Shown here: piece by piece, positions 1-64,000 of the stretch
Layout of the letters: every line of letters begins with the position of its first letter
Numbering within the stretch: the first letter of the stretch is position 1
Source of the DNA: Adhaeribacter soli
Lineage (GTDB): Bacteria > Bacteroidota > Bacteroidia > Cytophagales > Hymenobacteraceae
NCBI RefSeq assembly: GCF_008727925.1
Contig: NZ_VTWT01000011.1
Coordinates: 1 to 64,000 of the forward strand
DNA: 64,000 bases
Direction: 5' to 3'
The notes under the pieces: generated by a model
Told to the model about the DNA's origin: nothing
The model's database searches: none
Seen by the model: the letters and a program-made list of their open reading frames with translations, nothing else
Made by a program: the position numbers and the translations under genes

Positions 1-48
1 GCGCCAATGGTACTGCCGTCAAAGGTGGGAGAGTAGGTAGCCGCCAAC
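1..48 (+). rRNA. rrf: 5S ribosomal RNA, 3' end (partial)
   Basis: The first 48 bases match the conserved 3' half of bacterial 5S rRNA: GGTACTGCC, then GGTGGGAGAGTAGGT, then GCCGCCA. The gene begins before the window, so only the last part is present. A rho-independent terminator follows directly, which fits the end of an rRNA operon whose 16S and 23S genes would lie upstream. The 3' end is placed by similarity of the last stem and could be off by a base or two. Confidence 0.85.
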
Positions 49-60
49 CCCTTAATCAAA

Positions 61-87
61 CCCCCAGCTGAAAAGTTGGGGGTTTTT
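61..87 (+). terminator. Terminator of the rRNA operon
   Basis: A 9-bp stem CCCCCAGCT / AGTTGGGGG with a GAAA loop is followed by five T residues. It lies 12 nt after the 5S rRNA end and would stop rRNA operon transcription. The stretch from here to the XRE gene at 386 shows no convincing gene. Confidence 0.85.
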
Positions 88-385
88 CGTTTCTGGGCCT
101 TTGCCTTTTCCGAGAAGGCCGGTAATCATATCTTATACTGCCGGCTATACTTATACCATAGTTCCTTCTCACCTTTTCCTTGGTTCAAAGTTTTCAGCGG
201 TACTTGATCCTTATTTCCTCTTGCAGCCAAGGTCCTTTACTCTTCAGCCCTTGGCTTTCATATTCCTCTGGAACATCATTCTTTTCCTTAAATAAAAAGG
301 TTTAAATACTTCTCTGCCTTCTGACCTGAACTAGGTTGAAACATTGTGGAATGCCTGCTGGAATAAACTAGCAAGTTAAGCTTGT

Positions 386-643
386 TTAAATGTTACAGTG
401 TCTCGCCAATTCCAACTCCTTCAATTTACTCTCCGTCAGCTTCCTTAAGTCTTTCCGGACTAAATCATCAATTCCAATTCGGTAATAATCTGCTAATATA
501 ATTAGCTTTTCTATCTTCGGTTCTCCAACCCCATTTTCATAGCCATTCAGGGTCGAGCGCTTTATTTCTACAATAAACGCTACGTCATCCTGCGTCTTTT
601 TGCGCCGCTTCCTTAAAAATTTGAGGTTATTTGCCAGAAACAT
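386..643 (-). CDS. Small XRE-family helix-turn-helix regulator
   Basis: The 85-residue protein is almost entirely one Cro/C1-type HTH domain (about residues 4-60, with TQDDVAFIVEIKRSTLNGYENG as the HTH core, split here only for description). It has no S24/LexA-like autoprotease domain and no other sensing domain. It is divergent from dinB, and a 12-bp perfect inverted repeat lies in the shared 144-bp intergenic region, so it most likely represses dinB and dnaE and perhaps itself. In related translesion cassettes the regulator is often a longer LexA-like protein; this one would need another way to be relieved. The HTH assignment is firm, the target is inferred from position. Confidence 0.8.
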   Translation of the reverse strand: MFLANNLKFLRKRRKKTQDDVAFIVEIKRSTLNGYENGVGEPKIEKLIILADYYRIGIDDLVRKDLRKLTESKLKELELARHCNI

Positions 644-724
644 ATTTTTTTATTTTCAGTAAATATGCTAAAAATATTAGTATTAAATATTATGTATGAA
701 AATATTTCGCTACTTTAAGGATAG

Positions 725-753
725 CTAATTTGATTAATAGCTAATCAAATTAG
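725..753. promoter_or_regulatory. Candidate XRE operator in the dinB promoter
   Basis: Arms CTAATTTGATTA (725-736) and TAATCAAATTAG (742-753) are perfect 12-bp inverted repeats separated by five bases. TATAATG follows at 754-760, 28 bases before the dinB ATG, so a protein bound here would block the dinB promoter. It sits between the divergent XRE gene and dinB, which makes the XRE protein the obvious ligand. Confidence 0.6.
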
Positions 754-787
754 TATAATGTTCTGACCATAAGCGCAAAATAAAACT

Positions 788-1972
788 ATGAAAAAGAAAA
801 TGAACCTGCCGTTAGCTGCTGATCGCACTGTGGCCCATCTGGACCTCGACTCCTTTTTTGTGTCGGTGGAACGGCTGATGAACTCCAGTTTGGTTGGAAA
901 ACCCATTCTGATCGGTGGCAACTCCGATCGGGCGGTAGTAGCCAGTTGCAGCTACGAAACCCGTAAATTTGGCGTGCACTCGGCCATGCCCATGAAACTG
1001 GCGCGGCAGCTTTGCCCCGAGGCTATTATCATTCGCGGCGATATGGAAGCTTATAGTCGGGAATCGAAGAAAGTAACCGAAGTAATTGCCGCCAGCGCGC
1101 CACTCTATGAAAAAGCCTCCATCGATGAACATTACCTGGACCTTACTGGCATGGATCGTTTTTTCGGGTGTTGGCAATGGAGCCAGGAACTACGGCAAAA
1201 GATCATGAAAGAAACCGGTCTGCCCATTTCCTTCGGACTTTCGGTAAATAAAACGGTATCGAAAATTGCCACCGGCCAGGCCAAACCTAACGGACAATTG
1301 CAGGTTGTACAAGACCAGGTGCAGCCATTTTTATCACCGCTTTCCATTCGTAAAATTCCCGGAGTAGGACAGAAGAGTTATCAGCTGTTGCGCAATATGG
1401 GGGTGCCTACCATAGAAGTGTTGCGGATGATTCCGGTAGAGCTGGTGCAGAAAGTGTTGGGCAAAGAAGGTGGCCTTAGCATCTGGCAAAAAGCGAACGG
1501 CATTGATACAACGCCGGTAGTACCCTATACCGAACAGAAGTCCATCAGCACCGAACAAACCTTTGCCACCGATACCACCGATATTGCAGGCCTGACCAGT
1601 TTGCTCGTAGCAATGACAGAAGAAATTGCCTTCGAGCTCCGCAAGCAAGGTAAGCTGGCTGGTTGCATCACGATCAAGATCCGCTACGCCAATTTCGATA
1701 CACACACCCAACAACTCTCCATTCCCTATACTGCCTCCGATCATACGCTCATCAGTAGAGCTAAGGAACTGTTCCAGAAACTTTACCAGCGCCGCATGCT
1801 CATCCGCTTAATTGGCGTGCGGCTCAGTAATTTGGTGCAAGGTTTCCAGCAGATTCATTTGTTTGAAGATACGGCTGAGCTTACTAACCTGTACCAGGCT
1901 ATGGACAAGATCCGTTTCCGTTACGGTGTTGAAGCGGTTAAGCGGGCCGTAGGGCTGGGCGGTATTAGCTGA
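788..1972 (+). CDS. dinB: Y-family DNA polymerase IV (DinB)
   Basis: This 394-residue protein is a translesion DNA polymerase that copies past damaged bases at low fidelity. The catalytic HLDLDSFFVSVE motif (D19, D21) and SIDEHYLD (D113, E114) supply the metal-binding carboxylates; the second usually reads SIDEAYLD, so A to H is a small local change. The helix-hairpin-helix IPGVGQKSYQLLRNMG (about 192-207) and a C-terminal little-finger domain follow. Length is normal for the family. It is followed by dnaE 443 bp downstream and preceded by a divergent XRE regulator, a common Bacteroidota arrangement for damage tolerance. Regulation by the XRE protein through the 725-753 repeat is inferred. 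Confidence 0.92.
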   Translation: MKKKMNLPLAADRTVAHLDLDSFFVSVERLMNSSLVGKPILIGGNSDRAVVASCSYETRKFGVHSAMPMKLARQLCPEAIIIRGDMEAYSRESKKVTEVIAASAPLYEKASIDEHYLDLTGMDRFFGCWQWSQELRQKIMKETGLPISFGLSVNKTVSKIATGQAKPNGQLQVVQDQVQPFLSPLSIRKIPGVGQKSYQLLRNMGVPTIEVLRMIPVELVQKVLGKEGGLSIWQKANGIDTTPVVPYTEQKSISTEQTFATDTTDIAGLTSLLVAMTEEIAFELRKQGKLAGCITIKIRYANFDTHTQQLSIPYTASDHTLISRAKELFQKLYQRRMLIRLIGVRLSNLVQGFQQIHLFEDTAELTNLYQAMDKIRFRYGVEAVKRAVGLGGIS

Positions 1973-2342
1973 AACGTCACAGGTTTCCAAAACCTGTGAC
2001 GTTTCTACCGGCAAAACGGTACCGTTTTGCCGGTAGAAACGTCCATTTATGGCGTCTCCAAATTATTGCGTCCGCATAGTTTCTGCATATTTTCTGAATT
2101 TCTTTCACATTTAGCAACATCAGGTTTTTAGGGTTCCTGCCTTGAAAACAGACGTCATAAATGGACTTCCTTGAATGTAGAGACGCCATAAATGGAGGTC
2201 TCTACATTCAAATTTTACTATAAAATTATTTGCTGTTTCGGACATCTGTGTCCGAAACCAATCTGCTGCGGACGTCCGCGTGTGTTGGAATGGGGACACA
2301 GATGTCCCCCGGCAGAGAACCTCCGGGCATAGAGGTCCGGAG
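1971..2342. repeat. Cluster of perfect palindromes between dinB and dnaE
   Basis: The 443-bp gap is packed with hairpins. 1971-1986 and 1990-2005 form a 16-bp perfect inverted repeat starting inside the dinB stop codon. 2001-2040 is a 40-bp perfect palindrome (20-bp arms). 2171-2184 and 2198-2211 are 14-bp arms of the GTAGAGAC family. Then come GTTTCGGACA/TGTCCGAAAC (2235-2258), GCGGAC/GTCCGC (2268-2279), GGGGACA/TGTCCCC (2292-2309) and CTCCGG/CCGGAG (2321-2342). A solo end of the MITE-like element lies at 2365-2389. The GGACA hairpins recur at 19098-19147. These look like REP-type intergenic elements. Confidence 0.85.
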
Positions 2343-2415
2343 GAGCGACTGTAGAAATTCCATTCATTGCCGTTTGCTTTAGCTGACGGACTCTGCTGCA
2401 AATCATCACTTCACC

Positions 2416-5385
2416 ATGTACGCCACCACACATTCTTATTTCAGCCTTCGCTACGGCACCTTATCGGAAGAAGACCTGGTGGTGCTTGCCAGGCAGCACG
2501 GTTTTCCGGCAGTAGCGCTTACCGATATTAATAATTCCAGCGGCATTTTTCCGTTCGTGAAAGCGTGTCAGGAGCAAAATATTCAACCCGTCGCCGGTAT
2601 TGAATTTCGGAAGGATAACCAGTGGCTTTACACCGGTATTGCCAAAAACGAAAAAGGACTTCAAGAATTGAATGAGTATTTATCCTGCTATAACCTTAGC
2701 GAAAGATCGCTACCCCAAATTGCTTGGAAACCCAAAGACATAAACTTCGAAACCGAAGTTGATTTCGAAAATGCTATTCTGATCTATCCGCTTAACAGAC
2801 GCAACCCGGAAACATTAAAGGCATACGAATACCTGGGAGTGCAGCCTTCGGAAGTAAATAAAACGGTACTTGCAGCAGGTAAAAAAGTGCGGGAGAAACT
2901 GGTAATTCACGCGCCGATGACTTATGTAAATGCGGAAGGGCAGGAACTGCACCGGCATTTGCGGGCCATCGATAATAATATTCTGCTAAGCCAGCTGCAA
3001 CCGGAACACGGACTTGCCAATGATGCTTTTTTCCGGCCAATCGATAAACTGCGGGCGCAATACGCGATGCTGCCGGGCATTTGGGAGAACACTGAAAAGT
3101 TGTTGCAGCAATGCAGTTTTACCTTCGATTTTCAGCAGCGGCGCAATAAGCAATCTTTCACCGGCGATCATTACGACGATAAAATGCTGCTCGAAAAACT
3201 GGCCTGGGATGGCTTGCGGAACCGCTACGGCACGCACGATAAAGTGGCGGCGGCGCGGGTGAAGCACGAACTCGATATCATTGATAAGCTGGGGTTTGCG
3301 GCCTATTTTCTCATTACCTGGGATGTGATCCGCTACTCGATGAGCCGCGGTTTTTACCACGTGGGGCGGGGCAGCGGCGCCAACAGCGTGGTGGCTTATT
3401 GCCTGCACATCACCGATGTAGATCCTATTCAGCTTGATCTGTATTTCGAACGTTTTCTGAACCCGAAGCGCACCAGCCCGCCCGATTTTGACATTGACTA
3501 CAGCTGGGATGAACGCGACGAAGTGATCGATTATATTTTCAAACGCTACGGCCGCGAACATACTGCTTTGATGGGCGCCATGAGTACATTCCAGGAAAAT
3601 GCCGCCATGCGCGAACTTGGGAAAGTGTATGGTCTGCCCAAAACAGAAATTGATGAACTCGTAAAGAATCCCGACGATCCGCTGCTGCAAAACAGTATTA
3701 CAAAGAACATAAAAACCTATAGCGCGCTGCTTCAGGATTTCCCGAACGTGCGGAGCATTCACGCCGGCGGTATTCTTATTTCGGAGCAGCCGCTTACTTG
3801 TTTTACCGCCCTGGACATGCCGCCCAAAGGCTTCCAGACGGTGCAGTGGGATATGTACACCGCCGAAGCCATCGGGTTCGAGAAACTGGATATTCTGAGC
3901 CAGCGCGGCATCGGGCACATTAAGGAATGCGTGCAGTTGGTGCGCCAGAATAAAGGTTTAAAAATTGATGCCCACGAAGTAGAGAAATTCAAGCAGGACG
4001 AACAGGTTAAAAAACAACTGGCCAGCGGCGACACCATCGGTTGCTTTTACATTGAAAGCCCGAGCATGCGCGGCCTGCTTTCCAAACTGCGCTGCGACAA
4101 TTATTTAACCCTGGTGGCCGCTAGTTCCATCATCCGGCCAGGCGTGGCCAAATCAGGGATGATGCGCGAATATATTCAGCGCTTCCATCATCCGGAAAGG
4201 ATCAGGCACATCCACCCGGTCCTGGGCGAACAGTTACAGGAAACCTTCGGCGTAATGGTGTACCAGGAAGACGTGCTGAAAGTGTGTCATCATTTTGCGG
4301 GTTTAGATTTAGCCGATGCTGACGTATTGCGCCGCGGCATGAGTGGGAAATATCGTTCACGAAGCGAATTCCAGAAACTGGTCGATAAGTTCTTCCATAA
4401 CTGCCGCGAAAAAGGGTATCCGGACGCAATAACCAAAGAAGTCTGGCGGCAGGTAGAATCGTTTGCGGGCTATTCGTTTTCCAAAGCGCACTCCGCTTCC
4501 TTTGCCGTGGAAAGCTACCAGAGTCTGTACCTGAAAGCGCATTATCCGCTGGAATTTATGGTGGCCGTAATCAATAATTTCGGGGGCTTTTACCGCACCT
4601 GGGTGTACGTGAACGAAGCCCGGAAAGCGGGAGGAAATGTGCTGCTGCCCTGCGTAAACCACAGCCGGCATTTAACTTCCTTGCAAGGCACTGACGTATA
4701 TTTAGGCTTCATCCACATCGAAAGCCTGGAGCAAAAGATCGCGCATAGAATTGTAGCCGAACGCGAAAAGAACGGACCTTATTCCAGCTTGCATGATCTT
4801 ATTTCCCGTGCGTATTTAACGTTGGAAGCCACCATTTTACTCATCCGGATCAATGCGCTCCGCTTTTCTGGCAGAAACAAAAAAGAACTGCTCTGGGAAG
4901 CCCATCAACTGCTCAACAACAAACCCGCTGTGCAGGAGACTTGTATGTTTCAATTAACGCCCAAGGAATTCCGGTTGCCAACCCTTAGCCACTGCGAGCT
5001 GGAGGATGCATTCGATGAAATGGAGTTGCTTGGTTTCCCGGTTTCCATCACGTTATTCGATCTGCTTAAAACGGAATTCCGGGGCGAAATGATGGCTTCA
5101 GAAATGGTAGGGAATATCGGCAAAAAAGTGCGGATGGTAGGCAACCTGGTATGTACCAAATACGTGCGAACGGTGCGCGGCGAGATCATGCAATTTGGTA
5201 CCTTTTTAGATGCCGAAAGTAACTTCTTCGATACGGTGCATTTCCCGCCATCGCTCAAGAATTATCCTTTCAAAGGTATGGGCGTTTATCTGATTTTGGG
5301 GAAGATAACGGAGGAATTTGGCTTTGCCAGTCTGGAAGTAGAGAAGTTGGCGAAGCTGCCGTTTCAGAGTGATCCGCGGTATTAA
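2416..5385 (+). CDS. dnaE: DNA polymerase III alpha subunit, error-prone type (DnaE)
   Basis: The 989-residue protein is a C-family replicative-type polymerase, shorter than the usual 1100-1200 residue DnaE. Domains in order: N-terminal PHP domain (about 1-200), palm with PPDFDID (D357 and D359 as catalytic aspartates), fingers including VGRGSGANSVVAYCL, a helix-hairpin-helix region, and a C-terminal OB fold (about 890-980). The PHP motifs are degraded (HSYFSLRYG and LTDINN where active forms carry HxH and LTDH), so this domain is probably structural only. Pairing with dinB points to a translesion role like DnaE2/ImuC rather than the main replicase; imuA is absent. Start ATG at 2416 gives a full PHP domain. 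Confidence 0.88.
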   Translation: MYATTHSYFSLRYGTLSEEDLVVLARQHGFPAVALTDINNSSGIFPFVKACQEQNIQPVAGIEFRKDNQWLYTGIAKNEKGLQELNEYLSCYNLSERSLPQIAWKPKDINFETEVDFENAILIYPLNRRNPETLKAYEYLGVQPSEVNKTVLAAGKKVREKLVIHAPMTYVNAEGQELHRHLRAIDNNILLSQLQPEHGLANDAFFRPIDKLRAQYAMLPGIWENTEKLLQQCSFTFDFQQRRNKQSFTGDHYDDKMLLEKLAWDGLRNRYGTHDKVAAARVKHELDIIDKLGFAAYFLITWDVIRYSMSRGFYHVGRGSGANSVVAYCLHITDVDPIQLDLYFERFLNPKRTSPPDFDIDYSWDERDEVIDYIFKRYGREHTALMGAMSTFQENAAMRELGKVYGLPKTEIDELVKNPDDPLLQNSITKNIKTYSALLQDFPNVRSIHAGGILISEQPLTCFTALDMPPKGFQTVQWDMYTAEAIGFEKLDILSQRGIGHIKECVQLVRQNKGLKIDAHEVEKFKQDEQVKKQLASGDTIGCFYIESPSMRGLLSKLRCDNYLTLVAASSIIRPGVAKSGMMREYIQRFHHPERIRHIHPVLGEQLQETFGVMVYQEDVLKVCHHFAGLDLADADVLRRGMSGKYRSRSEFQKLVDKFFHNCREKGYPDAITKEVWRQVESFAGYSFSKAHSASFAVESYQSLYLKAHYPLEFMVAVINNFGGFYRTWVYVNEARKAGGNVLLPCVNHSRHLTSLQGTDVYLGFIHIESLEQKIAHRIVAEREKNGPYSSLHDLISRAYLTLEATILLIRINALRFSGRNKKELLWEAHQLLNNKPAVQETCMFQLTPKEFRLPTLSHCELEDAFDEMELLGFPVSITLFDLLKTEFRGEMMASEMVGNIGKKVRMVGNLVCTKYVRTVRGEIMQFGTFLDAESNFFDTVHFPPSLKNYPFKGMGVYLILGKITEEFGFASLEVEKLAKLPFQSDPRY

Positions 5386-5411
5386 AAAATGAAGGTAGAA
5401 ATATGACGTTA

Positions 5412-6041
5412 TTACCCCAACAATTTGAGAGTTGATTCAATCTTCTGAAACAAGTTTGTATCAGCTACCATAGCTGTACCAACACCTGCAACAGCACCTT
5501 CTAAGATAGTGCGTACAGATTTTAACGTTTCACTGATAATAATACCTTTTGGTTTAGGAGAATTATTTTGTGCTTCTAATGTTTGAATATCAGCTACAAA
5601 TTCATCCATCATTTCAGGAAGTAACTGAATTGAATCTTTCAAAATATTGAGCGAAGATATTATTTCACTTAGTGCTACTTTATTTTCAGAAGAAATATTA
5701 ATTGTCTGATTAGAATATGTATTACCTTGTTGTAAGCCGGTAATAGTGCTGTAATTTTGAATTACATTTATGAGTAAAAAATGTTCTGCTCGCTGCTCAG
5801 GATTTTCTATTAATTCTTCCACTTCTTTAATACCATAATGTGAAATAACGAACGCACCACTTGCCCAGCAATCAACTAATCCTTCTTTCTTTAAATATTC
5901 AAGAATATTTTCGATTTCAGTTTCGCTTAATCCTAGTAAAGAACTAAGTTCTTCTTCTGCAAAAGGGTGAAATGAACTGCCATTAGAAAGCTCATACATT
6001 TTATTTAACACCAAGAGTCTATTCTTTTTCTCTAAACTCAT
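5412..6041 (-). CDS. Winged-helix-like protein of unknown function
   Basis: No named function is recognised. The first 80 or so residues (MSLEKKNRLLVLNKMYELS onward) look like a winged-helix domain ending in HYGIKEVEELIENP. A polar stretch with LQQGNTYSNQTINIS follows, then a helical region, and a C-terminal segment with a small hydrophobic GAVAGVGTAMVA stretch. Similar N-domains occur in many unnamed bacterial proteins with QG/NQ-rich linkers. The start is chosen at MSLEKK; an in-frame ATG at 6107 sits 5 nt after the ABC-F stop behind GGAG and would add 22 hydrophobic residues. The gene is more AT-rich than its neighbours, which suggests acquisition. Confidence 0.6.
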   Translation of the reverse strand: MSLEKKNRLLVLNKMYELSNGSSFHPFAEEELSSLLGLSETEIENILEYLKKEGLVDCWASGAFVISHYGIKEVEELIENPEQRAEHFLLINVIQNYSTITGLQQGNTYSNQTINISSENKVALSEIISSLNILKDSIQLLPEMMDEFVADIQTLEAQNNSPKPKGIIISETLKSVRTILEGAVAGVGTAMVADTNLFQKIESTLKLLG

Positions 6042-6112
6042 AATGGAATTGAATAATATATAATTCAAGTAAAGCAATATTCTTGAAATAGTAAAGGATA
6101 TATTCATATCAA

Positions 6113-7702
6113 TCACTCCAAACAAATCTCCCCGCTTACCCCAATCTGCTCCAGGAAAACCGCATCGTGTGAAATAACCAGCAGCGTTCCTTCGTACTCA
6201 TTAATAGCCGCCGTTAAAATTTCGATGTTCTGAATATCGAGGTTGTTGGTTGGTTCGTCCAGGATGATCATATCCGGGGCTTTGTTGGCGATGGTGAGGC
6301 AGCAAAGGGCTAAGCGCATTTTTTCGCCGCCGCTCAGCGCTGCACACGGTTTGTCCCAGTAATCTTTGGCAAACAGAAAACGGTTCAGGCGAATTTTGAT
6401 CTCATGTTCCAGCAAACTGGTGGCGTTGAATTTTTGCGCCTGTTCGTAAACGGTAAGCTGGTTATCGATGAGCGAATAATCCTGGTCGATGTAAACGGCC
6501 TGCGTGCCGGCTCGTTGTACCATACCGTTTTGCGGTTTTAGTTCGCCCAGTATTAGTTTTATAAGTGTGGTTTTTCCGGAACCGTTGGCGCCTTTAACCG
6601 CAATTCTTTCGCCGCTGGTAAGGCTGATAGTTAAATGCTGTTCCCACAACATTTTGGCCCCGTAACCAAAATTCAGATCTTTTGCTGCGAACAGGATTTT
6701 GCCCTTGTGCAACGCCGCATTATCGAACCCGAATTTCATCTTATCGGTGGCTGAACGTTCCTGGCGCAACTGGGTTAATTCCTGGGCAAGGTTATCGGTT
6801 TTTTCGGCATGAACGTCTTTGATGCGGGCGGTACTTTTTTCAGCGTTGTTTCGCAAGGTATTCATCACAATGGTAGGCATGCCGGCCTTTTCCTGCTTCT
6901 TCTTGCCAAGCGCATCAAGTTTCTGCTGGCGTTCCAGGGTTTCGCGGGCCACTTCTTTGGCTTGACGCAACGCTCTTTCCTTGCTCTTAATATCCAGGTT
7001 CAATGCGTTGGTTTCCAGTTGCTTTTGTTCGGCGTAAAATTCATAATTACCGCTATACATTTTTATCCCGTGCCAGCTCAATTCATAAACCGAATCGAGC
7101 AGGTTCAGCAGTTTCCGGTCGTGGCTTACTACCAGCAGGGTTGCTGAAGTATGCTGAATGAAATCGTATAATAGTTGCCGGCTTTCCGCATCTAAATGGT
7201 TGCTGGGCTCGTCCAGCAGAATAATTTCGGGCTGGTGAATAGCAATGCCGGCCAGGAACACTTTGGTTTTTTGGCCGCCGCTCAGCGTTTCCATTTTCTG
7301 ATGCAGGTCCAGGTTTTGCAGTTTCCAGTAAGCCAATGCCGCGAAACAGCGATCTTCAATCGTCCAGTCGTCGTCCAGAATTAGCAGGTTTTCTTCGTTC
7401 GCTTCGCCGTTCAGAATTTCTTTAAACGCTTTTAATTTCGCTTCAACTTGTAACGCCTGCGCAACGGTAAGATGGTTGAACTGCCCGAAGATCTGCGGAA
7501 TGTAATACGGTTTGGAACTGGTAAAAACGCTACCATTTGCAGGCTGAAAAGTGCCCGTTATAAGTTTGAGCAGCGTCGATTTGCCGGCACCGTTGTTGCC
7601 GATCAAGGCAGCTTTTTGGTATTTATTGAGGTTCAGATCGATGTTCGAAAACAGCAGATCCTTATTGGGATGGGTATAGGAAATACTTTGCAGAATAAGC
7701 AT
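6113..7702 (-). CDS. ABC-F family ATPase (ribosome-associated)
   Basis: The 529-residue protein has two ABC ATPase domains and no membrane segments, the hallmark of ABC-F proteins that act on the ribosome E site. First domain: Walker A GNNGAGKS (35-42), signature LSGGQKTK, Walker B ILLDEPSNHLD. A charged helical linker (about 230-310) follows. Second domain: GANGSGKTT, LSGGEKMRL, IILDEPTNNLD. Family members either adjust translation (EttA, Uup, YbiT types) or protect ribosomes from antibiotics; the sequence alone does not decide between them. The downstream AT-rich winged-helix gene may share its transcript. Family is certain, role open. Confidence 0.9.
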   Translation of the reverse strand: MLILQSISYTHPNKDLLFSNIDLNLNKYQKAALIGNNGAGKSTLLKLITGTFQPANGSVFTSSKPYYIPQIFGQFNHLTVAQALQVEAKLKAFKEILNGEANEENLLILDDDWTIEDRCFAALAYWKLQNLDLHQKMETLSGGQKTKVFLAGIAIHQPEIILLDEPSNHLDAESRQLLYDFIQHTSATLLVVSHDRKLLNLLDSVYELSWHGIKMYSGNYEFYAEQKQLETNALNLDIKSKERALRQAKEVARETLERQQKLDALGKKKQEKAGMPTIVMNTLRNNAEKSTARIKDVHAEKTDNLAQELTQLRQERSATDKMKFGFDNAALHKGKILFAAKDLNFGYGAKMLWEQHLTISLTSGERIAVKGANGSGKTTLIKLILGELKPQNGMVQRAGTQAVYIDQDYSLIDNQLTVYEQAQKFNATSLLEHEIKIRLNRFLFAKDYWDKPCAALSGGEKMRLALCCLTIANKAPDMIILDEPTNNLDIQNIEILTAAINEYEGTLLVISHDAVFLEQIGVSGEICLE

Positions 7703-7998
7703 AATTTCTTTCGTTAAACGTGAATAGAATTGCTTTCCCGGATCGAGAAAGCCGTTTAAGTGCCGGAAAGAAATTATTTATCACATACAGTCGTCAGTAT
7801 TGTATTTCTGCTTACAAAGATAAATAAAAGTTTGTTACGTTGCTATGCAGCCGGGTGGTTGCTTTAAGCAGCAGAATTCATGGTAGTGCTTTCACGCTTA
7901 AAACGGTAGGGTGTCAGCGCCGTAATGGGGAAGTCTTTTAGGAGGCAATTAAAAACCCCTCTGGCTATTCCGCCTAAGGCTGTTTTTCCATGAAGTTG

Positions 7999-8772
7999 CT
8001 AGTCCGCCAACTCGATCCAGACCGGTGCATGATCGCTGCTTTTCTCCCAGCCGCGCACAAACTGATCTACGCCGCCCGCTTTCAATTTTGTAACCACAGC
8101 AGGGCTAAGAAGAAAGTGGTCGATCCGTAAGCCGGCGTTCCGGCCAAAGGCATTGCGGAAGTAATCCCAATAAGTATAAATTGCCTTGTCCGGGTGAAGT
8201 TTCCGCAAGGCATCGGTCCAGCCCTGGGCCAGTAGTTCCTGATAAGCAGCGCGGGATTCCGGGCGGAATAACGCATCGTCGAACCAGCGTTCGGGTTTGT
8301 AAACGTCGGCTTCGGTGGGAATAATGTTGTAATCGCCGGTTAGCACTACGGGTTTACCCGAAGCGATTAGTTCGGCCGCATGGGTTTTGAACCTTTCCAG
8401 CCAGGCCAGTTTGTAATCGAATTTCGGTCCTGGCGCGGGGTTGCCGTTGGGCAGGTACAAACAACCGATCAGCATACCATTTACCGTTGCTTCCAGGTAG
8501 CGGCTGTGCGTATCTTCGACATCGCCGGGCAGCTCCCGCCGGATTTCCCGAGGCTGTTCGTTTCGCGCTAAAATGGCTACGCCGTTCCAGCTTTTTTGCC
8601 CGTTCCAGATGGCCTGGTAACCTGCCTCCTTTATTTCAGCTTCCGGAAATTTTTCCTGTGGTGCTTTCAGTTCCTGCAGACAAACTACATCCGGGGTGGT
8701 TTCCTTTAACCAGCGCAAAAGTACAGGCAGCCGCGCATTTATGCCATTCACGTTGTAAGTAGCTATTTTCAT
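7999..8772 (-). CDS. xth: Exodeoxyribonuclease III
   Basis: The 257-residue protein belongs to the exonuclease III/AP endonuclease family of base-excision repair, cutting 5' of abasic sites and trimming 3' ends. Visible motifs are LQELK with the metal-binding Glu, YLPNG, GDYNI, RIDHFL and the C-terminal SSDHAPV with the catalytic Asp-His. Length matches the family. It is followed by a HAD hydrolase on the same strand with a 34-bp gap on the upstream side. The 296-bp stretch between it and the ABC-F gene holds no gene. Confidence 0.93.
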   Translation of the reverse strand: MKIATYNVNGINARLPVLLRWLKETTPDVVCLQELKAPQEKFPEAEIKEAGYQAIWNGQKSWNGVAILARNEQPREIRRELPGDVEDTHSRYLEATVNGMLIGCLYLPNGNPAPGPKFDYKLAWLERFKTHAAELIASGKPVVLTGDYNIIPTEADVYKPERWFDDALFRPESRAAYQELLAQGWTDALRKLHPDKAIYTYWDYFRNAFGRNAGLRIDHFLLSPAVVTKLKAGGVDQFVRGWEKSSDHAPVWIELAD

Positions 8773-8806
8773 AAAGCTGATTTACGATTTTGAGAGAGTT
8801 GAAAAC

Positions 8807-9436
8807 TTACCTTAAAAAAGGCTCCAGCTCTTTGTAATCGGTTATCCGGAAGTATTGTTTCAATCCCAAATTGAAATTCATTTTGTCGTAAAGCACGGCA
8901 TCCAGACCTAAGTCGCGGGCATCCGCCATTTCTGAATCCGGGTCGTCGCCAATAACCAACACTTCATCCGGTTTAAAACCATGGCGGGCAATGATGTCGA
9001 GGAAAATGTCTTTTTTGGTCTGGTCGGTAAATTGCGGATCAATAATGTGAATTTCTTCGAAATCAGGCTTAATGCCCATTTGCTTCACTTTGCTTTCCTG
9101 CATCTTTTTAAAGCCCATGGTTACCAGGAATTTCTGGCAGGGAAAGTTTTTCAGCACTTCGTAATCCTCAAAAAGCGCAATGGGTTTGTTGTACTGCAGC
9201 TTGTTCAACAGGGCAATGCCTTGTTCCGTCAGTTCGCGGCTGAAACCAAATTCGGGGGCAAGTTTCTGAAAAGGGCGCCGCGTCATTTCCTGTTTAATAG
9301 TTTCCAGGTCTCCGGAAAAATTGCCGTCTTCCTCGATCAGTTTATACAGCGGTGCAAACAGTTCATCGCCGATAGACGAGGTGGGAAAGAGGGTATTGTC
9401 GAGGTCTAGGATGATCGCTTTTTTTTTTTCATGCAT
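8807..9436 (-). CDS. HAD-superfamily hydrolase
   Basis: The 209-residue protein carries HAD motif I DLDNT (residues 11-15) near its start, a helical cap region (about 20-95), motif II in FLVTMG, a conserved Lys in the KMQESKVKQMG helix region, and motif IV in VIGDDPDSEMADA. It is probably a small-molecule phosphatase in the cytoplasm; the substrate cannot be read from the sequence. It lies directly upstream of the exonuclease III gene with 34 bp between them and may be cotranscribed. A run of eleven T bases (AAA codons for KKK on the coding strand) occurs near the start codon. Confidence 0.85.
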   Translation of the reverse strand: MHEKKKAIILDLDNTLFPTSSIGDELFAPLYKLIEEDGNFSGDLETIKQEMTRRPFQKLAPEFGFSRELTEQGIALLNKLQYNKPIALFEDYEVLKNFPCQKFLVTMGFKKMQESKVKQMGIKPDFEEIHIIDPQFTDQTKKDIFLDIIARHGFKPDEVLVIGDDPDSEMADARDLGLDAVLYDKMNFNLGLKQYFRITDYKELEPFLR

Positions 9437-9634
9437 GCAGGTTTATGGCAGAACTTCAGCAGATGAACGGCAGCAGCAGGGTTTAAGTTGGTCTGAAGCG
9501 GATAACTGCTTAAGAACAGTAGGAAAAAGGCTGAAAAAACGCCTGACCTGCAAAAGGCTTTTTTTAATGAAATCCTGATTCGGAAGTAAGATTTGTCTTT
9601 TGATCATAGCTGTCAGGCTAAGCCAATTTATTGG

Positions 9635-9805
9635 GGCATGCCGAACACAAGTGAGCGCGAGGAAGCGCGAAACTTGCGAGCGGCGTTCTGAGGGAACTAT
9701 CGCATACCGAACCCGAATGAAAGGCATTTTTTGCTACGGTCAAATGCCATAGTAATTCCCATAAGTTTAGCTCCGCTGAATCTTCGATTTCTTCGACAGG
9801 CTACC
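9635..9805. repeat. Dispersed repeat element B, copy 1
   Basis: This stretch is shared with copies at 37058-37276 and 55290-55410. Common blocks include GAGCGCGAG-AAGCGCGAAACTTGCGAGCG, AGGGAACTATCGCATACCGA, and the stem GGCATTT/AAATGCC around TTGCTACG, followed by TAGCTCCGCTGAATCTTCG. No ORF is conserved among the copies. Together with the snapback element at 9839-9930 it fills the 742-bp gap between the HAD hydrolase and tlpA; no gene is seen in that gap. Confidence 0.75.
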
Positions 9806-9838
9806 CATTACATAATTAAAACCTACAGAAAATATTGC

Positions 9839-9930
9839 GTCATCCTGAGCACAGCGAAGGACCTCGTCGGCTTCCAGTAGAGGTCATACTACTAAATTCC
9901 GACAAGGTCCTTCGCTGTGCTCAGGATGAC
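9839..9930. repeat. Snapback repeat element A, copy 1
   Basis: Two 32-bp arms (9839-9870 and 9899-9930) are inverted copies with one mismatch, separated by 28 bases. Each arm begins GTCATCCTGAGC on its own strand and contains GCGAAGGACCT. The same element occurs at 32597-32689 and, more diverged, at 28721-28826. Confidence 0.85.
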
Positions 9931-10178
9931 ACTTAGCAAACGGCTCCACTACTGAAAACCAGTTTTTGATGTCATATCCACTTTTTAAAATTTTAACTAC
10001 AAAATTTTTCGACCAGCTCAGCATAACGTGAATTGGAGGGCTAATTTCCTTAAGTTGACAGGACTGCTAATAATGGCAGGTTTTTACAATCCATGTGAAA
10101 AAAGCTAAGGCGAAGAAACGATGGAAGCTCTTATTTCCGGGTAAATCTGACAGCAGGTTTCCGTTTCTTCCAGGCAAA

Positions 10179-10829
10179 TTACTTCGCCAGGTTTTCCAGG
10201 TATTCCTTTACTTCTTTGGTGTCGTAATTGGCCATGCCGTCGTGGCGGGCGGCTACTTTACCGTCTTTCGCTAAAATGAAAGTTGTGGGAATGGAACGCG
10301 TTTCGAAGGTGGCCGGCACGCCGCTGGCGGGCAGGTAAACCGGGAAGGTGTAGCCTTTTTTCGCTACGAATTTCTTTATTTTTTCCATGCCGTTCTGATC
10401 TACCGAGAGCATCACGAAAGCAATGTTTTTGTTTCCTTTTACTTTGTCGTACAAACTCTGAATACCGGGCATTTCGGCTACACAGGGCGGGCACCAGGTA
10501 GCCCAGATGTTCAGAAAAATAACTTTGTTTCTCAGGGAGCTGAACTTTACGGTATTGCCCTGTAAATCCTGCAACAGGAAATCATTCGCCAGCATAGCTT
10601 CGGAAATTGCATTTACAGCATTCGAATTTTCAGGAGCAACTTCAGCTTCGTTTTCAGGCTTAGAGATTTGCGGAAGGTCGGGCGTGATGATGCCGGTGGC
10701 CAGCAAGGCCCGCTGCACCTGCCCGATGGCCTCGGTATGCAGGCCGCTCAGGTACAGAAACCCGAAGATCACGAGGGTATATACCCAACCGGGAACATTT
10801 TTAAGGGAGAATTTATAGTCAGTCATCAC
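10179..10829 (-). CDS. TlpA-like membrane-anchored thiol-disulfide oxidoreductase
   Basis: The 216-residue protein has one N-terminal membrane segment (about residues 13-30) and a periplasmic thioredoxin fold. The redox motif is WCPPC (112-116) in NIWATWCPPCVAEMP, typical of TlpA/ResA proteins, and the cis-Pro region reads SIPTTFIL. It would reduce or exchange disulfides in envelope proteins, for example apocytochrome c. It shares its strand with the fatty acid hydroxylase gene upstream (40-bp gap), so both may be in one transcript. No partner cytochrome gene is nearby, so the target is unknown. Confidence 0.88.
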   Translation of the reverse strand: MMTDYKFSLKNVPGWVYTLVIFGFLYLSGLHTEAIGQVQRALLATGIITPDLPQISKPENEAEVAPENSNAVNAISEAMLANDFLLQDLQGNTVKFSSLRNKVIFLNIWATWCPPCVAEMPGIQSLYDKVKGNKNIAFVMLSVDQNGMEKIKKFVAKKGYTFPVYLPASGVPATFETRSIPTTFILAKDGKVAARHDGMANYDTKEVKEYLENLAK

Positions 10830-10869
10830 GTAAATTTTAGGGAAAAGGGTAGGGTTTCGGGCCGGAAAC

Positions 10870-11823
10870 TCAGTTTTGCTTTAGCGGCAGCTCCGGGTTT
10901 AATTCTTCAACGAAGGTTTCGGGCTGATCGGTATCGGCTTCGGTATTTTCCCCGGAGTTTTTCTCCCGGAACGGATACCATTGCTGCGCCAGAAAGGAAT
11001 TCGGGTACTGTTCCACTTCTTCAAAACCAAGCGCGATGTCGCGGCCGTCTTCGGGCAGGTACGCGGTGCCGAACAGGTAATCCCAAAGGCTTAAGCTAAT
11101 GCCGAAATTGGCGCCGTAACGGTGCGGCATGTGTCTGGCGTGGTGCCAGATGTGCATTTGCGGATTATTGAAAAGATACTTTAACGGCCCCAGCGGCAGC
11201 CTGAAATTGGAATGATTGAAATGGCCGATGGAAGTTGCGAAAATATGCACCAAAAAGAAATCCTGAATGCCGAAACCGATCATGGCCAGCGGAATGTATT
11301 CCAGGGTGCGGTAAACTACGGTTTCGCCCCAATGAAAACGCAAATGCGCCGCAAAACCCATTTGCTGCACGGAGTGGTGTACTTTATGAATTTTCCAGAG
11401 GTAATCGGAGCGGTGCAGCAGGCGGTGCACGTTCCACTGAATAAAATCGCGGACTACAAATAGCGTAAGCAGTTGCGCCCAAACCGGCCACGACTGCACT
11501 TCGAACGCCACTAAATTCTGAATGCCGAACAGCGCCAGGAAATCATTGAAAGCCTGCACGCCGATGTTGGAAACCGCATTGAACCCGATAAGCGAAAACA
11601 GGAAAAAGTTGAAGAACATGTAAAAGCCGTCGAGCCAGAAATCCTGGCGGATGCGGGCCTGGTGCTGCCGCCACGGCGCGGCAATTTCGAGCAGCCAGAA
11701 AAACAGCGACAAGCCGATAAGCCAGTAAAAATAGTTGCCCCAGTGCGGGTTCAGCATTTCCCGCCACAGGTAGCCGCCATAGTCGGTAAACGAAGAAAAG
11801 AAGAGGTTCCAATATTTTTCCAT
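10870..11823 (-). CDS. Sterol desaturase / fatty acid hydroxylase family membrane protein
   Basis: The 317-residue protein has several membrane segments in its first 170 residues and the histidine clusters of the di-iron fatty acid hydroxylase superfamily: HRLLH, HKVHH and HIWHHARHMPH. A cytoplasmic C-terminal tail of about 60 residues is rich in acidic residues. Such enzymes use oxygen to hydroxylate or desaturate lipids; the substrate is not evident. It is a separate, longer family member from crtZ at 23918 and should not be taken as a carotenoid hydroxylase. It lies upstream of tlpA on the same strand. Confidence 0.85.
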   Translation of the reverse strand: MEKYWNLFFSSFTDYGGYLWREMLNPHWGNYFYWLIGLSLFFWLLEIAAPWRQHQARIRQDFWLDGFYMFFNFFLFSLIGFNAVSNIGVQAFNDFLALFGIQNLVAFEVQSWPVWAQLLTLFVVRDFIQWNVHRLLHRSDYLWKIHKVHHSVQQMGFAAHLRFHWGETVVYRTLEYIPLAMIGFGIQDFFLVHIFATSIGHFNHSNFRLPLGPLKYLFNNPQMHIWHHARHMPHRYGANFGISLSLWDYLFGTAYLPEDGRDIALGFEEVEQYPNSFLAQQWYPFREKNSGENTEADTDQPETFVEELNPELPLKQN

Positions 11824-11911
11824 GGGTTTCGTTTTTTCTGGTTCTTAAGCACGGGTTTTTGGAAGAAAAAACTACCGTTTAAGCAGGTCCAAAATTGTCC
11901 GTTATAGAACT

Positions 11912-12352
11912 TTATTCAACAGCCGCGCCGGCATCTTTCAATGGGTTAAATCCTTCGGTGGCGTCGTAAATGTTCCTGAAGCCCATTTCCTGCATCATTT
12001 TGGCAGCCTGGCCGCTACGACCGCCAACGGCGCAATAAACCAGGTACGTTTTCTCTTTATCGAGGGCTTTGAGTTTTGCTTCAAAATCCAGATCGTTCTT
12101 GTTCAGTAGCATAGCGTTTTTCAGGTGACCGCCGGCGTATTCCTGGGGAGTGCGCACGTCTAAAATTACGAGGTCTTTCCGTTGGGCCAGTAAGGTTTTC
12201 GCCTCGGCGGTCCGGATGGTTTTCAGGCCGTTTTCCGTAGCGTTTCTGGTTTGATCGGAGGGAAGCAGCTCCGTTTTTTCGGTGGCATTGGAGCTTTGCG
12301 TGCAGGAAGCAAAAATAAACGTGGCCGCGAAAAGCAGGTAGATCGGTTTCAT
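11912..12352 (-). CDS. Rhodanese-domain lipoprotein
   Basis: The 146-residue protein begins with a lipoprotein signal (FIFASC, Cys17), followed by a 30-residue polar linker and a single rhodanese domain (about 47-143). The active-site loop is YCAVGGRSG with the catalytic Cys107, and the CH2A-like LDVRTPQEYAGGHL motif is intact. It would act in the periplasm as a sulfurtransferase or sulfur-carrier protein. It is encoded in the same direction as the tlpA pair but separated by 88 bp. The acceptor is unknown. Confidence 0.88.
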   Translation of the reverse strand: MKPIYLLFAATFIFASCTQSSNATEKTELLPSDQTRNATENGLKTIRTAEAKTLLAQRKDLVILDVRTPQEYAGGHLKNAMLLNKNDLDFEAKLKALDKEKTYLVYCAVGGRSGQAAKMMQEMGFRNIYDATEGFNPLKDAGAAVE

Positions 12353-12463
12353 GCGCTGAAGATTTGGTTTAAATGCGTAACGGTAAAGTTCGGAATTTAT
12401 GCGGAGTAATGCTGCTTTAACATGCAGGAAAGGAGAAGCGTTCCGGTTATAAATTCAGGATTC

Positions 12464-12582
12464 ATTTCATTGCCGTCTGCTTTAGCTGACGGAAAGCAGG
12501 CTGTTCATTCCCGAAAAAATTTGGCTAAAGCCTTGATTTTAATTTGCCGGATACCGTCAGCTAAAGCAGACGGCAATGAAAT
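12464..12582. repeat. MITE-like element, copy 1
   Basis: Arms 12464-12492 and 12554-12582 are perfect 29-bp inverted repeats beginning ATTTCATTGCCGTCTGC. The 61-bp interior contains TTTGGCTAAAGCCTT. A second complete copy with the same ends and interior lies at 57311-57450, and a solo end at 2365-2389. The element is too small to encode a protein. It lies in the 520-bp gap between the rhodanese gene and the ArsR gene, which also has a small palindrome around 12645-12676. Confidence 0.85.
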
Positions 12583-12835
12583 TTCAGGTAAGAAGCTATC
12601 TCATAAATATTAATAGCAGGTTAAGATAATTGTCCTTCCAATCCCTTCGTAGCGCAGGGTTTAAACCCTGCGCTACAGAACTACGGAGAGTTTTGGATTT
12701 ATGGGATCGTTTCATATAAATTTTGAGTATCGCCAGGCTTAAAGCTTATTGTCTCATTTTATTGATAAGCACGCGTTTACTGCATTGAAATTATTCAGGC
12801 TAATCAGAGGAAATTCAGAAGTTAAATTAAATCCA

Positions 12836-12843
12836 TACATTTG
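12836..12843 (+). promoter_or_regulatory. Promoter -7 element of the arsR-like gene
   Basis: TACATTTG matches the Bacteroidota -7 consensus TAnnTTTG and lies 30 nt before the ATG at 12873. No clear -33 TTG is seen at the expected distance, so the assignment is moderate. Confidence 0.45.
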
Positions 12844-12872
12844 CATTTGTCAATATGTGCAATTAAAAACTC

Positions 12873-13151
12873 ATGGACCTCAGGCAAATCGAAAAAATAT
12901 CCAAGGCGTTAAGCGACGTGAACCGGCTGAAGATCCTGCAGTATATGCAGGGCAACCAGGGGCGTATCGAGTGCATGGAAATTGCCGGAATTCTGGAGTT
13001 GGCGCAACCTTCCATCAGCCATCACATTAAAAAACTGGTAGAAGCCGGCCTCATCGAACCTCAGAAAACAGGGCGTTTCTACCATTATTCGCTGAATACG
13101 AAGATATGGGAGGCCTATGTGCAAGCGCTGAGCCATTTTGCCGCAACCTGA
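12873..13151 (+). CDS. ArsR-family winged-helix regulator
   Basis: The 92-residue protein is a single ArsR-type winged helix: KALSDVNRLKILQYM (first helices), ILELAQPSISHHIKKLVEAGLI (recognition helix) and a wing QKTGRFYHYSL. The cysteine in IECMEIAG lies before the recognition helix; there is no CxC pair like that of arsenic or cadmium sensors, so metal sensing is not indicated. The next gene, a flavin-dependent monooxygenase 329 bp downstream, is a possible target, but the gap makes this weak. Start ATG at 12873 gives a normal family length. Confidence 0.85.
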   Translation: MDLRQIEKISKALSDVNRLKILQYMQGNQGRIECMEIAGILELAQPSISHHIKKLVEAGLIEPQKTGRFYHYSLNTKIWEAYVQALSHFAAT

Positions 13152-13479
13152 TTTTTTTATTTCTCCAACCAATCGAAACTTTTAAATGTATAAATGTATC
13201 GTTCGTGAAATGAGGGTGAAAAATCGGTGCCGGCAGAAATGAGAAAGGAGTTTGGCAGCTGGATATTGGTACTGGATCTTAGACTCCGGTAAAAAATGTA
13301 GCCTAAGGCTTGAAGTTAGATTTCGACGTATGAAATTACAAGGCAGGTTCAGGCTTGTTTTTATTTAGAACCTGGAAAACGAATCGGTAAGCTACCGGTT
13401 AATTTTTGAGAGCGCCTGTCTGGAACCACCCGCCCATAATGGCAATTGAAAAGCAATTGAACGCAAAATAGCATTAATC
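13152..13479. other. Intergenic stretch without recognised content
   Basis: These 328 bases show no ORF with coding character, no strong palindrome and no match to the repeat families listed elsewhere in the window. It presumably holds the promoter of the monooxygenase gene. Confidence 0.5.
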
Positions 13480-14511
13480 ATGACCCCGAATAAAGATCAA
13501 ATACCATATTCTTTACTAGAACTGGCCATTATTTCCAACGGAAAAACGGTAGCCGAAACCTTTGAAACAAGCCTGGATCTGGCGCGAAAAGCCGAAGAAC
13601 TGGGCTACAGCCGTTTCTGGCTGGCCGAACACCATAACGCCATCAGCATTGCCAGTTCGGCCACAGCAGTACTGATCGGCTACATTGCCGGCGGCACGAA
13701 ATTGATCCGCGTGGGTTCCGGCGGAATTATGCTGCCTAACCATTCGCCGCTTATTGTAGCCGAGCAGTTCGGGACGCTGGGCACGCTGTATCCGAACCGC
13801 ATCGATCTGGGCTTGGGCCGCGCACCGGGCACCGACCAGGTTACTGCCCAAGCCATTCGTTCGGACCGGATGCAGTCGGTGTATAAATTTCCGGAAGAGA
13901 TTCAGCAGATCCAGCAATATTTTTCGCCCGATAATGCTTCGGCCAAAGTGCGCGTGCCCATGGCAGAAGGTGTAGAGGTACCGATCTACGTACTTGGTTC
14001 CAGTACCGACAGCGCGCATTTGGCCGCCAAACTAGGCTTGCCTTATGCCTTTGCCAGTCACTTTGCCACCACGCACCTTTTCGAAGCCCTGCAGATCTAT
14101 TACAACGAATTCCAGCCTTCGGAATTTCTCCAGGAGCCATATTCCATTGCCTGCATCAACGTGATCGCCGCCGATACCGACGCCGAAGCGGAGCGCCTTT
14201 CCACGTCGCTGCTCTGGATGTTTGTGAGCGTGTTAACGGGCCGTTCGGAATACCTCCGTGAACCTACCGAAATGTCGGCAGATATAAAGGAACTCTGGAA
14301 CAATCCGTCGGTGCAGCAGATGCTGAAATATACCTTTGTGGGCAATAAGGCTACCGTAAAGCAGAAAACCCGGGAATTTTTAACCAAAACCGGCGTGAAT
14401 GAGCTGATGGTGGTTTCGAATCTTTACGCGCACGAAGACCGGGTGAAATCGTACCGGATTTTCGCCGAGATCATGCAGGAAATTTCTGCTGAAAAGCAGG
14501 CTGAAAAATAA
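13480..14511 (+). CDS. LLM-class flavin-dependent oxidoreductase
   Basis: The 343-residue protein is a luciferase-like monooxygenase of the group without a dedicated partner (YhbW-like). Diagnostic stretches are RFWLAEHHN, the VGSGGIMLPNHSPLIVAEQFGTL block, and GRAPGTD. It would use FMNH2 and oxygen on an unknown organic substrate in the cytoplasm. The gene stands alone on the plus strand and converges with the TauE/SafE gene, leaving 16 bp. Regulation by the upstream ArsR protein is possible but not shown. Confidence 0.88.
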   Translation: MTPNKDQIPYSLLELAIISNGKTVAETFETSLDLARKAEELGYSRFWLAEHHNAISIASSATAVLIGYIAGGTKLIRVGSGGIMLPNHSPLIVAEQFGTLGTLYPNRIDLGLGRAPGTDQVTAQAIRSDRMQSVYKFPEEIQQIQQYFSPDNASAKVRVPMAEGVEVPIYVLGSSTDSAHLAAKLGLPYAFASHFATTHLFEALQIYYNEFQPSEFLQEPYSIACINVIAADTDAEAERLSTSLLWMFVSVLTGRSEYLREPTEMSADIKELWNNPSVQQMLKYTFVGNKATVKQKTREFLTKTGVNELMVVSNLYAHEDRVKSYRIFAEIMQEISAEKQAEK

Positions 14512-14527
14512 GGTTGCGGAGAAGGAA

Positions 14528-15325
14528 TTACAGGAAAAGTTCTTTCAGGATGATATAGATGCCCATAATGAGCACAAACCAGCCGAAGCCGGTTTTAAGT
14601 TTGTCGCTGTGGATGCGGTGGGAGAGGGCGGAACCGATAAAAATTCCCGCTACCGAAAGTCCGGAAAAGGTTAACAGGAATCTCCAGTCGATGGTGTAAT
14701 TGAATATATCGCCTACGAAACCGAAGAGGGAATTGGCGGCAATTATGAGCAGGGAAGTGCCCACGGCCATACGCATGTCGAGTTTGCTGAAAAGCACCAG
14801 TGCCGGAATAATCAGGAAACCGCCGCCCGCGCCTACCATACCGGAGATCAGGCCAACGCTCACGCCCTGGACTACCAAAGCAGGAGTGTTTGGGGTAAGA
14901 TCTGCTTTTTCATCCGGCGGTACCTGGTATTTTTTCCTCCGGATCATGCTCAGGGAAGCGAAAACCATCAAGGTTGCAAACAAGGTCATCAGCAAAACGC
15001 CTTTGGTAATTTCGAACGGACCGAAAGTAGCGAGATGCTCCGGAATGGCCGGTACAATAAAACGCCGGGTGAAAAAAACGGTGAGCAGCGAGGGTAATCC
15101 GAAGGTGAGGGCCGTGCGGAAACTGACGAGTTCTTTCTGGTAGTATTTGTAACTACCCACCAGACTGGTAGTGCCCACCACAAAAAGCGAATAAGCCATG
15201 GAAATAACCGGATTCAGGCGCATGAGGTACACCAGAATGGGCACGGTAAGGATCGCGCCGCCGCTACCGGTAAGCCCCAGCGTAAGCCCGATGAGCAAGG
15301 CCGCTCCGTATCCGAAAATTTCCAT
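14528..15325 (-). CDS. TauE/SafE-family membrane transporter
   Basis: This is an integral membrane protein with about eight hydrophobic segments and the two glycine-rich repeats of the TauE/SafE (DUF81) family, seen as GLTLGLTGSGGAILTVPIL and VGLISGMVGAGGGFLIIPAL. Family members export or take up sulfite, sulfoacetate or other sulfur-containing anions. The start at MEIFGYGAALL (15325) is preferred; a longer reading frame extends into the tRNA terminator and tRNA-Leu gene and is not credible. Sulfur chemistry fits loosely with the rhodanese gene 2 kb away, but no operon joins them. Confidence 0.87.
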   Translation of the reverse strand: MEIFGYGAALLIGLTLGLTGSGGAILTVPILVYLMRLNPVISMAYSLFVVGTTSLVGSYKYYQKELVSFRTALTFGLPSLLTVFFTRRFIVPAIPEHLATFGPFEITKGVLLMTLFATLMVFASLSMIRRKKYQVPPDEKADLTPNTPALVVQGVSVGLISGMVGAGGGFLIIPALVLFSKLDMRMAVGTSLLIIAANSLFGFVGDIFNYTIDWRFLLTFSGLSVAGIFIGSALSHRIHSDKLKTGFGWFVLIMGIYIILKELFL

Positions 15326-15352
15326 TCGATTTGGATTAAAACTAAAAACACG

Positions 15353-15385
15353 AAAGCCTGATAATCTTGAAATTATCAGGCTTTT
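15353..15385 (-). terminator. Terminator of tRNA-Leu
   Basis: A perfect 13-bp stem (15353-15365 with 15372-15384) and a six-base loop lie one base after the tRNA-Leu 3' end. On the minus strand it is followed by a T-rich stretch ending in TTTTT, and it separates the tRNA from the TauE/SafE start codon. Confidence 0.75.
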
Positions 15386-15386
15386 G

Positions 15387-15470
15387 TACCCAGAGCCGGG
15401 GTCGAACCGGCACATCCGTGAAGATATTGGTGTTTGAGACCAACGCGTCTACCGATTCCGCCATCTGGGC
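15387..15470 (-). tRNA. tRNA-Leu (anticodon CAA)
   Basis: The minus strand folds as a class II tRNA. The acceptor stem GCCCAGA pairs with TCTGGGT, the D arm contains GGTAGACGC, and the anticodon loop CTCAAAC within stem TTGGT/ACCAA gives CAA. A long variable arm follows, and the T arm reads GGTTCGACCCC. The discriminator base is A, and the CCA end is not encoded. Length is 84 nt, normal for tRNA-Leu. The coordinates run from the discriminator to the first acceptor base. Confidence 0.93.
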
Positions 15471-15493
15471 ATTTGGTAGCATTCCTGTTTCAA

Positions 15494-15521
15494 TACTCAG
15501 AGCTGGGGTCGAATCGGCACA
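15494..15521 (-). pseudogene. tRNA-Leu 3'-end fragment
   Basis: These 28 bases repeat the T arm and 3' acceptor strand of the neighbouring tRNA-Leu (15387-15414) with three differences. The 5' half of the tRNA is missing; the next bases run into the end of hscB. It lies 5' of the intact tRNA on the same strand. It therefore looks like the decayed remnant of a tandem duplicate and not a typical attachment-site repeat, which would lie 3' of the tRNA. Confidence 0.7.
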
Positions 15522-15540
15522 GCTCTGAATAAATCCCTTT

Positions 15541-16074
15541 TCAGGAACGGTTTGCAAATGTAGACAAGGTTTCTTTAATGCGCAAGAGGTATTTTCGTTT
15601 CAGGTAATAAATTTTTATGTGTTCCAGGGCCTGTGTTTTTTCAGCTTCCGTCAGTTCGGCGTAGCTTTCCAGCAGCGGTTGTCCTTCCGCTTCCAGGTTA
15701 CCCCAAACGGTATCGAATTCAGTTTGTAAGCCCGCTACGGCTTCCGGATCGAAATCAAATTCCAGGTCCATCAGGCGCTCGTTCAGGTCCATCATGTCGA
15801 GCAGGAAGGCTTGCGGCAGTTCGTTTTTTGTGCCTTCGCCAACCAGGCCGTGCTGCTCTAAAATGTAATGCAGCCGGCTTTCGAAATTGCTAAGGGTTTT
15901 GTAAGCGTTCGTGTTCAGGGTAGAAAGCTCCAGAATTTCGCGCTGCTTTTCTGGCGCGGCCCCGGCATGAAAATCGGGGTGGAATTTGCGGCTGTTTTCG
16001 TAGAATTTGGCTTTTACGGTTTTCTCGTCCGGGTAAAAGCTTTCGGGAATCGTATAAAATTCGAAGTAATTCAT
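15541..16074 (-). CDS. hscB: Fe-S cluster co-chaperone HscB
   Basis: The 177-residue J-domain protein carries the HPD motif (residues 32-34, in KFHPDFH) within the N-terminal J domain and a C-terminal three-helix bundle that binds the IscU-type scaffold (residues 85-175). It works with the Hsp70 HscA to release iron-sulfur clusters. The start is the ATG at 16074 giving MNYFEFY; the frame continues upstream for 90 residues without homology to the family. No isc genes are adjacent, which is usual in Bacteroidota. It is followed by the tRNA fragment and tRNA-Leu. Confidence 0.9.
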   Translation of the reverse strand: MNYFEFYTIPESFYPDEKTVKAKFYENSRKFHPDFHAGAAPEKQREILELSTLNTNAYKTLSNFESRLHYILEQHGLVGEGTKNELPQAFLLDMMDLNERLMDLEFDFDPEAVAGLQTEFDTVWGNLEAEGQPLLESYAELTEAEKTQALEHIKIYYLKRKYLLRIKETLSTFANRS

Positions 16075-16124
16075 AGTTGCGGGTAAGGTTGGGAGCAGGC
16101 TGGTTGGTTTTTCAGGCCAGAATC

Positions 16125-16445
16125 CTACGGTTTTTTCAGCAGATCTGGTAACAGATCGTCGGTAATCTGGTGTACGGAAAAAGCCTGGGGCGGGGCGGCA
16201 AAAAGCTTTTTGGTAGCCGGCCAGACCTGCCCGAAAAGTTCCGATTTGCGGTAGTTGTTCAGGTGCGTTTCCGAATCCCAGTAGCTGTAGGTCATAAAAA
16301 TGTTGGGGTCGTTCAGGTCCTGCAGGAGCTCCATGTGCCGGCAACCTTCAAACGCGCGGATCTTATCTTTCGAATCGTTAAAAACAAGCAGAAAATCCTT
16401 CACCTTTTCCGGCTGAAAGACCATGCGCACCATGCGGATAAGCAT
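16125..16445 (-). CDS. Antibiotic-biosynthesis-monooxygenase (ABM) fold protein
   Basis: The 106-residue protein is a ferredoxin-like ABM domain (YgiN/HmoA-like), with RMVRMVFQPEKVKDFLLVF as first strand and helix and MTYSYWDSETHLNNYRKSELF as the conserved block. Family members include quinol monooxygenases and haem-degrading enzymes; no haem-ligand pattern could be verified here. It is 50 bp upstream of hscB on the same strand and may be cotranscribed. Its start codon borders the TAGTGATTAG repeat. Confidence 0.8.
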   Translation of the reverse strand: MLIRMVRMVFQPEKVKDFLLVFNDSKDKIRAFEGCRHMELLQDLNDPNIFMTYSYWDSETHLNNYRKSELFGQVWPATKKLFAAPPQAFSVHQITDDLLPDLLKKP

Positions 16446-16451
16446 CTGTTT

Positions 16452-16628
16452 TAGTGAATAGTGATTAGTGAATAGTAGCTAGTGATTAGTAATTAATGAT
16501 TAGTAGGTATTTCCATGGCGTAATTAGCATGGTTTCTCCTGAAAGGCAAGTTTAATCAAATTTGCTTTTTCAGCTTTGCCCTTGGGTCTTTAGATGTTAA
16601 ATACTAATCACTAATCATTAATCACTAA
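16452..16628. repeat. Inverted TTAGTGATTAG-type repeat pair
   Basis: AT-rich iterations of TAGTGATTAGT and TTAATGATTAGT occupy 16452-16507, with an inverted counterpart at 16595-16628. The right end supplies the stop codon of the SAM hydrolase gene. A related TTAATGATTAATAG stretch forms the truncated end of the DUF4142 gene near 46040-46066. Confidence 0.65.
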
Positions 16629-17395
16629 GAAGGAGGGAAATGTACGTCTACCTGGGAGTCGAAATCGAGGCCCAGGAGTTCGGCGGCGTTGCCTTTGTTT
16701 ATGCCGATGCAGAGGAAGTTCTGGTTATTGTACACGCATACGCATTCGCCTTCCGGGGGCTGGCTGTAGCGCTCGGAGATGCGGGTTACTTTTTCGCGGG
16801 CAAAATGAATCGTGAATGTCCGGTCGTGGCCGATGGTTTCGATGCTGTCGCGCGTAATGTTGGTGATCAGGTTGCCGTAATGGTCTACGTGTATGACGTG
16901 GCCGGTAATGGCATGGTCATTGAGCCTTAACTGCCGGTTGAGCAGCTGACGCATGTGGGTCGTTTTCGGTCCGAGGTCTTCCAGGCTGCCGCCGTTGGCC
17001 AGGTGCAACGCGGCCGGAGCCAGAATGTCGCGGGCCGGAGCACTAAGGGGCGCTTCGGTTGAAATTTCTACCAGTTCTTCCGGTTCCGATTCGGTTAGCA
17101 GCGACAGCATACCGTTATCGGCCGCCAGAAAATAGTGGCCTTTGTACTTTGCTGCATGAAATTTGCCGGATTTTCCGCCCTGGGTATCAACGGCTATCAG
17201 GTGCACAGTGCCTTCCGGAAAATCGCGGAATACGGCCGAAAGCACGTACACGCCGTTGGCAATATCGAAAGGTTCAATAGCATGGGAAATATCTACGATC
17301 CGGGCATCGGGTTGGCTGCTGAGCAGGCGCGCTTTTACGGCTGCCACATAATGGTCGATGTAACCAAAATCGGACAAAAAAGTAATGATACGCAT
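16625..17395 (-). CDS. SAM hydrolase / hydroxide adenosyltransferase (DUF62)
   Basis: The 256-residue protein belongs to the fluorinase-related family that hydrolyses S-adenosylmethionine to adenosine and methionine. The N-terminal LSDFGYIDHYVAAVK with its Asp, VDISHAIEPFDIANG, and the DNGMLSLL block are characteristic; the C-terminal small domain starts around residue 165 (VIHVDHYGNLITNI). It stands alone on the minus strand, divergent from phoH, with a TAnnTTTG promoter element 39 nt upstream of the ATG. Function in the cell is poorly defined for the family. Confidence 0.88.
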   Translation of the reverse strand: MRIITFLSDFGYIDHYVAAVKARLLSSQPDARIVDISHAIEPFDIANGVYVLSAVFRDFPEGTVHLIAVDTQGGKSGKFHAAKYKGHYFLAADNGMLSLLTESEPEELVEISTEAPLSAPARDILAPAALHLANGGSLEDLGPKTTHMRQLLNRQLRLNDHAITGHVIHVDHYGNLITNITRDSIETIGHDRTFTIHFAREKVTRISERYSQPPEGECVCVYNNQNFLCIGINKGNAAELLGLDFDSQVDVHFPPS

Positions 17396-17434
17396 AGTAA
17401 CGAAACTATATTTTACTTACTATTGTAATATATA

Positions 17435-17442
17435 CAAAAGTA
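17435..17442 (-). promoter_or_regulatory. Promoter -7 element of the SAM hydrolase gene
   Basis: The minus strand reads TACTTTTG, matching the Bacteroidota -7 consensus TAnnTTTG, 39 nt upstream of the ATG at 17395. No clear -33 TTG was found. Confidence 0.5.
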
Positions 17443-17496
17443 GTTTAATTATTGCATACTAAACGAAATTAACCTTTTAATTAAAAAAGAAAGCTT

Positions 17497-18501
17497 TTGG
17501 TAGAAAAGATAATAACCTTAGAAAATATTTCCCTGATCGATTTTTTAGGAATTGAAAATCAGAATATTAAGCAGCTGGCTGCTGCCTTCCCAAGCAGTAA
17601 GATCATTTCGCGGGGAAATGAAATAAAGATCCAGGGCAAAACGCCCGAAATCACCAAAATAAACGAAATCCTGTCCTCCCTGATCGATCATTACCATAAG
17701 TACGGAAAAATTACGCATACCAGCGTGAACCGTTATTTATCGCCCGATCTGGAAGGTGACGATGAACTGATCCCGACTTCGCCGGACGTGATTGTCTACG
17801 GCAGCCGCGGGAACGTAATTAAGGCGAAAACACCGAATCAGCAGAAACTGGTAGATGCCATCGAGAAAAACGATCTGGTATTTGTGCTTGGTCCGGCCGG
17901 TTCCGGTAAAACGTACGTGGCGGTGGCCATGGCGGTGCGGGCCCTGAAGAACAAGGAAGTAAAGAAGATCATCATTTCCCGCCCGGTGGTGGAAGCAGGT
18001 GAAAGCCTGGGTTTCCTTCCTGGCGACATGAAAGAAAAAGTTGACCCGTATCTGCGGCCAATTTACGATGCCCTGGAAGACATGATCCCGATCGAGAAAC
18101 TGAAGTTCTACCAGGAAAACAAGATCATCGAGATCGCGCCGCTGGCTTATATGCGTGGCCGTACCCTGAGCAGTGCATTTGTGCTGCTGGATGAAGCGCA
18201 GAATACCACACCGATGCAGATGAAAATGTTCCTGACCCGTATGGGGCAAGGCGCTAAAGTAGTGGTAAACGGTGACCGTTCTCAGGTCGATTTGCCGAAA
18301 AAACAGAAATCCGGCTTAAGCGAAACACTCAACATTTTGCGCGACGTGAAAGGGATCGGATTTGTGGAGATGAAATCGGAAGACGTGGTGCGTCACCGTT
18401 TGGTACGCGACATTGTTGATGCTTATACCAAGTTTGAAGAGCGTGTGGTGCCGGAATACCGGACCGAAGACCGCCCGATACGCATGGCCAACGAAAGCTA
18501 A
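17497..18501 (+). CDS. phoH: PhoH-like ATPase
   Basis: The 334-residue cytoplasmic protein contains an N-terminal KH-like segment (about 30-75) and a PhoH P-loop ATPase domain with Walker A GPAGSGKT (132-139) and Walker B in FVLLDEAQNT. PhoH proteins are linked to RNA metabolism and ribosome maturation, often together with YbeY. The start is a TTG at 17497; no ATG in frame would retain the conserved N-terminus. A rho-independent terminator follows 31 bp after the stop. Confidence 0.92.
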   Translation: MVEKIITLENISLIDFLGIENQNIKQLAAAFPSSKIISRGNEIKIQGKTPEITKINEILSSLIDHYHKYGKITHTSVNRYLSPDLEGDDELIPTSPDVIVYGSRGNVIKAKTPNQQKLVDAIEKNDLVFVLGPAGSGKTYVAVAMAVRALKNKEVKKIIISRPVVEAGESLGFLPGDMKEKVDPYLRPIYDALEDMIPIEKLKFYQENKIIEIAPLAYMRGRTLSSAFVLLDEAQNTTPMQMKMFLTRMGQGAKVVVNGDRSQVDLPKKQKSGLSETLNILRDVKGIGFVEMKSEDVVRHRLVRDIVDAYTKFEERVVPEYRTEDRPIRMANES

Positions 18502-18532
18502 TTTCAGAAACTCGTAAATATTTAAGAATTTT

Positions 18533-18581
18533 AAGCCGTTCCGGTAAAGTGCATCTCGCTTCCGGAACGGCTTACTTTTTT
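18533..18581 (+). terminator. Terminator of phoH
   Basis: The 12-bp stem AAGCCGTTCCGG / CCGGAACGGCTT encloses a 17-base loop and is followed by ACTTTTTT. It lies between phoH and the GNAT gene. Confidence 0.8.
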
Positions 18582-18594
18582 ACCCCAAAATCCT

Positions 18595-19017
18595 ATGATT
18601 TCAGTAAAGAAAATAGATAATCCTGCAGACTTAGAAACCGTATTCGACATCCGGCAGAAAGTATTTGTGGAAGAGCAGCACGTGCCGCGGGAAGAAGAAT
18701 ACGATGAGTTTGAAGAAACTGCCGCACATTACCTGGCAACCTACAACGGCGAACCGGCTGGCGTAGCCCGCTGGCGTGAAACCGATAAAGGCGTAAAACT
18801 GGAGCGCTTTGCGGTTTTGCCGGAATTCCGGAATAAGGAAGTAGGCGGCTACATTTTAAAACAGGTACTGGCCGATGTACTGCCTTTACATGCCGGCAAA
18901 ACCATTTACCTGCACGCACAAGTACCCGCTATGAATTTCTATGCCCGCCATGGTTTTGAGAAAGTAGGGGAGATGTTCAGCGAGTGTGATATCGAGCATT
19001 TTAAAATGGTGCTGTGA
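18595..19017 (+). CDS. GNAT-family N-acetyltransferase
   Basis: The 140-residue protein is a single GNAT domain of the YjcF/ElaA-like type: VFDIRQKVFVEEQHVP at the start, ERFAVLPEFRNKEVGGYILKQV as the acetyl-CoA-binding motif A, and FYARHGFEKVGEMF near the end. The acceptor substrate is unknown. It follows the phoH terminator, so it probably has its own promoter. Confidence 0.87.
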   Translation: MISVKKIDNPADLETVFDIRQKVFVEEQHVPREEEYDEFEETAAHYLATYNGEPAGVARWRETDKGVKLERFAVLPEFRNKEVGGYILKQVLADVLPLHAGKTIYLHAQVPAMNFYARHGFEKVGEMFSECDIEHFKMVL

Positions 19018-19097
19018 TCCTACCTAACGGCTAAAAACAGGGAGGGCTTTTTTTTGATTGCTGCTTCTCTGACATTCCTATCTGCAGGGATAAAAAC

Positions 19098-19147
19098 GGG
19101 GACAAGGATGTCCCCGGCAGGTTGTTTCCGGACACAGATGTCCGGAA
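19098..19147. repeat. Pair of GGACA-type hairpins
   Basis: GGGGACA/TGTCCCC (19098-19115) and TTCCGGACA/TGTCCGGAA (19126-19147), each with a four-base loop, match hairpins at 2235-2309 in spacing and loop sequence. They lie in the 249-bp convergent gap between the GNAT gene and the M23 peptidase gene. Confidence 0.75.
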
Positions 19148-19266
19148 GAGCGGTAGCTTTATAAATTGTGAGAAAATCCTGAGAATTCTGAAAATTCTGT
19201 AAATCCTGATTCAGACAAAAATCCACCGGGCTGCCTTTAATTCTGAGAAATCTAAAAAGTCTCTTT

Positions 19267-20607
19267 TCAGCTTTTCAGCCAACCTAAAGTCCCATCGGCG
19301 AGCCTTACTAATTGAAAAGCTTCGAAGAAACCCAGAACCGAAACTTTGGTGTCCTTTTTTAGGGCGGCAACAGGGGAGGCGGTCAGGTTTGGGGATTCGG
19401 TAAGTTCGGTGTCGGCTTTCAGGGATTGGGTTTCGATTGGTTTGGTTAGGGCGGCAAAGTTGTCTTTGTGCAGGAAGCCGATAGCGCCGTTCGGAAGCTG
19501 CACTTTGTACCAGTTTTGCGTGCCGGCCAGCACCAGCACCGCGGCATTTTTAGGCAATTTGCTTACCGTTTCGGCTTTGGCCTCCGGCGATCGCCGGATA
19601 AAAGTATTGTTTTTCGCCGTTCTGCCCCATTCCCCGAAATATTTTTCGTTAACTTTTACTTTTTCCGGTTTCTGGTTCGCGTCATAAATAAACGGATACG
19701 GATCGATGGCGCCCCGGCCAAAGGTATAAATGCCGAAATGCAGGTGGGCAGGAGTCGAACGGGCATTGCCGGTATTTCCGACTAAACCCAAGGTATCGCC
19801 GATATTTACTTTCTGGCCGGGTTGCACCAATTGCTTATCGAGGTGGGCATAGTAAATGCTTTGGCGGTTTTCGGTATCGGTGAGCCAGACCACTTTCCCG
19901 CCGCGGGGCGTTTCATCAACGCGCGTTATGATGCCGCGGGCTGCTGCAATGGCCGGCGTGCCTTTGGGCGCAAAAATATCCACGCCTTCGTGCAGGCGGC
20001 TGCCGTTGTCGCGGTCGGCGCCCCAGAAGCTTTGGATGGCGCTGCTGTTTTTACCCTGTACCGGAAAGGCTAACGACGGCTTTGTGATAATAGTAATGGT
20101 ATAGCTGCCGCTTTGCAGGAGTTCCGGTTGCAGCCGCACCAGGTACGGCAGGTTGTTGTCGGCTTTGTATTCCATGTGCAGGTTGGTGGTGTCGGCGGCA
20201 GCCACGTGTCTGGTTTCGCGGGGCTGCAGACTTCCAACTTCAAACAGATCCAGAAAAAGCCTGATATCCTGATTGGTGCGGGTGGTTACTTTTACTTCAA
20301 TCATTTCGCCTTCGCGGGCCATAAAGGTATAACTGGAAGCGCTGGGCTTATCGGCTTTGAAGTAACCGGTTTCCTGGTAAGGCAGCTTTATCAGTATCGA
20401 ATCCTGCAGAGCTTTTTGTCCCGCGGAGATCCAGGCCTGTCCAAGCGCCGTTTTGTGAAGGTTGGCTTCCCGGAGGTTATGGGCATAGGCTTCGTATGGG
20501 GTGCGTTTCTGGAAAATGGTTTGTACTGCCTGTTTTCCCCCGCAACCCGTCAGCAGCAACACCAGAGTGAAAAGCAGCCACGTGGTTCGGAATATATTTT
20601 TATGCAT
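19267..20607 (-). CDS. M23-family metallopeptidase lipoprotein with SH3 domains
   Basis: The 446-residue protein has a lipoprotein signal (LLLTGCGG), a beta-rich region (about 60-170), a LytM/M23 peptidase domain (about 185-300) and one or two bacterial SH3 domains (about 325-446). The zinc site is visible as HEGVD and HLHFG with a second His in YYAHLD. It would cleave peptidoglycan cross-links or activate amidases from the envelope. It is single, convergent with the GNAT gene and divergent from comEC. Confidence 0.9.
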   Translation of the reverse strand: MHKNIFRTTWLLFTLVLLLTGCGGKQAVQTIFQKRTPYEAYAHNLREANLHKTALGQAWISAGQKALQDSILIKLPYQETGYFKADKPSASSYTFMAREGEMIEVKVTTRTNQDIRLFLDLFEVGSLQPRETRHVAAADTTNLHMEYKADNNLPYLVRLQPELLQSGSYTITIITKPSLAFPVQGKNSSAIQSFWGADRDNGSRLHEGVDIFAPKGTPAIAAARGIITRVDETPRGGKVVWLTDTENRQSIYYAHLDKQLVQPGQKVNIGDTLGLVGNTGNARSTPAHLHFGIYTFGRGAIDPYPFIYDANQKPEKVKVNEKYFGEWGRTAKNNTFIRRSPEAKAETVSKLPKNAAVLVLAGTQNWYKVQLPNGAIGFLHKDNFAALTKPIETQSLKADTELTESPNLTASPVAALKKDTKVSVLGFFEAFQLVRLADGTLGWLKS

Positions 20608-20805
20608 CGGAAGTATTTGTGTCAGTTTTGAAGAAGTGATATCACTTCAGTTTTTAACAAAATTCTGTTCCGAAGCATTCCATTCGCCCCTTTGAATGCC
20701 TTTTCGGAATAAAGCAGTTTTTATTTGGGTAAAATATGTTATCCCTGAGCCATGATTTCCGTATTACAAGCTGTTATTTTTTTGTAAGCTACTTCCCGGA
20801 AGTTT

Positions 20806-22911
20806 ATGAACCATTGGGCGCCATTTCCTTTTATCCGCCTTACGCTGGCTTTGGTAGCGGGCATCCTGCTGGCGTTTCAGTTTGAGCATGTACAAGTGCC
20901 GGTTTTCTGGTGGTTTCTGGGAAGCAGCGGCTGCTTTGCATTGGTATTCGGGCTTGCAAAATCCCGGCGGTCCAGGTTTCTTTTTTCTGTAGCGGGCATA
21001 CTTGCGATGGTTTGTTTTGCCTTTGCCGGGTGGGCGCTTACCCAACTACGCACCCAGAAAAACGATCCGGCGCACCTGCTGCATAAATCCGGAAAGGTGA
21101 CCCATTACGTAGGCTACCTGAACGACTTTTTACTCGAAAAACCTACCATTTTTCAAACCACTTTTCGCTTACAGAAGGTGCGCATAAACGGGAAGTGGCT
21201 GCCGGCAGAAGGGCAGGTGCAGGTATCTTTCCGGAAGGAGCCTGGTATGGAAAGGCCGCAATACGGCGATGTGCTTTTGATTAAAGGGGAACCCAAACAA
21301 GTGCCGCTGCCGCTTAACCCCGGACAATTCAATTACCGGAAATACCTGGCTACGCAAAATATTCATCATCAGCAGTATCTGTATCCAGGGCAGTTCAGGG
21401 TGATCGGGCAGAATATCCGCAATCCGGCCATGGCCTTCAGTATAAAATTGCGGCACAACCTGGACCGGATCTTCCGGGAACTGGTGCCTTCGCACCGGGA
21501 ATATGGTATTGCTTCGGCCCTGGTGCTGGGTATTAAAGACGAACTGGAAAATGAAATTAAAGCCACTTATTCCAATACCGGTACCATGCACGTACTGGCG
21601 GTTTCCGGGTTGCACGTGGGCTTGGTGTTTACCATTTTAAGTTTTGGGTTGAAGCGGTTACGGTCGGCGGTTTCGCACCGGGTTTTTTCGGCGGTGGTGG
21701 TACTGTTTGTGGTCTGGAGTTACGCGTTCATTACGGCTTTGTCGCCGTCGGTACTCCGGGCAGCGGTTATGTTCTCGTTCGTAATTATTGCCCGGGTGTT
21801 CCAGAAGCGCAATAATATGTACAACACCCTGGCTATTACGGCGTTCGTGCTGCTGAGCTTTAATCCGTACTACCTGTTCGATGTGGGTTTTCAGTTGTCC
21901 TTTCTGGCCGTAATCGCTATCCTTTATCTGCAGCCCCGCATTTATAAATTACTGCAGTTCGAAAATTTTTGGGCCGATAAGTTATGGGCCTTGACCAGTG
22001 TTTCCCTGGCGGCTCAGATCGGGACGTTTCCGCTGAGTTTGTATTATTTTCATCAGTTCCCGGTCTATTTCCTGCTTTCCAATATAATTGCCGTACCGCT
22101 TTCAACGGGTATCCTTTATGTGGGCCTTTCGGTACTGTTTTTCGGTTGGGTTCCGTATCTAGGTTTTGCCTTAGGAAAACTGATGCAGGGTTTGGTCTGG
22201 TTGATGAACGAGCTGATGATGGGGTTGGAAAAACTGCCTTATGCGCTGATAAACCGAATCCCATTCACCGGGTTTCAGGCCGTGCTTTTTTACATTTTTA
22301 TTTTGCTGCTGCTCATTTTTCTGGCCCGGCCGCGGTTGAAAATGCTGGCTCTGGCTTGTGCTTCCCTGGCCATTATTTCCTTTATTCATTTCAAAGAAGT
22401 ATTTGCCAGAACAGGTCAGCAGAAGTTTATTGTGTTTGTCGTTCCGAAACAGTCGGTTATGGGTTTTTTAGACCAGGAAGCTACCATTTTTGCCGATTCT
22501 GTCTTTATTCAGAACAAACAGGCCATTAACTTTAACCTGGAGCCGGCTTTTTTAACGGCCGGGGTAAATAAGATCGCGTTTCAGGATTGGAGCGAAGAGG
22601 AACGTGAATTTCTTCCTTTTAGAAAAGTGAACGGGCAGCGTTTATTGGTCTGGCGCGGACTGAAGATTTTATGCCTGGAAGAACCGCTGAAGCAGGACCT
22701 GAGAACGCCGGTAGAAGTCGATTACCTGGTGCTCCGAAAAAACGTATGGATTTCACCCGAAAAACTCGAACGCAATTTTAAATTCCGGAAACTGGTTTTC
22801 GATTCTTCCAATGCCGGTTGGTACGTAAAACGGCAGGGCGAAAATCTACAAGCGGCAAACCTGCCTTTTCATGACGTAAATACAAGCGGCGCGTTTGAGG
22901 TACAGCTTTAA
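20806..22911 (+). CDS. comEC: ComEC/Rec2-family DNA uptake channel
   Basis: The 701-residue membrane protein has N-terminal hydrophobic segments, a DUF4131-type region, the competence domain with the signature MHVLAVSGLHVGLVF (about 263-277), many membrane spans to about residue 520, and a soluble C-terminal region of about 180 residues. In Gram-positive forms the C-terminus is a metallo-beta-lactamase nuclease; here its metal-binding histidines are not visible, as is usual for Bacteroidota. It would carry single-stranded DNA across the inner membrane. Start ATG at 20806. Confidence 0.88.
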   Translation: MNHWAPFPFIRLTLALVAGILLAFQFEHVQVPVFWWFLGSSGCFALVFGLAKSRRSRFLFSVAGILAMVCFAFAGWALTQLRTQKNDPAHLLHKSGKVTHYVGYLNDFLLEKPTIFQTTFRLQKVRINGKWLPAEGQVQVSFRKEPGMERPQYGDVLLIKGEPKQVPLPLNPGQFNYRKYLATQNIHHQQYLYPGQFRVIGQNIRNPAMAFSIKLRHNLDRIFRELVPSHREYGIASALVLGIKDELENEIKATYSNTGTMHVLAVSGLHVGLVFTILSFGLKRLRSAVSHRVFSAVVVLFVVWSYAFITALSPSVLRAAVMFSFVIIARVFQKRNNMYNTLAITAFVLLSFNPYYLFDVGFQLSFLAVIAILYLQPRIYKLLQFENFWADKLWALTSVSLAAQIGTFPLSLYYFHQFPVYFLLSNIIAVPLSTGILYVGLSVLFFGWVPYLGFALGKLMQGLVWLMNELMMGLEKLPYALINRIPFTGFQAVLFYIFILLLLIFLARPRLKMLALACASLAIISFIHFKEVFARTGQQKFIVFVVPKQSVMGFLDQEATIFADSVFIQNKQAINFNLEPAFLTAGVNKIAFQDWSEEEREFLPFRKVNGQRLLVWRGLKILCLEEPLKQDLRTPVEVDYLVLRKNVWISPEKLERNFKFRKLVFDSSNAGWYVKRQGENLQAANLPFHDVNTSGAFEVQL

Positions 22912-23100
22912 ACGTTGCCGGTTTTTATTTTTCGGGAATTCTGTATCTTTGGCCAGCAGCAAGGCGGCCTTTATGCAGGGCTTCATGCATTGCCGAAAAC
23001 ATAAACAGCAGCAGCGTGGTTATTTAAGAGACAGCAGTTTCCTAAAGAGACATCAGTTTCCAGCGCTTAACCTGCACCCAACCTAATCCGGAATTCACGA

Positions 23101-23874
23101 ATGGCCTTTATTGAATACGAAACCCGCGACCGCATTTCTTATATTACCCTGAACCGGGTAGAAAAGCGTAATGCCCTGAACTACGAAATGGTTACCGAAC
23201 TGAAGCATGCTTTTGAGCACGCCGAAAACGACGAAGCCAGTAAAGTAGTGGTACTCCGGGCCAACGGTCCGGTCTTCTGCGCCGGTGCCGACCTTGAATA
23301 TTTGCAGCAGCTTCAGGCCAATACATACAAGGAAAACCTGGAAGACTCCACCCACCTCATGCAGCTTTTCTACCTGATCTATACCCTGAAAAAAGTGGTG
23401 ATCGGGCAGATCCACGGGCACGCCATTGCGGGCGGTTGCGGCCTGGCTACCATTTGCGATTTTTCGTTTACCGTACCGGAAGCGAAGTTTGGTTACACAG
23501 AAGTAAAGATCGGGTTTATTCCGGCCATTGTAAAAGTGTTTCTGCTCCGTAAGATTGGCGAGGCCAAAGCCAAGGAACTGCTGCTAACCGGCGACCTGAT
23601 CTCGGCCACCGAAGCGCAACAGATCGGACTGATCAATTACGTGGTTTCGGGCGAGGATCTGGAAAAAGCGGTATACAAATTTGCCCAGAAACTTTGCACC
23701 GAAAACTCTCAGCAATCTATGGAACTTACGAAGGAAATGATTGCGAACGTGCAAAGCAAAAGCCTGAAAAAGGGCCTGGAATACGCCGCCGAAATGAATG
23801 CCAACGCCCGGGGTACCGCAGATTGTAAGAAAGGAATTGCATCGTTCCTGAACAAGGAAAAGCTTACCTGGTAA
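23101..23874 (+). CDS. Enoyl-CoA hydratase/isomerase family protein
   Basis: The 257-residue crotonase-fold protein shows the oxyanion-hole segments VFCAGADLEYL and HGHAIAGGCGLATICDF. The family catalyses hydration or isomerisation of acyl-CoA intermediates; the position of the usual catalytic glutamate pair could not be confirmed for hydratase against isomerase activity. It precedes crtZ by 43 bp on the same strand and may be at the head of that transcript, though no link to carotenoids is known. Confidence 0.87.
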   Translation: MAFIEYETRDRISYITLNRVEKRNALNYEMVTELKHAFEHAENDEASKVVVLRANGPVFCAGADLEYLQQLQANTYKENLEDSTHLMQLFYLIYTLKKVVIGQIHGHAIAGGCGLATICDFSFTVPEAKFGYTEVKIGFIPAIVKVFLLRKIGEAKAKELLLTGDLISATEAQQIGLINYVVSGEDLEKAVYKFAQKLCTENSQQSMELTKEMIANVQSKSLKKGLEYAAEMNANARGTADCKKGIASFLNKEKLTW

Positions 23875-23917
23875 AATTTCCTGAAACAAAAAATCCGGTT
23901 GGCAGTTTTGGTTAAGT

Positions 23918-24406
23918 ATGATAATCGGAATCGGGATCATGCTTTTAACTTTCGGCCTGATGGAAGTAAAAGCCTGGCTAATGCATAAGTACGTTTTACA
24001 CGGGTTTCTCTGGAAACTCCACCGGTCGCACCATACGCCGAAAAAAAGTTTCTTCGAGTGGAACGACCTTTTTTTTGCGTACTACGGTTTGCTGGCCATG
24101 CTTTGCTTTATTTACGGTTCCGAAAACATGGATTTCCGGTTCTGGATCGGGGCCGGCATCAGCTTGTACGGGTTTCTGTATTTTGTGGTGCACGACCTGT
24201 ATATTCATCGCCGGCTGAAGATCTTCGGAAAAGCTGACAACGTTTATTTACGCGCGCTGGACATCGCCCATAGAGTGCATCATAAAACCCGCGGCCGCGA
24301 CGGCTCTGAATCGTTCGGTATGCTGTGGGTACATCCTAAATTCATTCGTTTAGCAAAAAAGACAGCGTCTCAACGCAACGTAGCCGGTGGCACACTACTC
24401 AATTAA
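23918..24406 (+). CDS. crtZ: Beta-carotene hydroxylase
   Basis: The 162-residue membrane protein has the CrtZ length and the full histidine set of the di-iron hydroxylases: HKYVLH (H23, H28), HRSHH (H35, H38, H39), HDLYIHRR and HRVHH. It would add hydroxyl groups to the beta-ionone rings (positions 3 and 3'). It is the first gene of the ketocarotenoid cluster, and the MerR regulator starts inside its last 20 bases at a GTG, so the two are translationally coupled. Direction and context with crtI, crtB, crtY and crtW make the assignment strong. Confidence 0.88.
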   Translation: MIIGIGIMLLTFGLMEVKAWLMHKYVLHGFLWKLHRSHHTPKKSFFEWNDLFFAYYGLLAMLCFIYGSENMDFRFWIGAGISLYGFLYFVVHDLYIHRRLKIFGKADNVYLRALDIAHRVHHKTRGRDGSESFGMLWVHPKFIRLAKKTASQRNVAGGTLLN

Positions 24407-25271
24407 AGAACTCGAGCACCTTTCGGGCATTAAAGCCCATACCATCCGCATCTGGGAACAGCGTTACGGGCTTTTGGCGCCACAACGCACCGGTACCAAC
24501 ATTCGCTTCTATACCGATGCCGACCTGAAAATGCTCCTTAACGTTTCGCTGCTGAACGAAAAAGGCTACAAAATTTCCCGGATTGCCAAAATGTCGGCTA
24601 CTCAGGTGGCGGACGAAATTCTGGCCCTGGCCACAGCAACCGAAAGCGACAAGCACCTGCAAATTAACGCGCTGCTGGTGGCCATGATCGAACTGAATGA
24701 AGAAAAGTTCGACAAGGCTTTGACCACGCCCATGCTGCAGCTCGGCTTCGAGAAAACCATGCTGGAAATTGTTTATCCCTTCCTGAACCGGATCGGGATC
24801 CTTTGGCAAACGAACAATATCTGTCCGGCGCACGAGCATTTTGTCAGCAACCTGATCCGCCAGAAACTGATCGTGGCCATAGACGGGCAGGTGCAGGGCA
24901 GCCGGCAGGCCGCCGATGGGTTTCTGCTGTTTCTGCCGGAAGGCGAACTCCACGAACTGGCTTTGCTTTTTATGAGCTACCTGCTTCGGGTCCGCAAACG
25001 CCATACGCTTTACCTGGGGCAGTGCCTGCCGCACACCGATCTTATTGCCGCGCAAAAACAGTATCAGGCTCCTTACCTGGTTACGGCCATTACTTCCTCT
25101 CCGGAGCGCGATCAGGTACAAACCTACCTTAATACCCTTTCCCAGGATTTTCCCGAAGCCACTATTCTGGTTTATGGCGCACAGGTGCAGCACGGTTTTT
25201 TAGAAATGCCGGCCAATATAAAGCGCTTTAACCTTGTTACTGATTTTATTTCCACTATAGCGCAATTGTAG
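24387..25271 (+). CDS. MerR-family regulator with CarH-like cobalamin-binding domain
   Basis: The 294-residue protein has an N-terminal MerR winged helix (about 4-70, SIKELEHLSGIKAHTIRIWEQRYG), a helical bundle (about 90-165) and a C-terminal Rossmann-like domain (about 177-290). The helical bundle carries W-x9-EH (W140, E150, H151) and the C-domain ExHxx (E187, H189), the positions used by CarH/LitR photoreceptors to hold adenosylcobalamin; the last Gly of ExHxxG is Ala here. By family it would repress carotenoid genes in the dark and let go in light. GTG start at 24387 overlaps crtZ. B12 binding is inferred from motifs, not shown. Confidence 0.75.
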   Translation: MAHYSIKELEHLSGIKAHTIRIWEQRYGLLAPQRTGTNIRFYTDADLKMLLNVSLLNEKGYKISRIAKMSATQVADEILALATATESDKHLQINALLVAMIELNEEKFDKALTTPMLQLGFEKTMLEIVYPFLNRIGILWQTNNICPAHEHFVSNLIRQKLIVAIDGQVQGSRQAADGFLLFLPEGELHELALLFMSYLLRVRKRHTLYLGQCLPHTDLIAAQKQYQAPYLVTAITSSPERDQVQTYLNTLSQDFPEATILVYGAQVQHGFLEMPANIKRFNLVTDFISTIAQL

Positions 25272-25531
25272 CGGCTGCAGTTATCCCTTCTTTTTTCTAC
25301 CGTTTTGTTTTAGCCCTTCCTTTCTTTAATTGGTTGGCGCTTTGCTAATATGTTAAAATCTGTATCCAACCTTCACCTTTGGATTCCTGGCGTTTGCGGA
25401 TAAATCCAACCTAATCCCGGTAATATTCATTGGAGGCGTGATCTGTTCCTTCCGGTTTTCCGTTAGTTCAATTATTCCGCGAGTTTCCCGGTTTAAAATC
25501 AGCCTATGCCAGGTATAGGTTTGGGAAATTA

Positions 25532-25563
25532 TTGTTTAATAAAAATTGAAAAATATTAAACAA
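25532..25563. promoter_or_regulatory. 32-nt inverted-repeat element upstream of the sigma factor gene
   Basis: TTGTTTAATA (25532-25541) and TATTAAACAA (25554-25563) are perfect 10-bp inverted repeats spanning 32 nt, 57-88 nt before the sigma factor ATG. The same TTGTTTAA...ACAA ends at the same 32-nt span occur before crtI and ispH. It may be the binding site of the MerR regulator encoded just upstream. The rest of the 348-bp gap has no gene; TACTATTG at 25591-25598 is a near -7 element. Confidence 0.5.
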
Positions 25564-25619
25564 AAATTCGCGTCGGATAAAAATAAGTTGTACTATTGTT
25601 CCACCGAGTATTTAAACCT

Positions 25620-26141
25620 ATGAACGCCGTGACTTCCGTAGAATTTACCAACCAGGTTCAGAAAATCTCAGTATCCCTCCGTCCTGCCGCTTTAACCCTG
25701 ACCCGCGATGCCGACGACGCGCGCGATCTGGTGCAGGAAACCCTGTTAAAGGCGCTGTTGAATAAAGATAAATTTAAGGCCGGTACCAACCTGAAAGCTT
25801 GGCTTTACACGATCATGCGCAACACCTTTATTAACAATTACAACAAGGTTACCAAACGCAGCACCAAGATCGATAGCGCCGAATATTTCCAGTATTTCAA
25901 CTCCGATGAGACATTTATCACTTACAATGGCGGCACGGCCACGTTTGTAATGGCCGATATTTCGCAGGCAATTGACGGGTTGAACGAAGATTTCCGAACG
26001 CCTTTTATGATGTATTACATCGGGTATAAATACCTGGAAATTGCCGAAACGCTGCAGATCCCGATCGGTACGGTTAAGAACCGGATCCATATTGCCCGCA
26101 AAGAGTTGAAGAAGCTGCTGCAGGTTTACAGCTACAATTAA
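25620..26141 (+). CDS. ECF-type RNA polymerase sigma factor
   Basis: The 173-residue protein has region 2 (DADDARDLVQETLLKALLN, KAWLYTIMRNTFINNYNK) and region 4 (YLEIAETLQIPIGTVKNRIHIARKEL) of ECF sigma factors. No anti-sigma gene is adjacent. It sits between the CarH-like regulator and crtI, the position of the light-responsive sigma factor in other pigment clusters, so it probably drives crtI and following genes. The start is taken as ATG at 25620; a TTG eight codons upstream is also in frame. Region 2.4 details for promoter recognition cannot be judged. Confidence 0.88.
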   Translation: MNAVTSVEFTNQVQKISVSLRPAALTLTRDADDARDLVQETLLKALLNKDKFKAGTNLKAWLYTIMRNTFINNYNKVTKRSTKIDSAEYFQYFNSDETFITYNGGTATFVMADISQAIDGLNEDFRTPFMMYYIGYKYLEIAETLQIPIGTVKNRIHIARKELKKLLQVYSYN

Positions 26142-26194
26142 TTTTTGCCAGGAGACAACGTAACAGCATTAATCACGTTAAAAGTTACCTGAAG

Positions 26195-26202
26195 TAAATT
26201 TG
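26195..26202 (+). promoter_or_regulatory. Promoter -7 element of crtI
   Basis: TAAATTTG matches TAnnTTTG and lies 38 nt before the crtI GTG start. The 32-nt inverted-repeat element (26207-26238) starts four bases downstream, so a protein bound there would cover the transcription start. Confidence 0.5.
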
Positions 26203-26206
26203 AATT

Positions 26207-26238
26207 TTGTTTAAGTATTTTGATAAATTATAAAACAA
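26207..26238. promoter_or_regulatory. 32-nt inverted-repeat element upstream of crtI
   Basis: TTGTTTAAG at 26207 and TATAAAACAA ending at 26238 form the second member of the 32-nt element. It matches the copy at 25532-25563 in its eight left-end bases and seven right-end bases and in total length. It ends two bases before the crtI start codon, a position suited to repression. Confidence 0.5.
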
Positions 26239-26239
26239 G

Positions 26240-27718
26240 GTGGCTGATAAGAAAAAGGTGATCGTTATCGGGGCAGGGTTCTCGGGAATTGCTGCCGCCA
26301 CCAGTCTGGCGCACGAAGGCTATTCGGTAACGGTGCTTGAAAAAAACGCTACTCCCGGTGGCCGCGCCCGTAGTTTTAGTCACCAGGGTTTTGTCTTCGA
26401 TATGGGGCCAAGCTGGTACTGGATGCCGGACGTTTTTGATAAGTACTTTGAAAAGTTCGGACGGCGCACATCTGAATATTACAAACTGGTCCGGCTCGAT
26501 CCGTCTTACACCGTGGTTTTCGGCCCGGACGATTTTATGGCTTTGCCGGCGGGCATTCCGGCTTTAAAAGAAAGCTTCGAAAAACTGGAACGCGGAAGCG
26601 GGGAGAAGCTGGAGGAATTTCTAAAGCAGGCGGCTTTTAAGTACCAGGTGGGTATGAACGAACTGGTGTACAAGCCGGGAAGGTCGGTTTCCGAATTTCT
26701 GGATACAAAGTTGCTGCTGGGCGTACTGAAGCTGGACGTTTTTCAATCGATCCGCAAGCACATCCGCAAATTTTTCCGCCACCCGAAGATCATCCAGATC
26801 ATGGAATTTCCGGTGCTTTTCCTAGGTGCCCTGCCAGAGAACACCCCCGCGCTTTACAGCCTGATGAACTACGCCGACATGACCCTGGGAACCTGGTACC
26901 CGATGGGTGGCATGTTTAAAATTGTGGAGGGAATGGTATGCCTGGCCGAAGAAAATGGCGTGGAATTCCGCTATAACCAGACGGTGAAAGAAATTGTGCT
27001 GGAAAAGGGTAGGGCGAAAGGCATAAAAACCGAAAACGGCTATTTCGAAGCCGATGTAATAGTAGCCGGCGCCGATTACCACCACGTAGAAAGCAGTTTG
27101 TTGCCCGGAATTTCGCAAAGCTACACACCAGATTACTGGAACAAGCGCGTAATGGCGCCTTCTTCGCTTATCTTTTATTTGGGCGTTAACAAGCGGCTCA
27201 AAAACTTAACCCACCACAACCTTTTCTTCGACGAAGACTTTGGCAAGCACGCCCGGGAAATTTACGAAGATCCGAAGTGGCCCGACAAGCCGCTTTTCTA
27301 CGTTTCGGTTCCCTCTAAAACCGATCGCAGAGTAGCGCCGGAAAACTGTGAAAACCTGTTCGTACTGATTCCGGTGGCGCCAGGTTTGGTCGATACCGGA
27401 ACCATTCGGGAAAAGTATTACAACCTGGTAATGGAGCGACTGGAAAAACTGACCGGGCAAAGCATCCGGGAGCACGTGGTTTACAAACGGAGCTATGCCC
27501 ACGCCAATTTTATAGAAGATTATAATGCGTTTAAAGGCAACGCGTACGGACTGGCCAATACTTTACGGCAAACGGCCATTCTGAAACCAAGCCTGAAAAG
27601 CAGAAAAGTTAAGAACCTGTTTTATACCGGGCAGCTTACCGTGCCGGGCCCAGGGGTGCCGCCTTCGCTCATTTCCGGGCAGGTGGTAGCCGCCGAGGTG
27701 CATAAAGAATACAGTTAA
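26240..27718 (+). CDS. crtI: Phytoene desaturase
   Basis: The 492-residue FAD enzyme turns phytoene into lycopene by successive desaturations. The N-terminal dinucleotide fold VIVIGAGFSGIAAATSL with EKNATPGGRARSF, and the C-terminal NLFYTGQLTVPGPGVPPSLISGQ block, are typical of CrtI. Length is normal. The start codon is GTG at 26240. crtB follows 76 bp downstream. Distinction from related CrtI-type enzymes such as CrtD or CrtN relies on context with crtB and the lycopene cyclase. Confidence 0.92.
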   Translation: MADKKKVIVIGAGFSGIAAATSLAHEGYSVTVLEKNATPGGRARSFSHQGFVFDMGPSWYWMPDVFDKYFEKFGRRTSEYYKLVRLDPSYTVVFGPDDFMALPAGIPALKESFEKLERGSGEKLEEFLKQAAFKYQVGMNELVYKPGRSVSEFLDTKLLLGVLKLDVFQSIRKHIRKFFRHPKIIQIMEFPVLFLGALPENTPALYSLMNYADMTLGTWYPMGGMFKIVEGMVCLAEENGVEFRYNQTVKEIVLEKGRAKGIKTENGYFEADVIVAGADYHHVESSLLPGISQSYTPDYWNKRVMAPSSLIFYLGVNKRLKNLTHHNLFFDEDFGKHAREIYEDPKWPDKPLFYVSVPSKTDRRVAPENCENLFVLIPVAPGLVDTGTIREKYYNLVMERLEKLTGQSIREHVVYKRSYAHANFIEDYNAFKGNAYGLANTLRQTAILKPSLKSRKVKNLFYTGQLTVPGPGVPPSLISGQVVAAEVHKEYS

Positions 27719-27794
27719 TTTAAAAACAGCAGTGCAGGAGGAAGGAAGAGAGGGAAAAGGAAAATTCAGAATTACGTTTTAAATAAAGTAGCCG

Positions 27795-28628
27795 ATGGAG
27801 CTTTTTAACCGGACCAGCCTGGAATGCAGCAAACTGATAACCGAACGGTACAGCACTTCTTTTACGCTGGGTATTAAAACGCTTGATAAAAAACTTCACT
27901 TTCCGATCTATGCCATTTATGGGTTTGTGCGTTTTGCCGACGAGATTGTAGACACTTTCCACGACCACGACCGCGAAAAACTTTTCGAAGATTTCTGTAA
28001 AAGTACCTGGCAGGCTATTGAGGATGGGATCAGCCTGAACCCGGTGCTGCATGCTTTTCAGCTGGTGGTGCGCGAGTACGGCATAGAGCATGGGTATATA
28101 AGAGCCTTCCTGAACAGCATGGAAATGGACCTGAAACAACTGCAATTCCACCGGAACCTTTACGACGAATACATTTACGGCTCGGCCGAAGTGGTGGGTT
28201 TAATGTGCCTGCAGGTGTTTTGCCAGGGCGATACGCAACAATTCGACAAATTAAAAGATGCAGCCCGAAGCCTGGGTGCAGCTTTTCAGAAAGTAAACTT
28301 CCTCCGGGATATTAAGAGCGATTACTACGAACGCGGCCGGGTGTATTTCCCGAAGGTAGATTTTAAATGCTTCGATAATTGCGCCAAGGCGGAAATAGAG
28401 GCCGATATTGAACAGGATTTCCGGAACGCTTATGCCGGAATTGTGGACTTACCGCGGTCGGCCCGCATGGGCGTTTACCTAGCGTATGTGTATTACCTGA
28501 AGCTGTTCCGGAAAATTCAGGCCTTGTCGGCTACCCGCATTGTAAAAGAACGGGTCCGGGTGCCGGATAATACCAAGCTTGCTTTGCTGCTGGGTTCTTA
28601 CGTAAAATACCGGCTGAACACGATCTAG
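27795..28628 (+). CDS. crtB: Phytoene synthase
   Basis: The 277-residue enzyme condenses two geranylgeranyl diphosphates to phytoene. The two Asp-rich motifs are present: ADEIVD (D49 to D53) and NFLRDIKSDYYERGRVYFP, which hold the magnesium-diphosphate groups. The protein is close to the usual family length. It follows crtI in the same direction. The geranylgeranyl diphosphate synthase gene is not in the window. Confidence 0.92.
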   Translation: MELFNRTSLECSKLITERYSTSFTLGIKTLDKKLHFPIYAIYGFVRFADEIVDTFHDHDREKLFEDFCKSTWQAIEDGISLNPVLHAFQLVVREYGIEHGYIRAFLNSMEMDLKQLQFHRNLYDEYIYGSAEVVGLMCLQVFCQGDTQQFDKLKDAARSLGAAFQKVNFLRDIKSDYYERGRVYFPKVDFKCFDNCAKAEIEADIEQDFRNAYAGIVDLPRSARMGVYLAYVYYLKLFRKIQALSATRIVKERVRVPDNTKLALLLGSYVKYRLNTI

Positions 28629-28720
28629 GGCGTAAGCAGGTTTTTTTTAAGATTTTGCTATCGTTTTGCGGGAGCTTAGAACGAAACATATATACTAAAA
28701 GCTATTTTATTATTGTGTTT

Positions 28721-28826
28721 GTCATGTTGAGCGATAGCGAAACAACTCATCGGCGTAAAGCAATGTTGTTATTGCTAGCGTTTCTGCTGAAAGCCGACAA
28801 GGTCCTTCACTTACGTTCAGGATGAC
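28721..28826. repeat. Snapback repeat element A, diverged copy
   Basis: The left arm starts GTCATGTTGAGCGATAGCGAA and the right arm ends CAAGGTCCTTCACTTACGTTC-AGGATGAC, recognisable versions of the 9839-9930 element with many changes. It lies in the 487-bp gap between crtB and the next gene; the remainder of that gap shows nothing clear. Confidence 0.55.
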
Positions 28827-29115
28827 AGTTGTATTTATGAGATAGCCTAGAGTTAGATAGCTTGGAGTTGGTTTTAAAATGGCATTTAAATAATATAAAT
28901 TAAAAGGAATTTCAGTGCAAAAAAACGGGAGCAGCGAACGATAAGAAAAGACAGCGTAAAAATTAGGGAAAGTGTTAAAATGCTGGGTTTAAGTTCAAAA
29001 AACTGCAAGTAAGGCATATACCCAAATGCAACCAATGCGTAAAAATAACGGTTATCAGGTTAAAGGCCGGCTACCTTTTTAGTCCTGTTTTTTGTTTTTT
29101 TTAACTGTTGGTATT

Positions 29116-29640
29116 ATGGGAATGTTAACTATTTACGCGTTTCTGATTTGTGGTTTTCTATTCGGCACGGCCGAAGTTTACCGGGTTTCTGAATTAAGGC
29201 AGTTTTACCACCAGGCTACCAAAGAAGCGGCCGCCGGCGAAGCATTCTATAAGCACATGGCCCAATATGATGGAAGAGAGCCGGTAATTTTAGGGTTTAA
29301 AGCTGCCTCGGAAGCGGTAATGGCCAAGTACGCCTGGAGCCCGTACGCCAAATTGAAACACCTGAAAAATTCGGCAGCCATTTTTGACCAGGCCGTAAAG
29401 CTCGATCCGGACAATGCTGAGATCCGTTTTTTGCGTTACACCGTGGAGTATTACGTGCCGCGTTACCTGAACCTGAGCAACAACGTTGAAGAAGACCGCC
29501 GTATAATTCTGAACAGTTTATTCAAGTATCCGAAGTCGGGACTGGATGCGGAACCGGGAAAGATCATGCGTGATTTTCTGCTCACCGCCGACCATTGCAG
29601 CGACCAGGAAAAGCAACAGCTTCGAACCATAAAAATCTGA
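29116..29640 (+). CDS. Unknown protein coupled to lycopene cyclase
   Basis: The 174-residue protein has a hydrophobic N-terminus (MLTIYAFLICGFLFG) that could be a signal peptide or anchor, followed by a helical region with a TPR-like segment (SAAIFDQAVKLDPDNAEIRFLRYTVEYYVP). No catalytic motif is seen. Its stop codon overlaps the crtY start by one base (TGATG), so the two are translated together. Unnamed proteins of this type accompany lycopene cyclase in other Bacteroidota as far as I recall. The start is 29116 or 29122; the frame is also open from a TTG at 29092. Confidence 0.7.
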   Translation: MGMLTIYAFLICGFLFGTAEVYRVSELRQFYHQATKEAAAGEAFYKHMAQYDGREPVILGFKAASEAVMAKYAWSPYAKLKHLKNSAAIFDQAVKLDPDNAEIRFLRYTVEYYVPRYLNLSNNVEEDRRIILNSLFKYPKSGLDAEPGKIMRDFLLTADHCSDQEKQQLRTIKI

Positions 29641-30332
29641 TGTACATTTACCTCTGGCTTAACGTATTTACCATCTTTTTCCCCTTCGTTCTTTCCTTCG
29701 ATAAGCGGGTGGCTTTCTATAAAACCTGGCCTGCTTTATTTCCGGCGCTTGTTGTAAACGCCCTCATCTTTATTCCCTGGGATATTTATTTTACCCAACG
29801 CGGCATCTGGGGCTTCAATCCGGAATACCTGGTGGGCATTTATATTTTTGGTTTACCCCTCGAAGAGATCCTCTTTTTTATTACCGTTCCCTACGCCTGC
29901 GTTTTTATTTACCAGTGCCTGAATGTTTATTTCGGCGAAAGCATTTTTCAGCGGCACGCCCGCACGTTTACCTTCCTGCTGATCCCGCTTCTGCTTTTAC
30001 TGGCGGTGTTTAATTTGCCCCGGCTTTATACCTCGGCCACGGCGGTTTTCCTGGTGCTCATGTGGTTTGTGCACCTGAAAGTAATTGGCAACGAATTGCT
30101 GGGCAAGTTTTACCGGGCCTACCTGGTGCACCTGATCCCGTTTCTGCTGGTGAATGGAATCTTAACGGCCATCCCGATTGTTTGGTACAATAATGACTTC
30201 AACCTGGGGCACCGCATTTATACCATTCCGGTGGAAGATGCCTGGTACTCGATGCTGCTGTTGCTATTGCCGGTTACGGCTTTCGAATTTTTTCTGAGCC
30301 GGCGAAAACAAATTGCAACTCAGGTTGTTTAA
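29640..30332 (+). CDS. crtY: Lycopene beta-cyclase, fused CrtYcd type
   Basis: The 230-residue membrane protein contains two lycopene-cyclase (CarR/CrtYc and CrtYd) domains in one chain, each of about three membrane segments. The first has PLEEILFFITVPY and the second IPVEDAWYSMLLLL, the paired acidic motifs needed for cyclisation. It turns lycopene into beta-carotene. ATG at 29640 overlaps the previous stop. Its own stop lies inside the 32-nt element in front of ispH. It is unrelated to FAD-type CrtY/CrtL enzymes. Confidence 0.87.
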   Translation: MYIYLWLNVFTIFFPFVLSFDKRVAFYKTWPALFPALVVNALIFIPWDIYFTQRGIWGFNPEYLVGIYIFGLPLEEILFFITVPYACVFIYQCLNVYFGESIFQRHARTFTFLLIPLLLLLAVFNLPRLYTSATAVFLVLMWFVHLKVIGNELLGKFYRAYLVHLIPFLLVNGILTAIPIVWYNNDFNLGHRIYTIPVEDAWYSMLLLLLPVTAFEFFLSRRKQIATQVV

Positions 30333-30356
30333 GAATTAATAATAACTATTACACAA
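30325..30356. promoter_or_regulatory. 32-nt element upstream of ispH
   Basis: TTGTTTAAG at 30325 and ACACAA ending at 30356 span 32 nt as in the copies before the sigma factor and crtI; the right arm has one mismatch (ACACAA for AAACAA). It includes the crtY stop codon and ends two bases before the ispH ATG. Confidence 0.4.
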
Positions 30357-30358
30357 AA

Positions 30359-31204
30359 ATGTTAAACCTGCACGTACAGATCGATTCCGGCTCCGGCTTT
30401 TGCTTCGGGGTGATCTATGCCATTCAAATGGCGGAAGATATACTGGCGGAACAGGACCACTTGTATTGCCTCGGCGACATTGTGCACAACGACGAAGAAG
30501 TAGCCCGCTTGGTTCAGAAGGGCTTGCGCATTATCGGGTACGAGGAACTGGAAAAGCTTCAGGATGAAACGGTGCTGATCCGGGCGCACGGCGAACCGCC
30601 TTCCACCTATAAAATGGCTCTCGAAAATAACCTGAACCTGGTAGATGCCTCTTGTCCGGTGGTACTGAAACTGCAGAACCGTATTAAAGGCTCTTTCGAC
30701 AAAGGCGACAACATTTTTATTTACGGCAAGCACGGTCACGCCGAAGTGCGGGGCTTGCTCGGGCAAACCAGTAACCAGGCGGTGGTCTTCGAAACGATGG
30801 ATGAACTTTTGCAGCACGAACTTCCGGCTAACCTTACCCTTTACAGCCAGACCACCAAAAGCACCGATAGTTTCTATCGCATAAAAAACACCCTCGAAGA
30901 AAAAGGCATTGCCGTAGACGCCAACGATACCATTTGCCGCCAGGTATCGAACCGCGATAAAGAGTTGCGCAAGTTTGCCCGGCAGTTCGATAAGATCGTT
31001 TTCGTTTCCGGCACCAAATCTTCCAACGGCAAGGTGTTGTATAATGTGTGCAAAGACACCAATCCGGACACCTGGTTTATTTCCAAACCGGAAGAGTTGC
31101 AGCCGGAATGGTTTGCCTCCGGCGAAAGGGTAGGTATTTGCGGGGCAACTTCTACGCCCATGTGGCTCATGGAAAACGTCCGGAATATTTTACTTTCGTA
31201 TTAA
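30359..31204 (+). CDS. ispH: 4-hydroxy-3-methylbut-2-enyl diphosphate reductase
   Basis: The 281-residue iron-sulfur enzyme makes IPP and DMAPP in the last step of the MEP pathway, supplying precursors for the carotenoids. Cluster-binding cysteines are in FCFGV, ASCPVV and GICGATSTP, with the conserved RAHGEPP and GKHGHAEVRG motifs. Some positions differ from the common form (SGFCFGV), but the fold and cysteines are intact. Placement between crtY and crtW suggests the pathway is boosted together with pigment synthesis. Confidence 0.9.
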   Translation: MLNLHVQIDSGSGFCFGVIYAIQMAEDILAEQDHLYCLGDIVHNDEEVARLVQKGLRIIGYEELEKLQDETVLIRAHGEPPSTYKMALENNLNLVDASCPVVLKLQNRIKGSFDKGDNIFIYGKHGHAEVRGLLGQTSNQAVVFETMDELLQHELPANLTLYSQTTKSTDSFYRIKNTLEEKGIAVDANDTICRQVSNRDKELRKFARQFDKIVFVSGTKSSNGKVLYNVCKDTNPDTWFISKPEELQPEWFASGERVGICGATSTPMWLMENVRNILLSY

Positions 31205-31220
31205 GGAGAAACTCCTTTTT
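31203..31220 (+). terminator. Weak hairpin after ispH
   Basis: AAGGAG/CTCCTT with a three-base loop is followed by TTT, overlapping the ispH stop codon. It is short and may only attenuate read-through into the VOC and crtW genes. Confidence 0.35.
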
Positions 31221-31234
31221 CACCGGCTACTTTT

Positions 31235-31726
31235 ATGGAAGAAAAATATACTATTCCTGCCAAAACCTGTATCGGACACGTGCACCTGAAAGTTTCGGAC
31301 CTGCAGCGCTCCCTCGATTTTTATTGCGGCATTCTGGGTTTTGAACTGATTACCATGTACGGCGACCAGGCGGCTTTTATTTCGGCGGGCGGCTATCACC
31401 ACCATATCGGCCTGAATACCTGGTACAGCGAAGGTGCTTCGCCGGCGCCGGTGCGAAGTGCCGGTTTGTTTCATGCGGCCATTCTGTACCCAACCCGGAA
31501 GGATCTGGCGGCAATCTGCAAAAGGCTTATGGAAAAAGGCTACCCGTTAACCGGCGCTTCGGATCACGGCGTTTCCGAAGCCCTGTACCTGAACGACCCC
31601 GACCAGAACGGCCTGGAGCTTTACCACGACCGTCCGCGGGAAGAATGGCCCAAAAAAGCCGACGGTAGCATCGAAATGTACACGCACCGCTTAGATCTGG
31701 AAGGGCTTTTAAAAGAACTGGCGTGA
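31235..31726 (+). CDS. VOC-superfamily protein (glyoxalase/dioxygenase fold)
   Basis: The 163-residue protein has two vicinal-oxygen-chelate repeats resembling the first part of catechol 2,3-dioxygenases (CatE-like): IGHVHLKVSDLQRSLDFYCGILGFEL, then GLFHAAILYPTRKDLAAICKRL and LYLNDPDQNGLELY. Metal-ligand candidates are His in GHVHL, His in LFHAA and Glu in LELYHD. Substrate unknown. Its stop overlaps the crtW GTG start (GTGA), so the two are translated together; a role in oxidative carotenoid metabolism is possible but unsupported. Confidence 0.82.
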   Translation: MEEKYTIPAKTCIGHVHLKVSDLQRSLDFYCGILGFELITMYGDQAAFISAGGYHHHIGLNTWYSEGASPAPVRSAGLFHAAILYPTRKDLAAICKRLMEKGYPLTGASDHGVSEALYLNDPDQNGLELYHDRPREEWPKKADGSIEMYTHRLDLEGLLKELA

Positions 31727-32427
31727 AACCAGCTTTTACCTATACCGGAGTACTAATTGCTATCCTGATCGTTGGTTGCTGGGCAGCCTTACTCTCTTTT
31801 TCGCTGCAATTTCCTACTGATTTTTCGAAGCCCTGGCCTTATATTTTGTTGCTGCTGCAAACGCATTTGTACACCGGTCTTTTTATAACCGCCCACGATG
31901 CCATGCATGGCGTAGCCGCTCCCGGTCATAAAAAGCTGAATACCTTCATCGGAACAATTTGCGCCTTGCTTTTTGCATTTAACTGGTATCCGCGCCTTTT
32001 GCCCAAACATCACGAGCACCATCATTTTGTAGCCACCGAAAAGGATCCCGATTACCACGGCGGCGGGTTCTGGCCTTGGTATTTCAGTTTTCTGAAGCAA
32101 TACATCACCTGGCCGCAAATGCTGGCTATGGCAATTACGTTTAATCTGCTGAAGTATTCCTTTCCCATAGAAAACGTGATTCTGTACTGGATGCTGCCGG
32201 CCATTCTGGCTACATTTCAACTCTTTTACTTTGGTACCTACCAACCGCACAAAGGCGAGCACGAAGCCGGAAACCGGCACAAATCCACCACGCTCAAACG
32301 CAATCACCTCTGGGCTTTTCTGAGCTGCTATTTCTTCGGCTACCATTACGAACACCACGAAAAGCCTTACCTGCCCTGGTGGAAATTATATCAGGAAAAA
32401 GACCGGTTGCAGCAAAGGGTTTCTTAG
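31723..32427 (+). CDS. crtW: Beta-carotene ketolase, CrtW type
   Basis: The 234-residue membrane protein fits CrtW in length and histidine motifs: HDAMH (58-62), HHEHHH (96-101), and the C-terminal FGYHYEHHEKP followed by PWW, typical of the ketolases. It would place keto groups at C4 and C4' of beta-carotene; with CrtZ this leads to astaxanthin-like products. The start is a GTG overlapping the VOC stop. Generic fatty acid desaturase was considered and is less likely because of the motif set and context. Confidence 0.82.
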   Translation: MKPAFTYTGVLIAILIVGCWAALLSFSLQFPTDFSKPWPYILLLLQTHLYTGLFITAHDAMHGVAAPGHKKLNTFIGTICALLFAFNWYPRLLPKHHEHHHFVATEKDPDYHGGGFWPWYFSFLKQYITWPQMLAMAITFNLLKYSFPIENVILYWMLPAILATFQLFYFGTYQPHKGEHEAGNRHKSTTLKRNHLWAFLSCYFFGYHYEHHEKPYLPWWKLYQEKDRLQQRVS

Positions 32428-32596
32428 AAGTGGGTTCTTCTGAAAGTGACCTAATCTTAGCCTTTTTAGAGAGCAAATCATAGTCGTCAGACTAATAAAA
32501 AGGTGGTCATTCCGAGTGGGGGTAAATTTTGTGTGTAGTTCTTAAAGAGGTATGACATCAAAAGTTAGTTTCCAGTGGCGGCACCGTCTGCTATTT

Positions 32597-32689
32597 GTCA
32601 TCCTGAGCGCCAGCGAAGGACCTCGTCGGAATTAAATAGGATGCACTCTACCGGGAGCCGACGAGGTCCTTCGCTGTGCTCAGGATGAC
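32597..32689. repeat. Snapback repeat element A, copy 2
   Basis: Arms 32597-32629 and 32658-32689 match the 9839-9930 element and pair with each other with small differences. It lies in the 472-bp gap between crtW and the TonB receptor gene. Confidence 0.8.
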
Positions 32690-32818
32690 GCAATAAAACG
32701 GTTAGGCCTGACGGCTATAGAGTGCAGACCAGGTAAATACCGGGCATGAACCTCGTCGGTTAAACCCTATTCTCAAAAATCGTATTTAGAGGAATTTAAG
32801 CACATCATTTACTGAAAA

Positions 32819-32848
32819 TGTTTTACATTTACGGTGAAATGTTAAACA
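32819..32848. promoter_or_regulatory. Palindrome upstream of the TonB receptor gene
   Basis: TGTTTTACATTT (32819-32830) and AAATGTTAAACA (32837-32848) are 12-bp inverted repeats with one mismatch and a six-base spacer, ending 51 nt before the GTG start. It resembles a dimeric regulator site. The outer ends are loosely similar to the 32-nt carotenoid element, but the left end differs. Confidence 0.45.
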
Positions 32849-32899
32849 AAAAAGCCTGAATCCTGTTTAAGGTGCAGGTTGTCTTAATTCCTGTTTCGC

Positions 32900-35299
32900 G
32901 TGAGCATTACTTTTTTCTTCCGGAAAGCTACTGTTTTTCTTTTCCTGTTGTTTTTACTGCCCTTTTCGGTACTGGCCCAGAGCGGGGTGGTGCGCGGCCG
33001 GATCCTGAATGCGCTTACCAACGAGCCGGTGGCATTTGCCGTGATTGGATTACAGGGCACCAGCTTTGCCACTACGGCAAATGAGAACGGCTTTTACGAA
33101 ATCACCAAAGTGCAGCCGGGCGTTTATAATATGGAGGTCAGTTTTGTGGGCTTCCGGAAGAAAGTGGTGCCGGAAGTGGCAGTTCAAAATTCGCGGCCTA
33201 CCCAGCTGGATATAACCCTGGAAGAAGAAGCCCAGAACCTGGAGGCGGTGGAAGTGGTGGCCTCGCCGTTCGTAAAAACGCCCGAAAGCCCGGTTTCTTT
33301 GCGTTCCCTAGGCATTGCTGAAATTCAGCGGAATCCGGGGGGGAACCGCGATGTTTCGAAAGTGCTGCAATCGTTGCCGGGCGTGGCTACTTCTACCTCT
33401 TTCCGGAACGACCTGATTATCCGGGGCGGCTCGCCGAACGAGAACCGTTTTTACCTCGACGGCATTGAGGTTCCCAACATCAACCACTTTGCCACGCAAG
33501 GCGCTTCCGGCGGACCGGTTGGCCTTATCAATCCGAATTTTGTGCGCAACGTGGATCTGTATTCCGGGGCCTTTCCGGCCAGCCGGGGCAATGCACTTAG
33601 TTCGGTACTGGAATTTAAGCTGAAGGAAGGCCGCGAAGATAAACTGGGATACACGATTCTGGCCGGTTCTACCGATGTGGGACTGACCGTTGACGGGCCG
33701 TTGTCGGAGAAATCGAGCTTTATTTTTTCGGTAAGGCGCTCTTATCTGCAGTTTTTATTTAAGGCGCTCGACCTTTCTTTTCTGCCTACCTACAACGATT
33801 TTCAATTCAAGAATACCATCCGGCTGAACAGCAAAAACCGCATTACCCTGATTGGCCTCGGCGCGCTCGACGATTTTAAACTGAACCTGCAGGCCAACGA
33901 AACTGAATATCAGAAATACCTTTTAGCTTCCCTGCCGGTCAATACGCAATGGAATTACACGGCTGGCGCCAAATACGAGCACTTCAGCAACCGCAGCAAC
34001 CAGACCTTTGTTGTAAGCCGTAACCACCTGAACAACGAGGCCATTAAGTACCGCGATAATGATGAAAGCCTGGCGGAAAACCTGGTGCTGGATTACCGTT
34101 CAGAAGAAATTGAAAATAAATTCCGGTTCGAAAATTATACCACCCAAAAAGGCTGGAGCACCACCGCCGGCCTGAACTACGAATTTGCCACCTACCGCAA
34201 CCGGACCTTCAACAAACTATCTACGCCTGCCGGCCTGCAAACGGTAGATTACAAAACCGACCTGAACATCCATAAATTCGGCGCTTTCGCCCAGTTGAGC
34301 AAAACGTTCTTGAACGATAAACTTTCGCTTTCCGGTGGTTTACGGACCGATTTTAATTCGTATTCGGCGGCCATGCAAAACCCTTTGGAGCAACTTTCGC
34401 CCCGGTTTTCGGTGGCCTACCAGTTTCTGCCTCGCTGGAGCCTGAACCTGAATACCGGGCGTTATTACCAGTTACCGCCTTATACTGTGCTGGGTTTCCG
34501 AAACGCAGAGGGCGACCTGGAGAATAAGCAGAACGGCGTGCAATACATTGCCGTGGAACATTTGGTGGCCGGTCTGGAATACAATACGCTGCAAAACGGC
34601 AAAATAACGGTGGAAGGTTTTTACAAGAATTACAGCCGTTATCCATTCCTGCTCCGCGACTCGGTTTCGCTGGCAAATCTGGGCGGCGATTTTGGGGTAG
34701 TGGGCAATGCACCGGTAAAATCGGTTTCGGAGGGCCGGGCCTACGGCGTGGAAACGCTGGTGCAGCAGAAACTCCTGAAAGGTTATTACGGGATTCTGGC
34801 TTATACATTTGTGCGAAGCGAGTTTAAGGACCGGAACGATAACTACGTGCCTTCTTCCTGGGACAGCCGCCATATTGTAAGTTTAACCGGCGGCAAACAG
34901 TTGCCGAAGAATTGGGAAACCGGTTTTAAATTCCGCTTCACTACCGGTTCGCCGTACACCCCCTTCGATCTGGAAAGAAGCGCCCAACGGGCCGTTTTTG
35001 ATGTAACCGGCCGCGGGCTGCCCGATTACCGCCTGCTTAATTCCCTACGAAAAGGCACTTTCTACCAGCTTGATTTCCGGATCGATAAAAAGTACTTCTT
35101 CGAGAAATGGAGCCTGAATTTTTACCTCGACGTGGAGAACATCCTGAATACCCAAACGGAGGATCAACCGGTATTTGTGGTGCTCCGGGATGATGCCGGA
35201 AGACCGATACCGGCGGATGCAGCTACGTACCAGTACAAGTTGCTGGAGAATACTTCCGGAACCCGCCTGCCTAGCATTGGGGTGCAGATCGATTTTTAG
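32900..35299 (+). CDS. TonB-dependent outer membrane receptor
   Basis: The 799-residue protein begins with a signal peptide (cleavage near VLAQSG), then a carboxypeptidase-regulatory-like domain (about 28-110), a plug domain (about 115-230, with LPGVATS and DLIIRGGSPNENRFYLDG) and a 22-strand-type barrel to the C-terminal Phe. It would import a nutrient or siderophore using the proton motive force. No SusD partner follows, so polysaccharide import is unlikely; iron is a guess. The start is GTG at 32900. Confidence 0.9.
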   Translation: MSITFFFRKATVFLFLLFLLPFSVLAQSGVVRGRILNALTNEPVAFAVIGLQGTSFATTANENGFYEITKVQPGVYNMEVSFVGFRKKVVPEVAVQNSRPTQLDITLEEEAQNLEAVEVVASPFVKTPESPVSLRSLGIAEIQRNPGGNRDVSKVLQSLPGVATSTSFRNDLIIRGGSPNENRFYLDGIEVPNINHFATQGASGGPVGLINPNFVRNVDLYSGAFPASRGNALSSVLEFKLKEGREDKLGYTILAGSTDVGLTVDGPLSEKSSFIFSVRRSYLQFLFKALDLSFLPTYNDFQFKNTIRLNSKNRITLIGLGALDDFKLNLQANETEYQKYLLASLPVNTQWNYTAGAKYEHFSNRSNQTFVVSRNHLNNEAIKYRDNDESLAENLVLDYRSEEIENKFRFENYTTQKGWSTTAGLNYEFATYRNRTFNKLSTPAGLQTVDYKTDLNIHKFGAFAQLSKTFLNDKLSLSGGLRTDFNSYSAAMQNPLEQLSPRFSVAYQFLPRWSLNLNTGRYYQLPPYTVLGFRNAEGDLENKQNGVQYIAVEHLVAGLEYNTLQNGKITVEGFYKNYSRYPFLLRDSVSLANLGGDFGVVGNAPVKSVSEGRAYGVETLVQQKLLKGYYGILAYTFVRSEFKDRNDNYVPSSWDSRHIVSLTGGKQLPKNWETGFKFRFTTGSPYTPFDLERSAQRAVFDVTGRGLPDYRLLNSLRKGTFYQLDFRIDKKYFFEKWSLNFYLDVENILNTQTEDQPVFVVLRDDAGRPIPADAATYQYKLLENTSGTRLPSIGVQIDF

Positions 35300-35318
35300 G
35301 AACTGTTTCGGTTAAAAT

Positions 35319-36147
35319 TTAGCTTCTAAAAGCTTCAGGTATATCGTGCTCCAGGCAGGTAACTTCAAAGCGGGCGTAGGGTTTTTCCTCCCCTTTCAGA
35401 ATCCAGGCGCCTTCCACCCTGGTTGGTAAAAGCATACCGTTTATTTCCTGGTAGTTACTGAATCTACCGATCCAGCTTTCCAGGCTTTTATCTCCCATGT
35501 ACCGCCGGGTTTCGCAGGAAACAAGTTCACCGGCTGCATTAAAACGTACTTTGTATTGCAGGTGCAGGTTCTGGTATTGGTAATGCAGGTTTGCGGTCTG
35601 GTCATCTACGGCTTCCCAGCGCAGGTTTTCGGTTGGCAGTAAGTTGGTCGGAAACCAGGCACTTTCGCCCAGCCAACGCAGCAGTTCACCCTGGTCGTAT
35701 TTTTCGCCTTTGGCATCTACCATTTTATAAACAGAAAAGAGCTTCACGTTCAGGTTGCCGCTGCCGTTCACAAATTTATCGATAGCCGTAAACATGCTGG
35801 TTTTTCCCTGCCAGATAAAGCCCGGGTTGCGGCTCGTAAAATATTGTTCTCCGGCAATTGCTATCCAGTCTTTTTCCAGGTCTGTTTTAAAAAAGCCCGT
35901 ATGCTGAAGACGTGCATAGCTAAGGTATGATTGTCCTTCTTTTAATACATGCCAGGAAATAGCGTTGCACCGGCTCCGGCAGCCCCTCAAGCTGGGCAGC
36001 GGAGTAGCGCTTCTCTGAAATGCAGGGAGAGGCGGCAAACAGATTGTTTACTTCTTTTTGAAAAGAAGCTTCAGACTTCCGCCTGAAAGCCAGGAAACCA
36101 AGCCCTGAAACGCCAATAATGGCCGGAATTGCGATTTTAAGCTTCAT
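35319..36147 (-). pseudogene. DUF6544 family protein, frameshifted
   Basis: Two reading frames together make one DUF6544-like protein. The N-terminal part (36147 to about 35950) has a hydrophobic start and ends its homology at LPEPVQRYF. The rest continues in another frame from VLKEGQSYLSYARLQHTGFFKTDLEKDWIAIAGEQYF to 35319. The join lies near 35945-35960, and a one-base change would restore the gene. The frame downstream is otherwise open for about 210 residues, so the break is recent or is a sequencing error. Function of the family is unknown. Confidence 0.75.
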
Positions 36148-36186
36148 ACCTTAGTTGAATTAATCAGAACGGCGACCAATATTCAT

Positions 36187-36744
36187 TTACCAATCCATGC
36201 GTTCGCGGAGGTTTTTGATCTGGGTTAAGTGGTGCCTGCCGTGCCAGGCATACAGGTGAACAGCCAGATCCAGTGGGGTTATGCCGGATTCGGGGTGGTT
36301 GAAGGTGCGCTGCCATTGCTCGGCAGTGAGGTTTTCCAGGCAGAGTACCCAACGGTCGTGCAGTCCATCCAGTAAATTCAGCGACATTTCCACCGCACCG
36401 TCGCGCGCATCCGGAAGGTCAGACCAAAGCGCTTCTTCGTAGGGTTTAATGGTGGGGTTATATTCGGTCAGGGCCAGTTTGCAGCGAATGTAAGCGTTCA
36501 TGTGGCTGTCGGCGAGGTGGTGGATGGTTTGCCGCACGGTCCAGCCGCCGGGGCGGTAAGGCGTATCGAGCTGTTCATCGGAAAGGGTGACTACGGTAGC
36601 CCGGAGCTCGGCCGGGTGTTTGGCCAGGGAAGTGAGGGCTTCTTCTAAAGTGGCAGTGGTAAGCGGTTGCGAACGGTCGTATTTGCCAATGGGGTAGCGA
36701 AGTTTTTCCAGTTCTTCCGGGCTCATATTTTCAGAGGTATTCAT
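36187..36744 (-). CDS. YfiT/BstA-like DinB-superfamily protein
   Basis: The 185-residue protein is a four-helix DinB-fold metal-dependent enzyme of the YfiT type, with YPIGKYDRSQPL at the N-terminus, TVRQTIHHLADSHMNAYIR containing the first His ligand, and LYAWHGRHHLTQIKNLRERM with the other two. Relatives are bacillithiol S-transferases or metal-dependent hydrolases. No bacillithiol genes are nearby. Single gene with the frameshifted DUF6544 gene downstream. Confidence 0.85.
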   Translation of the reverse strand: MNTSENMSPEELEKLRYPIGKYDRSQPLTTATLEEALTSLAKHPAELRATVVTLSDEQLDTPYRPGGWTVRQTIHHLADSHMNAYIRCKLALTEYNPTIKPYEEALWSDLPDARDGAVEMSLNLLDGLHDRWVLCLENLTAEQWQRTFNHPESGITPLDLAVHLYAWHGRHHLTQIKNLRERMDW

Positions 36745-37057
36745 CGCCAGTAGGTTTAAAAGTTTTTTACTTTTTAGATTGAAAAGATACCGTTTTTGGT
36801 TTGCTTTTAGCGTAGCTTTTCAGAAAATGTTAACTTCTTTTGAGAGAAAAGTAACAGGTTGGCTACAAAGCGGTTTATTTCTTTTTCGGTTGGCTTTTAT
36901 TTGGTCGAGATCGACGCGTCCTCTATATAAATATCCTGGAATTCGGCTTTGCCCGGTAGGCTTTTAAATAAGGCATTCCTTGAAATTTAAAGAACAATAA
37001 GTACCCTGTCATTGTTGCAAGTTTTCACCATAACAATCCGACTAAGCTACTTTATTG

Positions 37058-37276
37058 CATCATCCCGAACAACAGGAGAGCGCGAGAAAGCGCGAAACTT
37101 GCGAGCGTAGCTCTGATCTGAGGGAGCTATCGCATACTGAACTCGGACGAAAGGCATTTATTGCAGCTACGCTGGGTCCTTTCGACTCCCGTCTCAGGAA
37201 TGCTCAAATGCCATAATAGTAACCAATAGTTTAGCTCCGCTGAATCTTCGATTTCTTCGACAAGCTCAGAATGACC
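37058..37276. repeat. Dispersed repeat element B, copy 2
   Basis: It shares the blocks of the copy at 9635-9805 (GAGCGCGAG, AGCTATCGCATAC-GA, AGGCATTT and TCAAATGCCAT, TAGCTCCGCTGAATCTTCG) and carries about 45 extra bases in the middle. A GACGGCTATGGTG/CACCATAGC hairpin follows at about 37290-37320. It fills the 734-bp gap between yfiT and the mgtC-like gene, which otherwise holds nothing recognisable. Confidence 0.75.
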
Positions 37277-37478
37277 TGCTTTTTTCTTAGGCTGACGGCT
37301 ATGGTGTTTTCACCATAGCATTCACCAATAATCATATTACAGCCTGCTTTTACCATACAAATAATCCTTTTTAGAGTATCGCCTTTCCGGGCTTATCCTT
37401 CAGATGATTGCATTTGCCCTACAGAAAATTCCAGGAGGTACTTCAGCAGGATAAGCGGTAGCATTTGCCGTTAAAAAA

Positions 37479-38735
37479 CTAAAACAAATTCAGTTCCTCC
37501 GGCCAGAAAAAGAGTACCAGCAACCCGGCGGCCAGGGCCAGCCCGAAAAGCACCCCGACCCGGGCAAACAGTTTCCGGTTTCCGAGTATACCGGTGAGCG
37601 CGGCTTTAAAGGCCAGGTTTGAGAGTACGGCTACCAGGATTATCCGCCAGCCGGCATCGGCCTGCAGTTTGCCGTTGTGCATGAGCCGGGAAGTGGAAAG
37701 CGTAATGGCATCTACATCGGTAAGGCCGGAAATAATGGCTACGCCGTAAACCCCCGAGCTGCCGAATTTATCTTTGGCAAAGGCAGTAGCCAGGGTAACC
37801 GCCGCGTAAACCAATCCGAATACCAGGGCGGTTTTAAAGTGGGCCGGATTTTCCTGGGCGGGCATTTTATCGTGGTCGCTTCGTTTAAAAAAGTAGCTTA
37901 CGGCAGCCAGCGCGATCATGAAAAGGCCAAATGCAACAAACGGGGGTAAAACCTGAGGCAGCGAACCCGGCGCTACAAACACAATTTCCGAAATTACCCG
38001 GATTACCGATACCACGGAGGCAATAAAGATCACGAGAGCCGCCAGCATCGTGCCCTGGCCGGCTTTTTCGGTGCGGCGGGCATACGTTACGGTGGTGGCC
38101 GTGCTGGAGATCAGGCCGCCCAGGATGCCGCCCAGCACAGTGCCGGCTTTTTCCCCGAAGATCTTGTAAGCAAAATACCCCAGCAAACCGATTCCCACGA
38201 TCAGCGCCACCATGAGCCAGGTTTCGTAGAGGTTCAGGGCATTGTACGGCCCGAAAGCCCGGTTCGGCAGAACCGGCAGAATGACCAGCGAGATCACGGC
38301 GAACTGCATAATGGCTTTCATGTCTTTCTGGCCGATGCGCTCCACAAAGCGGTGCAGCACGCCCTTCATCTGCAGCAGCACTGCCACGCTGCCGCCCAGT
38401 ACCACCGCCAGCGTAGTAGAACCTAATACCAGGTAAACCCCGATCGCGTACATCAGCAGCATGGCCAGCTCGGTGGTCTGGCCCGGGTGCATAGGTTCGG
38501 CCTGGCTCCGGAGATAATTCCCGGTCATGCTAAGCAAGGCCATGCTCAAAACCCCGGCCGCAATTACCCACCCGCCAAATTCCGCGGCCAGCAAAGCCGA
38601 AAGCGAACCGAAAAGCGTGATGAGCGGGAACGTGCGGATGCCGGCCATCTGAGAGTTCTGGTGCTGCCGCTGCAGCCCTACGAGTAAACCCAAACCTAAT
38701 GAGATCGCAAATTTCTGGAAAAGCTCAGGTTCCAT
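37479..38735 (-). CDS. MgtC/SapB family protein with DUF4010 domain
   Basis: The 418-residue integral membrane protein starts with an MgtC/SapB-type domain (GLGLLVGLQRQ, AGIRTFPLITLFGSLSALL) and continues with a DUF4010 region containing GLTDVDAITLSTS near residues 335-350. About twelve membrane segments are visible. MgtC-type domains act in magnesium stress and modulation of the ATP synthase; the long DUF4010 form is common and poorly studied. Single gene. Confidence 0.88.
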   Translation of the reverse strand: MEPELFQKFAISLGLGLLVGLQRQHQNSQMAGIRTFPLITLFGSLSALLAAEFGGWVIAAGVLSMALLSMTGNYLRSQAEPMHPGQTTELAMLLMYAIGVYLVLGSTTLAVVLGGSVAVLLQMKGVLHRFVERIGQKDMKAIMQFAVISLVILPVLPNRAFGPYNALNLYETWLMVALIVGIGLLGYFAYKIFGEKAGTVLGGILGGLISSTATTVTYARRTEKAGQGTMLAALVIFIASVVSVIRVISEIVFVAPGSLPQVLPPFVAFGLFMIALAAVSYFFKRSDHDKMPAQENPAHFKTALVFGLVYAAVTLATAFAKDKFGSSGVYGVAIISGLTDVDAITLSTSRLMHNGKLQADAGWRIILVAVLSNLAFKAALTGILGNRKLFARVGVLFGLALAAGLLVLFFWPEELNLF

Positions 38736-39293
38736 TTCTTAATTTCTGTGCGTGAATGATCGGTAATACGCAAACTTAGAAAGATTTCCCTTATCTGCCT
38801 GCTCTTGAAAGTTGCTCTTTAAAGCAGGTTTTAAATTCATTCTTTGCACTGGGAATTTCCTGCAGGTCGTTTTACCGGAGCCGGTCCGAACCGGCAAAGC
38901 TGCCTTGGTCCGATGGTGTTGCCAATACGGGGTTGCCAATACGGGTTTCAGCTTCCATTCCTGCACAATCCTGACAAGTTCGTCGATCTATTTTTCTTCG
39001 GTGTAGTGGCTGTTACTGATCACCCCAGCTTTATCGCCGGGCTTCAGAAAAGGAGGAAGGTTCAAGATGAAGTTTAAAACCACCGGAAAGTTTTTGAGCA
39101 GGTTTAGCTTCTGATAGCATGGAAGATTATGTAGTTGTTGCCGGTATTTTTACGGAAGACTGGCCATGCTACCCGGCAGGAAGTAGAAAGCAGGGGGTAG
39201 CCGTGGTAAGGCCGGAAAAAGAAAGCGTTATTACTTTTTTTGTTTCGAAAGATTAGTGTTAAGTTTAGCTTTGAAATAACAAACGCAAACACA
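38736..39293. other. Gap with a possible small ORF
   Basis: This 558-bp gap holds a short direct repeat of TTGCCAATACGGG (about 38919-38945) and a 45-codon ORF at 39119-39256 on the plus strand whose product (MEDYVVVAGIFTEDW at its start) has mixed composition but no recognised homologue. Coding is unproven. The promoter of the lipoprotein gene is at its right end. Confidence 0.3.
39266..39273 (+). promoter_or_regulatory. Promoter -7 element of the lipoprotein gene
   Basis: TAGCTTTG matches TAnnTTTG, 20 nt before the ATG at 39294; a TTG at 39240-39242 could serve as the -33 element. Confidence 0.5.
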
Positions 39294-39935
39294 ATGATAA
39301 GACGTAAACTTTTCCCTGCATTGGCTTTAGGAATACTGCTGCTCGGCAGTTGTAAAGACGAAAAAGCTACCGTGAAGCCAGCTACACCTGCAACGCCGGT
39401 GCCAACCTCGGACCTTTATTTTGTAGCTAAAATAGACGGCGCCGATTTTATGGTGGAAGCGCTGAAAAATAACTATGGCAGCGGGGCCGGAAGCAGCTCC
39501 GGAAATTCCTCCGGTCCGTGGGTGGAAGAACAATCGCTTTTACTGATGAATACGGTAAACCAACACGTTTCGGGCGTGCTGTTTGTAAAAACCTTTGCCA
39601 ATAAACCCGATGTATGCTCTCAGATAGAAACCATGGTTAAACCCGGGGTGTACCCGTTTGGTAAAACCGTAAAAGGAACCGGAACCCCGGCTAAAGACGG
39701 TATCGTTATCGTGCATACGGATGCCAATGGAAAATACTGGACCTCCGATTTTGGCACCGGTGACCAGACCGGCAGCACGTTTGAAGTGGTAGAGCACATT
39801 GCCAATAACGATGGCTTCTCGCAACGCATCACCAAAGCCCGTTTCAACTGCAAACTTTACGACGGCCAAGGAAATTCCAAAACCCTGACCAACGGGGAGA
39901 TCAGAAGCCGTTCGGTGCAGTGCGGTCATTTATAA
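39294..39935 (+). CDS. Lipoprotein of unknown function
   Basis: The 213-residue protein starts with a lipoprotein signal (LGILLLGSC), a Pro/Thr-rich linker (about 26-38) and a globular domain beginning YFVAKIDGADFMVEAL. Proteins with this start are common in Bacteroidota and likely beta-rich surface or periplasmic lipoproteins; there is no enzymatic motif. A Ser/Gly run (SGAGSSSGNSSG) is unusual. Start ATG at 39294 is chosen over an upstream codon because of the signal peptide. A strong terminator follows. Confidence 0.75.
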   Translation: MIRRKLFPALALGILLLGSCKDEKATVKPATPATPVPTSDLYFVAKIDGADFMVEALKNNYGSGAGSSSGNSSGPWVEEQSLLLMNTVNQHVSGVLFVKTFANKPDVCSQIETMVKPGVYPFGKTVKGTGTPAKDGIVIVHTDANGKYWTSDFGTGDQTGSTFEVVEHIANNDGFSQRITKARFNCKLYDGQGNSKTLTNGEIRSRSVQCGHL

Positions 39936-39972
39936 ACCTTTGAATACCTTTTTCTGAAGAGCTGGTAAAAGG

Positions 39973-40000
39973 AAAGGCTGCCGTAAAGGCAGCCTTTTTT
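39973..40000 (+). terminator. Terminator of the lipoprotein gene
   Basis: AAAGGCTGCC / GGCAGCCTTT with a short loop is followed by a T run. It lies 37 bp after the stop codon. Confidence 0.85.
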
Positions 40001-40103
40001 ATTCAGCCGCAAAAGTTTGTTAGTGGAATACAGTGCAAGGCAGGAAGCCGTTAAATTAACTGGTTCAGGTTTGAACGAAGGTGAATTCTGAACCTAAAAT
40101 GAT

Positions 40104-40208
40104 CTGAAGTTTTAACTTCAGCTTTTCGCTCTTCCTGATTTGTAACTTGCTAACTTGCTCTTCCGGATTTGTAATCCGGAAGAATTGAGCAGCGGATTTG
40201 TAATCCGC
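40104..40208. repeat. REP elements on the left flank of RAYT-1
   Basis: CTGAAGTT/AACTTCAG (40104-40121), CTTCCGGATT/AATCCGGAAG with loop TGT (40160-40182) and GCGGATT/AATCCGC with loop TGT (40192-40208). The last two are the same long-short REP pair that repeats downstream of the transposase gene. Confidence 0.85.
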
Positions 40209-40276
40209 CTTGCACCGCAGCCAACCAAAAGCAGAAAAACCCAACAAAACAGGGCTATGTTAAGTAAGGCCAAAGC

Positions 40277-40822
40277 ATGGGCCTGAAGAATAAAATCCAC
40301 AGCGATTACCTGTATTACCTAACCCTAACCGTGGTAGATTGGGTCGATATTTTTACGAGACCCGTCTACAGGCATATTCTCCTGGATTCCATGCGGTACT
40401 GCCAGCAACAGAAAGGGTTAGAACTTTACGCCTGGTGCCTGATGACCAATCATCTGCACCTGATCGCCTCGGCAAAAGAAGGTAAAAACTTATCCGACAT
40501 TCTGCGTGATTTTAAGAAATTTACCAGTAAAGCCCTGATAAAGGCCCTACAGGAAGAACCCGAAAGCCGGCGAGAATGGCTTTTGGACCGTTTTGCCTTT
40601 GCCGGAACCTGCGATCCGAAAATAAAGCAGTACAAATTCTGGCAGGAAGGTAACGAAGCCAAAGAGATTCATACCTCTGCCTTTTTAGACCAGAAACTAA
40701 ATTACATTCATCAAAACCCGGTAAGAGCAGAAATGGTAAGTGAGCCCGAACACTATCTTTACAGTTCCGCCCGCGATTATGCCGGCGAAAAAGGCTTACT
40801 GGATATAATTTTTGCGGAATAG
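40277..40822 (+). CDS. REP-associated tyrosine transposase (RAYT-1)
   Basis: The 181-residue protein is a Y1/HUH-type single-strand transposase. The HUH motif is NHLHLIA (H59, H61), and the catalytic tyrosine is Y143 in NYIHQNPVRAEMV. It lacks the TnpB gene and ends of an IS200/IS605 element but is flanked on both sides by REP palindromes, the mark of RAYT proteins that bind and cut REP hairpins. It is intact. A second RAYT with a different REP family is at 52576. Confidence 0.9.
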   Translation: MGLKNKIHSDYLYYLTLTVVDWVDIFTRPVYRHILLDSMRYCQQQKGLELYAWCLMTNHLHLIASAKEGKNLSDILRDFKKFTSKALIKALQEEPESRREWLLDRFAFAGTCDPKIKQYKFWQEGNEAKEIHTSAFLDQKLNYIHQNPVRAEMVSEPEHYLYSSARDYAGEKGLLDIIFAE

Positions 40823-40857
40823 GTTTTGTAAAATAGAAGCTGATCTTTGGAATGGAA

Positions 40858-41538
40858 GCGGATTGCAAATCCGCAGCTCAAACGTTTCGGATCACAGATC
40901 CGAAACAGCGACTTTTTTCAGATAATGGGCTGCCATTTTCGCTGCTCTTGTGCTGGTCATGATTTTAAATATCGCTCCCTCGCTCATTACCGCTCTTTCG
41001 CCGCATATCGCTCTTCCGGATTTGTAAACCTGTTTCTCTTCCGGATTATTTATTATCGCTCTTCCGGATTTGCAATCCGGAAGCACTGAGCCGCGGATTT
41101 GCAATCCGCATTAATGCACTGCCAACTGCAATAAAAAGCGGATTACAAATCCGCAGCTCCAACGTTTCGGATCACAGATCCGAAACAGCGGTTCTGAAAC
41201 AGTGATCAGCGGTTTGGTTTAGGTAATGGCCTTGCATTCCCCTGATTTTCGCTCTTGTTTACTGTTGCTCTCTATCGCTCTTCCGGATTTGCAATCCGGA
41301 AGCACCGAGCCGCGGATTTGTAATCCGCCTTAACGCACTGCAAGCTGCTATAAAAGCGGATCACAGATCCGCAGCTCCAAGGTTCCGGAGCACAGATCCG
41401 AAACAGCGGTTACAACATTCATCAGAAACAGCAGTCAGCGGTTTATGGCTTAGCCTTCTAATTGTCGCCTTAATTTATGCTTCCTTGCTCTTCCGGATTT
41501 GCAATCTGGAAGCACTGAGCTGCGGATCTGTGATCCGC
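40858..41538. repeat. REP/BIME array downstream of RAYT-1
   Basis: At least ten palindromes of three types alternate: long REP with arms CTTCCGGATT (41061-41083, 41280-41302, and a decayed copy near 41488), short REP with arms GCGGATT (40858-40874, 41093-41109, 41138-41154, 41312-41328) or GCGGATC (41356-41372), and TTTCGGATC/GATCCGAAA (40885-40905, 41165-41185). A long REP is followed by CACTGAGC or CACCGAGC and a short REP, a fixed dimer order. The array fills the gap before the DUF808 gene. Confidence 0.9.
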
Positions 41539-41594
41539 ATTCCCCCGCACAACCGCCAACTAAATAACGCTACCCCTTCCCACCCAAAAACCAT

Positions 41595-41625
41595 AAAAAA
41601 AGCCGCAGGTTCTGAAACCCGCGGC
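41595..41625 (-). terminator. Terminator of the DUF808 gene
   Basis: A ten-base stem (41602-41611 with 41616-41625, one mismatch) is followed on the minus strand by seven T residues, 24 bp after the gene's stop. Confidence 0.75.
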
Positions 41626-41648
41626 CTTCCAAAAATATGAAATTAACC

Positions 41649-42575
41649 TTACTTTTTCTTCCCAATCAGTTTCTGCACCAGACCAACTACCAAAGCCACC
41701 ACAAAACCCAGCACCAAACCGCCCAACGCCAGCACCAGCACCCGAAGCAACCAGCCGATTACCGGAATACTACCTAACGCATGATCGAAGCTTTCCAGCG
41801 GGTGGTGCATGAAAGGCAAACCATGCAGGATGATCTCGAAACCAACCCACAGCATGGCCGCGGTGCCTAAATAACCCAGCCAGGTTAAAAAGTGCGGCAT
41901 AAATTTAACGATGCCACGGCCAAAACCCTGCATAGCCGGCGAGCTGCTTTTCCTGGCCAGGTGCACCCCGATATCATCCGCTTTTACGATCAGGCCCACA
42001 AAACCGTAAACCGCCAGCGTAATAAAGATCGCTACGGCCAGCAGCACCACGATCTGGTTCAGGAGCGGCGCGGTGGCCACGGTGGCAAAAGCAATAGCCA
42101 TGATCTCGGCCGACAAAATAAAATCGGTGCGCACGGCGCTGTCCACGCGTTCCTTTTCCAGTTCTTCCGGCGTAATGACCTGCATTTCTTCGGCGGGCGT
42201 GTTTTGTTCGGTATGGTGCTTGCCAAACATGCTGTGCACCTTCTCGTAACCTTCAAAGCACAGGTAAGCGCCACCCACCATCAGCACGTACGGAATAACC
42301 TGGGGCGCAAAAAAACCGAGCAGCAACGCGGCCGGACCCAGGAAAATAAGTTTGTTGATGAGCGACTTTTTGGTGATCTTCCAGATAATGGCCAGTTCCC
42401 GGCTCGGGTCCAGGCCCACCACGTATTTGGGCGTTACGGCCGTATCGTCGATCACGATGCCGGAAACTTTGCCGGTGGTTTTGGCTACCTGCGTGGGCAC
42501 ATCGTCCAGGGTGGCGGCGCTCACCTTCACCAGGGCGGCAATATCATCCAATAAAGCGAGAAGTCCGGTTGCCAT
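41649..42575 (-). CDS. DUF808 family membrane protein (YedI-like)
   Basis: The 308-residue protein starts at MATGLLALLDDIAALVKVSAATLDDV, the typical N-terminus of DUF808 proteins, so ATG at 42575 is chosen over a codon 24 residues upstream. It has four or more membrane segments, a Lys/Glu-rich loop near residues 150-165, and GGAYLCFEGYEKV. Function is unknown; it has no clear partner in the neighbourhood. Confidence 0.87.
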   Translation of the reverse strand: MATGLLALLDDIAALVKVSAATLDDVPTQVAKTTGKVSGIVIDDTAVTPKYVVGLDPSRELAIIWKITKKSLINKLIFLGPAALLLGFFAPQVIPYVLMVGGAYLCFEGYEKVHSMFGKHHTEQNTPAEEMQVITPEELEKERVDSAVRTDFILSAEIMAIAFATVATAPLLNQIVVLLAVAIFITLAVYGFVGLIVKADDIGVHLARKSSSPAMQGFGRGIVKFMPHFLTWLGYLGTAAMLWVGFEIILHGLPFMHHPLESFDHALGSIPVIGWLLRVLVLALGGLVLGFVVALVVGLVQKLIGKKK

Positions 42576-42766
42576 TAATCTAAAGTTTGTTTTAAGTTTG
42601 TTTTCAGTTCGGGAATAGGAGCCAGGTCTGAATAGCGGGTGGCCCATCGAAAGACAAATATGAAATAATTTTTCGGGAAGCTACGCAACAGCGTACCTTA
42701 ATACCTTGTATTGCCTGATTTCAAACGGGTAAGAAAAACGGGCTATTCAGGGAACACTTTCAAAAT

Positions 42767-43279
42767 ATGATGAAGCAGATCTTATTTAACTTTATATTCC
42801 TGAGCTTGACCTTGGAAGGTTTTTCACAAAGCCTTACTTTAAACGAGCTGTTAAAGTTTCAGGCTTCGGCACCGGAAGAAATAAACCGGATTTTAGAAAA
42901 AAAGAACTGGCAGTGCGTTTCAGTAGATGAACCAACGCCCGAATTGCTGGGAAAAACCGTTTGGGCCTATAAACCTAAACCTGAAAACGGTACCGCTGCG
43001 GCCTGGTGTATTTTGTATCAGGGGGCTTCCACTCCAAACCGGATCCTCTACAATCCTACAGATGGCAACGTGCTGGCTGCAATCCGGAAAAAGGTATTGA
43101 AACGGAAAGGGATCGATCCATTAGATCTTAAACCGGAACCGTTACCCGAATACGTAAAAGCGGTTGATGCTTTTTCGGATGGGGAATATATTTTTCTCTT
43201 TCAAACCTACGTGCAGCCAGGTTACGGCGGCATAAAGATTTTCAGGAAAGCGGATTATCTGAAAGCCTTGCAGAATTGA
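42767..43279 (+). CDS. Secreted protein of unknown function
   Basis: The 170-residue protein has an N-terminal signal peptide (FNFIFLSLTLEGFSQ) followed by a domain of about 150 residues without recognised motif. The N-terminal half begins with a helix (TLNELLKFQASAPEEINRILEKK) and a YKPKP segment, the rest is mixed. Cysteines at two positions could pair in the periplasm. It is a single gene, divergent from DUF808. Confidence 0.65.
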   Translation: MMKQILFNFIFLSLTLEGFSQSLTLNELLKFQASAPEEINRILEKKNWQCVSVDEPTPELLGKTVWAYKPKPENGTAAAWCILYQGASTPNRILYNPTDGNVLAAIRKKVLKRKGIDPLDLKPEPLPEYVKAVDAFSDGEYIFLFQTYVQPGYGGIKIFRKADYLKALQN

Positions 43280-43440
43280 ATACTCTAGCCGGAAACTGAT
43301 CTTTCCTTTCTTTCCTTTCATTGTCGGTTGCAAGACGCTTTAAAAACCAGCCGGGTTTTACTTTCTGATTGCTTCAAAATACTACGTTTTTCGCCCCAAA
43401 AAGTCGGGGCAGGCTCCAGAAAAGCAGGATCACTTCTGCA

Positions 43441-44352
43441 TTAACTTTCCGAAGGCAGCGTATCGGGTTCAATAAAAAGCTGTTTAATGGCCGGGTTCCG
43501 GGTTTGAATGCTGGCCCGGATGCTATCGATGGCCCGGGTAACTTCCGCGCTGGCCACTTCTTCCTTGAACGCCACCGTTAAAACCATGATCAGTTCTTCC
43601 GGGGCCATGTACATGGAAAGGTGGCGGATCACTTTGTGGACCGTAGGGTGGGCTTCGGCTATGACGGTTACTTCGGCAATAATTGTTGGCTCGGCGCTTT
43701 CGCCCATCAGCAGGCTGCGGCTTTCCCGGGCCAGCACCAGCGAAACCGCCGTTAACACGCACCCGATCAGGATAGAAGCAATGCCATCGAAGTAGGGGTT
43801 CTGGAAATAATGCCCCAGGAAAACGCCCAGGAACGCCAGGGTTAAACCAACCAGGTCGGCGGCATCTTCAAACAATACCACAAACGTAGACGGGTCTTTG
43901 CTGTGGCGCACCGCCTGCCAGAAAGGGGTTTGGCCGCGCTGCCGGCTGAACTCCCGCTGGGCCGTAATAAACGAAAAGCCATCGAATACGAACGCAAAAC
44001 CCAGCACAATGTAATTCCATTTCGGTTCCCGGATAATGACCGGATGTAAAATATGGTTCACGCCTTCGTAAAAAGAAATGCCGCCGCCAATCCCGAAGAT
44101 CATGATCGAAACCATGAATGCCCAGAAATACAATTCTTTGCCGTACCCGAAAGGGCGGTTTGCATCGGCGGGTTTCTGGCTGCGTTTTATGCCGTACAGC
44201 AGCAAAACCTCGTTCAGCGCATCTACCACCGAATGGATGCCTTCGGAAAGCATGGCCGAACTGCCGGTATAGCCCGCCGCAATAAATTTGGTTATGGCAA
44301 TGGCCAGGTTGGCGCCCAAAGCACTGTAAATAGGAAATTTAGATGCTGCCAT
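43441..44352 (-). CDS. Cation diffusion facilitator family transporter
   Basis: The 303-residue protein has six membrane segments in the first 210 residues and a cytoplasmic C-terminal domain. The metal site HSVVDALNE in membrane segment 2 and the second site after SILIGCVL (segment 5) fit the CDF family, though the usual HxxxD pair in segment 5 is changed to a less polar sequence (YFDGIASI). It would export Zn, Mn or another divalent ion. Single gene. Confidence 0.85.
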   Translation of the reverse strand: MAASKFPIYSALGANLAIAITKFIAAGYTGSSAMLSEGIHSVVDALNEVLLLYGIKRSQKPADANRPFGYGKELYFWAFMVSIMIFGIGGGISFYEGVNHILHPVIIREPKWNYIVLGFAFVFDGFSFITAQREFSRQRGQTPFWQAVRHSKDPSTFVVLFEDAADLVGLTLAFLGVFLGHYFQNPYFDGIASILIGCVLTAVSLVLARESRSLLMGESAEPTIIAEVTVIAEAHPTVHKVIRHLSMYMAPEELIMVLTVAFKEEVASAEVTRAIDSIRASIQTRNPAIKQLFIEPDTLPSES

Positions 44353-44476
44353 GCCGCAAAAAAGCTGGTGTTAGGTACGCCTACATGTACTGTTTTGCGG
44401 CATTTTTGTTTGCAGGTTTCCCGGTAAACGCGGGTAACGCCTTCCGGCTTCCCGGCCCGGACTTTCCGCCTCCGTA

Positions 44477-44563
44477 GTCTGTGTTCCCACAGACCACCTT
44501 GCTGCCGTTTGAGTAAGCTGCCAATTTTTAACTTTCGTGCTTCGGTCTGTGAGGGCACAGACC
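44477..44563. repeat. Pair of GTCTGTG hairpins
   Basis: GTCTGTG/CACAGAC (44477-44494) and GGTCTGTG/CACAGACC (44544-44563), each with a four-base loop, lie in the 496-bp gap between the CDF gene and the TonB-domain gene. Similar GGTCTGTG halves appear near 55597 and 55664. Nothing else is recognised in the gap. Confidence 0.6.
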
Positions 44564-44848
44564 CAGGATAGAGGCATAAAATGTAACTATTGTTTTCTTG
44601 ACCTCAAATAAATTGTTCCCTAAAAAGCCCTGCTTCCACTGCGGATTAGCCGCCATGTTCCATGCATGCGCGTGGGCTGGAGGCTTGTTTCTGAACCTGG
44701 TAACGCACACCAAATGCTATCCTTTTAAACCGGAAAAGTGCTGCCTTTATCAAAAAACAGGCTCCGGGTTATGGCGCACGCCGGAACAAGGTTTATTTTG
44801 ATTCGGATAATTTTTCTGATTAGTTTTAGCCGGAAAACGATAGGAAAT

Positions 44849-45817
44849 ATGCCTGAAAAAGTATGGGTCGGCGGTATAGGGAGAAGGGCCGGATTTAAGA
44901 AGTTTGCAGCCTTGCTGGTATTGGTTTTTCTGAGCCTGACGGTTGCCCGGGCGCAGGAAGGACCGGCCAGGGAATTTACCAATCCTAAGAACGGCCTCCG
45001 GTACCGGATCGTAAAGAACGATACCAGCCTGATCGTCGATAAAATGGCGGTTTTTCCGGGCGGCGATGCGGCCATGATCAAGTACCTGCAGCAGAAGATC
45101 GTCTATCCGGAAGAATCCCGCAAATACGGCAAAGAAGGACTGGTGAAAGCGAAGTTTGTCGTGAACCGGTCCGGACAAATCGAGAACATAAGCATTGCGG
45201 AAGGAGTGGACCGGCCCATCGACAGCCTGGTAGTGAAGATTATCCGGGAAATGCCGCGCTGGCAACCCGCCTACCAGGGCCAGACGCCTTTAGCCAGCCG
45301 CTACACCCTGCCCGTAAGGTTTGCCCTTACCACGGAAGCGGAACGAAAAAATATTATAGCGTATGAGGCCGACAACATTTCTTTCCGGCATTTTAAAAAG
45401 TGGCAGGTAAGTCGCACGGAGAACGCGGGAAACGTAGAACTGAAACTGGAGCACAAGGGCTTCGGAAAAGGCGGGATGATCTTTGTAAACGTTGAAAAGG
45501 ACACCCTGGATACCCGCTTGCACCTGGATAAAAAACTAACCCACTTTACCCGGAACAACGATACCAGCCGCCTGCCTTTAATTTTCGATGCGCCGGAGAA
45601 AAGCATGTTCAATACCTACCAGGCCTGGAAAGCTTCCGGCCTTATGCAGATGAATGCCGTGGCCACGCACCTGGTCGGGAAATACCTGATCGATGTGTAC
45701 ACCTTTAAAGCCGGCGGTAAAAACATTGCCGTAACCTATCTGCAGTTCGAAGAAGACCGCGCAAAAACCAACCTCGATTTCGGGGTATTCCAAAGCAGCT
45801 TTAAAGTGCTGAAGTAA
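44849..45817 (+). CDS. TonB C-terminal-domain protein with extra C-terminal domain
   Basis: The 322-residue protein has a signal-like N-terminus (AALLVLVFLSLTVARAQ), a TonB C-terminal domain (about 70-160: PGGDAAMIKYLQQKIVYPEESRKYGKEGLVKAKFVV and REMPRWQPAYQGQ) and about 155 further residues of unknown fold. A usual TonB has an uncleaved anchor that contacts ExbB-ExbD; here the signal looks cleavable (ARAQ-E), so a soluble periplasmic protein is likely. The start at 44849 is chosen because the upstream extension lacks family character. A hairpin follows the stop. Confidence 0.75.
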   Translation: MPEKVWVGGIGRRAGFKKFAALLVLVFLSLTVARAQEGPAREFTNPKNGLRYRIVKNDTSLIVDKMAVFPGGDAAMIKYLQQKIVYPEESRKYGKEGLVKAKFVVNRSGQIENISIAEGVDRPIDSLVVKIIREMPRWQPAYQGQTPLASRYTLPVRFALTTEAERKNIIAYEADNISFRHFKKWQVSRTENAGNVELKLEHKGFGKGGMIFVNVEKDTLDTRLHLDKKLTHFTRNNDTSRLPLIFDAPEKSMFNTYQAWKASGLMQMNAVATHLVGKYLIDVYTFKAGGKNIAVTYLQFEEDRAKTNLDFGVFQSSFKVLK

Positions 45818-45880
45818 GGATATAACCTTGCTGCCACCAAACCAACCTCCCCGATAAAATGCTACCCTTTCAAACCAAAA

Positions 45881-45912
45881 AAGCACCAGCCCTTCCCAGG
45901 AAACTGGTGCTT
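45881..45912 (+). terminator. Candidate terminator after the TonB-domain gene
   Basis: AAGCACCAG / CTGGTGCTT with a 14-base loop is followed by ATTATT. The T run is weak. Confidence 0.45.
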
Positions 45913-45942
45913 ATTATTAAAAAAACTGCTCCTGGAATACAC

Positions 45943-46024
45943 CTGTCATCCTGAGCTCAATTGAGCGCGGGAGCGCGAAGATTGCGAGCGTAGCTCTGAA
46001 GGACCTTGTCGGCTCCCGGCAGAA
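45943..46024. repeat. Fragment combining repeat families A and B
   Basis: It begins CTGTCATCCTGAGCT, contains GAGCGCGGGAGCGCGAAGATTGCGAGCGTAGCTCTGA of family B, and ends GAAGGACCTTGTCGGC of family A. It lies just past the end of the truncated DUF4142 gene. Confidence 0.6.
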
Positions 46025-46064
46025 AGCCAACCCGGAGCCATTATTAAACATTAACTATTAATCA

Positions 46065-46475
46065 TTAAACAAGTTCGTGGGCTTTTATCTGGCCATCCAT
46101 GTAGCGCTTATCGAATTTTTCGCCGATGTTCAGTTCGGTCATGGGTTCCATCAGGCGCTGGTGCACCGGGAGCATGGTGGTGGGCAGGGTGATGTTCTTC
46201 TGGGCAGCCAGGCTTTTTAATTCCTCGGAGTAACTGCCGTGTTCGCTGAGCATCAGTTTGGCAAAGATCCGGACAGCCGGGTTGATGCCGCGCGCCTGGG
46301 CCAGTTCGCTGCTACGGGTCTCGAACAGATCGGAGCTGGCGGCCATTTCCGGGAAGCTGTAGGTTTCCGTAGCCTGGGTGGTTACCGCCCCGGAATCGGT
46401 TTTGGTGGAGCTGCAGGCGCCTAAACTAAAGGTCAGCATACCGGCGGCTAAAAAGGGGAGTAGGGCTATTTTCAT
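46065..46475 (-). CDS. DUF4142 lipoprotein, 3'-truncated
   Basis: The 136-residue protein has a lipoprotein signal (FSLGACSS) and the start of a DUF4142 domain (EMAASSDLFETRSSELAQARG, KLMLSEHGSYSEELKSLAAQKN, FDKRYMDGQIKAHELV). The domain normally goes on for 40 or more residues after this last block (with a repeated His-containing helix); here it stops at an AT-rich repeat with TTAATGATTAATAG. The gene is therefore likely broken by repeat insertion, though the shortened product may still be made. ATG at 46475 is chosen. Confidence 0.7.
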   Translation of the reverse strand: MKIALLPFLAAGMLTFSLGACSSTKTDSGAVTTQATETYSFPEMAASSDLFETRSSELAQARGINPAVRIFAKLMLSEHGSYSEELKSLAAQKNITLPTTMLPVHQRLMEPMTELNIGEKFDKRYMDGQIKAHELV

Positions 46476-46580
46476 GCTTCCTAGGTCACTGTGAGTTATC
46501 ACCCTTACGACACCGAGAGAGAGGATATTACTTTAAAAGTTTTTTAAATTTGTTTTAGATTTTTAGGAAAATATTAAATT

Positions 46581-46616
46581 AAAAAGGATACCAAGGGAAA
46601 ACTTAGTATCCTTTTT
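46581..46616 (-). terminator. Terminator of the phosphoesterase-STAND gene
   Basis: A ten-base stem (46586-46595 with 46602-46611, one mismatch) has A and T runs on either side, so it would work on both strands. It lies 24 bp past the stop codon on the minus strand. Confidence 0.75.
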
Positions 46617-46634
46617 AATAACTGGAAAATCGAA

Positions 46635-49600
46635 TTAGCTATTCTTTTTCTTTTCTACCATTTTCTTCTTATCAAGTTTATTAAAGATTTGACTTACTTG
46701 ATTTTTTGAATACAATGAACTATTAAAACTCTTGGCGACCTCTGAATACAAGTTTTGTAATGTCTTCTCTGTTGCCTTTTGTATTTGAGGATGAATTTCA
46801 GAGATCCTAAAATGATAATAATATAAAATTTTAATCATGATTGAATGCTTCAGAATAGGAATTTTTAAAACCTGTACACTCTTTTCAATATACCTAATAT
46901 TGCTACTTAAGTCAATATCACAGAGCATATAGAATAAGAGAAATAGTTTAAATTGAGAATCCTTTTCATCTGTGAGGGAAATAGATTCAATTTTTTTCTT
47001 AATCACAGATTGCATATTTACAGCCCCAATCATATCAGATAATCTGCTCTGAACAATTACTGGTAGTAATTGTTTCATTAGGTTTGCTAACATTGTGATA
47101 TGGTCATTATTATTATCTGGGTTGTTTGTTTCTTTTCTCATTGATTCAAAAAGCTTAAAACCCCACATCACAGTCGTGTCTAACAAATAATTGAAGATAT
47201 TATTAATTAAATTCCCATTTTTAATATCATCTGCATTTTTAAAAACCCGACCTAAAATATATAAAGCTCGTTCTAATGAAGCGACATCCTCCTCATCAAT
47301 AGGAATTAATTTTTTAACCCTTACTTCACAATGACGATCCCTATCCGCAATTCCATTTTCTAAAATTGGGTCTTCAAAATCATCTATTTCATCTTGGGAA
47401 AGACGCTCATTAATTACCTCCATTTCCTTTTTACCCAAATGAAGAGCGATATCATCTGTAGCAATGGACTTTAACAAAGAGTCCATATTTAGTCCTCCAT
47501 TCACTGAATATTCAAAGTGAATGTTATTAAAAATGCGTTGTGTTTTATTAAAAATCCTTTCAACAAAATCCTCATCGCTTCTATTAGAACCAGCATACAT
47601 TTCTAATTCATTTTTAAAACTAAGATAAACATCGTTATCATCTATGACGTTATTTCTAAATTCCGAGTTAAGTTTCAAATAATGAGCTAGAAAATATTCG
47701 AATATCCCATTTAACCTAAAAGAATACATTCCAGGATAAACCTCCTTAACGATCCCTTTATTTTCTACATAGGACCAAACTGTATTGGCATTAGTATGGT
47801 TTCTAGGATTTTCTTTTAGATATTCTTCTGTGAAAGCATAGATTTCAGGGATACTAGCTGAGTAAGAAGTATCTTGTTTTTTAAGGAAGAATCTAGCTAA
47901 GTGAGCCAAATACTGTTTGTACTTATCATATGAAAACTCTCCTTTACTTCTTAATAAGTTTTCTCGTTCAAGGATGGATTCCATATATAAGTCAACAAGA
48001 TCGACATCGTTATTAATGTCTCTATTACTTTCTTTAAAGACCCACATAAATAAAGACACATTCCAGAAATTAAATGGAATTGCAAGCATATTGAATATAT
48101 GGTTTATTCTAGTAATAACCTCTGTTTTACTATTTGAATTGCCATAAAATTTTTCTGCAATTTCCCGTATTTGTTTCTTTTTAAGACTATGGAAAAAAAT
48201 ATTAATCATTTTTTTATCCCCAATAGAAACATCTCGGTATTTTGTTAAAGAGTTTTGATTACAACATATTATTATTTGAGATTTATGGAAACATTTAATA
48301 ATTTCTTCTAACCACTTTCTCTCCTGTTCATTAGTTAAATCTAGATTATCGATTAGCACTAAGGTTTTTTGAGTTTCCATTATACTAGTTGCCCCAGCTC
48401 TGCTGGTGGCAAAATAGGTGGCAACTTCTTTTTGCGTTCTAGATTTTACATCCCCACCTTTTTCTGCTTTTGCACTATTAATATAAAAAGGTATTACTCC
48501 AAGGATAGGGAATTTACTTAAACATTGTAGTTGTAAGTATTTGAGCAAAGAGGTTTTGCCAGATTTATCTTCCCCCATTATTAAAAAGTCTGATCCTGAA
48601 TTTACAAAGTCATCACAATTAAAAATAGGAACAGAGTTTTCTTTCTTTACTTCTTCAGGGCTTTTTGAGCTTATAACTGGTGTCGTCCAAAGGTCAAGAA
48701 AACCTTTAGCATCTTTATTTACTTTTCCATTTAAGAATAAATCATTGGCTTCTTCTAATTCTAGATCATGTAACTCTCTAAGTCGTTGTCTAAACTTATT
48801 CTGTTCCTGCTTTTCCTTACTTACTGGTATTTGAACCTCAATTAAATTCCCGTCATAAAAATATTCGCCTTCATTATTGAACTTAAATGTTTTCCCTTTC
48901 ACAAAATAGGTTTCATTATCCACATTAATAACTGTGTAACCTATTGTAGAACCATCTGTTCCAGCAAGTGAAGCAGCTGATTGAAGCTTTAAAATTCCAT
49001 CAGTATGTGTTAAAAAGACCGAAGCAGTATCCTTATGTAAATGACCGGAAAAGGCAATGTTAAAATTATTGTGAATTACATCTTCCAATGCATATTCATT
49101 ATATAATTTAAAATTAGAGAGTGGATGATGATGTAATATTATTTTGATTTGAGCATCCTTTAAATGGTGTAAACCTTCATTGATAAATTTTAATGGTAAA
49201 ACTAAGTTACCTTCATCATTATGACCTACAGCTCTCCAAGCTGTATTTGCACAATATATCCCTATAGTTTTATTTTCTATAGTTCTTAAATGACACGAGT
49301 AGCCATTTTTATAAATATCCTTTGAGTTTGATTTAAGTTCCTCCGTAAATGTGTAATAGTTGTTTAGTGGAAGCAAGCTATTTGAATAATCTATTCCGGG
49401 GTCTTTTGTAAACTTATCTAGCTCAATATTATCCTTTATTGTATCAATAAATCTGATAGTTGCCATACTTCGCTTTGACCTATCGACATCATGATTACCA
49501 GGACATATAAAGAAATTCTCTAATGGAATATCTAAATCTTTAAGTAAAGGATCAATAAGTAATTCCTTTGCTTTTCTAAAAGACTCTATTTTATCACCAG

Positions 49601-49751
49601 AATAAACTAAGTCCCCTGTAAAGAAAATTAAATCCGGTTTTTCGGATTGGAATTTTATGTGTTCAATCATTTTATTGACCACCTTAGTCTGTCTGTGTAA
49701 ATCCTGTTCTTGATTACTAAAATGGAAATCTGTTAAGTGTAAAATTTTCAT
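46635..49751 (-). CDS. Metallophosphoesterase-STAND NTPase fusion, putative defence protein
   Basis: The 1038-residue protein has an N-terminal calcineurin-like phosphoesterase (1-300) with all five motifs: TDFH (D8, H10), GDLVYSGD, GNHD (85-88), HHHP (207-210) and GHLH (236-239). A linker (about 310-380) leads to a P-loop NTPase with Walker A GEDKSGKT (393-400), Walker B LVLIDNLD, sensor-like IIICCNQN (494-500), a winged-helix segment ending FRLNGIFEYFLAHYL (678-692), and about 340 helical residues with no known repeat. This plan (effector, switch, sensor) is that of STAND immune proteins; the phosphoesterase would be the toxic effector. The gene is strongly AT-rich and stands alone between a broken DUF4142 gene and hrpB. 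Function is inferred. Confidence 0.8.
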   Translation of the reverse strand: MKILHLTDFHFSNQEQDLHRQTKVVNKMIEHIKFQSEKPDLIFFTGDLVYSGDKIESFRKAKELLIDPLLKDLDIPLENFFICPGNHDVDRSKRSMATIRFIDTIKDNIELDKFTKDPGIDYSNSLLPLNNYYTFTEELKSNSKDIYKNGYSCHLRTIENKTIGIYCANTAWRAVGHNDEGNLVLPLKFINEGLHHLKDAQIKIILHHHPLSNFKLYNEYALEDVIHNNFNIAFSGHLHKDTASVFLTHTDGILKLQSAASLAGTDGSTIGYTVINVDNETYFVKGKTFKFNNEGEYFYDGNLIEVQIPVSKEKQEQNKFRQRLRELHDLELEEANDLFLNGKVNKDAKGFLDLWTTPVISSKSPEEVKKENSVPIFNCDDFVNSGSDFLIMGEDKSGKTSLLKYLQLQCLSKFPILGVIPFYINSAKAEKGGDVKSRTQKEVATYFATSRAGATSIMETQKTLVLIDNLDLTNEQERKWLEEIIKCFHKSQIIICCNQNSLTKYRDVSIGDKKMINIFFHSLKKKQIREIAEKFYGNSNSKTEVITRINHIFNMLAIPFNFWNVSLFMWVFKESNRDINNDVDLVDLYMESILERENLLRSKGEFSYDKYKQYLAHLARFFLKKQDTSYSASIPEIYAFTEEYLKENPRNHTNANTVWSYVENKGIVKEVYPGMYSFRLNGIFEYFLAHYLKLNSEFRNNVIDDNDVYLSFKNELEMYAGSNRSDEDFVERIFNKTQRIFNNIHFEYSVNGGLNMDSLLKSIATDDIALHLGKKEMEVINERLSQDEIDDFEDPILENGIADRDRHCEVRVKKLIPIDEEDVASLERALYILGRVFKNADDIKNGNLINNIFNYLLDTTVMWGFKLFESMRKETNNPDNNNDHITMLANLMKQLLPVIVQSRLSDMIGAVNMQSVIKKKIESISLTDEKDSQFKLFLLFYMLCDIDLSSNIRYIEKSVQVLKIPILKHSIMIKILYYYHFRISEIHPQIQKATEKTLQNLYSEVAKSFNSSLYSKNQVSQIFNKLDKKKMVEKKKNS

Positions 49752-49907
49752 AGTAAAGAGAAAGTTTAATTGGGTTTGCAGTGGGTAAGATAGGGAATTG
49801 TATTGTTATTGTAATAGTTTCTTTTTCAATTTTTCTTACTTGTTTTCAATCCGCTTTAGATTATCCCCAAAATTTTTGGGAACTTTGAATTTAAAAAAAT
49901 ACACCCC

Positions 49908-52349
49908 TTGCCCTTCAACCCCTTCCAAATAGACCTTCCCGTTACGGAAATCATCCCGACGGTCCGCGAACACCTGGCTGCCCGCAACACCCTGATCGTA
50001 AATGCGCCTCCCGGGGCCGGTAAAAGCACCTTGCTGCCGCTGGCCCTCTTGGAGGAAAGCTGGCTGGCCGGGCAGAAGATCATCATGCTGGAGCCCCGCC
50101 GCCTGGCCGCCCGCACCATTGCCGAACGCATGGCCCAGCTCTTAGGCGAAACCGTGGGGCAGACCGTCGGCTACCGCATCCGCTTCGAGAACCGCATTTC
50201 CGAGCAAACCCGCATCGAAGTGGTAACCGAGGGTATTCTCACCCGCATGATCCATTCGGATAGGGCGCTTACCGGCACGGCCCTCGTCATTTTCGATGAA
50301 TTCCACGAACGCAGCATCCACGCCGACGTAGCCATGGCCCTGGCGCGGGAAGCCCAGCAAACCCTGCGCCCCGACCTGCGCCTGATGGTGATGTCGGCCA
50401 CCCTGGATATGCCCCAGCTCACGCAACTGCTCAACGCCCCAGTGGCGCAAAGCATGGGCCGCCAGTACCCCATCCAAACCATTTACGCCGGCGAGTCCGA
50501 CGAATGGATGCTGCCCGAATTCACGGCCCGCACCGTGCTGCAGGCCCTCCGCGAGCAAACCGGCGACGTACTGGTGTTCCTGCCCGGCGAAGGCGACATC
50601 CGGAAAACGGAAGCCATCCTCCGGAAACAGCTCCGCGACGTGGCCATTCACCCGCTCTTCGGCATGCTGCCCAGCGGCAAACAATACGCCGCCATCATGC
50701 CCGACCGGCAGGGCAAACGCAAGGTAGTGCTGGCCACCAGCATTGCCGAAACCAGCCTCACCATAGAAGGCGTGGGCGTGGTGGTAGATACCGGCTTCGG
50801 CAAAACATCGCGCTTCGATCCCAAATCCGGGTTGTCGCGTCTCGAAACCGTGCGCATTTCCAAAGACTCCGCCGACCAGCGCGCGGGCCGGGCCGGCCGG
50901 CTGGGTCCCGGCGTGGCTTACCGCCTCTGGACCAAAGCCGCCCACGAACGCCTGACCCCGCACCGCACCCCCGAGATCCTGGAAGCCGACCTCAGCTCTT
51001 TGGTTTTGGATATGGCCGCCTGGGGCATCATCGATATTGCCCAGCTAACCTGGCTCACGCCGCCGCCCAAAGCCGCCCTGCTGCAGGCCACCGACATGCT
51101 GCACCAACTGCAGGCCCTGGAAAACGGCCGCATAACCGAACACGGCAAAAAGATGCACGCCCTGCCTACGCACCCGCGCCTGGCGCACATGCTCTTAATG
51201 GCGCAGGAAGCCGGCGTGCTGCCCCTGGCCGCCGACATTGCCGCCCTGCTGGAAGAACGCGACCCGCTGGAACGCAATTCGGGCATCGACCTGAACCTGC
51301 GCATCGAAGCCCTGCGCCGCTACCGTAAAGAGAACGTGGGCGGCAAACGCCTGCAAAAGATCGAAAAGGTAGCCGCTTCGTACCGCCGCATGTTCAGCCT
51401 CGAGCCCGGAAACGGTATCCCGGACCCTTACGAAACCGGCGTATTACTGGCGCACTGTTACCCCGAACGCATTGCCTTTGCGCGCCCCGGCAACAACGCC
51501 CAGTTCCAGCTTGCCAACGGCAAATACGCCTCCGCCGGCCACCGCGACGACCTCGCGCACGAGCCCTGGCTGGCCATAGCCCACCTCAACGCCCGCGAAG
51601 GCGTGGGCCAGATCTTCCTGGCTTCCCCTTTAAATCCGAGAGACCTGGCGCCGCTGGTAAAACAGCAGGACGTCATCACCTGGGACACCACCGACGGCGA
51701 ATTAACGGCCTCCCGCGACATGCGCATCGGCAGCATCGTGCTCCAAAGCAAACCCCTCCCGGAACCCGACGAAAAACACCTGATTCCCGCCATTTCCGAA
51801 GCCCTGAAAAGGGAAGGGGATACGCTATTGAACTGGACCGAAAAAGTGCAGCAATTCCAGAACCGGGTATTAAGCCTGCGCAAATGGCGCCCCACCGAAG
51901 GCTGGCCCGACCTTTCTACGCCCACGTTATTGCTTACGAATCCCGAATGGCTCACGCCTTCTTTGCGGGAAGTGGAAGTGCCGGAAGATCTGCTGGAAAT
52001 AGACCTGCTGCCCATTTTAGAGCAGTTCTTAACCGCTGAACAGAAGGCTGCTTTAAATAAACTGGCTCCGGCTACCATTGCTTTACCCGATGGCTACGAA
52101 GCGGAATTGCTGTATCTGAAAAACGGCAAGCAACCCATTCTGGAAGTCCGCCTGCAGGATATTTTAACCTGGGAAGAAAACCCAACCGTAGACGGCGGCG
52201 AAATGCACGTGCTGCTAAATCTGCTCACGCCGGACCTGAAGCCGTTAGCAACCGTGGCGGATCTGGGGAGTTTTTGGGCGGAGAAGTATAGCGATTTGCG
52301 GGGGGAATTGGTGGCGAAGTTTCCGGGGGTGGCGTGGCCGGTGCGTTAA
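49908..52349 (+). CDS. hrpB: ATP-dependent helicase HrpB
   Basis: The 813-residue DEAH-box helicase carries PPGAGKSTLLPL (motif I), DEFHERS (motif II), SATLD (III), the helicase C domain with QRAGRAGR (VI), and the HrpB-specific C-terminal domain (about 690-810). The N-terminal FNPFQIDLPVTEI matches the usual HrpB start, so the TTG at 49908 is taken as the initiation codon. Role in RNA or DNA metabolism is not well defined. It is markedly GC-richer in codon use than the AT-rich gene beside it. Confidence 0.9.
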   Translation: MPFNPFQIDLPVTEIIPTVREHLAARNTLIVNAPPGAGKSTLLPLALLEESWLAGQKIIMLEPRRLAARTIAERMAQLLGETVGQTVGYRIRFENRISEQTRIEVVTEGILTRMIHSDRALTGTALVIFDEFHERSIHADVAMALAREAQQTLRPDLRLMVMSATLDMPQLTQLLNAPVAQSMGRQYPIQTIYAGESDEWMLPEFTARTVLQALREQTGDVLVFLPGEGDIRKTEAILRKQLRDVAIHPLFGMLPSGKQYAAIMPDRQGKRKVVLATSIAETSLTIEGVGVVVDTGFGKTSRFDPKSGLSRLETVRISKDSADQRAGRAGRLGPGVAYRLWTKAAHERLTPHRTPEILEADLSSLVLDMAAWGIIDIAQLTWLTPPPKAALLQATDMLHQLQALENGRITEHGKKMHALPTHPRLAHMLLMAQEAGVLPLAADIAALLEERDPLERNSGIDLNLRIEALRRYRKENVGGKRLQKIEKVAASYRRMFSLEPGNGIPDPYETGVLLAHCYPERIAFARPGNNAQFQLANGKYASAGHRDDLAHEPWLAIAHLNAREGVGQIFLASPLNPRDLAPLVKQQDVITWDTTDGELTASRDMRIGSIVLQSKPLPEPDEKHLIPAISEALKREGDTLLNWTEKVQQFQNRVLSLRKWRPTEGWPDLSTPTLLLTNPEWLTPSLREVEVPEDLLEIDLLPILEQFLTAEQKAALNKLAPATIALPDGYEAELLYLKNGKQPILEVRLQDILTWEENPTVDGGEMHVLLNLLTPDLKPLATVADLGSFWAEKYSDLRGELVAKFPGVAWPVR

Positions 52350-52371
52350 GGTAAGCAGGAGCACTTAGACA

Positions 52372-52564
52372 CGAGCGGGACGCTCGCGCCAGCGACCTTT
52401 ACTTTTGGCGGAATAACTGTCTGGTGCGGACCCGATGCTGGTGTGAGTGTTGCTGGTGGCATTTAGACACGAGCCGGAGGCTCGCGCTAGCGACCTTTAT
52501 TTTTTTGGAATGATAGTGCTGGTGCTGATGCGAGCATGATGCTGGTGCGAGCCTCCGGCTCGTA
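52372..52564. repeat. REP elements on the left flank of RAYT-2
   Basis: CGAGCG/CGCTCG with loop GGA (52372-52386), CGAGCC/GGCTCG with loop GGA (52470-52484), and the inverted copy with loop TCC (52548-52562), which is the core of the left 25-bp inverted repeat (52540-52564). GACACGAGC and GCGACCTTTA recur around the first two. This family differs from the RAYT-1 REPs. Confidence 0.85.
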
Positions 52565-52575
52565 TCCTTTTACCT

Positions 52576-53121
52576 TCAGGCCAAGTCAATTTCCAGCAAT
52601 CCTTTTCCTCCACTGTAATCGATGGCACTGCTGTATTTCCAATGGTGGGGTTCGGAAACAAAACCAGCTACTACCGGATTTTGGTGCGTGTATTCGATCT
52701 TTTGGTCGATCACTTCCGGGCTCCATAATTCGATTGGGTGGTTGTGGTGTTGCCAAAACTGCCGGAGTTTAGAATTGCTGTTTTTCGATGCGGCTTTTTC
52801 CATCATCCAGAGCAACCATTCTTTCCGGCTTTCCTGGCTGTTTTCGGCGATTGCTTTTTGTAGTTGTCTGGAAGTAAACGTTTTGAATTCTTTAAGCAAT
52901 TCGCCCGGGTTATTATGCTTCGCTCTGAAAACCAGATGAACGTGGCTGGGCATGACACACCAGGCGTAAATTTCCATGCCTTTCTGCTTCCGGCTGTAAT
53001 CCAGGCTTTCCAGTAAAACGGTAAAGTATTCATCCCGGATAAATACGTCGATCCAGTAGACCACCGCGAAACTTACAAAGTACAAGCCTTCCTGGTTATA
53101 GAATTTATATTTGCGACTCAT
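52576..53121 (-). CDS. REP-associated tyrosine transposase (RAYT-2)
   Basis: The 181-residue Y1/HUH transposase has H60 and H62 in PSHVHLVF and catalytic Y144 in EYTHQNPVVAGFV. It aligns with RAYT-1 along its length but is clearly diverged. Both flanks carry its own CGAGCC-GGA-GGCTCG REPs; the two nearest copies form a perfect 25-bp inverted pair (52540-52564 and 53174-53198), so gene and flanks together resemble a mobile unit. It is intact. Confidence 0.9.
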   Translation of the reverse strand: MSRKYKFYNQEGLYFVSFAVVYWIDVFIRDEYFTVLLESLDYSRKQKGMEIYAWCVMPSHVHLVFRAKHNNPGELLKEFKTFTSRQLQKAIAENSQESRKEWLLWMMEKAASKNSNSKLRQFWQHHNHPIELWSPEVIDQKIEYTHQNPVVAGFVSEPHHWKYSSAIDYSGGKGLLEIDLA

Positions 53122-53173
53122 GCAGATGTTGTTTTAGTTGCGTTAAACCAAATACGGCGTACCATGGAAAAGG

Positions 53174-53198
53174 TACGAGCCGGAGGCTCGCACCAGCA
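53174..53198. repeat. Right 25-bp inverted repeat of the RAYT-2 unit
   Basis: These 25 bases, including the REP CGAGCC/GGCTCG at 53176-53190, are the exact reverse complement of 52540-52564. The outer bases add a near match of six more. Confidence 0.85.
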
Positions 53199-53340
53199 GA
53201 TTTAGCTGCCGGGGTGGGGTCAACTCTACCGGAATCCATAATCAGCATTCAGCCTAATTTAATTATCAGGTTTGCAAAATAAAATAACCCCGTGTTCTGA
53301 ATTTTACTACCTTATTCCTGAATTAAACTACTGAAAAACC

Positions 53341-53814
53341 ATGATCGATAAAACCATTTACCCGCTCGAAGAATTTCCGAAACATGTAGCCAGTCTGACC
53401 CCACGCCAATGGCACCAGGTTTTTGAGTTTATTCCCCAAATTGAACGAACGGAGGAGTTCGGTTCGTACGGCGGTGGCCGGCAGATCGCGCCGGGCTTTG
53501 TGCTGGCTTCTTATCATACCAGTTCAAATCTGGCTAGCAGTTTCATGAGGACGATGTACAGCCTGAGCCTGGTAATTAACTTCGACTGGAGCCATTGGAA
53601 GGAAGGCGAACGGATGATCGATTCAAAGAATTTTAAAGGGCAGGATACCATAACGCTGCTGAAACTACTAACGGCCATTATCCGCAACGACCGGTTTTGC
53701 GAAGGGTATCTGGATGGCAAGTTTTATGATGGAACCGTCCTGGCCATTTTAAAGGAATTAAAAGGCCGGGTAAACGAGGAACAGCCTTCGGAAAAAACTG
53801 ATAGTGCCCGCTAA
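53341..53814 (+). CDS. DUF6508-like protein
   Basis: The 157-residue protein matches, as far as I recall, the DUF6508 family: a helical domain with IRNDRFCEGYLDGKFYDGTVLAILKELKG near the end and FVLASYHTSSNLASSFMRTMYSLSLVINFDW in the middle. It has no signal peptide and no catalytic motif I can name. It is followed directly by an SDR gene (1-bp gap), so the two are likely in one transcript. Function unknown. Confidence 0.6.
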   Translation: MIDKTIYPLEEFPKHVASLTPRQWHQVFEFIPQIERTEEFGSYGGGRQIAPGFVLASYHTSSNLASSFMRTMYSLSLVINFDWSHWKEGERMIDSKNFKGQDTITLLKLLTAIIRNDRFCEGYLDGKFYDGTVLAILKELKGRVNEEQPSEKTDSAR

Positions 53815-53815
53815 A

Positions 53816-54475
53816 ATGGCCTTCCGGGTAATAATTACCGGCGCTACCGGCATGGTGGGCGAAGGCGTGATGCACGAATGTCTGCAGGACCAGGAAATTT
53901 CGGAAGTATTACTCATTAACCGGCGGGCTTCCAGCCATCAGCACCCTAAATTAAAAGAAGTAATCGTTCCGGATTTCCTGCATTTCAGAAACGTAGCGGT
54001 AGATTTCAAAAACTACGATGCCTGCTTTTTTTGCCTGGGCGTTTCTTCGATGGGCATGAGCAAAGCCGATTATGAGAAATACACGTACGACTTAACCCTG
54101 GAAGTTGCCCGGACCATGGCCGCACAAAACCCGGATATGACCTTCTGCTACGTAACCGGCGCGGGTACCGACAGTTCGGAAAAAGGCCGTTCGCACTGGG
54201 CACGGATAAAAGGTAAAACCGAGAACGAGCTGCTGAAGCTGTTTAAAAACGCGTATATGTTCCGGCCGGCTTTTATTCAGCCTACGCCCGGCCTGAAAAA
54301 CACGAGCAAGTATTACCGGTATATAAAATTCCTGGAACCGGTTTTAAAAGGGCTTTTTCCGAATTACATTTGTACGCTCCGGGAAGTAGGGCAGGCCATG
54401 ATCAAAGCAATGAAGAAAGGTTATTCTAAACCGATCTTGGAAGTTCCGGACATCAAAGCTTTGGCGCATTCTTAA
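53816..54475 (+). CDS. Atypical short-chain dehydrogenase / NAD(P)-binding protein
   Basis: The 219-residue protein has the nucleotide-binding motif ITGATGMVGEGVM (about 7-19) of extended/atypical SDRs and SSEKGRSHWARIKGKTENELLK containing the catalytic Ser and Lys-like positions. The active-site Tyr of YxxxK cannot be located with certainty. Similar proteins act as NAD(P)H-dependent epimerases or uncharacterised reductases. The ATG at 53816 is used; a GTG four codons upstream overlaps the previous gene. Confidence 0.8.
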   Translation: MAFRVIITGATGMVGEGVMHECLQDQEISEVLLINRRASSHQHPKLKEVIVPDFLHFRNVAVDFKNYDACFFCLGVSSMGMSKADYEKYTYDLTLEVARTMAAQNPDMTFCYVTGAGTDSSEKGRSHWARIKGKTENELLKLFKNAYMFRPAFIQPTPGLKNTSKYYRYIKFLEPVLKGLFPNYICTLREVGQAMIKAMKKGYSKPILEVPDIKALAHS

Positions 54476-54492
54476 ATCTAAAAACGCAACCT

Positions 54493-54837
54493 GTGAAAAT
54501 CGTTTTAAGCAAATTGATGTTTTTGACAATTCCCGTTATTTTGGCAAGCTGCAACCTGCCCAATAATCCGGAAAACCCCGAGATGCAGCAGGAAGAAGTG
54601 AAGTCCCAAACCGATTTCATTTCCGGAAAAGTAACGGAGATCCAACCGGGCAAAGACGGCTATACCGCCCGGATCAAAACGGCCGAAGGTCAGGAATACC
54701 TGGCTACCGTCAGCCATGCCAATTTAACCGACCCCACCACATACCGTGCGGTAACCGTTGGCGAAACCGTCCGGGTAAAAGGGGATCATTGGGAAATGGA
54801 AAACCAGCAGCATATTACGGTTCGGGAATTAAAGTAG
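54493..54837 (+). CDS. Small lipoprotein
   Basis: The 114-residue protein has a lipoprotein signal (VILASC), an acidic linker (NNPENPEMQQEE) and a small beta-rich domain (about 40-112) reminiscent of an OB fold: SGKVTEIQPGKDGYTARIKTAEGQEYLATV, GETVRVKGDHW. The start is a GTG at 54493. It lies 17 bp after the SDR stop and may belong to the same transcript. The function is unknown. Confidence 0.7.
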   Translation: MKIVLSKLMFLTIPVILASCNLPNNPENPEMQQEEVKSQTDFISGKVTEIQPGKDGYTARIKTAEGQEYLATVSHANLTDPTTYRAVTVGETVRVKGDHWEMENQQHITVRELK

Positions 54838-55052
54838 TTTTTTGAAGGAATGGCTTAATTTCCCTTTCATTTTCCTTTCCAGTTTACTTCTCGCGCCTGA
54901 AAAATAAGGATGCTTTTAACTATGCTTTTCCGGAACTATTCATCCGGAAATTTCCTGCCGGGGATGTATAAATCCCTGCTTCTGCCATTTCAAAAATGCG
55001 GGGCAATTAAACAGATTAATTATTAGAATTTGCTTGACGGGGAATTTGATTG

Positions 55053-55102
55053 ACGGGATTTGTAATCCCGTATTAACCGAGCCGTGGGATTTGTAATCCC
55101 AC
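55053..55102. repeat. Two REPs of the RAYT-1 family
   Basis: ACGGGATT/AATCCCGT (55053-55071) and GTGGGATT/AATCCCAC (55084-55102), each with TGT loops, share the GGATT-TGT-AATCC core of the RAYT-1 REPs but lie 14 kb from the gene. They are part of the 1064-bp gene-free stretch between the small lipoprotein and the MFS gene. Confidence 0.8.
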
Positions 55103-55230
55103 TTTCTAAAAATTAATCTGGTAATGCACCAGTAGGAAAAGCAGGAATGGATACGGCAGCCTGGTGTCCGGTGAGGGCACCGGCAACAGTAAAAAGTTTC
55201 CTCGGCGTTGCTCGGAATGACCAGCTTTTC

Positions 55231-55280
55231 TCCTTATTATGACGGCTATGGTGTTTTCACCATAGCCGTCATAATAAGGA
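55231..55280. repeat. 23-bp perfect inverted repeat with TTTT loop
   Basis: Arms 55231-55253 and 55258-55280 are exact inverted copies with a four-base loop and contain GACGGCTATGGTG. Partial copies occur near 37290, 55426, 59703 and 59888. The hairpin is long and could act as a transcription or mRNA boundary. Confidence 0.85.
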
Positions 55281-55289
55281 ATTTTATTG

Positions 55290-55410
55290 GGTCATCCTGA
55301 GCGAAGCCGAAGGAACTATCGCATACCGAACCCGAACGAAAGGCATTTTTTGCTACGCTCAAATGCCATAGGAGTAACCAATAGTTTCTTCGACAAGCTC
55401 AGAATGACCT
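55290..55410. repeat. Dispersed repeat element B, copy 3
   Basis: It matches 9680-9805 through AACTATCGCATACCGAACCCGAA, GAAAGGCATTTTTTGCTACG and TCAAATGCCATAG, and ends TTCTTCGACAAGCTCAGAATGACC-like. It is shorter than the other copies. Confidence 0.75.
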
Positions 55411-55901
55411 CATTTTTTCTTAGCCTGACGGCTATGGTGAAAACACCAACAACGGCGGGCGACTTGGCTGTCATCGCAACTTTTTGAAATTTTAAACCAA
55501 AATTTTCTCCACTCGGGATGATGAAATAAAGTAGCTTAGCCTGAAAGCTATGGTTAAAAGATCAGCTTCAGGCCAGATCCTGGTCAGCTCTTCAACCTGG
55601 TCTGTGGCGCACAGTCCGGAGCACGGCCGGAAAAAAATGCAGGAAAGCTCACGGCAGCAAGGTGGTCTGTGCAACACTTACGGTAAACGGTTTCCCCGAC
55701 AAGCCCAGCATGACCTGCTTTTGTTTTTAACCTGACGACTATGATCAATGGACCCGCTTCTGTCAAGATCCGGATCTGTAAATCTGGAGCAGCTAAATTT
55801 TTGTAATTCCATATCTGCAGATCCCGGCTTGTAAGCCTGAATCCTGAAAATCCTTCCATCCTGTAAATTGGCTCCGCCGAACTTCGTTTCTGATCCGATC
55901 T

Positions 55902-57035
55902 TTATTTCTCCAGCTGGAAGAACAACTGGGAAATAGGGATCAGCATTATGCCGCAAAAAGCAAACGTGATAAACGAGACTTTCAGGTTAAAGGCGTGCGC
56001 AAGGTACCCGATCATGGGCGGACCCAGCAGCATGCCTACAATGCCAAACGTTGCAATTAACGAAACAGCAATGCCGGGCGAATAGGTTTTAGAGGTGCCG
56101 GCCAGCGTGTAGGTTAAAGGAATTACGGCGGCGGTGCCAAAACCAACGAGGGAGAAACCGATCATGGCGGGCCAGAAACTTGGGAAAAGAATGGCCAGCA
56201 AAATGCCCGAAAAGATAAAGATCGCACTCATGATATACGCATTCGCCATCCCAATTTTATCGATGATGCGGTCGGAGAGGAAGCGGGAAGTGGCCATGAA
56301 GACCATGAAGGTGAGGTAACCGGCCGTGAAAATTTCTTCTTGAATTACCTGCTGGAAATAAATGCCGCTCCAGTCGAACATGCCGCCTTCGCACACCATG
56401 GCAAAGAAGGCCAGCAAGCCCAGGTACAAAATAAAAGGTTCAGGTTTCTTGAAAGTTAGCTTGTTGCCGGAAGTAGCCCTGTCGTTACGGAGCAAATACC
56501 GGTAAGCCAGCAAAGCGGTTAAAGTGGTAATGCCGGTAACCATAAGCAAGTGCGGAATAATGGTAACTTTCAGCGAAACCAGCAACGTGGTAAAACCCAC
56601 GCCCACAATGCCGCCGGTGCTCCAGAGGCCGTGAAAACCGCCGTTTATTTTCCGTCCGTAAAGGTTCTGCAGGTTAATGGCCTGGGTATTTATTGAAATA
56701 TTCAGTACCCGCATGAATAAAGCGTACAGCACCAGGGCAAACACCAGAAACGTGGCCGAATTGGCAAAAGCGATCAAACTAAGGCAAAGTGCGTTCAGAA
56801 TAAAACCAACGGTTAAAGGTATGCGGGTTTCGTATTTGGTTACCAGCCAACTGGAAAGCGGTAAACCCGCCATGGAAGCCACCGGCATCGCAAACAAAAT
56901 GCTGCCCAATTCGGCTTCGTTCAGGTCTAAAGCGGCGGCAATGGTGGGGATGCGGGAAGTCCAGCTGGAAAAGCTGAAACCGGCCAGAAAGAAAAAGGTA
57001 CTCAGGGCAATTCGCTGGTTGCGTAAAGAAGGCAT
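55902..57035 (-). CDS. MFS transporter
   Basis: The 377-residue protein has about twelve membrane segments and general features of the major facilitator family, similar to the YbjJ-like group, with LSSWLVTKYETR between segments 2 and 3. The substrate cannot be read from the sequence. It is a single gene on the minus strand with repeat-rich flanks. Confidence 0.85.
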   Translation of the reverse strand: MPSLRNQRIALSTFFFLAGFSFSSWTSRIPTIAAALDLNEAELGSILFAMPVASMAGLPLSSWLVTKYETRIPLTVGFILNALCLSLIAFANSATFLVFALVLYALFMRVLNISINTQAINLQNLYGRKINGGFHGLWSTGGIVGVGFTTLLVSLKVTIIPHLLMVTGITTLTALLAYRYLLRNDRATSGNKLTFKKPEPFILYLGLLAFFAMVCEGGMFDWSGIYFQQVIQEEIFTAGYLTFMVFMATSRFLSDRIIDKIGMANAYIMSAIFIFSGILLAILFPSFWPAMIGFSLVGFGTAAVIPLTYTLAGTSKTYSPGIAVSLIATFGIVGMLLGPPMIGYLAHAFNLKVSFITFAFCGIMLIPISQLFFQLEK

Positions 57036-57310
57036 GCTATTAAAAAATCAAAGGGCAAAGGTAGGGGAAATCCTGCAGGGCTGTTTATTGGGGTTCCGTT
57101 TAGTATCCGGAGGTTACTTCATTTACTTCTGCAGCGGGCGAATGGTTTTTAACCGGAAAAGCATAGCGTTTTAATGGAAGGAAGTAAAAAAGACATTGAA
57201 ATCTGGATATAAGTATCTGGACTGAAAATATGCAAGGCTCTGTAACGAACTGAGGTTACGCAAGGAATAAGTTCACTAATGAAGTTTGATTCTTTCTCCA
57301 ATCAGGAAAT

Positions 57311-57450
57311 CATTGCCGTCTGCTTTAGCTGACGGATTTCAAGCAAACAGTTTAGTGGCCTTAGCCTAACCAATTTTTTGGCTCATGAAAAGTTTGGCTA
57401 AAGCCTTATTTGCTGTCTTGTTTAACCGTCAGCTAAAGCAGACGGCAATG
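57311..57450. repeat. MITE-like element, copy 2
   Basis: Perfect 25-bp inverted ends (57311-57335 and 57426-57450) are identical to those of the 12464-12582 element, and the interior shares TTTGGCTAAAGCCTT. It is 21 bp longer than copy 1. It lies in the 523-bp gap between the MFS gene and the desaturase gene; otherwise the gap is empty. Confidence 0.85.
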
Positions 57451-57530
57451 AAATCCAATACCTTAAAACTGTGAATAGGATTGGCTTCTGAGGGAGGATT
57501 TCCTGAGTCGTAAGCTCAGCGTTTACAAAA

Positions 57531-57556
57531 AACGGCCGGATGTACATCCGGCCGTT
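57531..57556 (-). terminator. Terminator of the desaturase gene
   Basis: AACGGCCGGATG / CATCCGGCCGTT with a two-base loop is followed by TTTT on the minus strand. It overlaps the region just after the stop codon. Confidence 0.85.
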
Positions 57557-57558
57557 CT

Positions 57559-58632
57559 CTATTTACTTACCACTACTTCCAGTTCTTCTTCTGCTTTTAA
57601 AGCAGCCTGGGCGGCCTGGTATTTGGCCAGCTGGTTTTTCAGGAAAAGCGGTTTAGAATCGCGGTAAGAAGAAACGGCTCCGACCTTGTGCAGCAGGTAA
57701 ATATAATTCCAGGCCAGGTCTATCTGGTAAGGCAGGAAACCGGCGCGGGCGCTTCCCGGGTAAAGGTGGTGGTTGTTGTGCCATTCGCCGGAAAAATAGC
57801 CGGGCCGCGTCTGGTTAACGGAAAGGTTGCTCCGGTCGAAATCGATCCCGTCCTGGTGTTTTGCCTGACCATTGCCATGGCCGGTGTAATTAAAAGCCCG
57901 CACCAGTACGAACCAGAATAAAGCGCCGCCGAATAAGGCACAGGCCAGGCCGTGGCCGCCCATTAAGTAAAAAGCCCCGTACCAGAACGACCAGTTCAAC
58001 AGCCAGAGGCCAATAGTGTACAACGGGGAAGCTATGGAACCCCATTTCTGGTATTGCTTATAGCTGTTGATCTTTACCCCGGAATGGCTGAGAAAGTGCG
58101 TGGCTTTTTTATAGTTCTCTTCGCTCAGGTTCTTGGAAATACTGTGGTGATTTACATCCGAAAGCATGCAGTACATAATGCCGGCATGCGCATTATACGG
58201 GTCGCCGGGTTCTTCCACTTTTACGTGGTGCACGTGGTGGGAAACCACGTACATTTCTTCCGGAAACGTGCGGAGCACCAGGTTCTGGGTAATAAAACGC
58301 CATACCGGGTGGCTGAATGTGAATGCTTTGTGGGTGCAATACCGGTGGAACCAGATGGTGCCGTGCGTGCTCATAATAACCATGCTGTAAAGCACGGCAG
58401 CTCCTAAAAGCCAGAACGAAAAGTAGTGGAACAGGAAAACGAATACAAATGGAAGCATGCACACGGCCATCACCCAGCTGATGAGCGAGATCCAGTTGCG
58501 TTTGTCTTTAAATATGTTGATCCGGGAAAAGGCTTCGGAATACAGTTGTTTAATGGAGGGGGTAACTAATTTACCTTCAGCGTTTTTCCAGCCGTATGCC
58601 GGTTCCTGCAGGATTTCATCAATAAATGCCAT
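57559..58632 (-). CDS. Acyl-CoA / fatty acid desaturase
   Basis: The 357-residue membrane protein has the three histidine boxes of delta-9-type desaturases: HGTIWFHRYCTHKAF, HHVHH and GEWHNNHHLYPGS, with four membrane segments around them. It would introduce a double bond into membrane acyl chains with di-iron chemistry. Its length and motif order match the stearoyl-CoA desaturase group found in bacteria. A terminator follows. Promoter not identified. Confidence 0.9.
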   Translation of the reverse strand: MAFIDEILQEPAYGWKNAEGKLVTPSIKQLYSEAFSRINIFKDKRNWISLISWVMAVCMLPFVFVFLFHYFSFWLLGAAVLYSMVIMSTHGTIWFHRYCTHKAFTFSHPVWRFITQNLVLRTFPEEMYVVSHHVHHVKVEEPGDPYNAHAGIMYCMLSDVNHHSISKNLSEENYKKATHFLSHSGVKINSYKQYQKWGSIASPLYTIGLWLLNWSFWYGAFYLMGGHGLACALFGGALFWFVLVRAFNYTGHGNGQAKHQDGIDFDRSNLSVNQTRPGYFSGEWHNNHHLYPGSARAGFLPYQIDLAWNYIYLLHKVGAVSSYRDSKPLFLKNQLAKYQAAQAALKAEEELEVVVSK

Positions 58633-59198
58633 AAATGCTGTTTCGTGTGCCCAAGGCCGGTTTTAAATTGCCGGGTCGGGCACCTTGTGGATCTTAAAGG
58701 ATGAACTTGCGGACGCTTTAAGATTTGAATAATTAAATAGATAAGGCGAATTGATTAAGGACGCGTTACCTGGCAAAATAAGGTAACGCCTGGCAGGCTG
58801 CTTAGCTTTATTGCAATTGTTTCTGTCATTTGCTTACAGGTAGGTTCGGGTATAAACCGGGAAAGCTGTAAACGCGGGCAGGGTAGTAAATAATAGAACG
58901 AGGGTTTGTAAGCTATTAGTTCTAAAGGTACCGTTTTAAATTTCAAATCAAAGAATAAAAGGTACGCTTAAAAATTTTTAGAGCGCTGTTTTTCATCACA
59001 GCTTTGCTACTTACCGGTATGGTTTTGGTTGGATCTTTTTGCGGGTATACGGGGCTTTCTCGGAGTAGTTCATTTACCATTAGTTGACTCAAAAAGGAGG
59101 GTAATCCGATTTTAATTAAAGGGCCGGTAAAGAATAATTAAGCGACAGCGAAATTAAATAGCTTCGGTTTAAGTTATACCTTTGGTAAATCTTACGCC
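58633..59198. other. Gene-free stretch before a small ORF
   Basis: The 566 bases contain no convincing coding frame and no strong repeat. TACCTTTG at 59177-59184 matches TAnnTTTG and sits 15 nt before the ATG at 59199. Confidence 0.45.
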
Positions 59199-59384
59199 AT
59201 GCACTTGAACGAAGAAGAATTTAACGAAAAGTGGACCGGAGCCCTGGATGCTGCCGTTTGTGCCATGGCCGAAAGCCCGGAAATTGATCCGGAGAAGTTC
59301 TTCAGCATGGTCTGCATTCTGGAAAACCTTCAGTATTTCAGCCCGGTAATTTTCAGCGCACTTAAAAAGAACGTGCAGGAATAA
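59199..59384 (+). CDS. Small acidic protein of unknown function
   Basis: The 61-residue product (MHLNEEEFNEKW start) is predicted to be helical and acidic, with no transmembrane segment or motif. A TAnnTTTG promoter element precedes it closely and codon use resembles coding DNA, but there is no known family. Start ATG at 59199. Confidence 0.55.
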   Translation: MHLNEEEFNEKWTGALDAAVCAMAESPEIDPEKFFSMVCILENLQYFSPVIFSALKKNVQE

Positions 59385-59494
59385 TTGTCTGAAAACAAAT
59401 TATTGGTGCGCTATAAATTATGAACCGGCGGTACTACCTTTCGCCGGTGTTGCGTGTTTTTACTATAGCAGTAAGGTTAAATACCGGAGCCCCC

Positions 59495-59662
59495 GTAGAG
59501 ACGTAATATATTACGTCTTTCACAGCATTGTGACAGTATTCTACGTCTTTCACAGCATTGCGACAAATTATCATATCTGGTCTCAACCGGTGCTAGTTGC
59601 ATTTGCAACTTAATGCCGCTGTTTGTACCCCGAAAGGAGACGTAATATATTACGTCTCTACA
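59495..59662. repeat. GTAGAGACG-type inverted repeat pair
   Basis: The palindrome beginning GTAGAGACGTAATATATTAC at 59495 has its mirror near 59637-59662. Two TTCTACGTC/CTTTCACAGCATTG-like repeats lie between. The same GTAGAGAC family occurs at 2171-2211. This is part of the 732-bp gap before the DinB-like gene. Confidence 0.7.
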
Positions 59663-59734
59663 GTCCGAAATCATAATAAATTTCCTTCCTGCCGTTGTTG
59701 GTGTTTTCATTATAGCCGTCAGGCTAATTATAAA

Positions 59735-59875
59735 AGGCGGTCATTCTGAGCTTGTCGAAGAAACTTATGGAGATTACAATGACAAAGCGAGCGTAGCAAG
59801 GTTTGTCTTACTGTTAAATTTTAGATATACGGCACCATAAGTTCCCTCGACTGGCGCTCGGGATGACGTAATAAA
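59735..59875. repeat. Mixed repeat, distant copy of families A and B
   Basis: It begins CATTCTGAGCTTGTCGAAGAAA, continues with CGAGCGTAGCAAGG, and ends CTCGGGATGACG. A TGACGGCTATGGTG half of the 55231 hairpin follows at about 59888. Confidence 0.55.
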
Positions 59876-60000
59876 TTAGCTTAGCCTGACGGCTATGGTG
59901 TTTTCTTCAGCAACCATACTTCAGCCTGCTTTTACCCGATAATTACTTCTTTATGAAACACTAAAGCCATTTCATCCTAATAATACCCATTCATTAAGTA

Positions 60001-60036
60001 AAAGAAGCCGCTTCCGGTGCAGGGAGCGGCTTCTTT
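60001..60036. terminator. Terminator near the end of the DinB-like gene
   Basis: A 15-bp stem (60001-60015 with 60022-60036, one mismatch) with T runs in both directions lies 80 bp past the stop of the DinB-like gene (60117). It can serve transcripts from the minus strand and, in the other direction, those from upstream. Confidence 0.7.
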
Positions 60037-60116
60037 TATTTTTTTGCTGAAAAGAATACGCTTTAACCTAATGGGAAATAAAGGGGCGAAAGAACCGGCA
60101 AGGCTGGCTTCAAAAG

Positions 60117-60593
60117 CTACTTCCAGGTACCCAGCAATCTTCGCAATATAATTATTTCGCCAATGTGGTAGGCATTGTGTTCGGCTACCAGAAGCGCTTC
60201 GCGGAACAGGTTCTGACCTTCGCCGTGCGCCAAGGGTTTATACAAATCATTGGCCGGGTCCTGTATCAGTTCAACCATGGTTTCTACGCCTTTCAGGATA
60301 GCGTTTATGCTCTTGTCAAGGGCAGCCTGATCGGCTGGCGCATTTTCTTTCGGCCAGTAATCTTCGGGCCAGTTCAGGTATTTGTAGTCCGGGTTTCGGC
60401 AGAATTCCAGGATATCGTAAAGGGTAAGGCGCATGTGTTCGATCAGTTTCCAAAGCGTGTAAGGCAGGTGTTCGATTGGTTTGCCGGCATCTTCTGCTTT
60501 TATTCCTTTCAGCAGTTCGCCAATAGGCTGATAAGCCAGATTTCCCTGCAACAGCTTAACCAATTGCTCCCGTACTACCTGATCCTGTTTCAT
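60117..60593 (-). CDS. DinB-superfamily protein
   Basis: The 158-residue protein is a four-helix DinB-fold protein. Metal-ligand candidates are His in LIEHMRLTLYDILEF and the two His in AEHNAYHIGEIIILRR. It is unrelated to DNA polymerase IV (DinB) despite the name. Relatives are thiol S-transferases or metal-dependent hydrolases. Single gene with its own terminator. Confidence 0.83.
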   Translation of the reverse strand: MKQDQVVREQLVKLLQGNLAYQPIGELLKGIKAEDAGKPIEHLPYTLWKLIEHMRLTLYDILEFCRNPDYKYLNWPEDYWPKENAPADQAALDKSINAILKGVETMVELIQDPANDLYKPLAHGEGQNLFREALLVAEHNAYHIGEIIILRRLLGTWK

Positions 60594-60778
60594 GCTATAA
60601 ACTTCCTTTTTAAAGTGGCCATTTAAATTAACCGGAAAAGGAGAGAAGGGTTTTTTCGGAAAAAAAGATACCGATTTTTATTTAGGAACTAAACTCCTTG
60701 AAAAACTACTGGCTAAAAGAACCGGATCGGTTTTCAGCTAATTAAAAGATATTCCTTTACAGCTATCCAGGAAAAAAG

Positions 60779-60807
60779 AAAAGGGCAGCTAACTTAGCTG
60801 CCCTTTT
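60779..60807 (-). terminator. Terminator of the lyase gene
   Basis: AAAAGGGCAGCT / AGCTGCCCTTTT with a short loop, preceded on the plus strand by a long A/G run, so the minus strand sees a T-rich tail. It lies 48 bp past the stop codon. Confidence 0.85.
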
Positions 60808-60854
60808 CGGAGTTGTTGCAATTTTGATCCTGCCGGATTCCTCGGGTGAGGGAT

Positions 60855-62129
60855 TTACTTTTTAACCGTGAAGTTGATGCTCAGGGTGGTGCCAGCCGTT
60901 CCGGTCTTGTTGCCGCCGGTGTAAGCTGTACCTTTCAAGGTGTAAGTGCCTGCTGCCGGAGTCCAGTTGTAATAGTCGCCTTTCGAATCGCCCATTAACG
61001 AGTAAGGGAAAGACTCATCGGATCTGGTTTTGCTACCGGCGCCGCTCAGGGCAAAGTACACGCTGCCTACTGTAGAAGGAGAAGTATTGGCGCGGATATT
61101 TACTTTGCTGGTCTTAATAGTGCTCAGGCTGATGGCAGCACCATTGGCAATGGTCATGATATCTTTGTTGGTTTCAGCATTTACCAGGGTAAAGCTTACT
61201 ACCTGCTGACCGGTTGGGGCCGGGGCTGGAGCAGGCTCCGTTGGAGCTGGTGCCGGAGCGGGCTCCGTTGGAGCTGGTGCAGGTGCCGGTTCGGTAGGAG
61301 CTGGTGCCGGAGCAGTTGTAGCAGAACCCATCATTTCGGCCAAGGTAGCATTAGCATTACCTACCCGGATATCGTCGTAGTAAAGCACCCGCTTGTCTAC
61401 ATCGGAAGTACCGTATTTAAAGGCCGATTTGTAAACGCCTACCTTCCATTTCGGCAATTCGCCGCTGTACATGTTACCGCCTTTATGAGTCAGGATCTTG
61501 GTGCCGTTTCTCCAAACCTCAATTAAGCCATCGGAGCCATTGGAGTGAATAAAGTGCAGCACGAACTGGGTCCACTGGCCTTTAGCCACCGGGCCTAAGC
61601 TGATATATTGCCGGTTATCGGGAGAAAGGGAATTACCGGTATGCAGGTGATACGTGTCGTCTTTGATACGCAGGGCTGTAGCCGGGCTGCTTCCCTGGAA
61701 CCACTGGTTAATTACTTCGGGCTCTTTGTCTTTGGCATAATCGGTTGGCAGGTACTGGGAGAAGGAATACCAGGTATCTTTCTGGATATCGCCTTCGGAC
61801 CCTTTTACAATGGTAACCTCCACGCGCTTGCCGGTGCTTTCCAGCGGGTCGGTTTCTCTTAATTCGAAACGGGCTGCTTTTTTACCGGTAAATACCGGAT
61901 TGGTTACATACGTTAAACCATAGCTCATGGAGCCGGCTTCTATGCCGTGAGCCGTAGAGAAAGGGCTGGAGCCTTCCATGGTTTCTTCGTAGATCAGGTT
62001 GGCTGATTTGGCGCTGCTGGCCGAAGTTTCTGAGGGTTTTGCGGCCTCGTCGATTTCCTTTTTGTCGCAGGATGTGGCTAACACTCCAAATAAGGCGAGT
62101 GCTAAAAAGGGCTTTAATTTCGTGTTCAT
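60855..62129 (-). CDS. Polysaccharide-lyase-like lipoprotein (heparin lyase I family)
   Basis: The 424-residue protein has a lipoprotein signal (VLATSC), a jelly-roll lyase-like domain (about 45-260) with EVINQWFQGSSPATALRIKDDTYHLHTG near residues 138-165, a repetitive PAPTE/APA linker (273-307), and a C-terminal Ig-like domain (about 308-424) of the kind found in several Cytophagales surface proteins. It would bind or cut an acidic glycan such as a heparin-like polymer. The usual catalytic QWH appears as QWF, so activity is uncertain. Confidence 0.75.
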   Translation of the reverse strand: MNTKLKPFLALALFGVLATSCDKKEIDEAAKPSETSASSAKSANLIYEETMEGSSPFSTAHGIEAGSMSYGLTYVTNPVFTGKKAARFELRETDPLESTGKRVEVTIVKGSEGDIQKDTWYSFSQYLPTDYAKDKEPEVINQWFQGSSPATALRIKDDTYHLHTGNSLSPDNRQYISLGPVAKGQWTQFVLHFIHSNGSDGLIEVWRNGTKILTHKGGNMYSGELPKWKVGVYKSAFKYGTSDVDKRVLYYDDIRVGNANATLAEMMGSATTAPAPAPTEPAPAPAPTEPAPAPAPTEPAPAPAPTGQQVVSFTLVNAETNKDIMTIANGAAISLSTIKTSKVNIRANTSPSTVGSVYFALSGAGSKTRSDESFPYSLMGDSKGDYYNWTPAAGTYTLKGTAYTGGNKTGTAGTTLSINFTVKK

Positions 62130-62729
62130 TGTGTGTGTTTAAAGCGAAAAGCTGTGTGTGTGTGATAATCAGTGTAATATGGTATTTTCTAATGGGCCGC
62201 CCCCGGTCTTCTTTTCAGCACTTAAGCAGCGCTGGTTTAAACCAGTAAAGAGGGTGAGGCAAGTTGCCGTTTAAGGCGTAGATTATTAGAAAATCAAGGG
62301 GGATCAGTTAGATAATTTGCCTTTGGAAGACCTGTATTTTAGCCTTTAAATTTTTCCTGCCGTCTGAGTTTTGATCAGAAACTCCGCCGCGCAGGCCTTG
62401 ATTTAAAATATTAAAAGTAGGGACAAATTAAATAGTACTTTGTTAATGTAATCTTAATTCAGGACTCGATAAATCTGCAGCTACTCTGCTTTGTTTTTGT
62501 CGAATACAAATGCCTAACACCCAGGCTTTTGAAAAAGGTTCAGGAAAAATCCGGGAAGTTTATAGGAAATAAGGAAGAACAAGTGCGGAAATGGCCATTA
62601 TTTGCTGGAAATGCGGAAAATACGGCCAGAAAAAAAATGCAAAAGTTTTCGATTTTAGTTGCCGGAATTAATATATAAAAATTGTATTTAAAACATGTTA
62701 ATTGTTATATTGAATGGGTGATTTTTTAA

Positions 62730-62820
62730 CATGATAAGAATTATGAGCATAAGTTTCTTATGGTTGCACAGGTAGAAGTTCGCTTATCATGATGAATTGA
62801 TTTAGTGCCGGTTACCGGCA
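62730..62820. other. Nested hairpins in a 1-kb gene-free region
   Basis: Outer arms CATGATAAG (62730-62738) and CTTATCATG (62783-62791) enclose an inner hairpin CATAAG/CTTATG (62748-62762); TGCCGG/CCGGCA (62806-62820) follows. This could be a structured RNA or a cis-element. The surrounding 62130-63164 region shows no gene; TG runs occur near 62131-62163. Confidence 0.4.
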
Positions 62821-63164
62821 GCGTATTTTAGGCTCATAAACCTGTTAATTAATAGAGCATAAATGCTTAGCAGAAATAATAACACAATAAACTCATATTC
62901 CTCTTAACCGCTGAAGATTCAGCCATTATCTCCTAAGTGCCTTTTAATTATAAACTAAAGTAAAAGGGCTGTAGCGTAGTTGCATGACAGAAAATGTAAT
63001 CTATTAATTGAAGTAACTATCTTTTCAAAAATTCCGGAATATTGAAAGTCTTAACGCGGCAAACGCTATTATTTTGCTTGAAAAAGTAACCGGGTTGCCC
63101 TATAGTCCTTTAGCGCCAATGCTTTAAAAAGTGACAGACTGAAAATAAAAGTATACTTTTAGGA

Positions 63165-64000
63165 ATGCTTTTAACAAAACTTCACCGACCTCCGGCGGGA
63201 AATAATATTGTGCACCGTTCCGCTTTATTTGAGCAGCTAAATTTAGGTCTTGAACGCAAACTGATTTTGATTTCGGCGCCGGCGGGTTTTGGCAAAAGTA
63301 TGCTGGTCAGTGACTGGAGCTTGCAGCATATAATTCCCACTGCCTGGTTTTCAATAGACAACGGCGATAACGATTTCGCCAGTTTTGTAAATTATATCTG
63401 TGCTGCCATTCAAACCATTAAGAAGGATTTCGGACTAAAAACCGTAGCACTTTTACAATCGCCCAACCTCCCTTCTGCCGAATCGGTTTCAGCCCTTTTA
63501 ATTAATGAGATCATAGAAATTCCGAAGCAGTTTTTATTGGTGCTGGACGACTTTCATGTGATCAGGAACCCGGAGATCGTAAAGTTTACGGCTCATTTTT
63601 TAGAGCGACTTCCGGCCAATATTCATGTGGTAATTTTAACCCGCTCCGATCCGGCTTTACCGCTGGCAAGGTTGCGAAGCCAGCAACAGCTGGTTGAATT
63701 GCGCGCTCTTGATCTTGGTTTTTCGGCAAACGATATTCATTACTTATTTAATAAAAAGCTTAAACTGAAATTATCTTCTGAAGAAGTAATATCCCTGCAC
63801 GCCAAAACCGAAGGCTGGATTGCCGGCTTGCAATTGCTGGCACTTTCTTTACAAGGCCGGGAAGATATATCGCAATTTGTAAGAGACTTTAAGGGCGATA
63901 ACCGGTATATTATGGATTATCTCCTCGAGGAAGTCCTTAAGATACAGACCGAAGATGTAAAAGAATTCCTGTTACAAACCGCCGTTTTAGAACAGCTTTC
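63165..64000 (+). CDS. MalT-like LuxR-family regulator (5' part)
   Basis: The first 278 residues of a LAL-type protein are visible; the gene runs off the window. It has an N-terminal STAND ATPase with Walker A APAGFGKS (38-45) and Walker B FLLVLDDFH, then LTRSDPALPLARLRSQQQLVELRALDLGFS and EGWIAGLQLLALSLQGRED, as in MalT. The rest should hold TPR repeats and a C-terminal LuxR HTH. The ligand and targets are unknown. TACTTTTA is near the start as a weak -7 element. Confidence 0.85.
   Translation, partial: MLLTKLHRPPAGNNIVHRSALFEQLNLGLERKLILISAPAGFGKSMLVSDWSLQHIIPTAWFSIDNGDNDFASFVNYICAAIQTIKKDFGLKTVALLQSPNLPSAESVSALLINEIIEIPKQFLLVLDDFHVIRNPEIVKFTAHFLERLPANIHVVILTRSDPALPLARLRSQQQLVELRALDLGFSANDIHYLFNKKLKLKLSSEEVISLHAKTEGWIAGLQLLALSLQGREDISQFVRDFKGDNRYIMDYLLEEVLKIQTEDVKEFLLQTAVLEQL

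Follow-up and report, generated by a model that had tools for sequence, protein, structure and literature searches.

Three 32-nt elements in the carotenoid gene cluster of Adhaeribacter soli are very probably operators of the neighbouring B12-dependent photoreceptor of the CarH/LitR type, as judged from sequence comparison. They lie in a window of 64,000 nucleotides (contig NZ_VTWT01000011.1, positions 1 to 64,000). The first-pass annotation had guessed that they might be operators of the CarH-like MerR protein, and this is supported by the conservation of the site in front of the sigma gene, the excess of sites in genomes with CarH and the presence of TnnACA in the arms. Anatomy, conservation, spacing, half-site match and co-occurrence with CarH are the features of this reading that are seen in the sequence.

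Elements and genes of the locus

All three elements were found where they had been annotated and have the same length of 32 nt. The scores and ranks below come from a matrix trained on relatives alone, which places them at ranks 1, 3 and 4 in the window; operators are given without strand. The carH-like gene (24387..25271, +) encodes 294 aa with MerR DNA-binding and B12-binding domains (Pfam, phmmer, Foldseek). It is followed by operator O1 (25532..25563; score 29.4, rank 1), a perfect palindrome that finishes 56 bases before the ATG at 25620 of an ECF-type sigma factor gene (25620..26141, +; Pfam Sigma70_r2 and Sigma70_r4_2), whose product scores above the NCBIfam sigma70-ECF superfamily cut-off. 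A TAGGTTTG box stands directly before O1 (25516-25523). The -7-like box of the sigma gene, TACTATTG (25591-25598, +), is a TAnnnTTG at a position conserved in relatives; together with the remnant of a decayed second operator, O2 (best remnant score 0.8), it occupies 25591..25619 (+). O1 does not cover the TACTATTG box, which we count against a CarH operator, although the objection would fall if the TAGGTTTG box before O1 served as the promoter.

The second element (26207..26238; score 26.1, rank 3) finishes one base before the GTG (26240) of crtI (26240..27718, +), a member of the phytoene desaturase family (NCBIfam CrtID 765.8 bits, cut-off 640). In front of it lies TAAATTTG (26195..26202, +), which matches the -7 consensus of Bacteroidota, TAnnTTTG. 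The third, a candidate operator (30325..30356; score 23.5, rank 4), finishes two bases before the ATG (30359) of ispH (30359..31204, +; 4-hydroxy-3-methylbut-2-enyl diphosphate reductase; Pfam LYTB, NCBIfam equivalog above cut-off), and its left arm takes in the stop codon of lycopene cyclase. The annotation was correct in that two of the three finish within two bases of a start codon. Its description of the inverted ends holds for the perfect element at 25532, but two elements (26207 and 30325), not one, carry one mismatch each.

A fourth likely operator, absent from the first list, was ranked second in the window (32818..32849; score 26.4). It has two mismatches to the palindrome, its inner arms are nearly symmetric as well, and it lies 50 bp ahead of a TonB-dependent receptor ORF with an uncertain start codon (32900..35299, +; Pfam TonB_dep_Rec_b-barrel, CarbopepD_reg_2 and Plug). 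With 27% over 334 aa, this receptor was rejected as an ortholog of the one behind a perfect site in a congener. The gene names crtZ and ech were assigned in this analysis, and the crtZ-like ORF had no match in Pfam or NCBIfam.

Uniqueness of the palindrome in the genome

In the window, the pattern TTGTTTAA-N20-ACAA matches three places, one of which is a palindrome and so matches on both strands; 100 dinucleotide shuffles of the window gave a mean of 0.03 matches and a maximum of 1. Over the whole genome this loose pattern matched six places, three in the cluster and three elsewhere (reversed-pattern control: two forward and two reverse), and because of these three further places it was dropped for the true palindrome; the loci around them hold no matrix score of at least 12. 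With at most one mismatch, TTGTTTAA-N16-TTAAACAA matched only the three elements of the crt cluster in the whole 4.97-Mb genome, and its reversed control had no match. At this stringency the whole-genome search shows that the palindrome is not abundant away from carotenoid genes in this genome; many such copies were named by the first-pass annotation as evidence against its guess. Specificity is lost when up to three mismatches are allowed (106 places in the genome, 82 for the control). The crtI and ispH elements both exceed 18.5, the highest score that 40 permuted matrices gave in the window, with permutation changing the column order and keeping the composition. The palindrome is AT-rich, related genomes are not independent, and the matrix threshold varied between analyses (12, 16, 18 or 20).

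The regulator

The regulator has an N-terminal MerR winged-helix DNA-binding domain (MerR_1 PF13411, 60.5 bits, cut-off 21.6) and a cobalamin-binding module (B12-binding_2 PF02607, 32.8 bits, cut-off 23); Pfam models gave no match to the Rossmann half of this module at 1e-3. Both the W-x9-EH motif and the lower-ligand histidine are present, and W140, E150, H151, E187 and H189 are invariant across 15 aligned homologues; by alignment, H189 would be the lower ligand of cobalamin. Thermus CarH (5c8d) was matched by phmmer (E 7.4e-17, aligned over residues 4-242), and CarH structures were the top Foldseek matches of the regulator model (5c8d: E 1.7e-15, TM 0.60, 22% identity). The NCBIfam equivalog model for CarH (NF052513) gave 90.3 bits, below its curated cut-off of 400. 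Judged by these comparisons, the regulator is a distant relative of CarH and no equivalog by the NF052513 model. The low NF052513 score was counted against the elements being CarH operators.

Conservation of the sites

Of 52 relatives, 51 have the palindrome in the promoter of the sigma gene, a matrix count that rests on the matrix's own training regions (permuted-matrix control: mean 0.82, maximum 6). When arm positions were counted upstream of the sigma gene in 46 clusters, including this one, at least 13 of 16 matched in 40 clusters with a spacer of 17 and in 24 with a spacer of 16, and spacers of 8 and 9 were likewise raised (18/46 and 15/46). The same count for nine other genes, each in 21 to 46 clusters, gave at most five clusters with 13 of 16.

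A set of 80 named loci, which overlaps in species with the training loci (L112 and L037 are one contig), contained 107 sites, compared with 0-3 for 20 permuted matrices. A site lies between carH and the sigma gene in 46 of 57 loci, and in 39 of 39 where the locus contains crtI; carH itself is preceded by a site in 17 of the 80. Two results were counted against a CarH operator: no site was found before the sigma gene in 11 of 18 named loci with the sigma gene and without crtI, nor near carH in 15 of 17 inspected same-order loci where carH stands apart from sigma and crtI. Three loci (L102, L107 and L108) lend further support to the operator guess, with a site directly upstream of carH or crtI and no match to a homologue of this sigma gene.

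Absence from orthologous clusters, named by the first-pass annotation as evidence against its guess, does apply to the crtI and ispH positions, where a site was found in 3 of 51 and 1 of 45 relatives, respectively, but not to the sigma position. The ispH copy recurs weakly at the same place in Adhaeribacter terrigena (score 18.8). From these counts, the crtI and ispH copies are lineage-specific and not conserved outside the genus. The palindrome as such is also present in named records of Pontibacter and in others whose titles give Chitinophaga, Flavobacteriales, Bacteroidales or other taxa.

Architecture of the proposed operators

Each arm (TGTTTA / TAAACA) holds one TnnACA, the published CarH half-site (PMC9304148, available part). 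The best-conserved arm positions (2, 3, 4 and 7; frequency 0.96-0.97 in 87 elements) are those of TnnACA. In the 52 sigma upstream regions, divergent TnnACA pairs were found 44 times at 24 bp and 31 times at 25 bp (shuffle 0.1 each). No 11-bp tandem series was present in these regions, with three direct pairs (0.5 expected) against 75 divergent ones. Direct pairs at 21 bp were found 12 times against 0.5 expected, which was counted against the CarH reading. The spacer preference is sharp, with 46 matches at 16, 33 at 17 and at most seven at any other length from 8 to 26.

Sigma promoters often carry the palindrome twice, about 63 bp apart; among 71 such pairs, 52 are spaced by 62-64.5 bp, five by 52-53, six by 42-45 and eight otherwise. 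The start-proximal copy, O2, is the more frequent in relatives (50, compared with 32 for O1) and usually finishes at or beside the start codon, and in 45 of 50 cases its first three bases are the TTG of a -7-like TAnnnTTG box. The O1 copies are located far upstream, and none of 32 begins with such a TTG. In the genome studied here O2 is decayed and O1 is intact, and control of the sigma gene must therefore rest on O1.

Co-occurrence with CarH and further possible target genes

Palindromes were in large excess in 58 genomes with full-length CarH (217, control 44). Seventeen genomes of the same class without CarH had a slight excess (11, control 5), and five with a divergent CarH had none (7, control 8), both of which were counted against a CarH operator. 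There was no excess in 216 other genomes (48, control 90).

Relatives have sites outside carotenoid genes, many of them beside sigma, rhodopsin and lipoprotein-like genes. Forty off-cluster loci, mostly but not all exact palindromes, were hand-picked among the matches listed and tallied by one flanking gene each: 10 sigma, 11 DUF4397-like, 3 rhodopsin, 3 PTPS, 2 fasciclin, 2 photolyase-like and 9 others, with the grouping based on Pfam for some of each group except sigma and on BLAST for the rest. Of 30 rhodopsin loci tested, 16 had a site upstream of the gene, compared with at most 1 in the control; the 30 were the top scorers among 39 genomes with a match, and CarH is present in all 30 genomes. 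Photolyase was rejected as a general regulon member, with a site at 1 of 30 loci from a 59-genome search.

Proposed mechanism and alternative explanations

We infer CarH binding, the sign of regulation, the light response, the transcription starts and the action of the sigma factor on crt. CarH would bind the half-sites TGTTTA / TAAACA as a divergent inverted repeat, 24-25 bp apart. At the promoter of the adjacent ECF sigma gene, O2 would cover both the -7-like box and the site where transcription is expected to start, with O1 about 63 bp further upstream on about the same helix face; this phasing suggests that a CarH oligomer binds cooperatively. In the light, the Co-C bond of AdoCbl would break and CarH would be released, and the sigma factor, once switched on, would transcribe the crt genes. 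Through its extra copies, this genome may also place crtI, probably ispH and perhaps the TonB receptor under direct control.

We consider repression in the dark the probable sign of regulation. Activation of the sigma gene by CarH in the light via O1, with O2 limiting basal transcription, appears unlikely. It would agree with the description of Streptomyces LitR as promoting litS transcription in light (PMC12705666, available part), with O1 finishing upstream of the -7-like box and never carrying it, and with O1 being the sole intact copy here, but the commoner O2 overlaps the box in the position of a repressor, and the characterised CarH proteins are described as dark repressors in the available part of PMC8156234. 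Another dimeric regulator that co-occurs with CarH and light-response genes is improbable as the reader of the palindrome. Published CarH operators are direct repeats, CarH binding here is predicted from sequence, isolated carH genes mostly lack a nearby site, and a few sites occur in same-class genomes without CarH; yet at their four best-conserved positions the half-sites agree with the CarH consensus, sites precede carH itself in some named loci, the large excess over the control sits in CarH genomes, and every genome of the tested rhodopsin loci encodes CarH.

The crtI and/or ispH copies could be chance AT-rich palindromes, with the sigma copy alone functional, and to this we give a low probability. 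Most relatives lack a site at either position and the lycopene cyclase gene runs into the left arm of the ispH copy; against chance stand the lack of any other match at up to one mismatch in 4.97 Mb, the recurrence of the ispH copy in A. terrigena and the scores of both copies above the permuted-matrix maximum. RNA hairpins in 5' leaders controlling translation come to mind because the O2, crtI and ispH copies abut start codons, two of the three elements within two bases and O2 usually at or beside the codon. They are highly improbable given that O1 copies are far upstream, that the spacer is fixed at 16-17 with tandem copies approximately whole helical turns apart, and that relatives have sites between divergent genes.

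Relation to known systems

According to the available parts of PMC8156234 and PMC9304148, CarH binds tandem 11-bp direct repeats in Thermus thermophilus, Bacillus megaterium and myxobacteria; there are mostly three or four repeats per operator, some of them degenerate. These systems share with the present one a B12-binding MerR photoreceptor, the TnnACA half-site and carotenoid genes, whereas the half-sites here face apart, with 24 or 25 bp between equivalent positions. The published operators overlap the promoter; in relatives such an overlap may exist, with O2 sharing its TTG with the TAnnnTTG -7-like box in 45 of 50 cases, and in the genome studied here O2 is decayed. The published tandem-repeat architecture was itself counted against a CarH operator here. 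A divergent inverted-repeat CarH operator was not described in the open-access literature among the matches listed.

In LitR-LitS of Streptomyces coelicolor, the sigma gene is under the control of a B12 MerR photoreceptor, and its product transcribes from a crt promoter (PMC12705666, available part). A comparable cascade is proposed here; Streptomyces differs in phylum and in LitR being described as promoting litS. For CarA of Myxococcus xanthus, two inverted repeats near a carotenoid promoter were once proposed as the operator, but according to the available part of PMC9304148 they are restricted to Myxococcus species and C. coralloides, and CarA is suggested to read direct repeats instead. 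The likeness lies in inverted repeats near a carotenoid promoter; unlike the narrowly distributed CarA repeats, the palindrome described here recurs across Pontibacter, Chitinophaga, Flavobacteriales and Bacteroidales records. These Myxococcus palindromes, now thought not to be read by CarA, were likewise counted against a CarH operator.

The light control of pigments in Bacteroidota has so far been poorly explained; for a light-induced Chryseobacterium, the available text of the study states that its authors found no car or lit genes. A reasonable expectation, in our view, is a Bacteroidota-wide CarH operator consisting of a 32/33-bp divergent TnnACA inverted repeat, often duplicated in helical phase, with a light regulon that includes the sigma-factor/carotenoid cascade, many microbial rhodopsins, DUF4397 and fasciclin proteins and pterin synthesis, and that ties B12 status to rhodopsin phototrophy. 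An inverted operator would challenge the assumption that tandem direct repeats are the only sequences recognised by CarH proteins. A defined operator would let the CarH regulon be read from genomes, and it predicts that many rhodopsin genes (16 of the 30 tested) are under B12-light control.

Regulator and cluster composition

The cluster comprises a crtZ-like ORF (our own label), carH, an ECF-type sigma factor gene ("sigma"), crtI, crtB, a small ORF with no family match, a lycopene cyclase gene, ispH, a glyoxalase-family gene and a desaturase gene whose match to CrtW is below the cut-off. The regulator combines MerR and B12-binding domains, and both its sequence and its predicted fold (mean pLDDT 88.2, Foldseek) match Thermus CarH. 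Its W-x9-EH motif and aligned ligand histidine are kept in 15 homologues; the regulator scored far short of the cut-off of the NCBIfam CarH equivalog model. Among named relatives, Adhaeribacter terrigena was the closest found (65% identity). Regulator matches at E up to 0.001 were obtained in 75 of 78 genomes (A. soli included), 72 of them at E 1e-56 or better and the remaining three short.

Palindromes in the A. soli genome

Three 32-nt elements had been proposed in the first-pass annotation as CarH operators, and all were found: upstream of sigma (O1, 25532-25563), in front of crtI (26207-26238) and in front of ispH (30325-30356). O1 is a perfect palindrome; one-mismatch elements number two (crtI and ispH), not one as previously counted. 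When one mismatch at most was allowed, TTGTTTAA-N16-TTAAACAA occurred in the 4.97-Mb genome at exactly these three places (reversed-pattern control, 0), all of them in the crt cluster. With up to three mismatches the palindrome was not specific (106 places in the genome versus 82 in the control). The annotation's looser pattern had six places genome-wide; three of these fell in the window, against an average of 0.03 in shuffled sequence.

Conservation in relatives

We compared 46 clusters with carH, sigma, crtI, crtB and ispH (A. soli's included). Upstream of sigma, 13 of 16 arm positions were reached in 24 clusters at spacer 16 and in 40 at spacer 17, and upstream of nine other genes in at most 5. 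A matrix built from 87 elements of 52 relatives, A. soli excluded, scored window sites at 25532 (29.4), 32818 (26.4), 26207 (26.1), 30325 (23.5), 46041 (21.9) and 46550 (16.0); the peak score of 40 permuted matrices over the window was 18.5. Matrix sites lay upstream of sigma in 51/52 relatives, these being the matrix's own training regions, and upstream of the crtZ-like ORF in 6/52, carH in 4/72, crtI in 3/51 and ispH in 1/45. The single ispH site, in A. terrigena, is in the same place (score 18.8). No upstream matrix sites were found in relatives for crtB, the small ORF, the ech ORF, lycopene cyclase or desaturase.

Across 80 named loci there were 107 sites, versus 0-3 with permuted matrices. 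A site preceded sigma in 46 of the 57 loci with sigma downstream (39/39 with crtI, 7/18 without) and carH in 17 of all 80. Where carH is apart from sigma and crtI, 15 of 17 inspected same-order loci had no site (score at least 18) near carH.

Elsewhere in the A. soli genome, a perfect 33-bp palindrome (L109:9011-9043, contig C8:318510; spacer 17, score 26.9) stands about 105 bp ahead of an ORF of 146 aa that has no match in Pfam; adjacent is an alpha/beta hydrolase gene, and a PAS histidine kinase gene lies further upstream. In the window, two weaker palindromes (46041-46072 and 46550-46581) lie on either side of the minus-strand gene for a DUF4142 protein (46065-46502), and one overlaps its stop codon; the ispH copy likewise overlaps a stop codon. 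The protein of 1038 aa encoded at 46635-49751 joins a calcineurin-like phosphoesterase domain to a region matching nSTAND NTPase, a domain architecture reminiscent of defence proteins. Related REP-like intergenic inverted repeats, recognized by eye at 28711-28830, 32600-32690 and 45945-46020, contain motifs such as gacgaggtcctt.

Spacing, paired copies, -7-like boxes and half-sites

Over spacers from 8 to 26, 16 and 17 predominated (46 and 33 hits), no other exceeding 7. Neighbouring sites (71 pairs) were 62-64.5 bp apart in 52 pairs, 52-53 bp in 5, 42-45 bp in 6 and elsewhere in 8, a spacing compatible with a shared helical face. The TTG of TAnnnTTG opened O2, the start-proximal copy before sigma, in 45 of 50 cases (30 with TAnnTTTG, the Bacteroidota -7 consensus), and O1, the copy further upstream, in 0 of 32. 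In A. soli, O2 has decayed with box TACTATTG still at its place; a second box, TAGGTTTG, lies directly before O1, and a TAAATTTG box precedes the crtI palindrome.

The right arm includes TAAACA and the left arm its reverse complement, and conservation is highest at positions 2, 3, 4 and 7 (0.96-0.97 each), which coincide exactly with the fixed bases of TnnACA. Pairs of TnnACA were tallied in 52 regions upstream of sigma. Divergent ones occurred 44 times at a 24-bp spacing and 31 times at 25 bp, where shuffles gave 0.1 each; direct ones occurred 3 times at 11 bp (0.5 expected) and 5 times at 12 bp. Same-strand pairs at 21 bp were also seen (12 versus 0.5 expected). Published CarH operators (PMC8156234, PMC9304148) are built of 11-bp repeats nnnnTnnACAn in tandem, not all of them fully conserved. 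The recognition element would thus be a known one, the TnnACA half-site, in a different arrangement, divergent rather than tandem. Searches of the open-access literature, with passages of PMC8156234, PMC9304148, PMC9478572, PMC7064467, PMC11855829 and PMC12705666, yielded no description of such an operator.

Co-occurrence with CarH and a candidate wider regulon

At most one mismatch being allowed, 78 genomes (A. soli included) held 121 palindromes versus 29 in the control, and the six without full-length CarH 5 versus 2. Among 296 genomes sampled from the phylum (full-length CarH called at E up to 1e-40), the counts were 217 versus 44 in 58 genomes with CarH, 11 versus 5 (a small excess) in 17 same-class genomes without it, 48 versus 90 in 216 others without it and 7 versus 8 in 5 with divergent CarH. 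Within the class the excess was larger with CarH (means 3.1 versus 0.35; Mann-Whitney p 3.7e-5, relatedness ignored), genome counts not being independent events.

Forty hand-chosen off-cluster sites in relatives adjoin sigma, DUF4397, rhodopsin, PTPS, fasciclin, photolyase-like, TonB-receptor and other genes. Among loci that were not picked by site, an upstream site was present at 16/30 rhodopsin loci across the class (L232-L261; permuted mean 0.17, maximum 1) and 1/30 photolyase loci. CarH is present in all 30 rhodopsin genomes, so a CarH-less contrast is absent from these loci. Among 198 class genomes, four doubtful rhodopsin matches excluded, CarH was found in 35/35 with a clear rhodopsin versus 81/159 without (Fisher 1.3e-9, relatedness ignored).

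DUF4397-type proteins adjoin eleven off-cluster palindromes (L192, L199, L204, L206, L207, L209-L214; matches near position 4000, Pfam run on two), and the gene is a recurring candidate regulon member. On the opposite side, nine genomes of A. soli's family have a methyltransferase-like gene, and the one examined by Pfam had a THUMP-like domain. In three loci of the same taxonomic order (L193, L223 and L226; Pfam run on two) the palindrome adjoins a 6-pyruvoyl tetrahydropterin synthase-type gene, and in two of them a crtI-like gene is on the palindrome's other side.

Proposed mechanism

Judged from sequence comparison, the palindromes are most likely operators bound by CarH. Counting against this reading are the 15 of 17 loci with a separate carH and no site near it, and the small excess in class members that lack CarH. 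Three loci in which sigma was not matched (L102, L107 and L108) have sites upstream of carH or crtI, which speaks against binding by the sigma factor itself. Alternatively, CarH might activate through O1, by analogy with Streptomyces LitR at litS, for which PMC12705666 describes activation. For CarH-bound operators, CarH with AdoCbl would most likely hold the palindromes in the dark, and light would release it and free the sigma promoter. In the A. soli lineage, crtI and probably ispH would be freed directly by light.
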